Below, in pieces: positions 1 to 64,000 of a stretch of 64,000 nt of DNA; positions within the stretch are counted from its first letter, which is position 1, and every line of letters starts with the position of its first letter. Under the pieces are notes generated by a model, which saw only the letters and a list, made by a program, of their open reading frames with translations, had not been told where the DNA came from and did no database searches. The stretch is from Sialis fuliginosa (taxonomy: Eukaryota; Arthropoda; Insecta; Megaloptera; Sialidae): assembly GCA_961205875.1 (NCBI GenBank), contig OY540813.1:19191001-19255000 (forward strand), written 5' to 3'. A program made the translations under genes and the position numbers.

Positions 1-2414
1 TGCACTAAAACACTTTTAATGAAATAATTAATGTTGCAGTACCTATTATTATTTTTTTCGTTTCTGTCCTGCAACAAAATTTGTTATGAGGGTTATGAAA
101 TTAAGTATATGTAGGTAATGTCATAGACAACAGAGTCGTGTCAAAAGAAAGAGATAGAAAATGGTTTGGGATATACTTGTCTTTTTTCAAACAGGAGTGT
201 CTATTTCATTCTTATTAGAAAAATAGATAGATATAGCCTAAATTTACCGCATCTCTCTCACTGTTTTGGAGAAATGTTACACCATTATGTCTATGGGTAA
301 CGTTATGCTATGGGTAACGTTATGTACCCATAGCAGAAAAAAGATGCAGTAACAACGAAATGAATAACGTTACTACGGGTTGCCAACATTGATAAAAATG
401 TGCTAGTTTTGTGCTATTAAGTCACATCCTGTTAAGTTTCGTGATGAACGTTATATCGCATGTTGACGTGAATATTTTCAAGGTTCTTTGAAAGTATTCA
501 TGTATTTATGAAAATATACATTCATATGTATATTGTATTTGTATACTATAAAATTATTTTAAATCAGAATGGCTTCTTTTCATTAATTCATTATATATTA
601 TTAAAAAAAAATTAGAATAAAATAACCTTAAAATATATCTGACATTTTGAATATTTTATGATACAAAAATACTTATTCCCATTTAGTTTTGCGTGTACTT
701 TCGTTTGGTCTATTCATGGTATCTGTTTCAATCGAGAAATACGTTAAAATTAATGATAATTTAATTATATCTTAAGAAAACTGGTCCAACTTTAAATCGA
801 TTTCTCGAGAAAACACATTTTTGCAGTTATAATGCTATGACTTACGACCATCGAAAAATATTTAGGTATTCTTGTAGTATAGTATACGCAGTTGTTTATA
901 TGTCATATTGTAACAAAGTATTTGCAGTGGCAAAATTGGATGTTATTTTTAGATTAAAAGATGACCGAATCTCCGGTAGACCGTTATATATTATCCTATA
1001 GTATAGTAGGTACCAATTAAAATAAATTGATGTAAAGAAAATTTTATTTTGCTTTATTTGTTTAATTATAAATATCTACAGAGATGTTATACATAAAATA
1101 AATGTATATATTCTTGTCGTATTCGGTCCACATGAGATAAAGTAACTTTTTTTACCTAAAATAATCCCAAACTATAGCTCACATCATTCATTTAACTATT
1201 TACAAAACATGGGTTTTCTCGAACGTTTGTTTCAAGTACTTTATCGCCGTGGCTTTTCAATGACTTGAATAATTTAATTTAGGTACATTTAACTTATTAC
1301 AATGGTAATATATCACTAACAATTGTCTATATAAAGTATATTTTATATCAAATTCGATTTTGTGATCTTGAATATTTATATTTTATTTAAATCAAAAGGT
1401 ATTGACATACTGATAATCTCATAAATCTTATTTTTCTATTGAAGTTGTTGTTCGTGTATTTTTTATTACAAAATTAAAGAATGGTGATAAAATTCGTCAG
1501 ATATGGCTACAATAGGTACCTACAATTCAATTACGAGGTTACATTTATTTAAAATTAAAAATAATTAATAATAAGTATTTAGATTTATTTTGGTCTCATA
1601 TAACATTGGTTTTTTAATTCCCTTGGGATTATAGTAAAGTATTTCAAAGTTCTATTATTTTTTTTAAATTCCTTTTCAATAAATGATTAAATATTTTTTG
1701 TTTTATCTACTGTACCTAAGCCAAAACCAAACCAAACGCTTTCTGCAAGGCGTCGAATCGTTATGAATTTGATTTCGATTTCGTGTTAATAATGTTATAC
1801 ATAGTAATATAAAGTTGCTATCCATTTTATATCGCTGATTTGAATTGATTTCTCCTCAGTGTACATGTGTTAAATAGTTCATAAACACTATTAAACTGTG
1901 ATTTGAATTTAATACCCTACAGAAAGTGTGATCCCGTGGGTCAAAGGTGGCCCTGAATAGCTAGTAACACGACTTATAAAATCGTAAATATTATTAGTAT
2001 ATAGTCAAAAAAAATCAAAAAACACGTCGAGCGGAATTCTCTGCGATTATATGCTACAAGTGCAATTAATGGGCACATGATAAGTTTACTAGTAGTCAAA
2101 GTACATCCAGAAGCTTTCGCTGCGAATTTTGTACCAATTAGGTTTAATTATCTCACTATTCGGGCGATTCTCCCATGCTAGTCAAGTATTCACGATAACC
2201 TAAAGTTTTGATTTTTCTTTAATATTAATTTTGTCCTAAATTTTATCAAAATTGATAACTAACTAATTATATAATAATAATACACAGTACATCTATATTG
2301 GTTTCTTATTCCAGGTTTACATTTATTTGATTTTTCACTTATACTCTATTTCATTGTATGTTTTTATATGAATTGTTAAAATCAGTACATTAATAAGTAT
2401 TGTTTTTTTTGCAG
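1..2414 (+). other. Intron upstream of the Islet LIM2 exon; no exon seen
   Basis: AT-rich sequence before the LIM2 exon. I looked for a first LIM domain (paired Cys-x2-Cys motifs in frame with splice sites) and found none, so the 5' exons lie outside the window. It ends with a T-rich tract and a cag acceptor at 2412-2414. The stretch 2020-2215 is less AT-biased and has TAAT-type homeodomain half-sites, so it could be regulatory, but nothing in it is decisive. Confidence 0.55.
291..333. repeat. 17-bp tandem duplication with inverted partial copy
   Basis: ctatgggtaacgttatg occurs at 291-307 and again at 308-324, followed by tacccatag at 325-333, the inverse of the first nine bases. This gives a small direct-plus-inverted repeat. 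No function is evident. Confidence 0.8.
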
Positions 2415-2746
2415 ACTGTTCGGCACGAAGTGTGACAAGTGCGGCGCGTCGTTCAGCAAGAATGACTTCGTGATGCGCGCGAAGAGCAAAATCTACCACA
2501 TAGAGTGCTTCAGGTGTTGCGCGTGCGCGCGGCAGCTTGTACCCGGGGACGAGTTCGCGCTGCGCGACGGCGGCGCACTGTACTGCAAGGAGGACCACGA
2601 CGTCATGGAGAAGAGCTCCATAGTGGTTGGCGTACCGACTGCGGCACCTCCCGGTGCCGAGAGCAACAACAACACGAGTCTTAGCAATAACAATCACCAC
2701 ACGGGAACTGGGAGTACGACGAGCGCGGACCTCGGGTGTATGTCAG
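2415..2746 (+). CDS. tup: Islet-class LIM-homeodomain factor, LIM domain 2 exon
   Basis: Internal exon of a LIM-homeodomain transcription factor of the Islet family, which specifies motor neurons and heart/amnioserosa-type tissues in insects. It opens at 2415 after a T-rich tract and cag; the first base completes a codon. The second LIM zinc finger runs from [10 protein letters not shown] through [19 protein letters not shown] to ALYCKEDHD, with all eight zinc ligands present (C-x2-C, H-x2-C, C-x2-C, C-x2-D). This is near-identical to vertebrate ISL1. A Ser/Asn/Thr-rich spacer follows. The donor is CAG|GTGTGT after 2746, leaving one base that joins the exon at 6811 in frame. The open frame past 2746 is intronic. 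The family assignment is very secure; the Drosophila symbol is used by homology. Confidence 0.95.
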
Positions 2747-2889
2747 GTGTGTACTGCGACCGAGGAATTTGGTATATTTCAGAAGTCAAGGTGACTGAAT
2801 CACATTTTTGTTGATTTTCTAAAAAAATAATTTAAACTGAAAAACAGTTTAAATTACTTTACGCCGATATTTGATTTTTCTCGATCGAT

Positions 2890-2937
2890 CTAGTCTCGTC
2901 TACAAGATTGGATTAGTTTTTGATGAGACGAGGCTAG
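2890..2937. repeat. Short imperfect inverted repeat
   Basis: ctagtctcgtct at 2890-2901 is complementary, with one mismatch, to agacgaggctag at 2926-2937. Similar 'tctcgtct/gagacgag' words recur at about 3075 and 5340-5720 in the same intron. This suggests relics of one dispersed element. The family is not recognised. Confidence 0.5.
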
Positions 2938-5339
2938 TTTGCTGATAACTGTAAAAATACAATGTACTTAGTATACACATACGTATTCTCCCTCAAAAAG
3001 AATATTTATTAAATTATGTTTAAATTAAATACTGGTTCAATATAAAAAAAAAATAGTTTCCTTCACTCTTTTAAATCTAGTCTCGTCTCAGCTCGTGTGA
3101 AGTCCTACATAAAATATTTTAAAGGGAAGTTAAACGTTTCAGCTTCTAAAAGAACACTGAGGAAAAAAAAGTAAATTTACAATATTTTTACTATAGAAAT
3201 GTAAAGGAAAATTCCAAAAGTAAGTGTTGGAAAATAAATTACCTCACAGCTTAGTATATCTCCAATAGAATTTGTATTTTTACAATACATCTTGTAAGTT
3301 TACTACACAAGCTTGGAAATTTCCTATACTTTTAAGTGTAAAAGTAGTGACAAAATAAGTTGTGGTAAATTTACTTTACGAATGTGTTTTACAACATTTA
3401 TCTATGAAATTCACATTTTTTTATTTGTAAAAAATGTGCCAGAAAAGAGTCAAAATGTTAGTCACCATTCATCATGTTATAATTTAAGACGTAATACTAG
3501 ATTATATTGGGTGTGGCAATATTATTCATACGTGGAATAGAGCTTGTATGGTCAATAATGTATTATTATTGTAATAAGTATACATCTTATAATCTTGTAT
3601 TATCAATACAGTAAAATTAGCAACAAAATACCCTTAATAAGGAATAATGGAAAAATTAACATTACCTTTTGAAATGGCTTTCGAAATACGTAATATTTAA
3701 GAAATCGAATAATCCCGAACTGCGAGACAGGGAGCTTTAGTCGACATTTTGAATTCAAGTTATACGAATATACGCTAATATTTGATGTCAAATTTTGCTA
3801 AAGTATATAGCTCTAATGTCAAAATATCTTGTACAAACGCTATCTTAAAAAACATGGCTTATTGTTTTATGAAATAAAAAATACCACCATTCCAATATAA
3901 TTTAAAAAAAACTTGTCTTTTCTTTACGCGAAGCAAAAATATCATTTTAAGGTTTGAGTGAAACTGTTTCCAAAAACAGGGTATATTGTTTTGTCCATCC
4001 GGTAAATAGCATATTTGTATAACTATAGGCTTCTACCACCCTAAAGGTCAGAATCGCTTACAACAGATTCGAAAATATTAAGATAAATATCATCGGTTAT
4101 CTTTTTCTAGGGCTGAGCTTGTATAGTTACATCATTTTAAATGAAAACACTAATATACGTCCATTTCATTAATTAATTTTATATCAAATTTAACATATTT
4201 AAATACTAAAATTTGGAATATCAAACATTAACTATTAACTTTAGAGATATGAACTTTATTATTTTTTATAGGAAATTTCATTCTCTATCAAATGGGTCCT
4301 GTTCAATTTTGCTTTAGTTCACATCGTTTTCCCTGCATCGATGATTTAAACATAAGCGGCGGTAAAGTTTTTTTGTTTTTATTTATTTTTGTATTTCCCG
4401 GGGGCTTACAACCTTGCATATTTAATATTTTATTAAGGACATCATTAACCATCGATCTGCACTAAAATTATCTAGGCAAATATTTATTCCATTTGAATAT
4501 TTAATTTTATTGGACTAATATCAATTATTTATTGCCACAAAATTTCCTTATACAATTTTCAATAATTTACATAATAATTTAATCGCACAAATTATTATAT
4601 GTATATGAGTACTTAGTACTTATCTAGCAAATTTCAAAATATCTGTCTTTGGTACATATAGAGAAATGATTTAAATATTATAATAATTAAATGGGAGGAG
4701 CGTTTGTGATAAGCGATTTTGAATGAAAACTGGTCGACTACTTCTGCATGCGACTCTACAATAACATATATGATACATATCCAAATGGAATGAACATTAG
4801 CCAATAGTTTGTTTAATCTAAATTTTGCTTTTATACACAAACACGCGATACATTACCTATACAAAAAAGAGGCTATGCAATAATTATACGTAGTTTAATC
4901 CCATGGACAGTGGTCATTTGCTAATTGCCTCATCGGCCATTCACAAAGGGTTGGCCAGGATTATGTGACTTATGTATTTCACGCCTCCTGTGATCGTCCT
5001 GGCTTACAGCAGATCATACAAATAATTTTAATAAGCACGTGTATGTGTGGATTTGGTGTTATGATTATTTTATACTGTTTATAAATGCTGCGATAATTTA
5101 TGAGAAAGAAGGAATAATTAATAACGATGATAACAATTTTATTATATTATATTTTTTAGTCGAGATGTGTTATTTTATGAGTTTTAATTTATGTTATTTG
5201 TTTATATTTTTTATTCCGATTTTTATATGAATAAACGAACGTACTTATTTTGTTTGTGAGTTGATATAATCAGAATCAATTAGGCTAATTTCATTTTTTT
5301 AAATTACTTTTGATTTAAAATTTTTTAGTTATCACATTT

Positions 5340-5760
5340 AGAATTGATGCATACTTACAAAACGAGACCGACTTTAATTTATATAAAACGAGACTGGCTT
5401 AGGTTTTTCTAAGGCTGTACATCAACCGAGACAAGAGTGACATAAATTCAGACGGGATGATACCGCTTGAATTTTAATGAGACGAGGTGGTTAATGAACA
5501 TAATAAAAAAAATACTTTTTGATTTTAATCTTTAAAATCAATAATTTAAGTTAAAAATAGATACAAGAATGACTATAGCTGTACATTTATAATTAATAAT
5601 TTTTTACTTATGACATAAGTTTTTTTAATTCACGCGAGATCGAAATAAATCTCGGTCATATTTTTGGCTTATTTTTTCGTCACGAGATCGAGATGAGACA
5701 AGACTTACCTACATATCGTCTCGTGCCTCGTTTCATCGGGTGCGCAACTCTTATTTTTAC
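5340..5760. repeat. Region of dispersed gagacgag-type words, possible decayed element
   Basis: Words such as acgagacc, acgagact, gagacgagg, cgagatcgagatgagac and tcgtctcgtgcctcg are clustered here on both strands, unlike the surrounding AT-rich intron. The pattern looks like an eroded transposon or several fragments of one. There is no open reading frame and I cannot define its ends. Confidence 0.3.
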
Positions 5761-6039
5761 AGAGTGAAACTGTCAGTTATAATATTCCGAAACCCAGACT
5801 CTTAAATAACCTGTAAATGTCTTATAAAATATTAAACTAGTCTTGTTTTGTAAATATTTATGAAAGTCTCGGTGCAGTCTCATGTGTTGCTTTAAAATTA
5901 ATTGCTATAAAAACAGAATTCATCGCTGCAATTGGTATTTAAAACTGTGAGTAATATTTTCGCGCGATTGATAATGTCGGAAGTTTGCACTGGGGGGTCT
6001 GAGTGTTGAATTTCATAATTATAATTTTATACGTTTATA

Positions 6040-6375
6040 AACAGTGTCGGATTAAGCCTGTGCAAATGTTATAAAGAGGCCCTTGGTAGTGGCGTCACTA
6101 GGAAGAAGGGGGGGGGGGATACCCGGAATGGAAATCGATAGTGTTAAAATAAATAAACACAAGACTTTTTTTGTACAATGAATATCTTTTTAATGTTTTT
6201 TATGTTGAAAGGTACACTAAGAAAAATAATTCATAGTATCAATGTAAACGAAGTTGACTCAATCCCGCCGCGAGTTTAAATGCGGCGAAGCTCGCTACAA
6301 GAATGAGTCAACTACTGGGCGAGTTTAGAGAAATATGTTCGGTCAATCCCGCCGTGAAGTTGAGTTGACAATATG
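6040..6375. mobile_element. Transposon-like fragment with G-run and duplicated caatcccgccg
   Basis: Composition jumps here. There is a 'tagtggcgtcactagg' stretch, an 11-G run at 6108-6118, and two copies of caatcccgccg (6260-6270 and 6344-6354). Between them ttgactca and tgagtcaa form an inverted pair around 6254-6311. These traits are typical of old dispersed elements in insect introns. No coding capacity and no clear target-site duplication are seen, so the family is unknown. Confidence 0.4.
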
Positions 6376-6810
6376 TATTTTGTAGCAAATTTTTACGATA
6401 TCCATACAAAAAATTTGTAGTCTATTAAGAGAAATATATACTTAAATTAATATATTAAAGTTTTAGTTTCAACAAAGGTTGAGGTTATAACAATAATAAC
6501 AACTTTTATTAAAAACATTTTTTCTATTAAAAAATGTTTGACAAGAAATTAGATAGGCTAACATCCGTTCTGTTTTTTTTTTTATCTCCAATTCTATATA
6601 GGACGTACATACATCTTCTGTATTCAAGAAAAATTTCACCGTTTTTGACTATAGAACGTTTAAAACCAGACAGATAGTCGTAATTCAATTCCCAAAACAT
6701 ATTATTCACAGTTTGATACAAAAAAAATATATTTATTAAATTATAGTACATCTGAAAAAATTAATTATTTATTATAAACTAATAATTAGACAATTTATTT
6801 TCACTTGTAG

Positions 6811-7118
6811 ATTCCGGTTCCGAATCAGGCTCCCACAAAGGTGGCGGAAGTGGCGGCGGTCGTAAAGGTGGCGGTAGTGGGGGTGGAGGAGGTGGCGATG
6901 GTAAACCCACCCGCGTGAGAACCGTGCTGAACGAGAAACAACTGCATACATTAAGAACGTGTTACGCGGCGAACCCTCGACCCGACGCGCTCATGAAGGA
7001 GCAGCTCGTGGAGATGACCGGTCTCTCGCCCCGTGTTATCCGGGTCTGGTTTCAGAACAAACGGTGTAAAGACAAAAAGAAAACGCTGCTCATGAAACAA
7101 CAAATGCAACAGGAGAAG
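6811..7118 (+). CDS. tup: Islet-class LIM-homeodomain factor, homeodomain exon
   Basis: Internal exon carrying the DNA-binding domain. It begins at 6811 after TTTTCACTTGTAG; its first two bases complete the codon left by the LIM2 exon. About 30 residues of Gly/Ser-rich linker precede the homeodomain, which starts near [20 protein letters not shown]. The recognition helix contains [16 protein letters not shown], the Islet-type version of the WFQNxR signature with N51 and R53 present. The exon ends MQQEK|GTATTT in phase 0, matching the next exon. The extended Gly linker differs from vertebrate Islet proteins. The open frame that continues past 7118 is AT-rich intron and ends quickly. Confidence 0.95.
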
Positions 7119-8422
7119 GTATTTGAAATTTTAAAAAATTATGTTTTATTTTACACTTTTATTTTAATGTTCTTGATATTCTTTTAATTTACTCACGTCT
7201 CAGCATTCGACTGCGATCCTCGTATGTATATAGAATGAACAGATTTTAGTTTTTGTATGTATTGACTTTTTTTATTTTTTTTTCGTTGACACCTAAAAAT
7301 TTCCACTATCTAATCCTCACTTTTCTGCCCCCTGCTATTTTTGATGATCTTTTTTATTTTCGTTGTCATCATTATTGCAAAACCCTAAGAAATTATAACA
7401 AAACCCGGAGCCCAGAGATACGGTATACATACCGTGAGATTCCGGTTGAAAACCGGTGGTCACCCTATATGTATAGATTATATTATATTATACCCCTACT
7501 ATTATTTTTAATGTTTTACAAAAAGGGCAAAACATCATTGTTAACACATAATTTTATTAATTTTAATTATTTTTAATACGCTCTTGACTTATTTATTAAA
7601 TAAAAATTTATGGATTCATTACTTTTATTTTTATTTATACAATTTAATTTAAAAATAAAATTTATAAATTTGTTTGATACGGTACTGATCTAATTATTAT
7701 TTTCGTATATTTCTGAAATTCTGACAGATGTAAGTTATAAGTGTCAGTTGTATACCTCGCCCATTTCAATCGTCAAAAAATATAAAAACAAAATACTATT
7801 GTATTTCAAAACTCATCCGTTGCAAGCTTCATGCGTTATACGACACACTTAGCTTACCATTTTATGTCAATACATACGAATATAAATAAGGAAATACATA
7901 TTTTTAGTTGATTTTGTGGTGTCGTGACAGATGCATACAGTATTCTATATTATGTCTAATTGTAAGTATATTGTGTACTAGAATCCCCACGCAGCTGGTT
8001 GCTCTAAAAACGTAGGAACCGTTTCTGCACCAAGGTATAACAGTGAGGGTGGTTGAATTACACAACATTACTTACATTACTATTGACAAAAAGCAAGTGC
8101 GATTGATGCACCATTAACAGCTTGCAAAAACATATACAAATTATTAACAGCCTGTATCTGTCACATAAGTGACTCATTGTTAAATGGATGTTTTCCAATG
8201 GATTTTATCCTACGTTATATTACAAGCAAAATTTTATTCAGAAGTCAAAATTAACACTTATTTTTTTTAAATACGATGTAGAATAAAATCTAAGAAAAAA
8301 AATTATAATTATAATTAAAAACAACAGCTACAAAAAATTAAGACAGAAAATGATTTGTAAATGAATAATCGGCAATGTTTAGGATTTGTGCAATTTGAAA
8401 ATATACCTTGTTTCTTCAACAG
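7119..8422 (+). other. Islet intron before the last exon
   Basis: AT-rich intron with a pyrimidine-rich tttcttcaacag acceptor. Two small adjacent perfect hairpins occur at 7420-7435 (acggtat/ataccgt) and 7442-7456 (ccggtt/aaccgg) in a locally GC-richer patch, probably a transposon remnant. Nothing coding is supported. Confidence 0.75.
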
Positions 8423-8848
8423 ACTATCATATCATTCCAGGACGGACGCAAGCTGGGTTACGGCAGCATGCAGGGCATCCCAATGGTTGCGTCATCCCCA
8501 GTGCGCCACGACTCACCATTAGGAGGTTTGCATCCACTAGAGGTGCAGGCGTACCAACCCCCTTGGAAGGCATTGAGCGACTTCGCGCTGCACACGGACC
8601 TGGACCAACCGTCGGCACACCACGCGCCGGCCTTTCAGCACTTGGTGAACCAGATGCACGGGTACGACCTGCCTCCGCCATCGTCGATGGTCCCCGGCCC
8701 CGGTCCACCGCCTTCCGGTGTGCATGGAGGCCCGCTACATCACCCACCCCACTCGCAACCGTCCGCTGACGCCATGGCACATCCCGACAGTACCGACAGC
8801 TATGTCACGTACTTAGAGAGCGACGACAGTTTACCGGCCAGCCCCTAA
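8423..8848 (+). CDS. tup: Islet-class LIM-homeodomain factor, C-terminal exon with stop
   Basis: Terminal coding exon of 141 codons plus TAA. It opens at 8423 after ttcttcaacag in phase 0. It contains the conserved Islet C-terminal block: [20 protein letters not shown], then [18 protein letters not shown] and DLDQP, then [12 protein letters not shown]. The corresponding vertebrate region (EVQSYQPPWKVLSDFAL) includes the segment that contacts LIM domains of partner factors. After this comes a Pro/Gly/His-rich insect-type segment, and the protein ends [11 protein letters not shown] content is much higher than in the flanking introns. Other open frames over the same bases are shadows. Confidence 0.95.
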
Positions 8849-9700
8849 CCTCGTATGCGACATCGATGCTCGTCTGTTCTGTACATAATTGATCCGTCTG
8901 TGTCCTTTTAATAGCGTTTTTAATGAGATGGGAAATGAATTCATGCATCACCAGAACATTCAACTTTTTTTTGTAAAAAATCATTCTAAACTTGTGTGGA
9001 AATTGTGTGAAACAATCGAAAACGCTATGAATCAGTGGTTACCAAACTGTGTGTGGATGTATATCATATTTAGATTAAATGACCCAATTAGAAAATTACT
9101 TCAAGACATACGCTACAGTCAATGCGCAATATTAGAATTGTGATTATTTGCATGCAATATTTTTTGTTTTGTTTTTATCAGTGCTCCCATAATGCATAAG
9201 TACATATACATAGTTCTATTTAATGTTCAAAAACCTTCTTCACAGCCATACTCGTACAAGGGTCTTGATCTAAAAGCTGGTAAACCGCTGTTGCAATTGA
9301 CAGGGAAATCAGTGGGAAATACAAGTAAAATAGTAAAAAATAGAATAATAATATGAATCAATGACAATTTGTTACCATTTTACCCTGTATTATACCAAAA
9401 TGGTGCCGCTGTGTGTGGCATGCCTTTACCAGAGCCAGCGTAAGAATTATTGTAGGTAATCATGTATTATTTGTTAAAAGAAAGATAGAACAAAACAATT
9501 CCTATATTTATTGTAAATATATTTTGGATTTCAAATAAAAAGCAGAATATAATAAATATTGTGATAGACCTTTAGTTTTTTTGTGTTATAATATTATGTA
9601 TTGATCTACATATATTTTGTGTATAAAAAGAATATTTCTATGAAATATGTATGTAAAATTGTTATTTAGATCAATTAGTGTAACAATAAATAATAATTTA
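8849..9700 (+). other. Probable Islet 3' untranslated region
   Basis: Sequence following the Islet stop. A canonical AATAAA is at 9534-9539, and another lies in 'acaataaataataa' near 9690. Either could be the poly(A) signal. The 84-codon open frame at 8889-9143 has no splice support, sits directly after the stop and is best read as UTR. Confidence 0.5.
9534..9539 (+). terminator. Candidate poly(A) signal of Islet gene
   Basis: Perfect AATAAA about 690 bases after the stop codon on the same strand. It is AT-rich context, so chance occurrence is possible; no transcript evidence is available here. Confidence 0.35.
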
Positions 9701-9802
9701 AATCTTTCGCCAGTTCTGGACTATTCTAATTGTACTTTGTGATTGAAAGTGGTATCAAATGAGACATTCAAGTAATATTATGAACAATGTATAAATGCTT
9801 TC

Positions 9803-9832
9803 ATTATTATTATTAATATTATTATTATTATA
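9803..9832. repeat. (ATT)n microsatellite
   Basis: About 30 bases of nearly pure att repeats with one interruption, in the region between the two genes. Confidence 0.85.
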
Positions 9833-10075
9833 AATAAGTTACAGTGTTGTATAAAATGAATGACAAAATATAAATAATAATTGTAAATTTTAATATATTC
9901 AATTGTGTTTTGATATTATTTAAATATACCTTTTTAAAACAAACATCCATATTTTAGATTTTAGAGTCATCATTTCCAAAATGATCATTTTAAAATATAC
10001 CTACTGTTATTTTGGACATTAATTTGTACAATTAGGTATGTATTAACATTAATTCTAATTGTTAGAATGACAGAT

Positions 10076-10593
10076 AAAATGGCCAAGTGCTTGTTGGGCA
10101 CGCACATGATAGGGTTCCGTAGCCATTCTCGCTAACATTCTGTTATAATCTGTATAAAAATGTACGTGTTTGTATGATAAGAGTTATTTCTAAATTTTTG
10201 TACTATTTTTGCTACACATTTTTCAAGATTTTCTGCATTGATAGCTTAGAAATTAGGTGGGGGGGGGGGCGCTCTGATAATGACTAAGTATGAAAGCAAA
10301 TATCTCATGACTGAAGGGTTAAAATTAAAAGGTCCTAAATAATTTTTTATTGCATTTCAAGAGACCTATCTAACAATATCCCACTCAATGGAATAAGTGA
10401 GAACATTTTTTTAGTACACTTTTCAGTCTTTTGGAGGGGGTCCAAAAATTATTTTTTCAAAAATCTCATCATTTCTGTCTTTGGCTCACCAATCTGTATT
10501 TCATATAATTTCATATTAATAGGTTTATAAATGAGAGAATCTGTGAAACCATATAATAATATAAAGAGCTCCTAGTTTTCTACGGAACCCTAA
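10076..10593. mobile_element. Dispersed non-autonomous element, Lepidoptera-type
   Basis: It starts with aaaatggccaagtgc and has tagggttccgtag at 10110-10122, with the inverse ctacggaaccctaa at 10580-10593. From memory, this 'tggccaagtgc ... agggttccgta' arrangement is abundant in lepidopteran genomes; that is recall, not a search. Inside are an 11-G run at 10259-10269 and AT-rich sequence without an open frame. It lies in the intergenic stretch between the convergent genes. Exact ends and target-site duplication are not defined. Confidence 0.55.
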
Positions 10594-13327
10594 ACAAATC
10601 TTTTTCTATCACAAAAACAATAACTAAAACGTGTGAGTTAGATTTTGTCGATTTTTTAGCCTCTGAGCAAGTCGCTTATCCTCCACTGCATAGGCGCCGA
10701 TATTTTTTTACTAATGAAGGCAATATTTAATATTTAATGTTGAATCTCGTGGGTGGGGTGGTGGGGAGGGGTGTTAAAACCTATTATTATGTATGTATTT
10801 TAATTTTTAATAATAAATATATCAGCGATCAAAAAGACGTGGTGACATGTGTACATCCTAAAATGTATAGCATTTGCATTATTAACCATTTATTACTCTG
10901 ATAGAGTCTAGATCAAATTCTTTATAATAGCCCCGACATCAGTGATATGATATTGCATTTTATATTAGCTACCAAAATGACATAAATATTAATATGAACA
11001 AAATCTTTCTACCAAGGGCTCGAATATGTTCTCTGCCTCGAGGTTTCAGATAGTTTTACTATGTTATGTAGGCGTTATTAGTAAAAAAAAATTGAAAAAT
11101 GAACAAGGAGTAACATAATTTTTCTTTACTATCTTATTGAATTATTAAAGTTGGTAGCGCCATCTATTGATTACTTACTTAACTACGATCGTGGATACAA
11201 ACCAAATCTGCAATTGTTAAAAATTTCCATTGATATATTTTGTATTTTCTTATTAGTTGTATTATTTACTTTTTATCCCGATAGCCGTATGACTAACATA
11301 CCTGGCCATTCTCTGCACTTATTTTATTTTTTTCGAATGTAATAAAAATGTAAAATGTATTGTGCTGCCATCTTTTCGCTAGTACATTGAATTTTATGTT
11401 TAATAAACTGGTTTGTAACTTTGCCATGTTGAAGTTAATTAACTTACGACACTATACGGTTAAGTCTCGATTTGCATTTGACAATTTTATTTTATTGCGA
11501 TGATATAAAGGTATACATCAAAATGAAGTATTTTACAAAACTATTAATTTACGTAAAACCAGTCCTCAGTATCTGAACTGAATAAAAAGTACCATTTTTC
11601 AAGATTAATTATATTTATATTTTTGTTTGCTTTATATTTATACCTATATACCTAACTGTGACAAACAATTAAACTTCTAGTATAGGTATAGATTCCAAAT
11701 ATTAAAATGCATTGTTTAACATTTTTACCATAATTACATAGCGCTTTGAATAATGCTTTTTTATAGAAAATATGCAATCCCTTATTTTCGTTATCTACTG
11801 AAATTAAAGCTGAAATCGACTGTAAGTCGCGAAAAAATAATAATATATAAAATAGTGAAAATAAATAAATATTTTATCTGGAAAATAAAAATTAAGGAAT
11901 GCTAATGAAAACAGTAAGTAATCCACATATAAGCTTTTATTCATATTTATACTTTTATATGTGTTAAACATTAATAATCATTAGATAAGTAGATATATAT
12001 CTTAAACAAAATATATTAAATAAACATAAATAGTTAATAATAATATATAATTCAACATTTTATGGTTCCTAAACAAATTATTCTTGGTTATTGAATTATT
12101 TAAAAAGTGAACCAGAAATGACCAATTTTGATGTTGAAATGTCACTTTTTAAAATTATCAATGACCAAAATAATTATACGACCATATTGTGATGTATATT
12201 TATTATTATGTTTTGAAATTTCAATATGCTATCTACACATCACTCTGAATTTTATTTTTAATACTAAAAATGGTAGTTGACATTTTCTCCATTTTAAAAT
12301 GCGTGTAATACATATACATATTTTTTAAATATTTTATTATCTAAATATGCGATTACTTTAAATATAAATACAGATATAAATTGTATTTAAAAATAAAAGA
12401 TATACGTCTACGGCCAAAATATATAGTTACTTGTCGGTTATTATCATTATATACGTAACCTGTCAAGTAACTATTTATTTGGGATATAGGTTTTTTACAC
12501 AGAATCTAAAAAATCAAAGAAAATTATTATTCCTGAATGGGGAGGGTATAAAATATTTCTACATTTAATATCAATTTAAAAATACAATTTAATATGATGT
12601 AATATAAAAAAATATTCTACAGCCAACTTCTTGTATACGAAAAAAGCATATAACATCGTATAAAAGAAGATTTTCTGTATCATCAGCATATATAGCTATT
12701 TATGTATTACATTTTTTTTTCGAAAAGCAAGCTTATTTTAGCGAATGACAACTATATCTTATAAAGTATACAATCAATTAAATTATATATTTTTCTATAC
12801 CATATTGCAAGGCATTGCTAAGACAAACTTAGTGACTTTATTTACTTAATAATATCTGTTTTACTATTATTATCATTATATAAATTTATCGAAAAATGGA
12901 ATTTGTTATAATTTTAATCGGCAGGATATTGTTTATTTTTCATTTAACAAATGCATCGAAAAAATAATAAATAAAAAATTCTTTTAAATGAAAATTTTGT
13001 TTTGATACTTATTAAATAAAGCATTTTAAGCAATTCTGTGTTTGTGTCTGCTTGTGTAACTTTACTTTATTTATAATTTTAATTATATTTTAAACAATAC
13101 AAAGGAAAGCATTTTATTATAATAGTACATAGTGATGTAACATTTAAAGATACTATTTAAATGGTGAACGCTGCACCGATTTTTTTTCAAGTTATATCAA
13201 GATTTTAACAACCATTTCAATATTTTTTATTTGTTTTTGTATTTTTTTCTCTATGCTTTTATAAGCATATCTAAAGTTTGTTGTTTGCGGAATTATTATT
13301 TTTTTTCAATTGTAATTCGGGATGTAT
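10594..13327. other. Intergenic AT-rich sequence and ankyrin 3' UTR
   Basis: No exon, RNA gene or clear repeat is recognised. The right-hand few hundred bases are the 3' UTR of the minus-strand gene. On the minus strand AATAAA occurs at 13226-13231 and 13066-13071, about 100 and 260 bases after the stop. The 63-codon open frame at 11151-11342 has no supporting signals. Confidence 0.6.
13226..13231 (-). terminator. Candidate poly(A) signal of the giant minus-strand gene
   Basis: AATAAA on the minus strand about 97 bases beyond the TAA at 13328-13330. A second AATAAA is at 13066-13071. Both lie in AT-rich sequence, so either may be chance. Confidence 0.3.
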
Positions 13328-13409
13328 TTATTTTCGAGCTTGCTTTTCCATTTCTGCCAAGAGTTCCTTCATTTCATCCGACAAACCGTGGAGATTAGCC
13401 GGTACTTCT
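13328..13409 (-). CDS. Ank2: Giant ankyrin-like protein, terminal exon
   Basis: Last coding exon of the giant gene. The minus-strand acceptor is gtttcattacag, and the exon opens by completing an Arg codon split with the preceding 46-base exon (phase 2). It encodes EVPANLHGLSDEMKELLAEM and ends EKQARK before TAA at 13328-13330. The short acidic/basic helical end is the C-terminus of the whole protein. The longer open frame up to 13510 crosses the acceptor and is not coding there. The exon chain is well supported by phase; the ankyrin label comes from the 17215-24162 exon. Confidence 0.75.
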
Positions 13410-13970
13410 CTGTAATGAAACAATGTGATATAAATACAAAACGCAAAACGTGTTCTATGCAAAGCGATAATATAACATAGAATAGGTGAGGCAGTCGAAA
13501 AAGTAAACACTCAGTAGAAAAAGAAATAAAGGATAGTGGCCTATTCTATCTTTGTTAAACACATGTTCGAAATGCATTACCCTTTTACGCGCAAATACTT
13601 CCTATACTTACTCCCACCTACTGTTAGAAAAGAATGTTATTATTTAAACGCCGCTTCCACTTATTACTCTATGTTTTATTATCTCTATGGTTCTAGGTGT
13701 CCAAAAGTATGTTTTACTTTTATTTTTATTATTATTTATTGTGTTCAAATATAAATGTCTATATAATGTATATAATATTATATATAATATATATTTTTTT
13801 TACATATGTAGAATGTTTTTTTGATTTTTTTTTGTAAAAATATAATTCGAGCTGAGAAAAATAAGAGTCTTAAGATGTTTGGATCTTACAATTAGTTTTT
13901 TATTTTGTATTGGCTTTCAAATAGATCTTGATTATTATTTTTGAATTACGTTATTTTAAAATTTTCTCAC
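13410..13970 (-). other. Intron, nothing recognised
   Basis: AT-rich intron between the last two exons, with gtgagaaa donor and cattacag acceptor on the minus strand. The 72-codon plus-strand open frame at 13536-13754 has no support. Confidence 0.7.
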
Positions 13971-14016
13971 CTTTGTTCTATTCCTTCAACAGTCGTCGAT
14001 GCTTCTTCTGTTTCGG
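13971..14016 (-). CDS. Ank2: Giant ankyrin-like protein, 46-bp exon
   Basis: Small exon too short to show as an open frame. On the minus strand it lies between ttttaattacag and a CAAAG|GTGAGA donor. It encodes ETEEASTTVEGIEQ with split codons at both ends: it enters in phase 1 (Ala with the last base of the 105-bp exon) and leaves in phase 2 (Arg with the terminal exon). Both junctions restore the frame exactly, which is the main evidence. It is the only exon after 44661-46985, apart from the last, that is not a multiple of three, so it is probably constitutive. Confidence 0.75.
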
Positions 14017-15967
14017 CTGTAATTAAAACAATAATATTATTAAATATACCTATTAAAGCAAAAAATACACATGCAAGTCAACAAATAACAAAACAAAGGA
14101 AAAATCAGGTGTTGCTTCCTACTTAAGATTCCTGAAAAATAAGTATTCATGAATTCATTATAAAAAAAATATTGCTGCAGGTTCAAAAGAGGAAAAATGA
14201 GTACATAATTAAATCTTCATTAAAAATTTGGTAGTAGTTACTATGTATTGTTAAAATTATTGATTAAGTATTTGCCAAGGTTTATAAGTTAACATTAAAA
14301 TTTTAAACTCTTGATGACTATTGAAATATTTCCATAAGAATTTATCGCTCTTTTAAATTATCGTAATAAATATTTATAATAAAAAAATATGAAATTCTCG
14401 AAAACCTTTAAAATCTTTTTGAATATTAATAGATATAACGTATTATTCTGTAAAAGTTGAAGGTATTACAATGCTTATTAAAAAACAATAAGAATGTGAC
14501 ATCGATACAGACATGCAAAATTTCGAATTCCATAAAATAATTCATTCTTGGTAGTTTATTTATTTTTTTATTAATCTGAAGTATTTTTTAGAAGTTCACA
14601 ACATAGGGCTGAAGAAATTGGGTGAAAATAAGTATATTTATGTCAACAGAACTTTTGATTTTTTTAAGTGTATGAGTATTGGAAGGAGTCCGTTTGGACA
14701 CTAGAAAAGAACAATTTTGTTTGTTTACAACTCAACTGTTTGATAAATATTTTATTAAGCAACATGAGAAAAGACTCGAGTAATTTGTTATTACTGATTT
14801 GTGCAGTGACTATTAATGTGCGGTTTATTCACTAACTTTCCGAATCATTGGTTTTTCGGTTGATCTGTTTATTCCTTATTTTAAGGAAATTTTAGAACTA
14901 CACAATATGAGTGAAAGCCAAAAAAATCTATATGTAATTGAATGACCTTTTTGTTTTGGTTTTCCAATTTAAAAAAAATCGTATATCAGATTGAAATACA
15001 TTATAATATGTTCATGTTAAGTAACGATTATAACCAATTATAAATTTTAATAAATATATTTGTATACAAATTATAAGTGGAGAAAAAATAAATCGCTTTA
15101 CAATCTTTTAAATGACACTACAAAAAATATTTCAATTACCTGTTGAAAATATCTTAAAAGGTAAGATTTGTTAAAAATGGATCACTAATCTTAAAAGTTA
15201 TTTTATCAAAGACGTATTTCAATTACAAATAAATCAAAACGCTCAAGTTCTGTTAACATTAAAGTTTATTATATGGGTTTGTGCAACTACATAATGTGTA
15301 TATGCAGACAAACTTTGGAGAAACATAGATTTTGGTCGAAGAAATAGTAGAAGTAGGTAAGGTTAAAAGTAGAAGTTGGTATCGAAAAAATCATTCTGGT
15401 GTCTAGCTAGTTCTCATAGATACTTTCATATTAACTGTAATTTTATATTTAATTGTTTTTCAAATATCTAAATAAAAACGAATTTTTTTTAAATTGTATT
15501 TTCGTTTTGTCTATAAGTACTTATTTGTAAATGATTTTAAAATTCTAAATAGAATTGTATAGAAACAATATATATTTTATTAACATATATATATATATAC
15601 ATATATATACTATGTTCTTTGTATAGTAAGATAGATTTCAACCTGTCGGAAGTTATTATAAAAAATATCTGAAAATAACTCTACAAAAACTACTTACTAC
15701 CACGTTATCGTTTATACTTATAATGTAATAATAATAGTTCATATGTAATGTTAATGTTGCCCAACTAGCGATTCGTGAAAAATTCACGGCTCGCTCTAGT
15801 TCATACCTATATAATAATTATACACACATTATTTCTGTGCAAAAAATATTGTAATTATCTTAAGTATCTATGAAACATAGACGATATGCGTGAGCTTGTA
15901 ATAGTTGATTGCTAGACACCAGATATATAAAGTTTGTGGTACAAGCACAACGGTACTAGAATAGTAC
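14017..15967 (-). other. Intron with small palindromic relic near 15760-15803
   Basis: AT-rich intron of almost 2 kb. An imperfect palindrome centred near 15781 (cgtgaa-aaa-ttcacg core, flanked by aactagcg and cgctctagtt) may be a transposon end. A TA/CA-type microsatellite lies at 15585-15609. The 61-codon plus-strand frame at 13941-14126 overlaps the 46-bp exon by chance. I see no further exon. Confidence 0.65.
15585..15609. repeat. AT microsatellite with one C interruption
   Basis: Alternating AT run with a single C at 15600, in an intron of the giant gene. Confidence 0.8.
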
Positions 15968-16072
15968 CATGAAGTGGGAGGCCGAACCGCCAGTCATGTT
16001 CGCGTGGATCCACCTCGGTCTGATCATCCACGCTGATTTCGTAACGCAAAGGACGTCGTCTGTTGCCTTGAG
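15968..16072 (-). CDS. Ank2: Giant ankyrin-like protein, 105-bp exon
   Basis: Minus-strand exon between an acceptor at tgtttag (or ctcaag six bases later) and donor TTCATG|GTACTA. It encodes a basic start, NRRRPLRYEISVDDQTEVDP, followed by REHDWRFGLPLH. GC content is clearly above the flanks. Phase 1 in and phase 1 out fit both neighbours. Two in-frame acceptors six bases apart would give proteins differing by two residues (first acceptor adds Pro-Gln-Gly in place of one Arg). Confidence 0.75.
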
Positions 16073-16370
16073 CTAAACATACAATCATTCAATGTTAGGG
16101 TTGCCAATATTCAATAACAAACATTGTAATGCTTTAAGTTATATACTCTAACTTACAATAGAGTAGATCAGTGCTTTACATATTTATGATCAATTTTTAA
16201 CCTTATAAAATCCATGTTTAACTGTGATATATGAGTAATAAGTTAAATATGTTTTATAGTTTCCTATATACGTATATATGTATTAATTATACCATATATG
16301 TGTTAATTGTGTTATGTTTATTATTTCACGTTTCCAGAAGACTTGGCAACCCTATACATAGCACACTTGA

Positions 16371-16411
<41 letters not shown>

Positions 16412-16749
16412 TTCTTTATTCAGTAGTTATATATGTTTTAACATTCATCCATTCTGCTTATATTAGTATGTTTTTATTTATGTGTATTGATATTATTATT
16501 TATTAAATATATTATAAATAATTATATAAGCTACTATGATATGCTGATACTATTATATTATCTTAAAAATTATGTTGAAATTTGAATTTCTGCGCAACAT
16601 AAAAATACCAATCAGTGAATAATTAAAATTAACGTAAATAAATAAGACACAACTAATATTTTTCCTAAAACAAAGCGTCAGTAAGAAATATTTTTATGAA
16701 TTTTTATAAAGCCTTATTATTCTATAAACATATAATCTTAGTTACATAC
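16073..16749 (-). other. Intron with TA microsatellite
   Basis: AT-rich intron containing an 18-unit TA run at 16373-16408. The 91-codon plus-strand open frame at 16231-16506 reads through the TA run as Tyr-Ile repeats and is not a gene. Confidence 0.75.
16373..16408. repeat. (TA)18 microsatellite
   Basis: Uninterrupted alternating TA over 36 bases within an intron of the giant gene. Likely length-polymorphic. Confidence 0.95.
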
Positions 16750-16812
16750 GTTGCACTTTAGTTGTTGACGATCCTTCAATTGGCGAATCTGTGGACTGAT
16801 CCCATCTATCAC
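16750..16812 (-). CDS. Ank2: Giant ankyrin-like protein, 63-bp exon
   Basis: Small symmetric exon of 21 codons on the minus strand, flanked by tttataatag and GCAAC|GTATGT. It encodes DRWDQSTDSPIEGSSTTKVQ plus split codons. It enters in phase 1, joining the CAAG|GT donor of the 6.9-kb exon to make Gln-Gly, and leaves in phase 1. The TDSPIE segment resembles the repeated T-D-S-I-E motifs of the preceding exon. Skipping it would not shift the frame. Confidence 0.7.
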
Positions 16813-17214
16813 CTATTATAAAATACATTGGATTAACAATAACTCAATAACCTCCTATCATAAAGTGCAGTAAGCTCAAATTTTACCAGAATAATAAAAA
16901 ATATTGAAACACAAAATCTAATTCACTGCACTTCATGACACATAATAATATTTTGTTAATATAACTCAACATGCACACAAATTCTATTTTTGTTAGAACA
17001 TTAGTTGAAATTAAATAAAATCGCGTGACCGAACAAAAGCTTGTATAAAATAATAAAATAAAGACATTCTTTGTCCATGCACTTTACTAGTTGATGATAA
17101 AAATGCCATCTGAAACAATAAAATAAAGTAAATGAAATAAAAATATAGATCGAAAATAAGATGCTTTAAGTGAATCGATGACGATTATCAGGACGAAACG
17201 TTAGGATGCTCTAC
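16813..17214 (-). other. Intron; stop codon just inside it
   Basis: About 400 bases of AT-rich intron. The frame of the upstream giant exon reads only four codons into it before TAA at 17201-17203, so retention would end the protein with Arg-Ala-Ser. Nothing else is recognised. Confidence 0.75.
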
Positions 17215-20200
17215 CTTGGGTGGTTATATGACGGGTTACGTAAGTGCGGTGGGTCACAACATCAGAGTCTGAGCTAGCTGGAGTCTCGCCGCGGGCGATG
17301 GAAGTCATCAAGTGGTCGTAATCCGACATGGGGACATTTTCCTTCTCTTTTCTTTCATTCATGTAATGGTGTACGTAAGATTTCATTTCCGATTCACTCA
17401 TATTTTTGTTTTCTGGTTTGATTATAATCCTTTTCTGTATCACTCTTTTTACGTGAACATTACCATCCGCATCAACTTCCTCTGTTTCGTGAACCATCTC
17501 ACCTTCATTGAACTCTTCCATGTATTTTTCAATCTGTCCTTCTACATCTGGCCCACGGAATGTAACTTTTTGTATTTCGGCAGGTAGTTCAACCGTTCGA
17601 TGAATAGTGTGAGAAAATTCTGAACCACTTTCACAGGGTTCGATCACTTCTGTAACATATGGCTTTGATAAATCATCTGTGTAATATCTTGTGTCAAAAC
17701 GATTACTTCCTTCACCACTTGAACTATTGTCATCCGACCATACTTGGCACAATGCTGCAGATAAATCTGCGCCTTGAAATCCAGATGCGACTGCATTTGG
17801 ATCAATAGTGTCTGTACTAGAAACCATGGTATTAGATCCACCGCTTGTAAAACTACCGGAAAACACAGAGTCTGTTTCATATTGGTATGTAGCATGTGTG
17901 GCTGTTGAACTAGATGGTTCAAGGCTGTCTGTGCTTCCTAACATAAGGTCTGCATATTTTACATTAATATCTTTGCTTGATGAACTCGGATCACCTTCTC
18001 TACCACTGGAACTACTTTTATCGTGAAAAATTACTTCACCGATACGTGATCCGTCCTCATCTATAGAATCAGATGTCACAATTAAATTTGCATCCATGCT
18101 AGCTGTCAATTCAAGGGAATCACTGGCAACAATGCTACGATCTTGTAAAGGTTCGTGCATTTCAATACTGTCAGTCATAATGTCTTTTGTTGTTTCACGG
18201 GTTCGATTTTGGAATTCGATTGAATCGGTACTAGTGTTCATTAAATCAATTACATTTTTTAAACTGTCTGAGTTATCATTTAATTCTGACTTTTTGATAT
18301 CTAAACTGTCAGTAGACATAATCATTATATTATCTTGTGAAGAAACATTTTTATCAGCAGGGGCATCCAATTCTAAATCTGGCACCTTTGCGACTTCTTC
18401 AAGAGAATCGCCACGGCCAAGAGATTGCGTTCTATCTAAATCTTTTTGATCTATGAATTTTTCTACATTACTTTGAGCTTGTCTTATTATTTCATCTATT
18501 TCAAACATTCGTTTTTCATAGTCATCCTCTTCAGATTCAGCTACATATTTCTTACTTGTTATAGAGACTGTTTCACAACTTTCAGATTCAGAAAATGTGC
18601 TTTCATGACCTTCATCTATTTGAGCTAGCAAAGCTTCTTCCTCTTTAGCTTTTATTTCAATTTTATGCGCTTGTATGCATGCAGTTTCTAAACCTTCAAA
18701 TTCTTTTAAAGATGAACATGACACATCATCTCCTTGTCCACTTTTACTTGCATAATAACGTTTCGGAAAACTTCCGTTACTTAAGGAATCTTGTGAACCA
18801 TGTTGGTATTTTCGGTTTTCTAATGATATTGCTTGTTCTAAGTTTTCAAATTCTTGTAAACTAGACATCGATATGTCGTCATGATCACTAGAGCGAGTAA
18901 AAAATTTTCTTCCTGCTAAAACATCATAATCGGGAGTACTTGAGAATGAATCTTTAACACTACTATAGCTTCCACCTGAATTTTTCTGTGATCCTAAACT
19001 TCCCATACGCGAACTGGGGTCGAAGTCTGTCATTTCTTCTTCTTTAATATCTTCCAAAGGTAACCTTTCAAATTCCATTTCATATCCATATCCGGCTGCT
19101 GCTGCAGCAGCCATCGCCGCTGCCGTACTTTGATCTTGGAACTGCATTTCCATCCATTTTTTACTTGCTTCCACATCACGTTCGTATTCTTTCAAATTAT
19201 TTTTTCCAGTTTTTTTATCAGAACTTCTCTTATCCATTGTCGGAGGACTATCTTCAAATTCAAATGGTCCCAATTCATCGCTACTAGAACCACCTTCTGG
19301 ATAATATTTGATGTCGGTTAATTTAGCTGGTGCTGATTTTATTAAATATTCTTCTACTTCTCCATCGTGCTTCCTTATATATTTTGGTGCTTTTCTAATT
19401 GCAACACTTTTTCCTTCGGTGTCAGTTTCAGCAGCTTCTCTACCTACTTCTTCAATTACTACAAATTCATCGGTTATGTCAGGTTTTTCTAACATTTCAA
19501 ACGAATCACTTGTTGGAGATTCGGTAGGTGATGATGGTTCCTTAGTTTCTGTTTCATAAATAGTTGTTTTTTCTTCAGTAGTAGTTGAAATTTCACTTCT
19601 AGATTCCGTCATTATTTTCTCATCTAAACACGATTCTATTTCCTCAGGAATCGAATCATCACATTCGTTCAAAATATACTCTCTTCCTTGATCAGTATCT
19701 TCAGAGCTCTTACTTGAAATTGAAGCAGGTGTTTGCGGTGTAGATTTTATAGCTTCGTCTTCTTTTTGTTCGAGTTCTAAATCAGGATAATGGAACCCTC
19801 TATCAATTAATGGTGCCATATGTTGGGTGACAGTAATATCTGGAATATAGGGACTCTGATCTTGAAGATTGGAATCAATATTAGTTTCTTTGACATATTT
19901 TTTTTCTATTTCATGTTTTTCAGCGTCTACGTCTTCTAATATTGTACCAATTAATTTAGCTTGATGAACAGGTGAAGTGTGAGGTACCATTTGGAAAGCA
20001 GCTTCTGCTTCTGATTCTTCGGTACTAGACTTTTCAAGTGATTTAATAGCTAAATCAGAAATATCTGATACTTTTGTAATTATTTCAGATTTCATTGATT
20101 TTATTTTAGATTCAATTGTCACACTTTCTGTTTTAGTGTATTCAATAGAAGTATGTGCAGTTTGATAATCTGGAGAACGAGGATAAGGACTAGAAAATTC

Positions 20201-23200
20201 TAGTTCTGATTCTCTGCCACTACCAGCTTGTGTTCCAGATGATTCGCTCTTTTCATAAACATCAGTTGGTTCTGGTGAAGGTGGTCTTTCTATAGGGTCA
20301 TCTGGAGCTTCCGATGAACATTGTTTAAGAAGTTCGGATAATTCAGAATCAGGTCGATCGTCTGATAATCCTACAGAAATAGCTTTATGACTTTCGGAAT
20401 CAGATTTACTAACTTGAGATTGCGGTCTAGAGTATTCTGAATCAGGTTTTATTTCAGATGCATCAACCTCAGGTTCTCCGTCACTATCAGTTCGTTTAAT
20501 CATCTCTTCAACTTTATCAAACTCTATGTTTTTACTGTCAGCAAAATCTTTTTGGGGTGATTCCATTATAACGGTATGTGCAATAGGAACTATTTGTGAT
20601 ATTATAGTTGGTGTAAATGAAGTACTGCTTTCTTGTCTTCTATGACCTTTCTTTTTCTGCTCAACTGCATTATCATATTCCGGTATGTAATCGACCTGTG
20701 TAGGTCCATTTTGTTCGGTTATGGTTTTTTCTTGAACTTCTATGTTTGATAAGATTTTAGTTTGAATATTTTGATAATCATTATCATATGTTTTTGAAGA
20801 TGCTACATCGCTAACACATTTGATTGAAGCATCATGTGTAACGTTATCTTTGATATCTGATAAAGAATCCTCCATGCTTAACTGTTCTAAACTATCTAAC
20901 ATGTTCATTCCTGGTGTCTGAGTTATGTCAACAACTGTTTTTTGCATCGATGTTTCAGATGTACTTGAATAACTAATACTGCCATCTGCTATACTAGTCA
21001 CGAATTTTTCATCGATTTCTGTACCCGTTTCTGATTGCGGTGAATCTGCAATTATAATTCTTGGTTCTGGTTGGAATGTCATTTCATACGATCGTTTCAT
21101 TTTAGGTGCGATTTCATCTTCATTTACATTAAATGTTTTTATTTCATGTGCTGATGAATCTTCTTCAGAAACATCTATTGATTCATCTGGTTGTGATCGA
21201 TTTACTTGATTAATAGACTGACTATGCCCTAAAATATCTACTGAAGTAATATCAGTAATATGTGGTATTATAGGATCTTTTATTTCTATATCAAAATCAG
21301 CAATTTCATCCTGTATTTCATCATTTTGTGTTTCATCAGGAAAATCTCCATCTAATTCAAATGCAGATGGCACTAGTGTTTCAGATGCTTCCGATACTTC
21401 TACACTAGCCAAATTTCCAGAACTCTCACTATCTAAACTCTTCATACTTTCACGTGAACTTATACTACTAACGGCTGTATGATATTCAGCTGAAGTAGTA
21501 TTGAGATATGATTTATCCTGTGTTGTTAAGGCACTTTCATATTCTGATGATCCTCCAGCAGCCACAAGACCTTCTACATCTGACGAACACGGACGACTTC
21601 GTAAACTATCTTGTTCAAAGCTCTGGTAATAGCTTTCTCCAGAACTAGACCATGCTTCATTGTCAGCTGTAGAACGCCTGTCAGTTGCTCGAAGAACACC
21701 AGCGCCACTACTACTACTAGTATCTGTATCTTTTGTTGTTCCACCCTTACGTAATAAAACGTCACTTGCATCACTTGTACGTAATGAATCGGTATCTGTT
21801 TTACGACATGAAGAAGTAGATGAAGTTTGTTCTTCACAAGATTTTGATTCCGATGTTGAATCTTTGTCTTTAGTAAGTTTTTCTGAAGCTATTCTTTCTG
21901 TTAGTTCTAAATTAATTTCCTTACTAATATTTGAAATAGAGATTTGCTTAGTCATTTCCGCAGCTAATTCGATTTCATTTGTTTTCTCTTCAATCAATAT
22001 CGTTCCAAGTGCTTCAATCTTATGTGAAGATAATATTTCCATGGATTCCTCATCAATAGAATGAACTCTTTCCTCAACTTCGCTCTTTAAGTCTGAAGTC
22101 TCTTTTGTGGTTTTCATAAAACTTTCATGGTGTTTATTCTTAAATTCTTCTTCAATATAGGAATGTGTTTCAGTTTTAATACTGCCATGCATAGTTGTGC
22201 ATTCTGTTGATATGTCTTCATATTGTGTTTCTTCTATTTTATCAATTATTTTTTTTTCGTGAGCTAAGCTTTTAAATTGGAATTCAGATGGCGAGGGCTT
22301 TTTATGCATGCCTGTTTCTAATAATTCTTCTTGTGCAGCATGTAGTGATTCTTGAACTTCTGCTAATGTTTTCTCGATAGCAAGCAAATCAGGTTTTGTT
22401 GATTTTGTTTCGGGTTTTTTAATTTCTGATAATAAATTATTGATTTCTAGGTCAGTACATTTTAAATCCTCATCAGTAATTTCTGTACTTGAAGTTTGGG
22501 TATCAGTGCGTTCAATACTTGAAAGTTGTTTTCTAGCTAAAATTGATTTTACAAGTTCTACTTCACTTTCATCTAATCCCTTTGCTGAAGCTAATTGGTG
22601 TAAATATTCTGACACTTGATTTTGTGCTAATTCTGGATCTGGTGTTGATTCTGATGTTTCTTCGATTTCTGTAGCAAAACAGTCATAGCGTTTTTGAATT
22701 TCGTCTTCTATATTACTAATCAATTCTTTTGCTTTTATTTTTGCTTCTTCTTCGTCTATACTTGATTGAAGATTCAATGGTATTAAATCCTGTTTTTTAT
22801 CTGTCTTAAATTTTGTATCTGTACTGACTACTTGCGTGGTCGGTATGTATGTTACTGCTTCTTCTACAGTGATTGGTTGTGATTGAATTGGGACTTCCCA
22901 TACAGTATCAGGGACATGTTCTTCTGGCATATTAATAGGACTTAATGCTCTTAATTCATGGATGAAGTCTTTTTGTTCCTTTTCTAGGTCTAGGATTTGT
23001 CCTACTTTGCTTATACTATCCAATTCTCTTTCAAATCTTTTTTCGGCGTGAGAAGAACTTTGTTCAATTTCTACAAACTTTTCAGAATCTTCCAATTCAC
23101 TTTTATCTACATGCATTTCTAAAGATAGTCGTATTGTTTGAGAATTATCTAAAGCAATATTTTCTACATTTTCTTCAACTTTCGAACTAATATAAGTTTC

Positions 23201-24162
23201 TGTTGCTGCTGATACATGCAGTGGTTGTCCATCAGTTGATGGATCATCAATTAATCTTTTTTTGTAATTTAGTTTTAAGTCTGAATCAATATCACTCCTT
23301 TTATGTAGATAAAAATTATCTATAAGATCACTAGATTCAAGTAAATCACTTTTAATTCCACTATGTGCCTTCTCTAATAATTTTCTGGTTGTGCTTAAAT
23401 CTGAAGTTGGTAATGATGCTGATCTTTCTAGCAGTATAGTGCGTACTGCAGCAATTGGTGGTTGATCGGTGTCTCCTTTAAGATGAGATAACCTATCATC
23501 AAATTCTTCACTTTCAATACTGTCTGATCTAAAACCATCATTATCATATCCTCTATGTATGTCATATTGTTCATTTGAATCCAATGTTTCAGGTACATCT
23601 ATTTCTGTTTGGGGTGATTCAACATATCGTTTTTTAGGTTCTTTTTCATCTTGTAAAGGACACTGGAACGAGGCCATATATTCACTTAATAATGGTTTCT
23701 TGTCTTCGTTGTCTAAAACCTCTTCATCATTTGCAATCTGCTGTTGAACTGTTGATCGTGGCTTAGGAATTGGTAATATAACTTCAACTTCATGTACAGA
23801 CGTCCTTTTTTTAAACTGCGAACTGTCGTGTGTGGTCACTGTTTCTGTAGCTAAACTCATTCTTTTCTTTCCTGTTTGATTCGAACTACTCATTCCTTCC
23901 CAAAATTTCTTTCGATATGAATAATTTTCAGTTATACTTTCTGATGGACTTATTCCTACTTGAACTTTTTCTATATTTGCAGATTCATTCTGAACAGGTG
24001 ACAATGGTATATCGTCTGTTAATTCAAATGATTCTATAGGCGAGGTTAGTTCAATTTGACTATCTAGTTGTTTAGTTATGCGTGGTTTAGGCTTTGGTGT
24101 TAGTTCAGTGATGTTTTGAGTAGTTGTAGTAGCGATAGTTGTTAATGGCTCACCGGTGGTCT
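17215..24162 (-). CDS. Ank2: Giant ankyrin-like tail exon, 6.9 kb, acidic Ser/Thr-rich, with ankyrin C-terminal motif
   Basis: A single exon of 2,316 codons. The minus-strand acceptor is cctcttttag and the donor is CCAAG|GTAGAG; it is phase 1-1. The protein is strongly acidic and Ser/Thr/Glu-rich with no folded domain that I recognise, as expected for an extended cytoskeletal linker. Visible items: a polyalanine stretch near 19075-19130; two copies of SSL-x-EFE-x-LE (about 18685-18735 and 18830-18880); and seven [ST]-D-[ST]-[IL]-[DE] motifs between about 17800 and 18330. Near the end, around 17425-17485, is TEEVDADGNVHVKRVIQKR. Vertebrate ankyrin tails carry a matching D-x-x-G-N-I/V-x-x-K-K-I/V-I/V-R-K signature, which is the main reason for calling the gene an ankyrin. 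A futsch/MAP1-like protein is the alternative for such an acidic giant. Confidence 0.72.
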
Positions 24163-24636
24163 CTAAAAGAGAGGCGGTTAGTATGTTAGCACGATTATAA
24201 TATAAAATAAATTATTTGATCATTAAATATATAACAAAATTAGTCATTTTTTCAGATTGTGTAATACACATCACATAAAATTCACATAACACATAAATAC
24301 TTGATCAACTCTCATACATAGATATAACATATACTAGTAGTATATATATTATAATATATATATATATATATTACATGTGTATACGTTATCATAATTATGT
24401 ACGACTGAAGTAGCGCACGTCATGCAAACACACTGCTTAACTCAACACATATATTGAAGGCAAAATATAAAAAGACAACGATATATTTCAACATCATGCA
24501 CAGCAATAAAACAGCAAAAAATTGGTGTTCAAACATATCGGGCCCTCTATATTGATGTAATTAATTTTTGTGTTTATTTGATGATTTTCGTGAAGACTAT
24601 TTCCTATTAACCAAAACTAGTAGTGATTGAAATTAC
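24163..24636 (-). other. Intron with short TA run
   Basis: AT-rich intron between two phase-1 exons. A TA microsatellite lies at 24355-24371. Nothing coding is seen. Confidence 0.75.
24355..24371. repeat. (TA)n microsatellite
   Basis: Seventeen bases of alternating TA in an intron of the giant gene, preceded by a similar interrupted run. Confidence 0.8.
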
Positions 24637-25302
24637 CTCCTAGAGGACTTTGTTCTAAAGCACAAAGATATCTTGTTACATGTGGTTCACTAATATTCTG
24701 AGATGTTCTAAAAGACTGAGATGTTTTCTCGTTGATATTTAAAAAAGTTGGCTTGTATACTTCGTCTGAATGAATTTCACTCGTACTCAAGTCAACAAGT
24801 TCTGATTCAATATCATCCAGAGCACTAATTGACAATTCTTGAATATCTGATGTACTATTAACATTTTCTTGAGAACCAAAAGGACTTGTTTTACTTAGCC
24901 AATCCAAAACGGCATTCATAACCATCCCAGTACTAACATTTTCTCTACTGAAAGCCATTTTAAATGGCGAGTCAGCAGTATCGTATACACTGTGTCCGAC
25001 AGATTTACTCATGATTCCATGATCCACTACTGTTTCCACCAGTGATTTTTTTGTTGTGTCATTATCAAAAGTTTTTTTTGAACTGTCAATAACGTTTAAA
25101 TCTGGAAGACTGCCATGTAAACAAAATTCATTTCTTATACGTACTCCCGCTTCAGATTTTGCTCTCATATTTGAATATTTTTTCGTGGGAATTGGAGACG
25201 AATACGGACTTCTTTTTATTGGTATTATATCTATTTCGACACCTGCTTTGTTTATATTTTGATTTTTATTTAACGTTACTGGTGCCATGTAAACAATGTC
25301 AC
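24637..25302 (-). CDS. Ank2: Giant ankyrin-like protein, 666-bp exon with SxIP-type motif
   Basis: Symmetric phase 1-1 exon of 222 codons. The minus-strand acceptor is cttattccgtag and the donor is TAGGAG|GTAATT. It starts GDIVYMAPVTL (Gly split with the previous exon) and ends EQSPLGG. Near its start, about 25172-25205, it has KRSPYSSPIPTKKYSNMRAK: an S-x-I-P core inside a basic/Ser/Pro segment, the class of motif that binds EB microtubule plus-end proteins. This fits the microtubule role known for giant neuronal ankyrins. The rest is polar and Ser/Asp-rich with no domain recognised. The frame after the donor stops within six codons. Confidence 0.72.
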
Positions 25303-25541
25303 CTACGGAATAAGTTTTTTTATAAATATCATAGGAGTTCCCGATATGTTTGATATTGTACGTTTTAATTTTCGTTAACTTTGTGTTATTGTGAAGATAT
25401 GCATGCCCTACAGAAAAGTGAATAAATAAATGCTATTATGTAATTGTAAATAAGGACGTGACCTAAATTAAACATAGGTCATGTGCCTTTGTAAAACATT
25501 TATATGACAAAGTATAATATAAACATTTGTTACTAATCTAC

Positions 25542-28500
25542 CTTGTGGCAGATCTTGCACTTCAGCAGTGCTATCTGGTGTCTTCGATTCCCAGTCTTCA
25601 CTGGCCGTAAATGTACCATCATCCCATATATTTGAGTATTCTTTTTGGAAATCTGAAACTTCTTCTGTACTCAATTGTGAAACAATTCTTTGGAATTCAA
25701 TTTCTCTACTGCGTTCTAATTCTGGAGTGGGTATTTTTTCTTCAGTAGCCTTAATTTTATCTTGCTCTAAAGTTTCTGATGCCATACGTTCAAAATGTCG
25801 TTCGATACGCCGAAGTTTTTTAGAATGTTTAGTATCATCTAGGTTTGAGTTATCAAACTGAATATTATCATCTTCCATTGATTTCAGAACCATATCAATA
25901 TTGGATAGCTTTTCTTCGAGTTTTGTAAGATCATCATCAGTTTTGTTATCATTATAAGCTTCTAAAATGGACGGCGTTTCCAATTCAATATTGCTTTCGT
26001 CAATATCTGTTATGTAGTTTTGAGAAAAATCACCGTCTTCAGATTCTATATGAAACAGTCGTTTTTTCTTAGCGTCCGTAACAAATGACAATGGTTGTGC
26101 GGAATATAAATCTTTTTGACATTGATCAATTGTTTTCAACGTTGATAGATCAATGTTCCTTTCAGATATATTTGTTGAAAATTCATCTGTAGGTCCTGAA
26201 TTAGCTTTACCGTTATCATCTAATTGTAAATTAGACAATGAAGCACTTTCAGTAGATAATGTACGAATATTAGAAGTCATATCAGTATTAGCATCAGAAT
26301 CTAAAACTGATGACTTGCATATCTGTGTAATATTTGACTCTGGGTGCCAACTCTTTAATGTTTCTTCAACGCTGTCATGTATTTCTTCGACTGGTTGCAC
26401 ATCAACATCTAAGTCAGTTATTTGTACAGTGGTTGGAAAATGAATGTCAAATGATGAAATCATATTTTCTTCATTTATAACGTTTTCTATAATGTTATTC
26501 TTGATATCTTTGTTACCAACAGAGGAAACAACGTCTTTAGTTCTTTCTACGTTTTTATCAAAAGAAGAGCCAAAGTCTTCAAAAATTCCTCCATCTTTTG
26601 ATTTTATAAAGACACTTTTGTCTATAACCGCCTTTGCACTATCTTTTACTATATCTTCAGTATCTATTTTGATTTTTGATGCAACATCTTTAGTTGTTTC
26701 TACTTTCCTATCAATATCAGAGCTAACATTATCAAAGAATCCTCCTGCTGTTGTTTTTACATCGCAACTTTTTTCTGATAACGTTTTTGCACCATCCTTT
26801 ACATTATATTTGGTATCTTTTTTGATGTCTGAAGCAACATCTTTAGTTGTTTCTACTTTCTTATCAAAAGCAGAGCCTACGTCATCAAAGAATCCACCTA
26901 CTTTTGATTTTACATCGCTGCTTTTTTCTGAAACGACTTTTGCACCATCCTTAACTTTATCTTTGGTATCCTTTTTGATATCTGAAGCAACATCTTTAGT
27001 TACTTCTACTTTCTTATCAAAAGCGGAGCTAACGCCATCAAAGAATTCTCCTACTTTTGTTTTTACATCACCACTTTTTTCTGTTACAGCCTTTGCAGTT
27101 ACTACTACTTTATCTTCGGTATCTTTTTTGAAGTCTGACGCAATATCTTTATTTATTTCTACTTCCTTAGCAAAAGCGGAGCTAACATCATCAAAGAATC
27201 CACCTTCTTTTGTTTTAACATCGCTACTCTTTTCTGATACCGCTTTTGCACCTTTTTTTACTTTATCTTCGGTATCTTTTTTGATGTCTAAAGTAACATC
27301 TTTAGTTGTTTCTACTTTCTTATCAAAAGCAGAGCCTACGTCATCAAAGAATCCTCCTACTTTTGTTTTAACATCGCTGCTCTTTTCTGATACCGCTGTT
27401 GCACCTTCTTTTACTTTATCTTTAGTATCTTTTTTGATGTCTGAAGCAACATCTTTAGTTGTTTCTATTTTCTTATCAAAAGCGGAGCTTATATCATCAA
27501 AGAATTCACCTACTTTTGTTTTTACATCATCACTTTTTTCTGTTACAGCCTTTGCAGTTACTACTACTTTATCTTCGGTATCTTTTTTGAAGTCTGACGC
27601 AATATCTATATTTGTTTCTACTTCCTTATCAAAAGCGGAGCTAACATCATCAAAGAATCCACCTACTTTTGTTTTAATATCGCTACTCTTTTCTGATACC
27701 TCTTTTTCACCTTCTTTTACTTTATCTTCCGTATCATTTTTGATGTCTAAAGTAATATCTTTAGTTGTTTCTACTTTCTTATCAAAAGCAGAGCTAACAT
27801 CATCGAAGAATCCTCCAACTTTTGATTTTACATCGTTGCTTTTTTCTGAAACCACTTTTGCACCATCCTTTACATTATCTTTGGTAACTTTTTTGATATC
27901 TGCAGCAACATCTTTAGTTGTTTCTACTTTCTTATCAAGAGCAGAACTTACATCATCAAAGAATCCACCTACTTTTGTTTTAACATCGCTGCACTTTTCT
28001 GATACCGCTGTTGCACCTTCTTTTACTTTATCTTCGATATCTTTTTTGATGTCTGAAGTATCATCTTTAGTTGTCTCTACTTTCTTATCAAAACCAGAGC
28101 CTACGTTATCAAAGAATCCTCCTACTTTTGTTTTAACTTCGCTGCTCTTTTCTGATACCGCTGTTGCACTTTCTTTTACTTTATCTTCAGTATCTTTTTT
28201 GATGTCTGAAGCAACATCTTTAGTTGTTTCTGTTTTCTTATCAAAAGCGGAGCTTAAATAATCAAAGAATCCACCTACTTTTGTTTTAATATCGCTGCTC
28301 TTTTCTGATACCGTTGTTGCACCTACTTTTACTTTATCTTCGGTATCTTTTTTGATGTCTAAAGCAACATCTTTAGTTGTTTCTACTTTCTTATCAAAAG
28401 CAGAGCTTACATCATCAAAGAATCCACCTACTTTTGTTTTAACATCGCCGCTCTTTTCTGATACCGCTATTGCACCTTCTTTTAGTTTATCTTCGTTATC

Positions 28501-31500
28501 TTTTTTGATGTCTGAAGCAACATCTTTAGTTGTTTCTACTTTCTTATCAAAAGCGGTGCTAACATCATCAAAGAATCCTCCTGCTTTTGTTTTTATATCG
28601 CTACTTTTTGCTGATATCGCTGTTGCACCTTCTTTTACATTATCTTTAGTATCTTTTTTGATGTCTGAAGCAACATCTTTAGTTGTTTCTATTTTCTTAT
28701 CAAAAGCGGAGCTTACATCATCAAAGAATCCACCTACTTTTGTTTTAACATCGCTGCTCTTTTCTGATACTGCTGTTGCACCGTCTTTTACTTTATCTTT
28801 GGTATCTTTTTTGATGTCTGAAGCAACATCTTTAGTTGTTTCTATTTTCTTATCGAAAGCGGAGCTTACATCATCAAAGAATCCACCTACTTTTGTTTTA
28901 ACATCGCTGCTCTTTTCTGATACTGCTTTTGCACTTTCTTTTACTTTATCTTCGGTATCTTTTTTGATGTCTGAAGCAACATCTTTAGTTGTTTCTACTT
29001 TCTTATCAAAAGCAGAGCCTACGTCATCAAAGAATTCTCCTGCTGTTGTTTTTACATCGCTACTTTTTTCTGATAATGTTTTTGCACCATCCTTTATTTT
29101 ATCTTTGGTATCTTTTTTAATGTCTGAAGCAACATCTTTAGTTGTTTCTACTTTCTTATCAAAAGCAGAGCCTACGTCATCAAAGAATCCTCCTACTTTT
29201 GTTTTAACATCAATGCTCTTTTCTGATACCGCTGTTGCACCTTCTTTTATTTTATCTTCGGTATCTTTTTTGATGTCTGCAGCAACATCTTTAGTTGTTT
29301 CTACTTTCTTATCAAAAGCAGAGCTTACGTCGTCAAAGAATCCTCCTACTTTTGTTTTAACATCAATGCTCTTTTCTGATACCGCTGTTGTACCTTCTTT
29401 TACTTTATCTTCGGATTCTTTTTTGATGTCTGCAGCAACATCTTTGGTTGTTTCTACTTTCTTATCAAAAGCAGAGCCTACGTCGTCAAAGAATCCTCCT
29501 ACTTTTGTTTTAACATCGCTGCTCTTTTCTGATACCGTTGTTGCACCTTCTTTTAATTTATCTTTGGTGTCTTTTTTGATGTCTGAAGCAACATCTTTAG
29601 ATGTTTCTATTTTCATATCAAAAGCGGAGCTTATATCATCAAAGAATCCACCTACTTTTGTTTTAACATCGCTGCTCTTTTCTGATACTGCATTTGCACC
29701 GTCTTTTACTTTATCTTTGGTATCTGTTTTGATGTCTGAAGCAACATCTTTAGTTGTTTCTACTTTCTTATCAAAAGCAGAGCCTACGTCGTCAAAGAAT
29801 CCTCCTACTTTTGTTTTAACATCGCTGCTCTTTTCTGATACCGCTGTTGCACCTTCTTTGACTTTATCTTTGGTGTCTTTTTTGATGTCTGAAGCAACAT
29901 CTTTAGATGTTTCTATTTTCTTATCAAAAGCGGAGCTTATATCATCAATGAATCCACCTACTATTGTTTTAACATCGCTGCTCTTTTCTGATACTGCTGT
30001 TACACCGTCTTTTACTTTATCTTTGGTATCTTTTTTGATGTCTGAAGCAACATCTTTTGTTGTTTCAATTTTCTTATCAAAAGCAGAGCTTACATCATCA
30101 AAGAATCCTCCTGCTGTTGTTTTTACATCGCTACTTTTTTCTGATAACGTTTTTGCACCATCCTTTACTTTATCTTTGGCATCTTTTTTGATATCTGAAG
30201 CAACATCTTTAGTTGTTTCTACTTTCTTATCAAAAGCAGAGCCTACGTCATCAAAGTAACCACCTACTTTTGTTTTTATTTCGCTACTTTTTTCTGATAC
30301 CGCTGTTGCACCTTCTTTTACTTTATCTTCGGTATCATTTTTGATGTCTGCAGCAACTTCCTTAGTTGTTTCTATTTTCTTACTAAAAGCAGAGCTTATG
30401 TCATCAAATAAGCCTCCGACTTTTGTTTTTACATCGCTACTTTTTTCTGATACCGCTGTTGCACCTTTTTTTACTTTATCTTCTGTATCTTTTTTGATGT
30501 CTGAACTAACATCTTTACTTGTTTCTACTTTCTTATCAAAAGCAGAGCTCACGTCGTCAAAGAATCCTCCTACTTTCATTTTAACATCGCTGCTCTTTTC
30601 TGATACCGCTGTTGCACTTTCTTTTACTTTATCTTTGGTGTCTTTTTTGATGTCTGAAGCAACATCTTTAGATGTTTCTATTTTCTTATCAAAAGCGGAG
30701 CTTATATCATCAAAGAATCCACTTACTTTTGTTTTAACATTGCTGCTCTTTTCTGATACCGCTGTTGCACTTTCTTTTACGTTATCTTCGGTATCTTTTT
30801 TGATGTCTGAAGCAACATCTTTAGTTGTTTCTACTTTCTTATCAAAAGCAGAGCCTACGTCATCAAAGAAGCCTCCTACTTTTGTTTTAACATCGCTGCT
30901 CTTTTCTGATACCGCTGTTGCACCTTCTTTTACTTTATCATTGGTATCTTTTTTGATGTCTGAAGCAACATCTTTAGTTGTTTCTATTTTCTTATCAAAA
31001 GCGGAGCTTACATCATCAAAGAATCCACCTACTTTTGTTTTAACATCGCTGCTCTTTTCTGTTACCGCTATTGCACCTTCTTTTACTTTATCTTCGGTAT
31101 CTTTTTTGATGTCTGAAGCAACATCTTTAGTTGTTTCTACTTTCTTATCAAAAGCAGAGCCTACGTCTTCAAAGAATCCTCCTACTTTTGTTTTAACATC
31201 GCTGCTCTTTTCTGATACCGCTATTGCACCTTCTTTTACTTTATCTTCGGTATCTTTTTTGATGTCTGAAGCAACATCTTTTGTTGTTTCTACTTTCTTA
31301 TCAAAAGCAGAGCCTACGTCATCAAAGAAGCCTCCTACTTTTGTTTTAACATCGCTGCTCTTTTCTGATACCGCTGTTGCACCTTCTTTTACTTTATCTT
31401 TGGTATCTTTTTTGATGTCTGAAGCAACATCTTTAGTTGTTTCTACTTTCTTATCAAAAGTAGAGCCTACGTCATCAAAGAAGCCTCCTACTTTTGTTTT

Positions 31501-34500
31501 AACATCGCTGCTCTTTTCTGATACCGCTGTTGCACCTTCTTTTAAATTTTCTTTGGTATCTTTTTTGATGTCTGAAGCAACATCTTTAGTTGTTTCTATT
31601 TTCTTATCAAAAGCGGAGTTTATATCATCAAATAATCCACCTACTTTTGTTTTAACATCGCTGCTCTTTTCTGATACCGCTTTTGCACCTTTTTTTACTT
31701 TATTTTCGGTATTTTTTTTGATGTCTGAAGCAACATCTTTTGTTGTTTCTACTTTCTTATCAAAAGCAGAGCCTACGTCATCAAAGAAGCCTCCTACCTT
31801 TGTTTTAACATCGCTGCTCTTTTCTGATACCGCTGTTGCACCTTCTTTTACTTTATCTTTGGTGTCTTTTTTGATGTCTGAAGCAACATCTTTAGATGTT
31901 TCTATTTTCTTATCAAAAGCGGAGCTTTCATCATCAAAGAATCCACCTACTTTTGTTTTAACATCACTGCTCTTTTCTGATACTGCTGTTGCACCGTCTT
32001 TTACTTTATCTTCAGTATCTTTTTTGATGTCTGAAGCAACATCTTTAGTTGTTTCTACTTTCTTATCAAAAGCAGAGCCTACGTCATCAAAGAAGCCTCC
32101 TACCTTTGTTTTAACATCGCTGCTCTTTTCTGATACCGCTGTTGCACCTTCTTTTACTTTATCTTTGGTGTCTTTTTTGATGTCTGAAGCAACATCTTTA
32201 GATGTTTCTATTTTCTTATCAAAAGCGGAGCTTACATCATCAAAGAATCCACCTACTTTTGTTTTAACATCGCTGCTCTTTTCTGATACTGCTGTTGCAC
32301 CGTCTTTTACTTTATCTTCAGTATCTTTTTTGATGTCTGAAGCAACATCTTTAGTTGTTTCTACTTTCTTATCAAAAGCAGAGCCTACGTCATCAAAGAA
32401 GCCTCCTACTTTTGTTTTAACATCGCTGCTCTTTTCTGATACCGCTTTTGCACCTTCTTTTACTTTATCTTCGGTATTTTTTTTGATGTCTGAAGCATCA
32501 TCTTTTGTTGTTTCTATTTTCTTATCAAAAGCGGAGCTTACATCATCAATGAATCCACCTACTTTTGTTTTAACATCGCTGCTCTTTTCTGTTACCGCTA
32601 TTGCACCTTCTTTTACTTTATCTTCGGTATCTTTTTTGATGTCTGAAGCAACATCTTTAGTTGTTTCTACTTTCTTATCAAAAGCAGAGCCTACGTCATC
32701 AAAGAATCCTCCTACTTTTGTTTTAACATCGCTGCTCTTTTCTGATACCGCTGTTGCACCTTCTTTTACTTTATCTTTAGTATCTTTTTTGATGTCTGAA
32801 GCAACATCTTTAGTTGTTTCTATATTCTTATCAAAAGCGGTGCTAACATCATCAAAGAATCCTCCTGCTTTTGTTTTTATATCGCTACTTTTTGCTGATA
32901 TCGCTGTTGCACCTTCTTTTACATTATCTTTAGTATCTTTTTTGATGTCTGAAGCAACATCTTTAGTTGTTTCTATTTTCTTATCAAAAGCAGAGCCTAC
33001 GTCATCAAAGAAGCCTCCTACTTTTGTTTTAACATCGCTGCTCTTTTCTGATACCGCTGTTGCACCTTCTTTTACTTTATCTTTAGTATCTTTTTTGATG
33101 TCTGAAGCAACATCTTTAGTTGTTTCTATTTTCTTATCAAAAGCGGAGCTTACATCATCAAAGAATCCACCTACTTTTGTTTTAACATCGCTGCTCTTTT
33201 CTGATACTGCTGTTGCACCTTCTTTTACATTATCTTCGGTATCTTTTTTGATGTCTGAAGCAACATCTTTAGTTGTTTCTACTTTCTTATCAAAAGCAGA
33301 GCCTACGTCATCAAAGAATCCTGCTACTTTGGTTTTTACTTCGCCACTTTTTTCTGTAACCTCTTTTGCAGTTTCCTTTATTTTAACTTCGGTATCTTTT
33401 TTGTCATCTAAATTTATATCTTTAGTTGTTAGTACCTTCTTATCAAAAGCAGAATTCATATCAATGAAAAGTTCTTCTACTTTTGAATTTAAGTCGGTAG
33501 AAGTTTCGTGTAATTTTTTTTCTTCAGTTTTAGTTTTATTACTTGTTTCATCTTGTTTATCAGAATCAGATATTATATCTTTTCTTATTTCTTCTGGGGG
33601 TATTTTTGTCAGACCCCCTTGTGATTCTGTTTGTTTTTCATGGTTTTTGTGACTGTCGTCTGTTTTACCGAATATTTTTTTGAAAAATCCTGTTACCGAA
33701 TCAGCAGCACCTTTTGATTCTTTTTTTGTTTCATCTGCTATCAATGTTTTTTTATGATCTATGTGATCTTCTATTGTTTGTGGAGATTTTATTACATCTT
33801 CTATTTGTTTATTTTCATTGTCAGTATTGCTTTTAATATAATCCGATATTTTCGAATCTTCCGTTTTAGCGATACTATTTATTTGGTCTATTACTTGTGA
33901 ATTTTCTTCTAAATTTGTCTCTATCTCTTTAATAATTTGTTTAGATGTCGATTGAATATCTTCATTTTTAGCTAGTGGGTTAAATTCCACATTGCTTTCC
34001 GTTGCTTCAATTTTTTCACTAACAGTATTTAATATATCGATAACATTTGAATCTAAAAATTTTGACTGTTCATCTGTACCTTTTTCGAATTGTTCATTTG
34101 TATCTTTCGATGTCTTATCAGTGTCAACTATTGTAGGCCTCTCAGTTTTAGTGATATCGTCTTTTATGTTTTTATCAATATATTTATTTTCCTTACTTGT
34201 TCCAAATAACTTATCAAAGAACCCAATTTTTTCTTTAGTTTCTAATTTTGGATTAATTTCAGCAATTTCCGTGTTTTTGTCTGGTGAAGATATTTCACTT
34301 ATTTTTTTTTCTTGTTCTTCTTGTGCTGACTCCGGTTCTTCTGTGGATCTATCATTATCAATTTTAGATATTGTGTCAGTTACTTCTGCTTTCTTCATTT
34401 CATTTTCAGTTATGTCAATCAAAACTTTCTTTAAAATATTGGAAGTGTCTGTTTGATTATCTTCAGAAATTTCAGTTATTTCTATTACGTTACTGTCTAT

Positions 34501-35870
34501 AGCTTCTAACATTTCTGCATTGTCATCTTCACTTTTCTTCTGTTTTTTTGAAAAAATACCAAATATTCCTTTACCACCTTTATCTTCTTTTTCACCATGT
34601 TTTATGTGTTTATTTTGTTGTTTCAAATTATCGTTTGTAAAATCTTTTTTAGCTTTTATATCTATATTTATAATTTTATCACTATCAATTAACTCTTCTC
34701 TAATTTTTATTTCACTTTTAATATCTTTATTGTCTTCATCAGGCAAAATTTCTTTCTTTATATTTTGGTCATCTGTTTTTTTTCCCTTTTTTCCAAACAG
34801 ACTGAAAAATCCACCTGACTTTGTACTTTCACTCTTATTTTTGTCAGGCTGCGGTTTTAATGATGGATCTTTATTCGAATCATCTGTCTCAATATCTATG
34901 TCAATTTTTTCTGCGGTTACCGGAATTTCAGTATTTAAAACATCGTCATCGTTAGGTGAAATAAGCATTGTTTCAGTTGTGATTGTATCTATAGTAATTT
35001 TTTCTGGAATAATTTCTTCGTTATCTTTATTTTCTTTTGTATCTTCTTTGCCGTCTTTTTTTATAAAACTTATATCATTTTTGCTATCCACATCAATAAC
35101 TGTACTCAAATCTACGGAAATATTTTTACACGGTAGATCTTCTTTAATTAAACTCTTCTCTGTTATGACTGAAAAGTCTTGAGGATTTATAATTATACTA
35201 TCAAATGTTTGAGATATATCATCCACATGTAAAACGTGAGTGAGTGGTTTATTGCTAGATGAATCTATTTCACTGGTAGTTTGTAATTTATTTTCATCTA
35301 TCTCAAGAACGTTTGGTTGATCACTTTCGTCTATATCTTTGTCTTTAATACCCATTTTTTCGCCATTGTCATTTGAAATAATATCAGGTTTTTCAATTTT
35401 ATTCTTATCTGTTTCATTTGTCATTACTTCTGTTTCTGATGATTGATTGGGATCATTAGGTTTTGATTTTTTATGTTTTTTAGTTTTATTTTTTTTAGCC
35501 TTTTTGGGCGACTGATCATCTTTGGAATCACTATCTGAATGATCAAAAGATTTTTTTGCTAATGATTTTAATGTTCCAAAGAAACCTTTACCACCTTTTG
35601 TTTTTTCTTTCTTGATTTCTTTTTCTTTGGATGGTTCTATTTTTTCTATACTTTTTTCTTTAAATGTCATTTTTTCTACTACCGGTGCATATGGTTCTGA
35701 TTGTGATTCCATAGATAAAAAGTCTAAGGTTTGTTTTTTAACAGCTGTTAAATCTTTAGATAAAATATCTTGTACTATTGAAAAGGCTGTAATACATGTT
35801 TCAGCAGGTTGTTTTGAAATTTCAGTTGATATATTTGACTGTTTCTCTTCTTGAGCTGTTTTCATTAATC
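25542..35870 (-). CDS. Ank2: Giant ankyrin-like tail exon, 10.3 kb, with 46 x 51-residue repeat array
   Basis: One exon of 3,443 codons, phase 1-1. The minus-strand acceptor is attatttcag and the donor is CCACAAG|GTAGAT. The N-terminal 700-800 residues are Lys/Asp/Glu-rich and carry five short aromatic-basic motifs (for example GFFGTLKSLAKKS, GGFFSLFGKKGKK, GFFDKLFGTSKE, GFFKKIFGKTDD). The middle is a 51-residue tandem array, with units typified by VGGFFDDVSSAFDKK followed by ETTKDVASDIKKDTEDKVKE and GATAVSEKSSDVKTK. The repeats look like long polar amphipathic helix. The C-terminal part is unique and acidic. No catalytic domain is present. No comparable ankyrin repeat is known to me; membrane or microtubule binding is inference only. 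Confidence 0.75.
26470..33490 (-). repeat. 153-bp coding tandem repeat, 46 units
   Basis: The 'tcaaaag' register point is at 33443 in the first unit and at 26558 in the last. The distance of 6,885 bases is exactly 45 x 153, so the array has 46 units with no net length change. Outer units, such as FEDFGSSFDKNVERTKDVV near 26500-26600, are more diverged than inner ones, as expected if copies arise by unequal exchange in the middle. The ends given are approximate. Confidence 0.93.
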
Positions 35871-36196
35871 CTGAAATAATATTCACTATCCAACACTAAC
35901 GTTCAAATCGTTTAATCAAAATAAAGTTCTGTTGTTTCAAAAACAGAGTATTACTTACTGCATAATAAAACAGTTCAACTTAACACCTACATTTATAAAG
36001 ATTTATCAAAAACAAAATCTACTATGTAAATAAATAAGTGGAAGTATAATGTGTAAGGATTGATACATTTTTAAGTGTTTACGCTAAATTTATATAAGCA
36101 AATCGAAAGCATACTGAAAAACAAACATAATGCGGTTAAAATATGCACTCCATTGGCTACACTCCATGCGGGTGAGTCGCACATCAAGCCTTTTAC
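35871..36196 (-). other. Intron, nothing recognised
   Basis: 326 bases of AT-rich intron with GAAG|GTAAAA donor and tatttcag acceptor on the minus strand. The open frame past the upstream donor (Arg-Leu-Asp-Val-Arg...) is not coding-like and ends at 36090. Confidence 0.7.
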
Positions 36197-37432
36197 CTTC
36201 CATTTGGAAGGTCGAAGAAGGTAACACCCAATCACAATAGCCGGCTCCCAGAAGAGGTTCCTTAGTATCTGTTGGACACCAATCATAATTTGTAAAGCAA
36301 TTATTACTTTCTTGTGTATTTCCCACATTTGTGTAATATTTCTCGTGCAATGATAATGGGTATTGCGGATAACATGACGATACAACTAGTTCATGCCCAC
36401 TCCTTGAAATCTTTTTAAAATCAATTAAATCTTTTGTATTTTTGGATAGCTGTGATATGTTATTGCAACTGGATGATTTTTTACATGATTTGTTTAATCT
36501 AGAAGGCTGTCTGTAAGCCGACTTATTAATCGAAGATATGAAAGATTTGTTTGTTTTAGAAAATTTATTAGTCACATCTGATAACTTTTTCGATAATGAT
36601 GACAGTGTGTTGTGAATTTTTTTAGATACATGCTTACTCGTTTTGTTATAAGGTAAAGTCTCAGGTGCTAAGAATTCTCTCACGCTTCTCATTTCCATTG
36701 TTTCACGACCATTTTCTTTGGTTTTGACAAATAATTTTATTTCTGCTTTTATAGGTCTCTCTTCTGTCAGTGTCATATTATCATTGTTGTCATTATTATC
36801 AGGTAGCAATTTTTCTTCATTTACATTTAAATCAAAAAATGAGTCAAATTTAATTTGATCAGAATAGATATTCGGTAATGACTTAGATAGGATATTATTT
36901 TTCTTCTCTATTTCATGTAAAGGTATTGCAGATTTGCCTTTATTTGGACTATTGACTCTAAATGTTCCTTCCCACCATATATTAGGATCACAAGAATAAC
37001 AATCATTCTTTGAATCATCATGAAATGTTTGATCATCTGTAAAGCAGTCTTCTAATTTCTTTTCGGAGCATTCTTTTCTTTGTAATAAATTTGTATCATT
37101 GTCTATTTTCTTATATAAATCACTGTCTACTTTCTTCTGCTCTTTCGAAGATATAATCTTTTTGGGAACGTTTTTCTTGATAGGAATTTCGATTATAGCA
37201 TTTACAGATGGAACCAACTCCATTTTATTAACATAAAATGGTGTAAAATCACTCTTTTCATTCTCTAAAATGAGTTCTTCTATTTCTGTTTCAGTTAACA
37301 TTTCTTCTAACAGCCTGTCTATTTCAGAATACGATGATATGTTCGCAACTGCAGATGGCTTTGGTGGTAATGTTTCGAGCTCACCCGATGGAGTGCATAA
37401 GGTCATGAAACTGTATGTGCACATTGCTGGAT
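36197..37432 (-). CDS. Ank2: Giant ankyrin-like protein, 1.2-kb exon
   Basis: Symmetric phase 1-1 exon of 412 codons. I place the acceptor at gttttaactag (37433-37434), which gives DPAMCTYSFMTLCTPSGELE in frame with the upstream 99-bp exon. A downstream cag at the internal Ser codon is possible but would break phase. The N-terminal third is acidic (EEMLTETEIEELILENE). The C-terminal half is Lys/Ser-rich and basic (SKKIHNTLSSLSKKL, then KFSKTNKSF), a composition common in microtubule-binding segments. It ends LPSSTFQMEG at the GAAG|GTAAAA donor. No domain is recognised. Confidence 0.7.
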
Positions 37433-37846
37433 CTAGTTAAAACAGTTTCATACCAATATCAAACTGATTTTGCAGTAAGGAATATCTGCTTATTGAACAC
37501 ATTCGCATTATAAAGAACAAACTGTAAAGTTTTCAATTATAACCATAACGATAATGATGGTAATTTCTACGAATCGTTATAAACCAGGAATGCGCTCAAA
37601 TTTATATAAGCATTAATTGTTATATGCAGGTAATATTTGCTATCCAATTTATCTACAAATTTTGAAAATAATATTTTATAACGAGTTATATCATTTGTTG
37701 CAATAAATTAAATTTTAGACCTAGCGAGACCTTTACTATATTCGTTAAAACGAAAACAATAATAATATAAAAACATATAATTTATTATTTCTTGCCTGAT
37801 TGTATTTTCCAATGCTAAAAACTAAAAGATGTAATAACATATAGCT

Positions 37847-38674
37847 CTCGATCCCGGCTTTAAATATTGAAATAAAAAATACTCCTCTGAAACTTCGTGA
37901 ATGGATTCTTTTTGGCGTAACCTACAACATTTTTATGTTCGAAAATTCTGAGAATCGGGGCGTTTTTGATGTGGCATGCGTCAAACATGTCAATTTAACG
38001 ATGTATAGGAAATTTACGAATAACCCTGTCTTTTTTACTTGAATTACAAGATTTTATAATGCAAACATCGGAAAATACATTGACTTATAAAAATATTGGG
38101 GCATTTAGCGAGACCTACACCCTCAACATGTCAAATTCATGATGTTATGTAATTTATAAATAACTGGCTGATTTTTGCACTATTGCTAGATAAATAATAC
38201 ATAGTAAAATGTTATGGTTATTTTTAAATAAACAACACCCCGTGGAATTGACATGTTTAGGGCGTAGGTCAGGGCAAAAGATTCTTGATTTTTGTAGGCC
38301 AGTATAACCATAAAATTTTACTATTATTTATGTAGCAATTGTGCAAAAATCAGCCGGTTATTTATAAATTACATAACATCATGAATTTGATATATTGAGG
38401 GTGTAGGTCTCGCTAAATGCCCCAATATTTTTATAAGTCAATATATTTCCCGATGTTTGCATTATAAAATCTTGTAATTCAAGTAAAAAAGAAAGGGTTA
38501 TTCGTAAATTTCCTATACATCGTTAAATTGACATGTTTGACGCACGCCACATCAAAAACACCCCAATTCTCAGAATTTTCGAACATAAAAATGTTGTAGG
38601 TTACACCAAAATGAATCCATTCACGAAGTTTCAGAGGAGTATTTTTTATTTCAAAATTTAAAGCCAGGACCGAG
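37847..38674. mobile_element. Foldback element, 828-bp imperfect palindrome
   Basis: The left arm from 37847 (ctcg-tcc-ggctttaaa) runs to about 38222 and is matched in inverted order by about 38305-38674. A loop of about 80 bases is centred near 38260. Each arm contains diverged copies of a module with an acatgtcaa core (near 37985, 38125 and, inverted, 38245). There is no open frame and no clear target-site duplication. Arms differ at scattered positions, so it is not brand new. Confidence 0.9.
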
Positions 38675-39336
38675 GACTAATACATTTCTGATTTCCATTA
38701 GTCAAAACAAAGATAGACAAATGTGCTTTTTAGATAGGTATATAGTATGAACTTTTTTTAATGTAATTTTTTATTAAAAAAAATTACAACTCATGATTGG
38801 AATTTATGAATAATTATGATTATCAACTTTATCATTACCGAGTGTCAGGTCAAATATGTTATACTTTTGCAGATATTATATCAAAAAAATATTCACTGCT
38901 ATGTATATAATATAATTCTTCTAGCAAAAATACATAATTTCAGATAAGCGTACATTTAAATAAGAATAAAATCATGACGATCGAACTGTTAAATTATTTT
39001 AAAACTTTTAATAGCAGTCATACCTAACTATTTTTCTTAAAATTTTGTATGGATAGCAATTATTGAATTATAAAGCATGAAATGAAATGTGTTATTGGAT
39101 ATAAAAAACACAATTTCGAACATGTGAATATATGTATGAGCGTAAACGCACGAATATAAGTAAAAAATGATCATTATACACAAATAGTAAGCATATATGT
39201 GTTTTGAAGCAAATAAGTCAAAAAAAAAAAATTAATATTTTGTATTGATAACTTGATTGATATGTTAATAATTTTTAATTCTTTTCGTAATATAATTCCT
39301 AAAGTGCTAAGAAAAATATAAAGAAAAGTACAATAG

Positions 39337-39400
39337 ATAGATATTTTAAGAATAAATAAAAGAAATGTACGATTCTTTTATTTATTCTTAAAATATCTAT
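39337..39400. repeat. Perfect 28-bp stem hairpin
   Basis: The stretch 39337-39364 is the exact inverse complement of 39373-39400, with an 8-base loop (atgtacga). The stem is very AT-rich (core agaataaataaaaga). It may be a small MITE-like element or an intronic RNA hairpin. Confidence 0.9.
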
Positions 39401-39731
39401 ATAACATAATGCATTATTTTTCATGTATAACGAATTATTTGTTAAATAAAAATCCTAAAAAATACCGAATAACTAATAACAAAATATTTATTTACATTTT
39501 TTTGGATGTACAAAACCATAAATTTTTTCTGTTCAATAGTTAAATTCGATAATTAGATTAAAACGATTTTTATAATTTCAACATAATTTTTGTTTCATTA
39601 AAAAAGTAATATATGTATACTCATATAAGTACCTAATATCGAAATATTTGCGATTAATTATTCGAGATATAAAATTAAAAATACTGTTAATAAAGATTAT
39701 ATAGGGTGTTCTGGATAAATTTTCCAGCGTA

Positions 39732-40202
39732 CAGATTTGGTAAATTAGTAAAATTATTTATAAGGAAGAAGTGAGTAATAATACATCAAAATTACGTGGT
39801 TTAGGAGGTACATAAAAATATATATAATTTCCGAATTTCTTTAAATGGCTCTAACATTTTTGCTCAAGCAGAAAAGTACTTTTTTGTGAAGAATAGAATT
39901 TTTAAATTATCACTTTTTGTTTTCGAGTAACAATCTTGAGTTTAGTTTTTTTAATGTGGCAGAAAGTTAATATGATATATTTAAATATTTTTTTACTCAA
40001 ATTTATAACGTTACATTAATTGTGATACTTATTTTTGAAATTAAGTTGGAAAACTAAACTTAAAGTTTGTAATGAATTCTAAAAACAACATTAAATTTTA
40101 TAGTTTTTTTATGTACCATCTAAACCACGTGGAATTAAAAAAGAAAGATGTAGTAATAATCACCCCTACAAATAATTACTCCCAGTTAATCAAATCTGTA
40201 TC
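39732..40202. mobile_element. Decayed foldback element
   Basis: Outer 'cagatttgg' at 39732 pairs with 'caaatctgta' at 40191-40200. An inner stretch ttacgtggtttaggaggtac near 39793 pairs with its inverse near 40110-40135. Both pairs share a centre near 39965, as one old palindrome would. Arms are well below perfect identity. Confidence 0.6.
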
Positions 40203-41485
40203 TTTTATAAATACTGATATCCCTATACTGGAAAAGTTATCTGAGACACTCGGTATAAGTACGTTCATTAAATTAATAATAAAAAAAATATGTAGTAATA
40301 TAGATCAATGAGTATGGATGTATGTTATATACGTATATATGTATAGATTGTATTTTTTTATTCAGTAATGCATTTATATGATTATTTGAAGTAAATATCA
40401 AAATACTCTAGATATAAATTTACATACTATCTACTTTTATTGTTTAATGCAACATTTACAAATGACTTTAGACAAAAATTCACACAAATTTAATATGTTG
40501 AAGTTGTAATTTACATATCAAGTATTCTATGATATTATAGTATTATAATGACTCGCATTTGCAGCATGCACACATGCAAATAAATCGTATAATCATGACA
40601 TAAACGTAAAAAGTACATGCTATAATGTTTTATTAAAAAAATAGAAGCTAAACCAGAACTGGACTTATTAAAATCTTCATTAAAAATAGACTTTTTACTA
40701 TCTAATAACGGAATGTACTATGTATCTACAATGTACAAACATACCTATGTATAAAATCAATTTAAATTACAAATAATTATAATTATAGTTTTAACTAAAC
40801 ATTTATTATTATTAAGTTAGTAAGTCACCAATTTTAATGAAATGTGTAGTACTATATATTATATTTGCACAATTAATTATAATTATTAAATATTATTATA
40901 CACAATCTTTATTCAGAATGTCTCCATTTTAAGTCCAGAACTGGCAAACATCAATATTAATTAATTAATTAACTTGCAAAATATTACATTGCCTGGTCTG
41001 TAACGAAGACAAAAATGTAATATCCAGTTTACATTATATAACTATTTTACAATATTTCCACTTATCACAGTTATTCTTATTACTTTATTATAAATAGTAT
41101 GTGCTAGATGTAATCATCAAATTAACTAATATTAAAAAATCAATGTATTGTAATTTTTGAACTTACAATAAAGGAAAGTACATAATGTATTATTTAAGAA
41201 CTATGCAACTATGCACGGATAAATAAATAAATATATAATTGAATTAATACTAGTTTTTATATAAATATATAATGTTTAATGTACAATTTACAGTAGTTTA
41301 TAAAAATATATCTGAAACTAACAGTTATACGTCAGGAATGCAAAACATTAAAAATTATATAAAATAATATGATATTGTATATTATGTGCTCTCCGGCCAT
41401 TTTTTTAAATAATTAAAGATCAAGTTTCAAAACATTCTATAATGTTTGCATATAAAAATTATAATTTCTTAATCGAATTCCTTAC

Positions 41486-41584
41486 CTTCTGTCATTTCAT
41501 CTGGTATCTCGATGGCGTCTTTTAAAATTGATTTCTCGTCTTCTTGGGGCTTTTCGGTGATGACCTCGCCACTGGGACTCCATT
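41486..41584 (-). CDS. Ank2: Giant ankyrin-like protein, 99-bp exon
   Basis: Small symmetric phase 1-1 exon of 33 codons. The minus-strand acceptor is cgattatttcag and the donor is CAGAAG|GTAAGG, both strong. It encodes EWSPSGEVITEKPQEDEKS and then ILKDAIEIPDEMTE, with the first Glu codon shared with the upstream exon. GC content is well above the flanks. Its acidic/Pro character resembles the neighbouring exons. It is a natural cassette exon: inclusion or skipping leaves the frame intact. Confidence 0.75.
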
Positions 41585-43852
41585 CTGAAATAATCGACAT
41601 CGATAAGTAAATATACTATGTGCCCTTTTTTAAACAGCTTATGAAATATAATTTTCCAATTAACTTATTTGTATTAGATATATTTTTCATCATAATTATT
41701 AATTTCCAATAAATCAAAATACTTGTACCTTAAATAGGTACAAATGAAGAAATCTTTAGTTATTATTATTGTTATAATTATAATATGTATGTATGAATCT
41801 ATTACATTTTTTTTCATAAGCTGCTTAGGAATAATGTCAGAACAGTTTAAAATCTTACTAATAAAATGCTTACCATTGTAAGTAGAGAAGCGTGTATTGA
41901 CTAGGACTACTTTAAAAATCAAAGGCTGTAGCCGGGTAAGCATGCAAAACATGCCTTTACATGGATTTGGCTGATTATTTTTTTGGAAGTCACATTCTAT
42001 TAAACATTCAACCTGACCAAATATTAGCTCCCAAAAATTTATAGTTTTCGAAAAAAAAAATTTTTTTGATTTAAAAAAAAAATTTTTTTATGATAATCTG
42101 TCAGTCGAATTTGATGGTGCTTGAAATATATTATAGAGGTACTTATGACTCATCAGAGGTAATTTTATTATGATCCTCTGTACATAATAAACCAGAAAAA
42201 AAAAATTAATAAAATTTAAAAAATCAAAAAAGACCATGTTGTCTTCGGAGGGCAATCACAATTTTTTTATATATTATACCTTGTATGTACCCAAACAACA
42301 TATCAAAATCCCAAATTGATACAAAGGGTATAACATACTTGTATAAATTCGCATGCGGTCGTATCGGAGTGGCGCGAGCGTGGCGCGGGCGAGTGCAAGT
42401 GTCTTAATACTTTTAAAATATCTCTAATTTGTTGCTAAACAGGACTGGGCTAGCCCAGAGGCATATCGAAAATTTGACGGGGCCCATAGTCTAGACAAAA
42501 ACAAAATATAGAGGCCGTAGCCGGGAATATATGGGAACTGCTCCATTGAATTAATTTTACAAATTTTTTTCTCATAAGTTGCTTTTTAAGTAAAATTAAA
42601 TCGCCCTAAATGTCTGTGCTTCAATATATTCATTTTTGCTCAGATAATTTTTATTAAAAAAAAATAAATCTTGTCTATAGTCTTTAATGAAAGAAGATTC
42701 GCTAGTTCACAGCGGAAATGTGATTTGTTACTACTAAAGTTGATTATAAACATTTCTAAGCGATTTGGGGCGATTTTTTGTTACTTAAAAAGCAACCTAT
42801 GAGAAAAAAAATTGTAAAATTAATTTAATGGAGCAGTTCCCATATATTTCCGGCTACGGCCTCTATATTTTGTTTTTGTCAGGCTATGGGCCCCGTCAAA
42901 TTTTCGATATATCTCTGGGCTAGCCCAGTCCTGTTTAGCAACAAATTAGAGATATTTTAAAAGTATTAAGACACTTGCACTCACCCGCGCCACGCTCGCG
43001 CCACTCCGATACGACCGCATGCGAATTTATACGAGTATGTTATACCCTTTGTATCAATTTGGGATTTTGATATGTTGTTTGGGTACATACAAGGTATAAT
43101 ATATAAAAAAATTGTGATTGCCCTCCGAAGACAACATGGTCTTTTTTGATTTTTTAAATTTTATTAATTTTTTTTTCTGGTTTATTATGTACAGAGGATC
43201 ATAATAAAATTACCTCTGATGAGTCATAAGTACCTCTATAATATATTTCAAGCACCATCAAATTCGACTGACAGATTATCATAAAAAAATTTTTTTTTTT
43301 AAATCAAAAAAATTTTTTTTTTCGAAAACTATAAATTTTTGGGAGCTAATATTTGGTCAGGTTGAATGTTTAATAGAATGTGACTTCCAAAAAAATAATC
43401 AGCCAAATCCATGTAAAGGCATGTTTTGCATGCTTACCCGGCTACAGCCTTTTTCTTAGAAACCAATTACCATGCATTAATTATTTTAACATCAAGATTA
43501 TGCATTAATAAAAAATTAATCATATATGACACATAGATGATAAATTGTTTTCAAAAAATTAAATAGCATTATCTTCATATTAAACACTGATAGAACTAAA
43601 TTTTAAAACTAAATAATACTTACAAAAAGAGCACCCCTCAATTCATACGTATAGAGATATCTACTTTATCAACATATTATGTATATATGTATAATAATAA
43701 ACACTATTTATTATTTAAAAAAATACAAAAGCAAATGTACCTAAGTATTTCCATTTATTTCCAGTATGTGGTTATTAAAAAGCAGTTAAAAAACTATTCA
43801 ATGTTATAATGTAAACCTTATAACCCAAGTTTTATTATTGATAAGTCATTAC
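41585..43852 (-). other. Intron filled mostly by a 1.5-kb palindrome
   Basis: Intron between the 690-bp and 99-bp exons. Two thirds of it is the foldback element at 41921-43452. The remainder is AT-rich and featureless; the 92-codon minus-strand frame at 41674-41952 runs into the element and has no support. Confidence 0.75.
41921..43452. mobile_element. Foldback element, 1,532-bp near-perfect palindrome
   Basis: It begins aaaggctgtagccgggtaag at 41921 and ends with the exact inverse at 43452. Arms of nearly 700 bases differ only at isolated sites (for example cttgtat against ctcgtat). A non-palindromic centre of about 150 bases lies near 42610-42765. Each arm contains a GC-rich block (gtggcgcgagcg) and a ctgggctagcccag inner palindrome. 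No open frame of transposase type is present, so it is non-autonomous. High arm identity points to recent insertion or gene conversion. Confidence 0.92.
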
Positions 43853-44542
43853 CATATATTTGCACTTTAATTTCATTAATTGCAAATTCCTCATTTTTTA
43901 TTTTCGTTTCTAATTTATTTTGGACTAATAAATAATCCGAATCTTTAGTTACTATTTCCGTTGACAAATCCTTAGTTTTCATAATCACATAAATATTAAT
44001 GTGGATTGGAGTCGGTATACTTAATACTGGACTGATACTCCTTCTTGTTTTTGTATTTACAGTATTTTCAATTGGCTTAAAATGAACTTCCCGCTTCAAC
44101 AGATTCTGATTTGTAAAGCACGATATACTTCTTTGTTTCTCAAGTGTAGTATCATAAAATATATCCAATGAATAATCTTCATAAGCGTTCATATAATATT
44201 CCATTTCTTTTTCAGAAGATGTTCTTAAGTCTACTTCATTTGTAATATTGAAAATTGTTTGTACTTTTACTATATTTGGTTCTACGGAAGGTTCTTTTTG
44301 TATTTTATCATAAACTACATTTTGATTATAATTAATTTGCTCATATTGAGCTATTAATTTTGAAACATTTTTTTGGTTACTGTTTATATTTTTCTGTTCT
44401 AAATTCAAATTTGAACTTGAATAAGATGGTACATGATATAGTAAACAAAAAATGTCATGGCCATTAATATTCAATTCCCTAGTTAAAGGAAAATGAATAT
44501 AAAATAACGAGAGATAAATTTTTGTAGCGAAATGAGTTACTT
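43853..44542 (-). CDS. Ank2: Giant ankyrin-like protein, 690-bp exon
   Basis: Symmetric phase 1-1 exon of 230 codons. I chose the acceptor ttttgttacag (exon from 44542) over ctttaactag at 44474 because only the former restores the phase of the upstream donor. It then reads EVTHFATKIYLSLFYIHFPL before ELNINGHDIF. The donor is ATATATG|GTAATG. The content is polar, Asn/Lys/Ile-rich and lower in GC than the other exons, so it is the least certain of the large ones. It may be rarely used or lineage-specific. No motif is recognised. Confidence 0.55.
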
Positions 44543-44660
44543 CTGTAACAAAATATATATTTTTACTATATTACAATGAATTAATTAAACTGTGTATCAG
44601 ATAAAACTAGCGGTTTACATTATTATATATATGTAATTTATAAAGGCTCTATGCTCCTAC

Positions 44661-46985
44661 CTTTTTCTGAAGTTATATTTTGAAATGGCGTATCTTCATC
44701 GGAGATTCCTATTTCTTCGATATCTGTTGATTTATCTGGTAAATATCCACCCCCTTTTATATGCAGTACCTCATCGGTTTCATCAAATTTACCACTACAC
44801 TGCATAAAAACGTGTGATCGGTCGCTTTCTTCTAACTGTTTCTTCATTTCAAGAGGTGTTGCTGTTTCAGCTCGTGAATAACTCACTGCAAGTTCCTCAT
44901 CAGCTGATGTAAAAATATCTTCAGTATCAGTGTTATGGGTTTCACTCTTTGGCGTTCTTTTATTAATAATAGGTGATTCGTCATTTATAAAAGACATGCG
45001 ATTTTCAGATGATAAAATATTGTCTGTTTCTTTGAATACTATAGTTTCGTTTTCACATCTTTTCATCATATCAGGAGTAGTAGATAAGGCTCTGTGTAAT
45101 GTTATAAGTTCATTAGGATCTATGTCATCATCTGTTACAATATCTTCTACATCAGTTTTATTATCTGGTACAAACTCAGGAGCATTTACTGACAGTTTAG
45201 ATTTTTTTACCAATTCATTATTAAAAGTATTTAAATCTGTATCACTTAATAATAATTCTTCCTTATCGGTCAATCCATCATCGTCATTCACGGGTGCACG
45301 TAGCTTTGAACTCTTCACGCTTATTTTCTCACTTTTATTTAAAATGACAAGCTCTGAATCTGTTAGACAGTCTTCATTTAAATTTGTATTTTTCTTTCTT
45401 TCATCTATATAATCTGAGGTTTGTATATAGCTGTTTTCAGACAGCGTAAAATTTGAAAAGGAGAAATCAGTAGGAAATGATAGTACTGTTTCATCTTCTG
45501 CAAAAGACACTTCATCACTATCTGTTGCAACATCATTGGTTGAAATATCTAACTTTCCAAAATTAATATCTTCAGGTAATGGTTCAACATGTGTTGTAGG
45601 AACACCTGATTCGTCACTTTTTATTGTAACTAAACGTCGGACTGGTTCCGGCAACTCCATGTCAGTAAAAAAATTTCCATTGTTGACGTCAATGATTTCA
45701 ATGTCTATATCTTCACTATCAGTGCTACTGTCTTTATGGTCTCTAATAACCGCATTCGGAATAGGATTCTCATTTTCGCTACTTTCGTCGGAAGATGCCA
45801 AATTTTCTACATCTGTTAAAGCTTCAGTATCCGGCTGTCCAACAGATAAATTATTACTTTTTGTACTAATTTGTTTATTACTAGATAAAATTTTTGTTGG
45901 AGCAGCAAAGGTAATATCGTTATTAGTAGTAAATTGTTCCACAGAATCAGACACATCATCACCAGATCCAATATCATCTTCTTCACTAGTTTCTGAATCA
46001 CTAAGTTTATTGTCTTCTTTATGTACAGGGAATGTTTCAGTTACATATATAGGCGGGGCATTTTTAACTGCAGATTCTTCAATTATTGAACTATATGAAT
46101 CTTGCAAATTTCTTAGAGGTTCAGGTGTTCTTTGCATATTTTCATAATATGTGTTATCAGATACATTACCATCCGTTTCATAATCTTCTGTATCTGTTGG
46201 TGGGAAAATACATATATCCTCATCTTTATTATCTTCTTTTTTTAATGAATTTTCATCTGAATACACACTCTCAGTTTTTAAACTGTTTAAATCATCTTGA
46301 GTAAAAACAAATCCTGGTGTTTTAGATAACGATACTTGACGAATTAAATTTGTTATTTTTCCCTCGTCGGATGAGGATGAGTTTGCAGCAAAGATAACTT
46401 TGGGTTTTCCATACAAAAATTTAGGACGACGTTTTTTTGAACAAACTGATTGATCCTTTTCTGTTTCTGAATCCGATTCAGAATGAAGAACTTCTACAAT
46501 AGATGATTTTTGCGTATTGTTTGATTTACGAGTATGTTTTCTTGCATACTTTTTACCAGAAAATTTTTTAGTGCTACTATTATATCCGGATTTTTTGTTT
46601 TCGAGTATAGATACATTATCGTGAATTTCAACTGAATTATCAATATTTAAAATATCTGGTACAGTATTTTCATCAGTGATAATCTCATCATCTAAATCGT
46701 TTTCTGATCCATCCATTTCTTCAAACTCTGTAACATTGCCACCTATGTCAACATCTTGTAATCCTAAAAGATTTGAATTATCTGAAGATACTGTCTTAGT
46801 GTTGTTTTCGTTTATGGTTTTCGCGTGTATTTCAACATTTTTCTCTGCTCCTTTTTTTGAAAACAATTTGTTTTCGTTTTCACTGCTAACTTCTTCTACA
46901 TCAGTATCGGCATTAAGTGATTGTGTTTCGTTATCGCTATTAGATTCAGTTGTAATAGCTATTAAAGGAACCGTGTCATTTGATG
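44661..46985 (-). CDS. Ank2: Giant ankyrin-like protein, 2.3-kb acidic exon
   Basis: Symmetric phase 1-1 exon of 775 codons. The acceptor is aaaatgtcag (exon from 46985) and the donor is GAAAAAG|GTAGGA. It starts ASNDTVPLIAITTE. The protein is highly acidic and Ser/Asp-rich, with one basic patch (GKKYARKHTRKSNN, then KKRRPKFLYGKP). It carries about eight copies of a T-D-x-E-[DEN] motif: TDVEE, TDTED, TDVEN, TDSEL, TDKEE, TDVED, TDTED and TDIEE. These suit acidophilic kinases such as CK2 or act as a repeated ligand; this is inference. An in-frame Met just upstream of the acceptor is coincidental. Confidence 0.72.
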
Positions 46986-47135
46986 CTGACATTTTCTTTA
47001 TTCAGTTTTAATCCAGCAATAGAAATATTGTCAATCCTGTGTATTAACAAATAAATAAATACAACCAAGATAAAAAAAAAAACATAAAAATACTACCTTG
47101 CGATATTTTAAGTACACTTATGATATATTACTTAC
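46986..47135 (-). other. Short intron
   Basis: 150-base intron between the candidate micro-exon donor AATG|GTAAGTAA and the acceptor of the 2.3-kb exon. Nothing else is seen in it. Confidence 0.45.
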
Positions 47136-47208
47136 CATTATGTCTTGAAATATTTGGAGGAATATACATATATACTTTAAATTTAGCCACTATTGTAGCC
47201 AACCGACT
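47136..47208 (-). CDS. Ank2: Candidate micro-exon linking phase 0 to phase 1
   Basis: The donor of the repeat exon at 47349 (GACGAG|GTACAT) is in phase 0, while the acceptor at 46985 needs phase 1. A 73-base exon from 47208 (gaggtctag acceptor) to a strong AATG|GTAAGTAA donor at 47136 converts one to the other. It reads SRLATIVAKFKVYMYIPPNI then SRHN. A T-rich tract lies upstream of its acceptor. The alternative is a phase-1 donor inside the repeat exon at 47429 (GCAG|GTAACA) that skips it. Only splice and phase evidence supports it. Confidence 0.5.
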
Positions 47209-47348
47209 CTAGACCTCTACTTGGACATGAATAAAAAACTTTAAAAACGTTTAGGTTGCGTCAGTCGTTTAAGACGGCGTGACTTTTTACGAAATTTATT
47301 AATTTTATTTAAAAAAGTACGCGAAAAAAAACCGAAACGTGCATGTAC

Positions 47349-50300
47349 CTCGTCGAGTAGAGACTCTAGCTCGGAAGCCATGTGGTAGATGGACACTTCG
47401 GGTTCGATTGACGATGAAGGCGTGTTACCTGCGTTCTGTCGATCTTTGGAAAGCTGTTCTTGTTTCAATTCTTGCTTTTTTTGTTTATGGCTTGACGATG
47501 ACAAAATCATTCCCTTTCGTTCGCAAACTTCTTTTGTACTGATTCCTGATCTTTCCTTCATCATTGTCAATTCTTTAAAATCTGATACTGTTTTACTGGA
47601 CGAATATGATTCTTCTTTAGTTGATATCAATGATTGGCTTGGTTTAAATCGTACGCATGTTGATGAGGTTGAGCACACGGGAATCAAAATATCACTGGAT
47701 CCTGGAGTACCAATAACTTCAGGCACTAAAACTAAATCACTGACACGAACTTTAGGCTCAACATGAGTATCTGAATACTTTCTTGTTAATTTTGGTGACA
47801 TCGGGGATTTTGTTAATTTTAAACGACCATTTGCATCAATTGTAATATCTTGATCTGACGGAGAACTTGGTAAAGCAATACTATCTGACAGACTTGAATC
47901 AGTTGTATCAATTATAGAAATTTCTCCTTCCATACTCTTGGTAACTGTAACTTTACGTGTTGTTTCAATAGGCTGTCTGTATATAACTTCAATTGAACCT
48001 GTGGTGTCACTTGTCCTTGTAAAAACTTCAGAAGTAATAACGACAGAATTATTTTTCGATGAACGTCCTCGACTTGGGCTAGAAGGCAGAGAAGATGGAG
48101 TAATACTTCGTCTTTGGAAGGAGTGTGGTTGGTCCATTGAGTGTTCATGTCTTGACATTGGAACCACAGATTGACTGCGAGTACGTTCAGAAAAATGTAC
48201 TAATTTATCATGATCATAAGAAACTTTAGTTGTAGGTTTTCGAATTTTCTTTATCTTAATTTCTGAACTTAATGTTTTACCAATCGTTTTAGATTGAGTG
48301 TCTGATTTTTGTGAAATAACAACACGATTAATATTCTCCTTTTCTGTACTAATATAGCTATGTTCTAATTTCTGTGATGGCGTAATTTTTTTTGCAAGAT
48401 TTTTTTTATTATAATCAACTGGTGATTCTTCTCTGCTTTTTAACTGTTTTGTTAATGTTTTTTTATCACTATGTTCTATTAAATTCGATTGAATATCACA
48501 AATTGATTTCTTATTGGACAGAGAGGAGAACTTTGATTTATCTTTGTATGTATTCTTTTGAGTTAAAGTCATTTTAGATGACTTTTCCAAAACCTTTTTC
48601 TGAGTAAGGGTCAACTGATTTTCATTTCTTTTAGATGATTTACTTGAATCAGAAACTAATTTACTTTTTTCAATCGGATCATCTTTCCGTTGCATTGATT
48701 TGGGAAGTTTTGAAATACTAGATAAAGCAGAGTCTCTTTTTTCAAATTTAAATCTAGAAGCATCACCTTCTACTCTAGAATGACCTCTGTCTATTTTCAT
48801 ATCGCGCGATACTGTAGATTGCATGTATCTATGAATTTTTGTATCAGATTTGGTGTAATAATGAGACTGAGATACTGAAGTAGATTTAATTTTAGTATCA
48901 CTTTTTTCCCAACGATCATCGATACGCTTCGATATATCACTTTTCTTACTTTTAGAAACTTCAGGTAACTTATAAGGTTTAACTTCACTTGATTTTCTAT
49001 CGGCGTTCAAGATATCACACGATGAATAATCTACTTTGGTTTTTGCTTTCACTGACCCGGATTTCTTCTCAAAAGAACGTTTTGTTAACGAATGGTCAGA
49101 AAAACTCATTTCACTAGAATCCGAAACAATTGTTTTAGAATGGATATATTTTTGTTTCTTTGGACTAAACTTTTGAATCTGGTGACTAGAAATATTAACA
49201 GATGTTGACAAGGATTTTTTAGAACTACTGAACTCACTTTCCTTGGTAACACTGGTGTGTTGCTTTATTGGTTTGGGCAAGTGAGATGGAGATGAATACT
49301 TCGATTTGTGCAAGTGAGTAGAATGAGAAATCTCAGACGTTTCCAATTTTCTATATTTTGTATCAAATTTAATTGACGATTTGGAGCTCGATTCTTTACA
49401 TACTGATTTATTCAAAATTTTGGCTTTCTTCAGTGTCTTATTAACTTCATCTTTTGAAACTTTGATATCAGCGAGTTTCTCATCTAAAATAGTCAATTCG
49501 TAATTTTTCTCGTCACAAATAGTCGATACTTCGTTATAGGATATAACTGTTCCATCAATACAAGTAGATTTAGATGTTGATTTATCAAAATTATCGTCGT
49601 AGGAATTGGACGGAAGGGAAGCATCGGGGGTACTCTCATCACTAATTCTTCTAACAACAGATGCCAAACATAACTGCTTCTCTTCTTCAAGTGTTTTCTC
49701 AACATTCGATTCGGAAATAATTCCACCTTCGATTTCCATTGGATCAATATTAACATCCGCATCTCGAAACTGTTCTGAAAATATCAATAAATTTTTGTCG
49801 TAAGCGACGTCTGGTTTGTCAGCAGTTTCAGGTGTTTTCGCTTTAATTTCGTCTACTGGTGATTTAGGTGCTTCCTCGACCGGTGAAGGCTCTGACACCT
49901 TTTCAATTATTTTGTCTATTTTTTCAACCGTCTTTGTCACTTCTGTGACCCCGACAACTTTTTCAACAGATTCAACTTTCTCTGGAATTTTCTCTACAGC
50001 TTTTTCATCGACGACGTCTGGTTTGTCAGCAGTTTCAAGTGTTTTGGCTTTAATTTTGTCTATTGGTGATTTAGGTGCTTCCTCGACCGGTGAAGGCTCT
50101 GACACCTTTTCAATTATTTTGTCTATTTTTTCAACCGTCTTTGTCACTTCTGTGACCTCGACAATTTTTTCAACAGATTCAACTTTCTCTGGTATTTTCT
50201 CTACAGCTTTTTCATCGACGACGTCTGGTTTGTCAGCAGTTTCAAATGTTTTAGCTTCAATTTCGTCTATTGGTGATTTAGGTGCTTCCTCGACCGGTGA

Positions 50301-53300
50301 AGGCTCTGACAACATTTCAATTATTTTGTCTATTTTTTCAACCGTCTTTGTCACTTCTGTGACCTCGACAACTTTTTCAACAGATTCAACTTTCTCTGGT
50401 ATTTTCTCTACAGCTTTTTCATCGACGACGTCGGGTCTGTCAGAAGTTTCAGGTTTTTTGGCTTTAATATCGTCTAGTGGTGATTTAGGTGCTTCTTCGA
50501 CCGGTGAAGGCTCTGACACCTTTTCAATTATTTTGTCTATTTTTTCAACCGCCTTTGTCACTTCTGTGACCTCGACAACTTTTTCAACAGATTCAACTTT
50601 CTCTGGTATTTTCTCTACAGCTTTTTCATCGACGACGTCTGGTTTGTCAGCAGTTTCAGGTGTTTTAGCTTTAATTTCGTCTAGTGGTGATTTAGGTGCT
50701 TCATCGACCGGTGAAGGTTCTGTGACCTTTTCAATTATTTTGTCTATTTTTTCAACCGCCTTTGTCACTTCTGTGACCTCGACAACTTTTTCAACAGATT
50801 CAACTTTCTCTGGTATTTTCTCTACAGCTTTTTCATCGACGACGTCTGGTTTGTCAGCAGTTTCAGGTGTTTTAGCTTTAATTTCGTCTAGTGGTGATTT
50901 AGGTGCTTCATCGACCGGTGAAGGTTCTGTGACCTTTTCAATTATTTTGTCTATTTTTTCAACCGCCTTTGTCACTTCTGTGACCTCGACAACTTTTTCA
51001 ACAGATTCAACTTTCTCTGGTATTTTCTCTACAGCTTTTTCATCGACGACGTCTGGTTTGTCAGCAGTTTCAGGTGTTTTAGCTTTAATTTCGTCTAGTG
51101 GTGATTTAGGTGCTTCATCGACCGGTGAAGGTTCTGTGACCTTTTCAATTATTTTGTCTATTTTTTCAACCGTCTTTGTCACTTCTGTGACCTCGACAAC
51201 TTTTTCAACAGATTCAACTCTCTCTGGTATTTTCTCTACAGCTTTTTCATCGACGACGTCTGGTTTGTCAGCAGTTTCAGGTGTTTTAGCTTTAATTTCG
51301 TCTAGTGGTGACTTAGGTGCTTCATCGACCGGTGAAGGATCTGACACCTTTTCAATTATTTTGTCTATTTTTTCAACCGTCTTTGTCACTTCTGTGACTT
51401 CGACAACTTTTTCAACAGATTCAACTTTCTCTGGAATTTTCTCTACAGCTTTTTCATCGACGACGAATGGTTTGTCAGCAGTTTCAAGTGTTTTGGCTTT
51501 AATTTTGTCTATTGGTGATTTAGGTGCTTCCTCGACCGGTGAAGGCTCTGACACCTTTTCAATTATTTTGTATATTTTTTCAACCGCCTTTGTCACTTCT
51601 GTGACCTCGACAACTTTTTCAACAGATGGTATTTTCTCTGGTATTTTCTCTACCGCGTTTTCATCGACGACGTCTGGTTTGTCAGCAGTTTCAGGTGTTT
51701 TAGCTTTAATTTCGTCTAGTGGTGATATAGGTGCTTCCTCGACCGGTGAAGGTTTTGTGACCTTTTCAATTATTTTGTCTATTTTTTCAACCGTCTTTGT
51801 CACTTCTGTGACCTCGACAACTTTTTCAACAGATTCAACTCTCTCTGGTATTTTCTCTACAGCTTTTTCATCGACGACGTCTGGTTTGTCAGCAGTTTCA
51901 GGTGTTTTAGCTTTAATTTCGTCTAGTGGTGATATAGGTGCTTCCTCGACCGGTGAAGGTTCTGTGACCTTTTCAATTATTTTGTCTATTTTTTCAACCG
52001 TCTTTGTCACTTCTGTGACCTCGACAACTTTTTCAACAGATTCAACTCTCTCTGGTATTTTCTCTACAGCTTTTTCATCGACGACGAATGGTTTGTCTGC
52101 AGTTTCAAGTGTTTTGGCTTTCATTTTGTCTATTGGTGATTTAGGTGCTTCCTCGACCAATGAAGGCTCTGACACCTTTTCAATTATTTTGTCTATTTTT
52201 TCAACCGCCTTTGTCACTTCTGTGACCTCGACAACTTTTTCAACAGATGGTATTTTCTCTGGTATTTTCTCTACCGCGTTTTCATCGACGACGTCTGGTT
52301 TGTCAGCAGTTTCAGGTGTTTTAGCTTTAATTTCGTCTAGTGGTGATATAGGTGCTTCCTCGACCGGTGAAGGTTCTGTGACCTTTTCAATTATTTTGTC
52401 TATTTTTTCAACCGTCTTTGTCACTTCTGTGACCTCGACAACTTTTTCAACAGATTCAACTCTCTCTGGTATTTTCTCTACAGCTTTTTCATCGACGACG
52501 TCTGGTTTGTCAGCAGTTTCAGGTGTTTTAGCTTTAATTTCGTCTAGTGGTGACTTAGGTGCTTCATCGACCGGTGAAGGATCTGACACCTTTTCAATTA
52601 TTTTGTCTATTTTTTCAACCGTCTTTGTCACTTCTGTAACCTCGACAACTTTTTCAACAGATTCAACTTTCTCTGGAATTTTCTCTACAGCTTTTTCATC
52701 GACGACGAATGGTTTGTCAGCAGTTTCAAGTGTTTTGGCTTTAATTTTGTCTATTGGTGATTTAGGTGCTTCCTCGACCGGTGAAGGCTCTGACACCTTT
52801 TCAATTATTTTGTCTATTTTTTCAACCGTCTTTGTCACTTCTGTGACCTCGACAATTTTTTCAACAGATTCAACTTTCTCTGGTATTTTCTCTACAGCTT
52901 TTTCATCGACGACGTCTGGTTTGTCAGCAGTTTCAAATGTTTTGGCTTTAATTTCGTCTATTGGTGATTTAGGTGCTTCCTCGACCGGTGAAGGCTCTGA
53001 CAACTTTTCAATTATTTTGTCTATTTTTTCAACAGTCTTTGTCACTTCTGTGACCTCGACAATTTTTTCAACAGATTCAACTTTCTCTGGTATTTTCTCT
53101 ACAGCTTTTTCATCGACGACGTCTGGTTTGTCAGCAGTTTCAGGTGTTTTAGCTTTAATTTCGTCTAGTGGTGATTTAGGTGCTTCCTCGACCGGTGAAG
53201 GCTCTGACACCTTTTCAATTATTTTGTCTATTTTTTCAATCGTCTTTGTCACTTCTGTGACTTCGATAACTTTTTCAACATATGGTATTTTCTCTACAGC

Positions 53301-56300
53301 TTTTTCATCGACGACGTCTGGTTTGTCAGCAGTTTCAGGTGTTTTAGCTTTAATTTCGTCTATTGGTAATTTAGGTGCTTCCTCGACCGGTGAAGGCTCT
53401 GACACCTTTTCAATTATTATGTCTATTTTTTCAACCGTCTTTGTCACTTCTGTGACCTCGACAACTTTTTCAACAGATTCAACATTCTCTGGTATTTTCT
53501 CTACAGCTTTTTCATCGACGACGTCTGGTTTGTCAGCAGTTTCAGGTGTTTTAGCTTTAATTTCGTCTAGTGGTGACTTAGGTGCTTCATCGACCGGTGA
53601 AGGATCTGACACCTTTTCAATTATTTTGTCTATTTTTTCAACCGCCTTTGTCACTTCTGTGACCTCGACAACTTTTTCAACAGATTCAACTTTCTCTGGT
53701 ATTTTCTCTACAGCTTTTTCATCGACGACGTCTGGTTTGTCAGCAGTTTCAGGTGTTTTAGGTTTAATTTCGTCTAGTGGTGATTTAGGTGCTTCCTCGA
53801 CCGGTGAAGGCTCTGTGACCTTTTCAATTATTTTGTCTATTTTTTCAACCGTCTTTGTTACTTCTGTGATCTCGACAACTTTTTCAACAGATTCAACTTT
53901 CTCTGGTATTTTCTCTACAGCTGTTTCATCGTAGACGTCTGGTTTGTCAGCAGTTTCAGGTGTTTTAGCTTTAATTTCGTCTAGTGGTGATTTAGGCGCT
54001 TCCTCGACCGGTGAAGGCTCTGACAACTTTTCAATTATTTTGTCTATTTTTTCAATCGCCTTTGTCACTTCTGTGACCTCGACAACTTTTTCAACAGATT
54101 CAACTTTCTCTGGTATTTTCTCTACAGATTTTTCATCGACGACGTCTGGTTTGTCAGCAGTTTCAAGTGTCTTAGCTTTAATTTCGTCTAGTGGTGATTT
54201 AGGTGCTTCATCGACCGGTGAAGGCTCTGACACCTTTTCAATTATTTTGTCTATTTTTTCAACCGCCTTTGTCACTTCTGTGATCTCGACAACTTTTTCA
54301 ACAGATTCAACTTTCTCTGGTAATTTCTCTACAGCTGTTTCATCGTAGACGTCTGGTTTGTCAGCAGTTTCAGGTGTTTTAGCTTTAATTTCGTCTAGTG
54401 GTGATTTAGGTGCTTCCTCGACCGGTGAAGGCTCTGTGACCTTTTCAACTATTTTGTCTATTTTATCAACCGTCTTTGTCACTTCTGTGACTTCCACAAC
54501 TTTTTCAACAGATTCAACTTTCTCTGGTATTTTCTCTACAGCTTTTTCATCGACGACATCTGGTTTGTCAGCAGTTTCAGGTGTTTTATCTTTAATTTCG
54601 TCTAATGGTGATTTAGGTGCATCCTCGACCGGTGAAGGCTCTGTGACCTTTTCAATTATTTTGTCTATTTTTTCAACCGCCTTTGTCACTTCTGTGACCT
54701 TGACAACTCTTTCAACAGATTCAACTTTCTCTGGTATTTTCTCTACAGCTTTTTCATCGACGACGTCTGGTTTGTCAGAAGTTTCAGGTGTTTTAGCTTT
54801 AATTTCGTCTATTGGTGATTTAGGTGCTTCATCGACCGGTGAAGGCTCTGACACCTTTTCAATTATTTTGTCTATTTTTTCAACCGCCTTTGTCACTTCT
54901 GTGACCTTGACAACTCTTTCAACAAATTCAACTTTCTCTGGTATTTTCTCTACAGCTTTTTCATCAACGACGTCTGGTTTATCAGCAGTTTCAGGTGTTT
55001 TAGCTTTAATTTCGTCTAGTGGTGATTTAGGTGCTTCATCGACCGGTAAAGGCTCCGACACCTTTTCAATTATTTTGTCTATTTTTTCAACCGCCTTTGT
55101 CACTTCTGTGACCTCGACAACTTTTTCAACAGATTCAACTTTCTCTGGTATTTTCTCTACAGCTTTTTCATCGACGACGTCTGGTTTGTCAGTAGTTTCA
55201 GGTGTTTTAGCTTTAATTTCGTCTATTAGTGATTTAGGTGCTTCCTCGAACGGTGAAGGCTCTGACACCTTTTCAATTATTTTGTCTATTTTTTCAACCG
55301 TCTTTGTCACTTCTGTGACCTCGACAACTTTTTCAACAGATTCAACTTTCTCTGGTATTTTCTCTACAGATTTTTCATCGACGACGTCTGGTTTGTCAGC
55401 AGTTTCAGGTGTTTTAGCTTTAATTTCGTCTAGTGGTGATTTAGGTGCTTCATCGACCGGTAAAGGCTCCGACACCTTTTCAATTATTTTGTCTATTTTT
55501 TCAAACGCCTTTGTCACTTCTGTGACCTCGACAACTTTTTCAATAGATTCAACTCTCTCTGGTATTTTCTCTACAGCTTTTTCATCGACGACGTCTGGTT
55601 TGTCAGCAGTTTCAGGTGTTTTTGCTTTAATTTCGTCTAGTGGTGATTTAGGTGCTTCCTCGACCGGTGAAGGCTCTGTGACCTTTTCAATTATTTTGTC
55701 TATTTTTTCAACCGCCTTTATCACTTCTGTGACCTCGACAACTTTTTCAACAGATTCAACTTTCCCTGGTATTTTCTCTACAGCTTTTTCATCGAAGACG
55801 TCTGGTTTGTCAGCAGTTTCAGGTGTTTTAGCTTTAATTTCGTCTAGTGGTGATTTAGGTGCTTCCTGGACCAATGAAGGCTCTGACACCTTTTCAATTA
55901 TTTTGTCTATTTTTTCAACCGTCTTTGTCACTTCTGTGACCTCGACAACTTTTTCAACAGATTCAACTTTCTCTGGTATTTTCTCTACAGCTTTTTCATC
56001 GACGACGTCTGGTTTGTCAGCAGTTTCAGGTGTTTTTGCTTTAAGTTCGTCTATTGGTGATTTAGGTGCTTCCTGGACCAATGAAGGCTCTGACACCTTT
56101 TCAATTATTTTGTCAATTTTTTCAACCGCCTCTGTCACATCTGTGACCTCGACAACTATTTCAACAGATTCAACTTTCTCTGGTATTTTCTCTACAGCTT
56201 TTTCATCGACGACGTCTGGTTTGTCAGAAGTTTCAGGTGTTTTAGCTTTAATTTCGTCTAGTGGTGATTTAGGTGTTTCATCGACCGGTGAAGGCTCTGA

Positions 56301-59300
56301 CACCTTTTCAATTATTTTGTCTATTTTTTCAACCGCCTTTGTCACTTCTGTGACCTCGACAACTTTTTCAACAGATTCAACTGTCTCTGGTATTTTCTCT
56401 ACAGCTTTTTCATCGACGACGTCTGGTTTGTCAGCAGTTTCAGGTGTTTTAGCTTTAATTTCGTCTAGTGGTGATTTAGGTGCTTCATCGACCGGTGAGG
56501 GCTCTGACACCTTTTCGATTATTTTGTCTATTTTTTCAAACGCCTTTGTCACTTCTGTGACCTCGACAACTTTTTCAACAGATTCAACTTTCTCTGGTAT
56601 TTTCTCTACAGCTTTTTCATCGACGACGTCTGGTTTGTCAGCAGTTTCAGGTGTTTTAGCTTTAATTTCGTCTAGTGGTGATTTAGGTGCTTCATCGACC
56701 GGTGAGAGCTCTGACACCTTTTCGATTATTTTGTCTATTTTTTCAAACGCTTTTGTCACTTCTGTGACCTCGACAACTTTTTCAACAGATTCAACTTTCT
56801 TTGGTATTTTCTCTACAGCTTTTTCATCGACGACGTCTGGTTTGTCAGCTGTTTCAGGTGTTTTAGCTTTAATTTCGTCTAGTGGTGATTTAGGTGCTTC
56901 CTCGACCGCTGAAGGCTCTGACACCTTTTCAATTATTTTGTCTATTTTTTCAACCGTCTTTGTCACTTCTGTGACCTCGACAACTTTTTCAACAGATTCA
57001 ACTTTCTCTGGTATTTTTTCTACAGCTTTTTCATCGACGACGTCTGGTTTGTCAGCAGTTTCAGGTGTTTTAGCTTTAATTTCGTCTATTGGTGATTTAG
57101 GTGCTTCATCGACCGGTGAAGGCTCTGACACCTTTTCAATTATTTTGTCTATTTTTTCAATCGCCTTTGTCACTTCTGTAACCTCGACAACTTTTTCAAC
57201 AGATTCAACTTTCTCTGGTATTTTCTCTACAGCTTTTTCATCGACGACGTCTGGTTTGTCAGCAGTTTCAGGTGTTTTAGCTTTAATTTCGTCTAGTGGT
57301 GATTTAGGTGCATCATCGACCGGTGAGGGCTCTGACACCTTTTCGATTATTTTGTCTATTTTTTCAACCGCTTTTGTCACTTCTGTGACCTCGACAACTT
57401 TTTCAACAGATTCAACTTTCTCTGGTATTTTCTCTACAGCTTTTTCATCGACGACGTCTGGTTTGTCAGTAGTTTCAGGTGTTTTAGCTTTAATTTCGTC
57501 TATTAGTGATTTAGGTGCTTCCTCGACCGGTGAAGGCTCTGACACCTTTTCGATTATTTTGACTATTTTTTCAACCGCTTTTGTCACTTCTGTGACCTCG
57601 ACAACTTTTTCAACAGATTCAACTTTCTCTGGTATTTTCTCTACAGCTTTTTCATCGACGACGTCTGGTTTGTCAGTAGTTTCAGGTGTTTTAGCTTTAA
57701 TTTCGTCTATTAGTGATTTAGGTGCTTCCTCGACCGGTGAAGGCTCTGACACCTTTTCGATTATTTTGTCTATTTTTTCAACCGCCTTTGTCACTTCTGT
57801 GACCTCGACAACTTTTTCAACAGATTCAACTTTCTCTGGTATTTTTTCTACAGCTTTTTCATCGACGACTTCTGGTTTGTCAGCAGTTTCAGGTGTTTTA
57901 GCTTTAATTTCGTCTATTGGTGATTTAGGTGCTTCATCGACCGGTGAAGGCTCTGACACCTTTTCAAATATTTTGTCTATTTTTTCAACCGCCTTTGTCA
58001 CATCTGTGACCTTGACAACTTTTTCAACAGATTCACCTTTCTCTGGTATTTTCTTTACAGATTTTTCATCGACGACGTCTGGTTTGTCAGAAGTTTCAGG
58101 TGTTTTAGCTTTAATTACGTCTAGTGGTGATTTAGGTGCTTCATCGACCGGTGAAAGCTCTGACACCTTTTCAATTATTTTGTCTATTTTTTCAAACGCC
58201 TTTGTCACTTGTGTGACCTCGACAACTTTTTTAACAGATTTAACTTTCTCTGGTATTTTCTCTACAGCTTTTTCATCGACGACGTCTGGTTTGTCAGCAG
58301 TTTCAGGTGTTTTTGCTTCAATTTCGTCTAGTGGTGATTTAGGTGCTTCCTCGACCGGTGAAGGCTCTGTGACCTTTTCAATTATTTTGTCTATTTTTTC
58401 AACCGCCTTTGTCACTTCTGTGACCTCGACAACTTTTTCAACAGATTCAACTTTCTCTGGTATTTTCTCTACAGCTTTTTCATCGACGACGTCTGGTTTG
58501 TCAGTAGTTTCAGGTGTTTTAGCTTTAATTTCGTCTATTAGTGATTTAGGTGCTTCCTCGACCGGTGAAGGCTCTGACACCTTTTCAATTATTTTGTCTA
58601 TTTTTACAACCGCCTTTGTCATTTCTGTGACCTCGACACCTTTTTCAATAGATTCAACTTTCTCTGGTATTTTCTCTACAGCTTTTTCATCGTCGACGTC
58701 TGGTTTGTCAGCTGTTTCAGGTGTTTTAGCTTTAATTTCGTCTAGTGGTGATTTAGGTGCTTCCTCGACCGGTGATGGCTCTGTGACCTTTTCAAATATT
58801 TTGTCTATTTTTTCAACCGCCTTTGTCACTTCTGTGACCTCGACAACTTTTTCAACAGATTCAACTTTCTCTGGTATTTTCTCTACAGCTTTTTCATCGA
58901 CGACGTCTGGTTTGTCAGCAGTTTCAGGTGTTTTAGCTTTAATTTCGTCTATTGGTGATTTAGGTGCTTCCTCGACCGGTGAAGGCTCTGACACCTTTTC
59001 AATTATTTTGTCTATTTTTTCAACCGCCTTTGTCACTTCTGTGACCTCGACAACTTTTTCAACAGATTCAACTTTCTCTGGTATTTTCTCTACAGCTTTT
59101 TCATCGACGACGTCTGGTTTGTCAGCAGTTTCAGGTGTTTTAGCTTTAATTTCGTCTAGTGGTGATTTAGGTGCTTCATCGACCGGTGAAGGCTCTGACA
59201 CCTTTTCAATTATTTTGTCTATTTTTTCAACCGCCTTTGTCACTTCTGTGACCTCGACAACTTTTTCAACAGATTCAACTGTCTCTGGTATTTTCTCTAC

Positions 59301-62300
59301 AGCTTTTTCATCGACGACGTCTGGTTTGTCAGCAGTTTCAGGTGTTTTAGCTTTAATTTCGTCTAGTGGTGATTTAGGTGCTTCATCGACCGGTGAGGGC
59401 TCTGACACCTTTTCGATTATTTTGTCTATTTTTTCAAATGCCTTTGTCACTTCTGTGACCTCGACAACTTTTTCAACAGATTCAACTTTCTCTGGTATTT
59501 TCTCTACAGCTTTTTCATCGACGACGTATGGTTTGTAAGCAGTTTCAGGTGTTTTAGCTTTAATTTCGTCTAGTGGTGATTTAGGTGCATCATCGACCGG
59601 TGAGAGCTCTGACACCTTTTCGATTATTTTGTCTATTTTTTCAAACGCTTTTGTCACTTCTGTGACCTCGACAACTTTTTCAACAGATTCAACTTTCTCT
59701 GGTATTTTCTCTACAGCTTTTTCATCGACGACGTCTGGTTTGTCAGCTGTTTCAGGTGTTTTAGCTTTAATTTCGTCTAGTGGTGATTTAGGTGCTTCCT
59801 CGACCGCTGAAGGCTCTGACACCTTTTCAATTATTTTGTCTATTTTTTCAACCGTCTTTGTCACTTCTGTAACCTCGACAACTTTTTCAACAGATTCAAC
59901 TTTCTCTGGTATTTTCTCTACAGCTTTTTCATCGACGACTTCTGGTTTGTCAGCAGTTTCAGGTGTTTTAGCTTTAATTTCGTCTAGTGGTGACTTAGGT
60001 GCTTCATCGACCGGTGAAGGATCTGACACCTTTTCAATTATTTTGTCTATTTTTTCAACCGTCTTTGTCACTTCTGTAACCTCGACAACTTTTTCAACAG
60101 ATTCAACTTTCTCTGGAATTTTCTCTACAGCTTTTTCATCGACGACGATAGGTTTGTCAGTAGTTTCAGGTGTTTTAGCTTTAATTTCGTCTATTAGTGA
60201 TTTAGGTGCTTCCTCGACCGGTGAAGGCTCTGACACCTTTTCGATTATTTTGACTATTTTTTCAACCGCTTTTGTCACTTCTGTGACCTCGACAACTTTT
60301 TCAACAGATTCAACTTTCTCTGGTATTTTCTCTACAGCTTTTTCATCGACGACGTCTGGTTTGTCAGTAGTTTCAGGTGTTTTAGCTTTAATTTCGTCTA
60401 TTAGTGATTTAGGTGCTTCCTCGACCGGTGAAGGCTCTGACACCTTTTCGATTATTTTGTCTATTTTTTCAACCGCCTTTGTCACTTCTGTGACCTCGAC
60501 AACTTTTTCAACAGATTCAACTTTCTCTGGTATTTTTTCTACAGCTTTTTCATCGACGACGTCTGGTTTGTCAGTAGTTTCAGGTGTTTTAGCTTTAATT
60601 TCGTCTATTAGTGATTTAGGTGCTTCCTCGACCGGTGAAGGCTCTGACACCTTTTCGATTATTTTGTCTATTTTTTCAACCGCCTTTGTCACTTCTGTGA
60701 CCTCGACAACTTTTTCAACAGATTCAACTTTCTCTGGTATTTTTTCTACAGCTTTTTCATCGACGACGTCTGGTTTGTCAGCAGTTTCAGGTGTTTTAGC
60801 TTTAATTTCGTCTAGTGGTGACTTAGGTGCTTCATCGACCGGTGAGGGCTCTGACACCTTTTCGATTATTTTGTCTATTTTTTCAACCGCTTTTGTCACT
60901 TCTGTGACCTCGACAACTTTTTCAACAGATTCAACTTTCTCTGGTATTTTCTCTACAGCTTTTTCATCGACGACGTCTGGTTTGTCAGCAGTTTCAGGTG
61001 TTTTAGCTTTAATTTCGTCTATTAGTGATTTAGGTGCTTCCTCGACCGGTGAAGGCTCTGACACCTTTTCGATTATTTTGTCTATTTTTTCAACCGCCTT
61101 TGTCACTTCTGTGACCTCGACAACTTTTTCAACAGATTCAACTTTCTCTGGTATTTTCTCTACAGCTTTTTCATCGACGACGTCTGGTTTGTCAGCAGTT
61201 TCAGGTGTTTTAGCTTTAATTTCGTCTAGTGGTGATTTAGGTGCTTCCTCGACCGGTGAAGGCTCTGACACCTTTTCGATTATTTTGTCTATTTTTTCAA
61301 CCGCCTTTGTCACTTCTGTGACCTCGACAACTTTTTCAACAGATTCAACTTTCTCTGGTATTTTTTCTACAGCTTTTTCATCGACGACTTCTGGTTTGTC
61401 AGTAGTTTCAGGTGTTTTAGCTTTAATTTCGTCTATTAGTGATTTAGGTGCTTCCTCGACCGGTGAAGGCTCTGACACCTTTTCGATTATTTTGTCTATT
61501 TTTTCAACCGCCTTTGTCACTTCTGTGACCTCGACAACTTTTTCAACAGATTTAACTTTCTCTGGTATTTTTTCTACAGCTTTTTCATCGACGACGTCTG
61601 GTTTGTCAGCAGTTTCAGGTGTTTTAGCTTTAATTTCGTCTAGTGGTGATTTAGGTGCTTCATCGACCGGTGAAGGTTCTGTGACCTTTTCAATTATTTT
61701 GTCTATTTTTTCAACCGCCTTTGTCACTTCTGTGACCTCGACAACTTTTTCAACAGATTCAATTTTCTCTGGTATTGTCTCTACAGCTTTTTCATCGACG
61801 ACGTCTGGTTTGTCAGCAGTTTCAGGTGTTTTAGCTTTAATTTCGTCTATTTGTGATTTAGGTGCTTCATCGACCGGTGAAGGCTCTGACACCTTTTCAA
61901 TTATTTTGTCTATTTTTTCAATCGCCTTTGTCACTTCTGTAACCTCGACAACTTTTTCAACAGATTCAACTTTCTCTGGTATTTTCTCTACAGCTTTTTC
62001 ATCGACGACGTCTGGTTTGTCAGCAGTTTCAGGTGTTTTAGCTTTAATTTCGTCTAGTGGTGATTTAGGTGCTTCATCGACCGGTGAAGGTTCTGTGACC
62101 TTTTCAATTATTTTGTCTATTTTTTCAACCGCCTTTGTCACTTCTGTGACCTCGACAACTTTTTCAACAGATTCAATTTTCTCTGGTATTGTCTCTACAG
62201 CTTTTTCATCGACGACGTCTGGTTTGTCAGAAGTTTCAGGTGTTTTAGCTTTAATTTCGTCTAGTGGTGATTTAGGTGCTTCATCGACCGGTGACGGCTC

Positions 62301-64000
62301 TGACACCTTTTCAATTATTTTGTCTATTTTTTCAACCGCCTTTGTCACTTCTGTGACCTCGACAACTTTTTCAACAGATTCAACAGATTCAACTGTCTCT
62401 GGTATTTTTTCTACAGCTTTTTCATCGACGACGTCTGGTTTGTCAGTAGTTTCAGGTGTTTTAGCTTTAATTTCGTCTATTAGTGATTTAGGTGCTTCCT
62501 CGACCGGTGAAGGCTCTGACACCTTTTCGATTATTTTGTCTATTTTTTCAACCGCCTTTGTCACTTCTGTGACCTCGACAACTTTTTCAACAGATTCAAC
62601 TTTCTCTGGTATTTTTTCTACAGCTTTTTCATCGACGACGTCTGGTTTGTCAGCAGTTTCAGGTGTTTTAGCTTTAATTTCGTCTAGTGGTGACTTAGGT
62701 GCTTCATCGACCGGTGAGGGCTCTGACACCTTTTCGATTATTTTGTCTATTTTTTCAACCGCTTTTGTCACTTCTGTGACCTCGACAACTTTTTCAACAG
62801 ATTCAACTTTCTCTGGTATTTTCTCTACAGCTTTTTCATCGACGACGTCTGGTTTGTCAGCAGTTTCAGGTGTTTTAGCTTTAATTTCGTCTATTAGTGA
62901 TTTAGGTGCTTCCTCGACCGGTGAAGGCTCTGACACCTTTTCGATTATTTTGTCTATTTTTTCAACCGCCTTTGTCACTTCTGTGACCTCGACAACTTTT
63001 TCAACAGATTCAACTTTCTCTGGTATTTTCTCTACAGCTTTTTCATCGACGACGTCTGGTTTGTCAGCAGTTTCAGGTGTTTTAGCTTTAATTTCGTCGA
63101 TTGGTGATTTAGGTGCTTCCTCGACCGGTGAAGGCTCTGACACCTTTTCAATTATTTTGTCTATTTTTTCTACCGCTTTTGTCACTTCTGTGACCTCGAC
63201 AACTTTTTCAACAGATTCAACTTTCTCTGGTATTTTCTCTACAGCTTTTTCATCGACGACGTCTGGTTTGTCAGCAGTTTCAGGTGTTTTAGCTTTAATT
63301 TCGTCTATTGGTGATTTAGGTGCTTCCTCGACCGGTGAAGGCTCTGACACCTTTTCAATTATTTTGTCTATTTTTTTAACCGCCCTAGTCACTTCTGTGA
63401 CTTCGACAACTTTTTCAATAGATTCAACTTTCTCTGGTATTTTCTCTACAGCTTTTTCATCGACGACGTCTGGTTTGTCAGCAGTTTCAGGTGTTTTAGC
63501 TTTAATTTCGTCTAATGGTGATTTAGGTGCTTCGTCGACCGGTGAAGGCTCTGTGACCTTTTCAATTATTTTGTCTATTTTTTCAACCGTCTTTGTTACT
63601 TCTGGGATCTCGACAACTTTTTCAATAGATTCAACTTTCTCTGGTATTTTCTCTACAGCTTTTTCATCGACGACGTCTGGTTTGTCAGCAGTTTCAGGTG
63701 TTTCAGCTTTAATTTCGTCGATTGGTGATTTAGGTGCTTCCTCGACCGGTGAAGGCTCTGACACCTTTTCAATTATTTTGTCTATTTTTTCTACCGCTTT
63801 TGTCACTTCTGTGACCTCGACAACTTTTTCAACAGATTCAACTTTCTCTGGTATTTTCTCTACAGCTTTTTCATCGACGACGTCTGGTTTGTCAGCAGTT
63901 TCAGGTGTTTTAGCTTTAATTTCGTCTATTGGTGATTTAGGTGCTTCCTCGACCGGTGAAGGCTCTGACACCTTTTCAATTATTTTGTCTATTTTTTCAA
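47349..64000 (-). CDS. Ank2: Giant ankyrin-like tail exon, >16.6 kb, with about 68 x 69-residue repeats (5' end outside window)
   Basis: Open in one frame from the right edge to the donor GACGAG|GTACAT at 47349, giving more than 5,550 codons in one exon. From 64000 to about 49806 it is a tandem array of a 69-residue unit built from SEPSPVEEAPKSPIDEIKAK, TPETADKPDVVDEKAVEKIP and EKVESVEKVVEVTEVTKAVE plus KIDKIIEKV. After the array comes an acidic linker. A Lys/Ser-rich basic segment follows (about 48300-49450, for example SYKLPEVSKSKKSD-like stretches), then a more ordered-looking part with SEVFTRTSDTTGSIEVIYRQ and a LESLLDE end. If the donor is not used the frame runs on to TAA at 47241 through a basic tail. 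The ankyrin repeats, ZU5-UPA and death domain expected upstream are not in the window. Confidence 0.75.
49806..64000 (-). repeat. 207-bp coding tandem repeat, about 68 units, continues past the window edge
   Basis: About 14,195 bases divided by 207 gives 68-69 units. Register points recur at exact multiples of 207: 59279 and 56381 differ by 2,898 (14 units), 63792 and 63171 by 621 (3 units), 62185 and 61771 by 414 (2 units). Small in-frame length variants exist: a loss of four residues near 53280 (KIPYVEKV) and an insertion near 62375 (VESVESVEKV). All indels seen preserve the frame. The boundary at 49806 is approximate. Confidence 0.95.

Follow-up and report, generated by a model that had tools for sequence, protein, structure and literature searches.

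A giant ankyrin candidate of Sialis fuliginosa carries a long array of amphipathic 51-residue repeats

Introduction

According to published descriptions, giant ankyrins connect membrane proteins with spectrin and microtubules. Some of their very long exons are repetitive: the XL exon of Drosophila Ank2 contains 93 repeats of 76 aa, postulated to act as a molecular spacer, and repeat arrays occur in a subset of the giant-ankyrin long exons treated in the same paper, with homology between very close species only (PMC5135030). A second point of reference is perilipin 4 (Plin4), whose helix region of 968 residues is built on an indel-free series of 29 tandem 33-mers; Table 1 of that study lists hydrophobic moments of 0.39 for ApoA-I, 0.35 for Plin3, 0.30 for alpha-synuclein and 0.257 for Plin4 (PMC5889406).

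Here, we analyzed a 64,000-nucleotide window of the Sialis fuliginosa assembly GCA_961205875.1 (contig OY540813.1, positions 19,191,001 to 19,255,000), for which a preliminary description had reported a long array of 51-residue repeats within an ankyrin gene. Unless stated otherwise, coordinates are those of the window.

Results

Organization of the array

The array is real and consists of 45 clear units plus a degenerate one. It runs along the minus strand from 33588 to 26551 as 46 consecutive in-frame 51-codon units without any insertion or deletion, and the first and last unit ends are separated by 6,885 bases, i.e., 45 x 153. Hence, both the 46 units of constant length and the register distance initially reported were recovered, with the first unit being degenerate; this unit (33436-33588) was excluded from all further array counts (n = 45 units). 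Identity to the consensus ranged from 32 to 50 of 51 residues in the clear units, and Tandem Repeats Finder returned a period of 153 with 45.3 copies, 88% matches and 0% indels. No copies of the array were found elsewhere in the assembly among the best candidates scored in one DNA and one protein search.

Host gene

The array frame lies downstream of a set of ankyrin domains. When ten upstream ORFs were scanned against Pfam, above-cut-off matches were obtained for Ank (four), ZU5 (one), UPA_2 (one) and Death (one), while three ORFs gave no match; an additional ZU5 match was also found. Along the minus strand, on which the array also lies, the domains follow one another in the order of giant ankyrins (ankyrin repeats, ZU5, UPA, Death), in agreement with the ankyrin context initially proposed. 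The array frame may be spliced into the ankyrin transcript: donor and acceptor consensus sites in matching phase (36196 to 35870, with the acceptor placed by eye; 25541 to 25407; 24636 to 24162) would join neighboring putative exons, and no good acceptor was found for the frame at 44641-47001. The same gene also harbors a 69-aa array, which is far larger than the 51-aa one. The Atg8-binding motif of giant ankyrins was considered for the tail exon and dropped, since the PDB hits contained no ankyrin chain.

Table 1. Coordinates of the array and of neighboring features in the window.
Feature	Position	Strand	Basis or remarks
45 tandem 51-aa units without indels, consensus VETTKDVASDIKKDTEDKVKEGATAVSEKSSDVKTKVGGFFDDVSSAFDKK	26551..33435	-	Unit alignment, Tandem Repeats Finder, 14 turns per unit
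Degenerate first unit, 18/51 identities to consensus	33436..33588	-	Unit comparison
Open frame containing the array	25468..35895	-	3,475 codons; likely exon about 35870 to 25542 (predicted; acceptor by eye, donor by script)
Putative next exon, phase-matched to the array exon	24637..25407	-	Consensus splice sites only
Putative next exon, long tail of the gene	17204..24162	-	Frame 17204-24211, 2,336 codons; donor-like site 17502; no Pfam match
Putative preceding exon	36197..37436	-	Frame 36093-37436; donor-like site 36196, matching phase
Further preceding frame with PAM2 motif	44661..47001	-	Frame 44641-47001, 787 codons; no strong acceptor found
Window part of giant 69-aa-repeat frame	47244..63998	-	Continues upstream to G000:C5:19304672
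Pre-array motif 1, GFFGTLKSLAKK	35551..35586	-	
Pre-array motif 2, GFFSLFGKKGKK	34777..34812	-	
Pre-array motif 3, GKGIFGIFSKKQ	34534..34569	-	
Pre-array motif 4, GFFDKLFGTSKE	34189..34224	-	
Pre-array motif 5, GFFKKIFGKTDD	33655..33690	-	

Helical periodicity, hydrophobic face and charge

The hydrophobicity of the unit is dominated by harmonic 14 of 51, i.e., 14 turns per 51 residues or 3.64 residues per turn. The strength of this harmonic was matched by column permutations at a frequency of 0.0004 within the helix band and of 0.0027 at any harmonic. Over the 45 units, the phase of the hydrophobic face scattered by 4.9 degrees. Per-unit hydrophobic moments were between 0.257 and 0.403, and the 18-mer moment of the array was 0.364, compared to 0.193 (sd 0.007) in residue shuffles, values which fall among those listed for known lipid-surface helices in Table 1 of PMC5889406. 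With regard to the charged columns, the angular distance from the face was 40.6 degrees larger for acids than for lysines (p 0.0029). This arrangement, with acids opposite the hydrophobic face and lysines nearer the interface, corresponds to the class A pattern known from apolipoproteins. The amphipathic helical stripe and the hydrophobic face expected from the first inspection were therefore both present, and a single apolar face with ordered charges is what characterizes lipid-surface amphipathic helices as a class.

The 11-residue step proposed for this pattern fared less well. Self-comparison of the unit by lag (BLOSUM) gave p values of 0.059 for lag 11, 0.018 for lag 7 and 0.029 for lag 18; the best lag was 22, and the maximum over lags 1-25 had a p value of 0.30. 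Helical amphipathicity was thus retained from the original proposal, while a strict 11-mer repeat, being marginal in the self-comparison, was rejected and kept just as a helical approximation. Fourteen turns in 51 residues, together with a 22-residue self-similarity, describe the unit better.

Regarding composition, the array has no prolines, 0.33 Leu and 10.3 Lys per unit, and Thr at two central face positions with Gly and Ser nearby. Its mean hydrophobicity is about 0.01, and its hydrophobic fraction (0.30) is lower than that of every entry examined in Table 1 of PMC5889406 (0.32-0.72). In the 69-mer array of the same gene, the 18-mer moment is likewise fairly high, at 0.323. The net charge of -1.04 per unit is unfavorable for acidic membranes and was counted against a lipid reading, as were the low hydrophobicity, the moment of the 69-mer array, the Gly-Gly of the unit and a face whose identity is not better conserved (see below).

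AlphaFold models reached a mean pLDDT of 30.7 (204 aa, 11 alignment rows) and 48.4 (102 aa, 22 rows), and at these low values were uninformative. Both low-confidence models were all-helical, with helix breaks at sites other than Gly-Gly, although the Gly-Gly in the unit may break the helix.

Variation among units

Mean minor-variant frequencies of the array units were 0.072, 0.040 and 0.102 at the first, second and third codon positions, respectively, pairwise dN/dS among units was 0.40, and none of 20 single-base opportunities for a stop had been realized as a stop variant. On these grounds, the units vary as coding sequence does. At the 11 face positions, a hydrophobic residue was kept in 488 of 495 cells. 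However, these residues were not more conserved in identity (dN/dS of 0.65 at the face vs. 0.35 elsewhere), and the deficit of polarity-switching variants was not significant (3 of 20 vs. 29 of 93 opportunities, p 0.18). Consequently, selection on the face was rejected as a claim.

Comparisons with protein families and structures

With 666 aa of the array as query, three Pfam models passed their cut-offs: Apolipoprotein (PF01442; 92.6 bits, cut-off 90), Phasin (PF05597; 84.4 bits, cut-off 28.8) and Col-Pyo_DNase (30.4 bits, cut-off 27). With 306 aa, Apolipoprotein scored 62.6 bits on the forward array and 78.7 bits on the reversed array, and was missing from all three column-permuted controls. 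Because reversing the array does not weaken this match, the match reflects periodicity rather than descent. Phasin scored 49.4 bits on the forward compared to 16.6 bits on the reversed array, whereas in NCBIfam no phasin model matched the forward array and one gave 35.4 bits on the reversed array, under its cut-off of 94.7. Further, unrelated Pfam models exceeded their cut-offs on the controls, namely DUF2990 and Zw10_N on the reversed array, DUF3223 on one permuted array and DUF7902 and NusB on the 69-mer array, so that Pfam passes are unsafe for such repetitive queries. The Pfam matches to apolipoproteins and phasins were accordingly rejected as evidence of descent; nor do the three models that pass clearly contradict the initial interpretation by placing the array in a family with another role.

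Perilipin (PF03036) was absent from the Pfam families listed for the array (666 aa and 306 aa), and the one perilipin match listed for the genome is on a different contig. Neither Synuclein nor LEA families were listed (666 aa at E up to 1; 306 aa at 0.01).

In three PDB searches, apolipoprotein A-I/A-IV or alpha-synuclein accounted for 16 of 19, 13 of 15 and 6 of 8 listed entries, whereas neither of the 2 entries listed for one reversed array and none of the 4 listed for one permuted array belonged to these proteins. No PDB match of the array was significant (best E 0.013), and the entries listed represent few proteins, each deposited many times. Those of alpha-synuclein had E values of 0.05 or worse throughout and were missing from the 306-aa search. 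Talin, HscB and a designed helical-bundle protein were also listed; no long natural coiled-coil protein was among these entries.

Discussion

The reading that we favor, with moderate confidence, is that the array is a convergent, perilipin 4-like helical strip that binds lipid surfaces from within a giant ankyrin. In solution, the array would probably be disordered; on a lipid surface, for which vesicles, lipid droplets, the ER or the inner plasma membrane are candidates, it would fold into a class-A-like amphipathic alpha helix of great length. The Val/Ile/Phe face of this helix would insert into the lipid, with lysines at the interface and Asp/Glu toward the cytosol. Each unit would bind weakly, Phe-Phe and Phe possibly serving as anchors; because 51 residues correspond to 14 turns, the face would stay in register across units, and many weak contacts could thereby sum over about 2,300 residues, which in a fully helical state would span about 344 nm. 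From its position in a giant-ankyrin tail, such a strip may tether or coat a lipid surface, while the head binds membrane proteins and spectrin. The array itself, its periodicity, phase coherence and charge order, and the ankyrin domains upstream on its strand are observed, whereas splicing into the ankyrin transcript, helix formation, lipid binding and the kind of lipid surface are inferred. The reading also draws on the hydrophobic residues kept at the face, the absence of prolines, the moments in the range of known lipid-surface helices, the loss of the Apolipoprotein match in the permuted controls and the PDB neighbors missing from the reversed and permuted controls; the lack of significance of those PDB matches and the reversed-array scores for Apolipoprotein and phasin weigh against it.

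More tentatively, we propose that this giant ankyrin evolved its own perilipin-4-like strip, which would couple a lipid surface to the spectrin-ankyrin skeleton without an intervening membrane protein. If the array binds lipid, this ankyrin would itself grip a membrane or droplet, in direct contact over hundreds of nanometres. This would be a case of convergent evolution of a perilipin-4-type strip via tandem duplication, and the array would offer a natural test case for how many weak contacts sum.

Among the alternatives, a passive molecular spacer, which merely sets the ankyrin head-to-tail distance and whose amphipathicity is a by-product of its helical build, is doubtful. The spacer role postulated for the Ank2 XL array and the homology of long-exon arrays between very close species only (PMC5135030) agree with it, as does the far larger 69-aa array of the same gene, but a spacer could do without ordered charges and a hydrophobic face that keeps its phase. 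We regard a helical rod or coiled coil as unlikely, in which four hendecads and one heptad would form a nearly straight bundle or a dimeric or multimeric stalk: 3.64 residues per turn (51/14) fits hendecad/heptad packing, self-similarity appears at lags 7 and 18 and the AlphaFold models are all-helical in spite of their low pLDDT, yet Leu is scarce, Thr occupies two central face positions with Gly and Ser close by, and the listed PDB entries included no long natural coiled-coil protein. A strip of microtubule- or protein-binding repeats, as reported for the Drosophila Ank2-XL repeat region, is improbable, as the units are Lys-rich but net acidic and microtubule-binding repeats are usually basic.

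Under the lipid-surface reading, perilipin 4 is one of the closest parallels. In line with its description in PMC5889406, both are long indel-free tandem arrays whose single units are weakly amphipathic, with Thr on the apolar side. They differ in unit (51-mer x 45, about 2,295 residues, vs. a 33-mer), and the array, at about 2,300 residues, is roughly 2.4 times the helix length stated for Plin4. Further differences concern the charged (0.425 vs. 0.15) and aromatic (0.058 vs. 0.002) fractions, the lack of a Perilipin match among the Pfam families listed for the array and the ankyrin host. The array resembles ApoA-I/A-IV and apolipophorin III in the class-A-like placement of lysines and acids relative to its face, its 22-residue self-similarity and its Apolipoprotein score on 666 aa, and the ApoA-I entry in Table 1 of PMC5889406 has a similar moment and aromatic fraction. 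In contrast to exchangeable apolipoproteins, it has no proline punctuation and its context would be cytosolic; descent from them is not supported, given that the Apolipoprotein match persists on reversal. With alpha-synuclein, a recurrent weak PDB neighbor, it shares KVKEG/KTK-type steps and a Val/Thr face, but the synuclein family did not appear in its Pfam results.

Lastly, in the literature searched, which did not extend to S4 Table of PMC5135030, we found no ankyrin with comparable 51-mer amphipathic repeats, as the preliminary description had anticipated; the wider sense of that statement does not hold, since PMC5135030 describes other repeat arrays in the long exons of giant ankyrins. 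As in Drosophila Ank2-XL and other giant ankyrins covered there, an ankyrin core is followed by very long exons, some of them with exact tandem arrays, and the 51-mer array is therefore new as a variant, distinguished by being a second array, shorter and built from another repeat, that has an amphipathic register.

The 51-residue array as a coding repeat

The array was read within a single open frame of 3,475 codons as 46 consecutive units of exactly 51 codons each, without indels, which bears out the unit number and constant length given in the preliminary description. The first unit is degenerate (18/51 identities), while the remaining 45 have 32 to 50 of 51. Array units vary as coding sequence does, since minor-variant frequencies were 0.072, 0.040 and 0.102 at codon positions 1, 2 and 3, and mean pairwise dN/dS between units was 0.40. 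Plus-strand ORFs of 605, 635 and 1,103 aa overlapping the array are most plausibly antisense shadows, left by a repeat poor in stop codons. Mean identity between units was 0.886–0.899 across lags 1 to 12; therefore, no strong higher-order repeat was seen over these lags. DNA and protein searches of the assembly (392 Mb, 20 contigs) reported no further copies among the best-scoring candidates. Ahead of the array, five Phe-rich motifs of the type GFFxxLFGKK, mostly Lys-flanked, are similar to the GGFFDDVxSAFDKK portion of the unit and may represent its ancestor or seed.

Positions of the features described (coordinates of the window, G000:C5:19191001-19255000, unless a contig or locus is named)
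Feature	Position	Strand
Open frame containing the array	25468-35895	minus
46 units of 51 codons	33588 to 26551	minus
Phe-rich motifs	33655-35586	minus
Frames linked to the array by consensus splice sites	36093-37436; 24620-25432; 17204-24211	
Frame without good acceptor	44641-47001	
PAM2 motif	45163-45210	minus
69-aa-repeat frame (loci L020-L024)	47244-63998, on to G000:C5:19304672	
Tenth upstream ORF	L026:6044-6742	
Further ZU5 match	G000:C5:19345172-19345402	
ZU5 match L017	G000:C1:18197358	
ZU5 match L019	G000:C9:20282231	
Perilipin-family match L033	G000:C6:16543539-16544060	

Probable ankyrin setting

Upstream and on the strand of the array, Ank matches were found in 4/4 Ank-like ORFs scanned, ZU5 and Death each in one of two candidate ORFs, and UPA_2 in one ORF; the tenth ORF scanned gave no domain match. 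A family search added a further ZU5 match with one in-frame TAA. Two more ZU5 matches in the genome, L017 and L019, may belong to additional ankyrins or to different proteins with a ZU5 domain.

The array frame is linked to three others by consensus splice sites of matching phase. The array-exon acceptor was picked by eye, being absent from the script's filtered list, and the splice-site scan found no good acceptor for one further frame; with linkage of this kind, we infer that the array is likely part of the ankyrin transcript. A PAM2 motif (Pfam PF07145, 22.9 bits, cut-off 20), of the type bound by poly(A)-binding protein, lies in the frame between this array and a second one. The latter, an uninterrupted frame of 22,143 codons (66.4 kb as assembled) consisting largely of 69-aa repeats, separates the Death-domain exons from the 51-residue array; the string KIIE occurs in it 272 times, with 244 spacings of exactly 69. 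If one exon, it far exceeds the mean ankyrin long exon (8.1 ± 4.85 kb) in PMC5135030. That paper describes giant-ankyrin long exons with repeats of 36–228 bp in 5 to more than 160 copies, so repeat arrays there are already known. The earlier remark that no described ankyrin with this array was known would thus concern its particular character, of which no report was found in the literature listings searched, the repeat table of PMC5135030 excepted.

Helical periodicity and charge order

Periodicity was computed on column-averaged hydrophobicity of 45 units, with 20,000 column permutations. Harmonic 14 (98.8°, 3.64 residues per turn) reached 17.9 vs. 10.9 for the next harmonic, and the fraction of permutations matching it was 0.0004 within the helix band and 0.0027 when all harmonics were considered. 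It carried 32% of the hydrophobicity variance; the best harmonic of the 69-residue repeat carried 21%, at 3.29 residues per turn. The hydrophobic face expected of an amphipathic helix was present on the helical wheel, with 11/11 bulky hydrophobic consensus positions within 75° of its centre. Single-unit moments were 0.257 to 0.403, with a phase scatter between units of 4.9°. As 51 residues make 14 turns, the face does not lose its register across the seven-residue joint. Acids lay at a mean of 135° from the face and lysines at 94°; over the 22 charged columns this difference of 40.6° has a permutation p of 0.0029. Such an arrangement is known as class A. The 11-residue periodicity proposed beforehand held only approximately: self-similarity peaked at lag 22, with p 0.059 for lag 11 alone and p 0.30 for the maximum over lags.

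Roles other than lipid binding may be considered for the array. By analogy with the 76-aa array of Drosophila, for which PMC5135030 postulates such a role, it may be a passive spacer; it may also be a microtubule-binding strip, as PMC6703079 reports for the Ank2-XL repeat region, or a rod or coiled coil.

Relatives in profile and structure databases

Pfam models above cut-off on 666 aa of the array were Apolipoprotein (92.6 bits), Phasin (84.4) and Col-Pyo_DNase (30.4). On 306 aa, Apolipoprotein scored 62.6 forward and 78.7 reversed and Phasin 49.4 and 16.6, and both were absent from 3/3 permuted controls; unrelated models too exceeded their cut-offs in the controls. NCBIfam gave no match above cut-off for the forward or reversed array. 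In three forward PDB sequence searches, apolipoprotein A-I/A-IV or alpha-synuclein made up 16/19, 13/15 and 6/8 of the rows listed, many repeating one protein, with a best E of 0.013 and none significant; control searches gave 0/2 such rows (reversed, n = 1) and 0/4 (permuted, n = 1). We read this sequence resemblance as probably one of kind, not descent. AlphaFold on the array was uninformative. On another contig, at a location unrelated to the array, L033 matched the perilipin family (63 bits, cut-off 33), and the matched stretch contains three stops (introns or otherwise).

Comparison with lipid-binding repeats

Taken as a possible lipid-binding strip, the array of 2,295 residues, if fully helical, would span approximately 344 nm. 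Its hydrophobic fraction (0.30, under the table entries seen in PMC5889406) and its net charge of about −1 per unit argue against its binding strongly to acidic bilayers. According to PMC5889406, Plin4 has 29 tandem 33-mers without indels in a 968-residue region, is unfolded in solution and binds droplets via many weak contacts, for which more than 66 residues are required. Compared with Plin4, the 51-residue array has a stronger moment (0.36–0.38, computed here), is more highly charged (0.425) and includes aromatic residues (0.058); in these three values it is nearer to the ApoA-I entry of the table in that source (0.39, 0.35 and 0.065).
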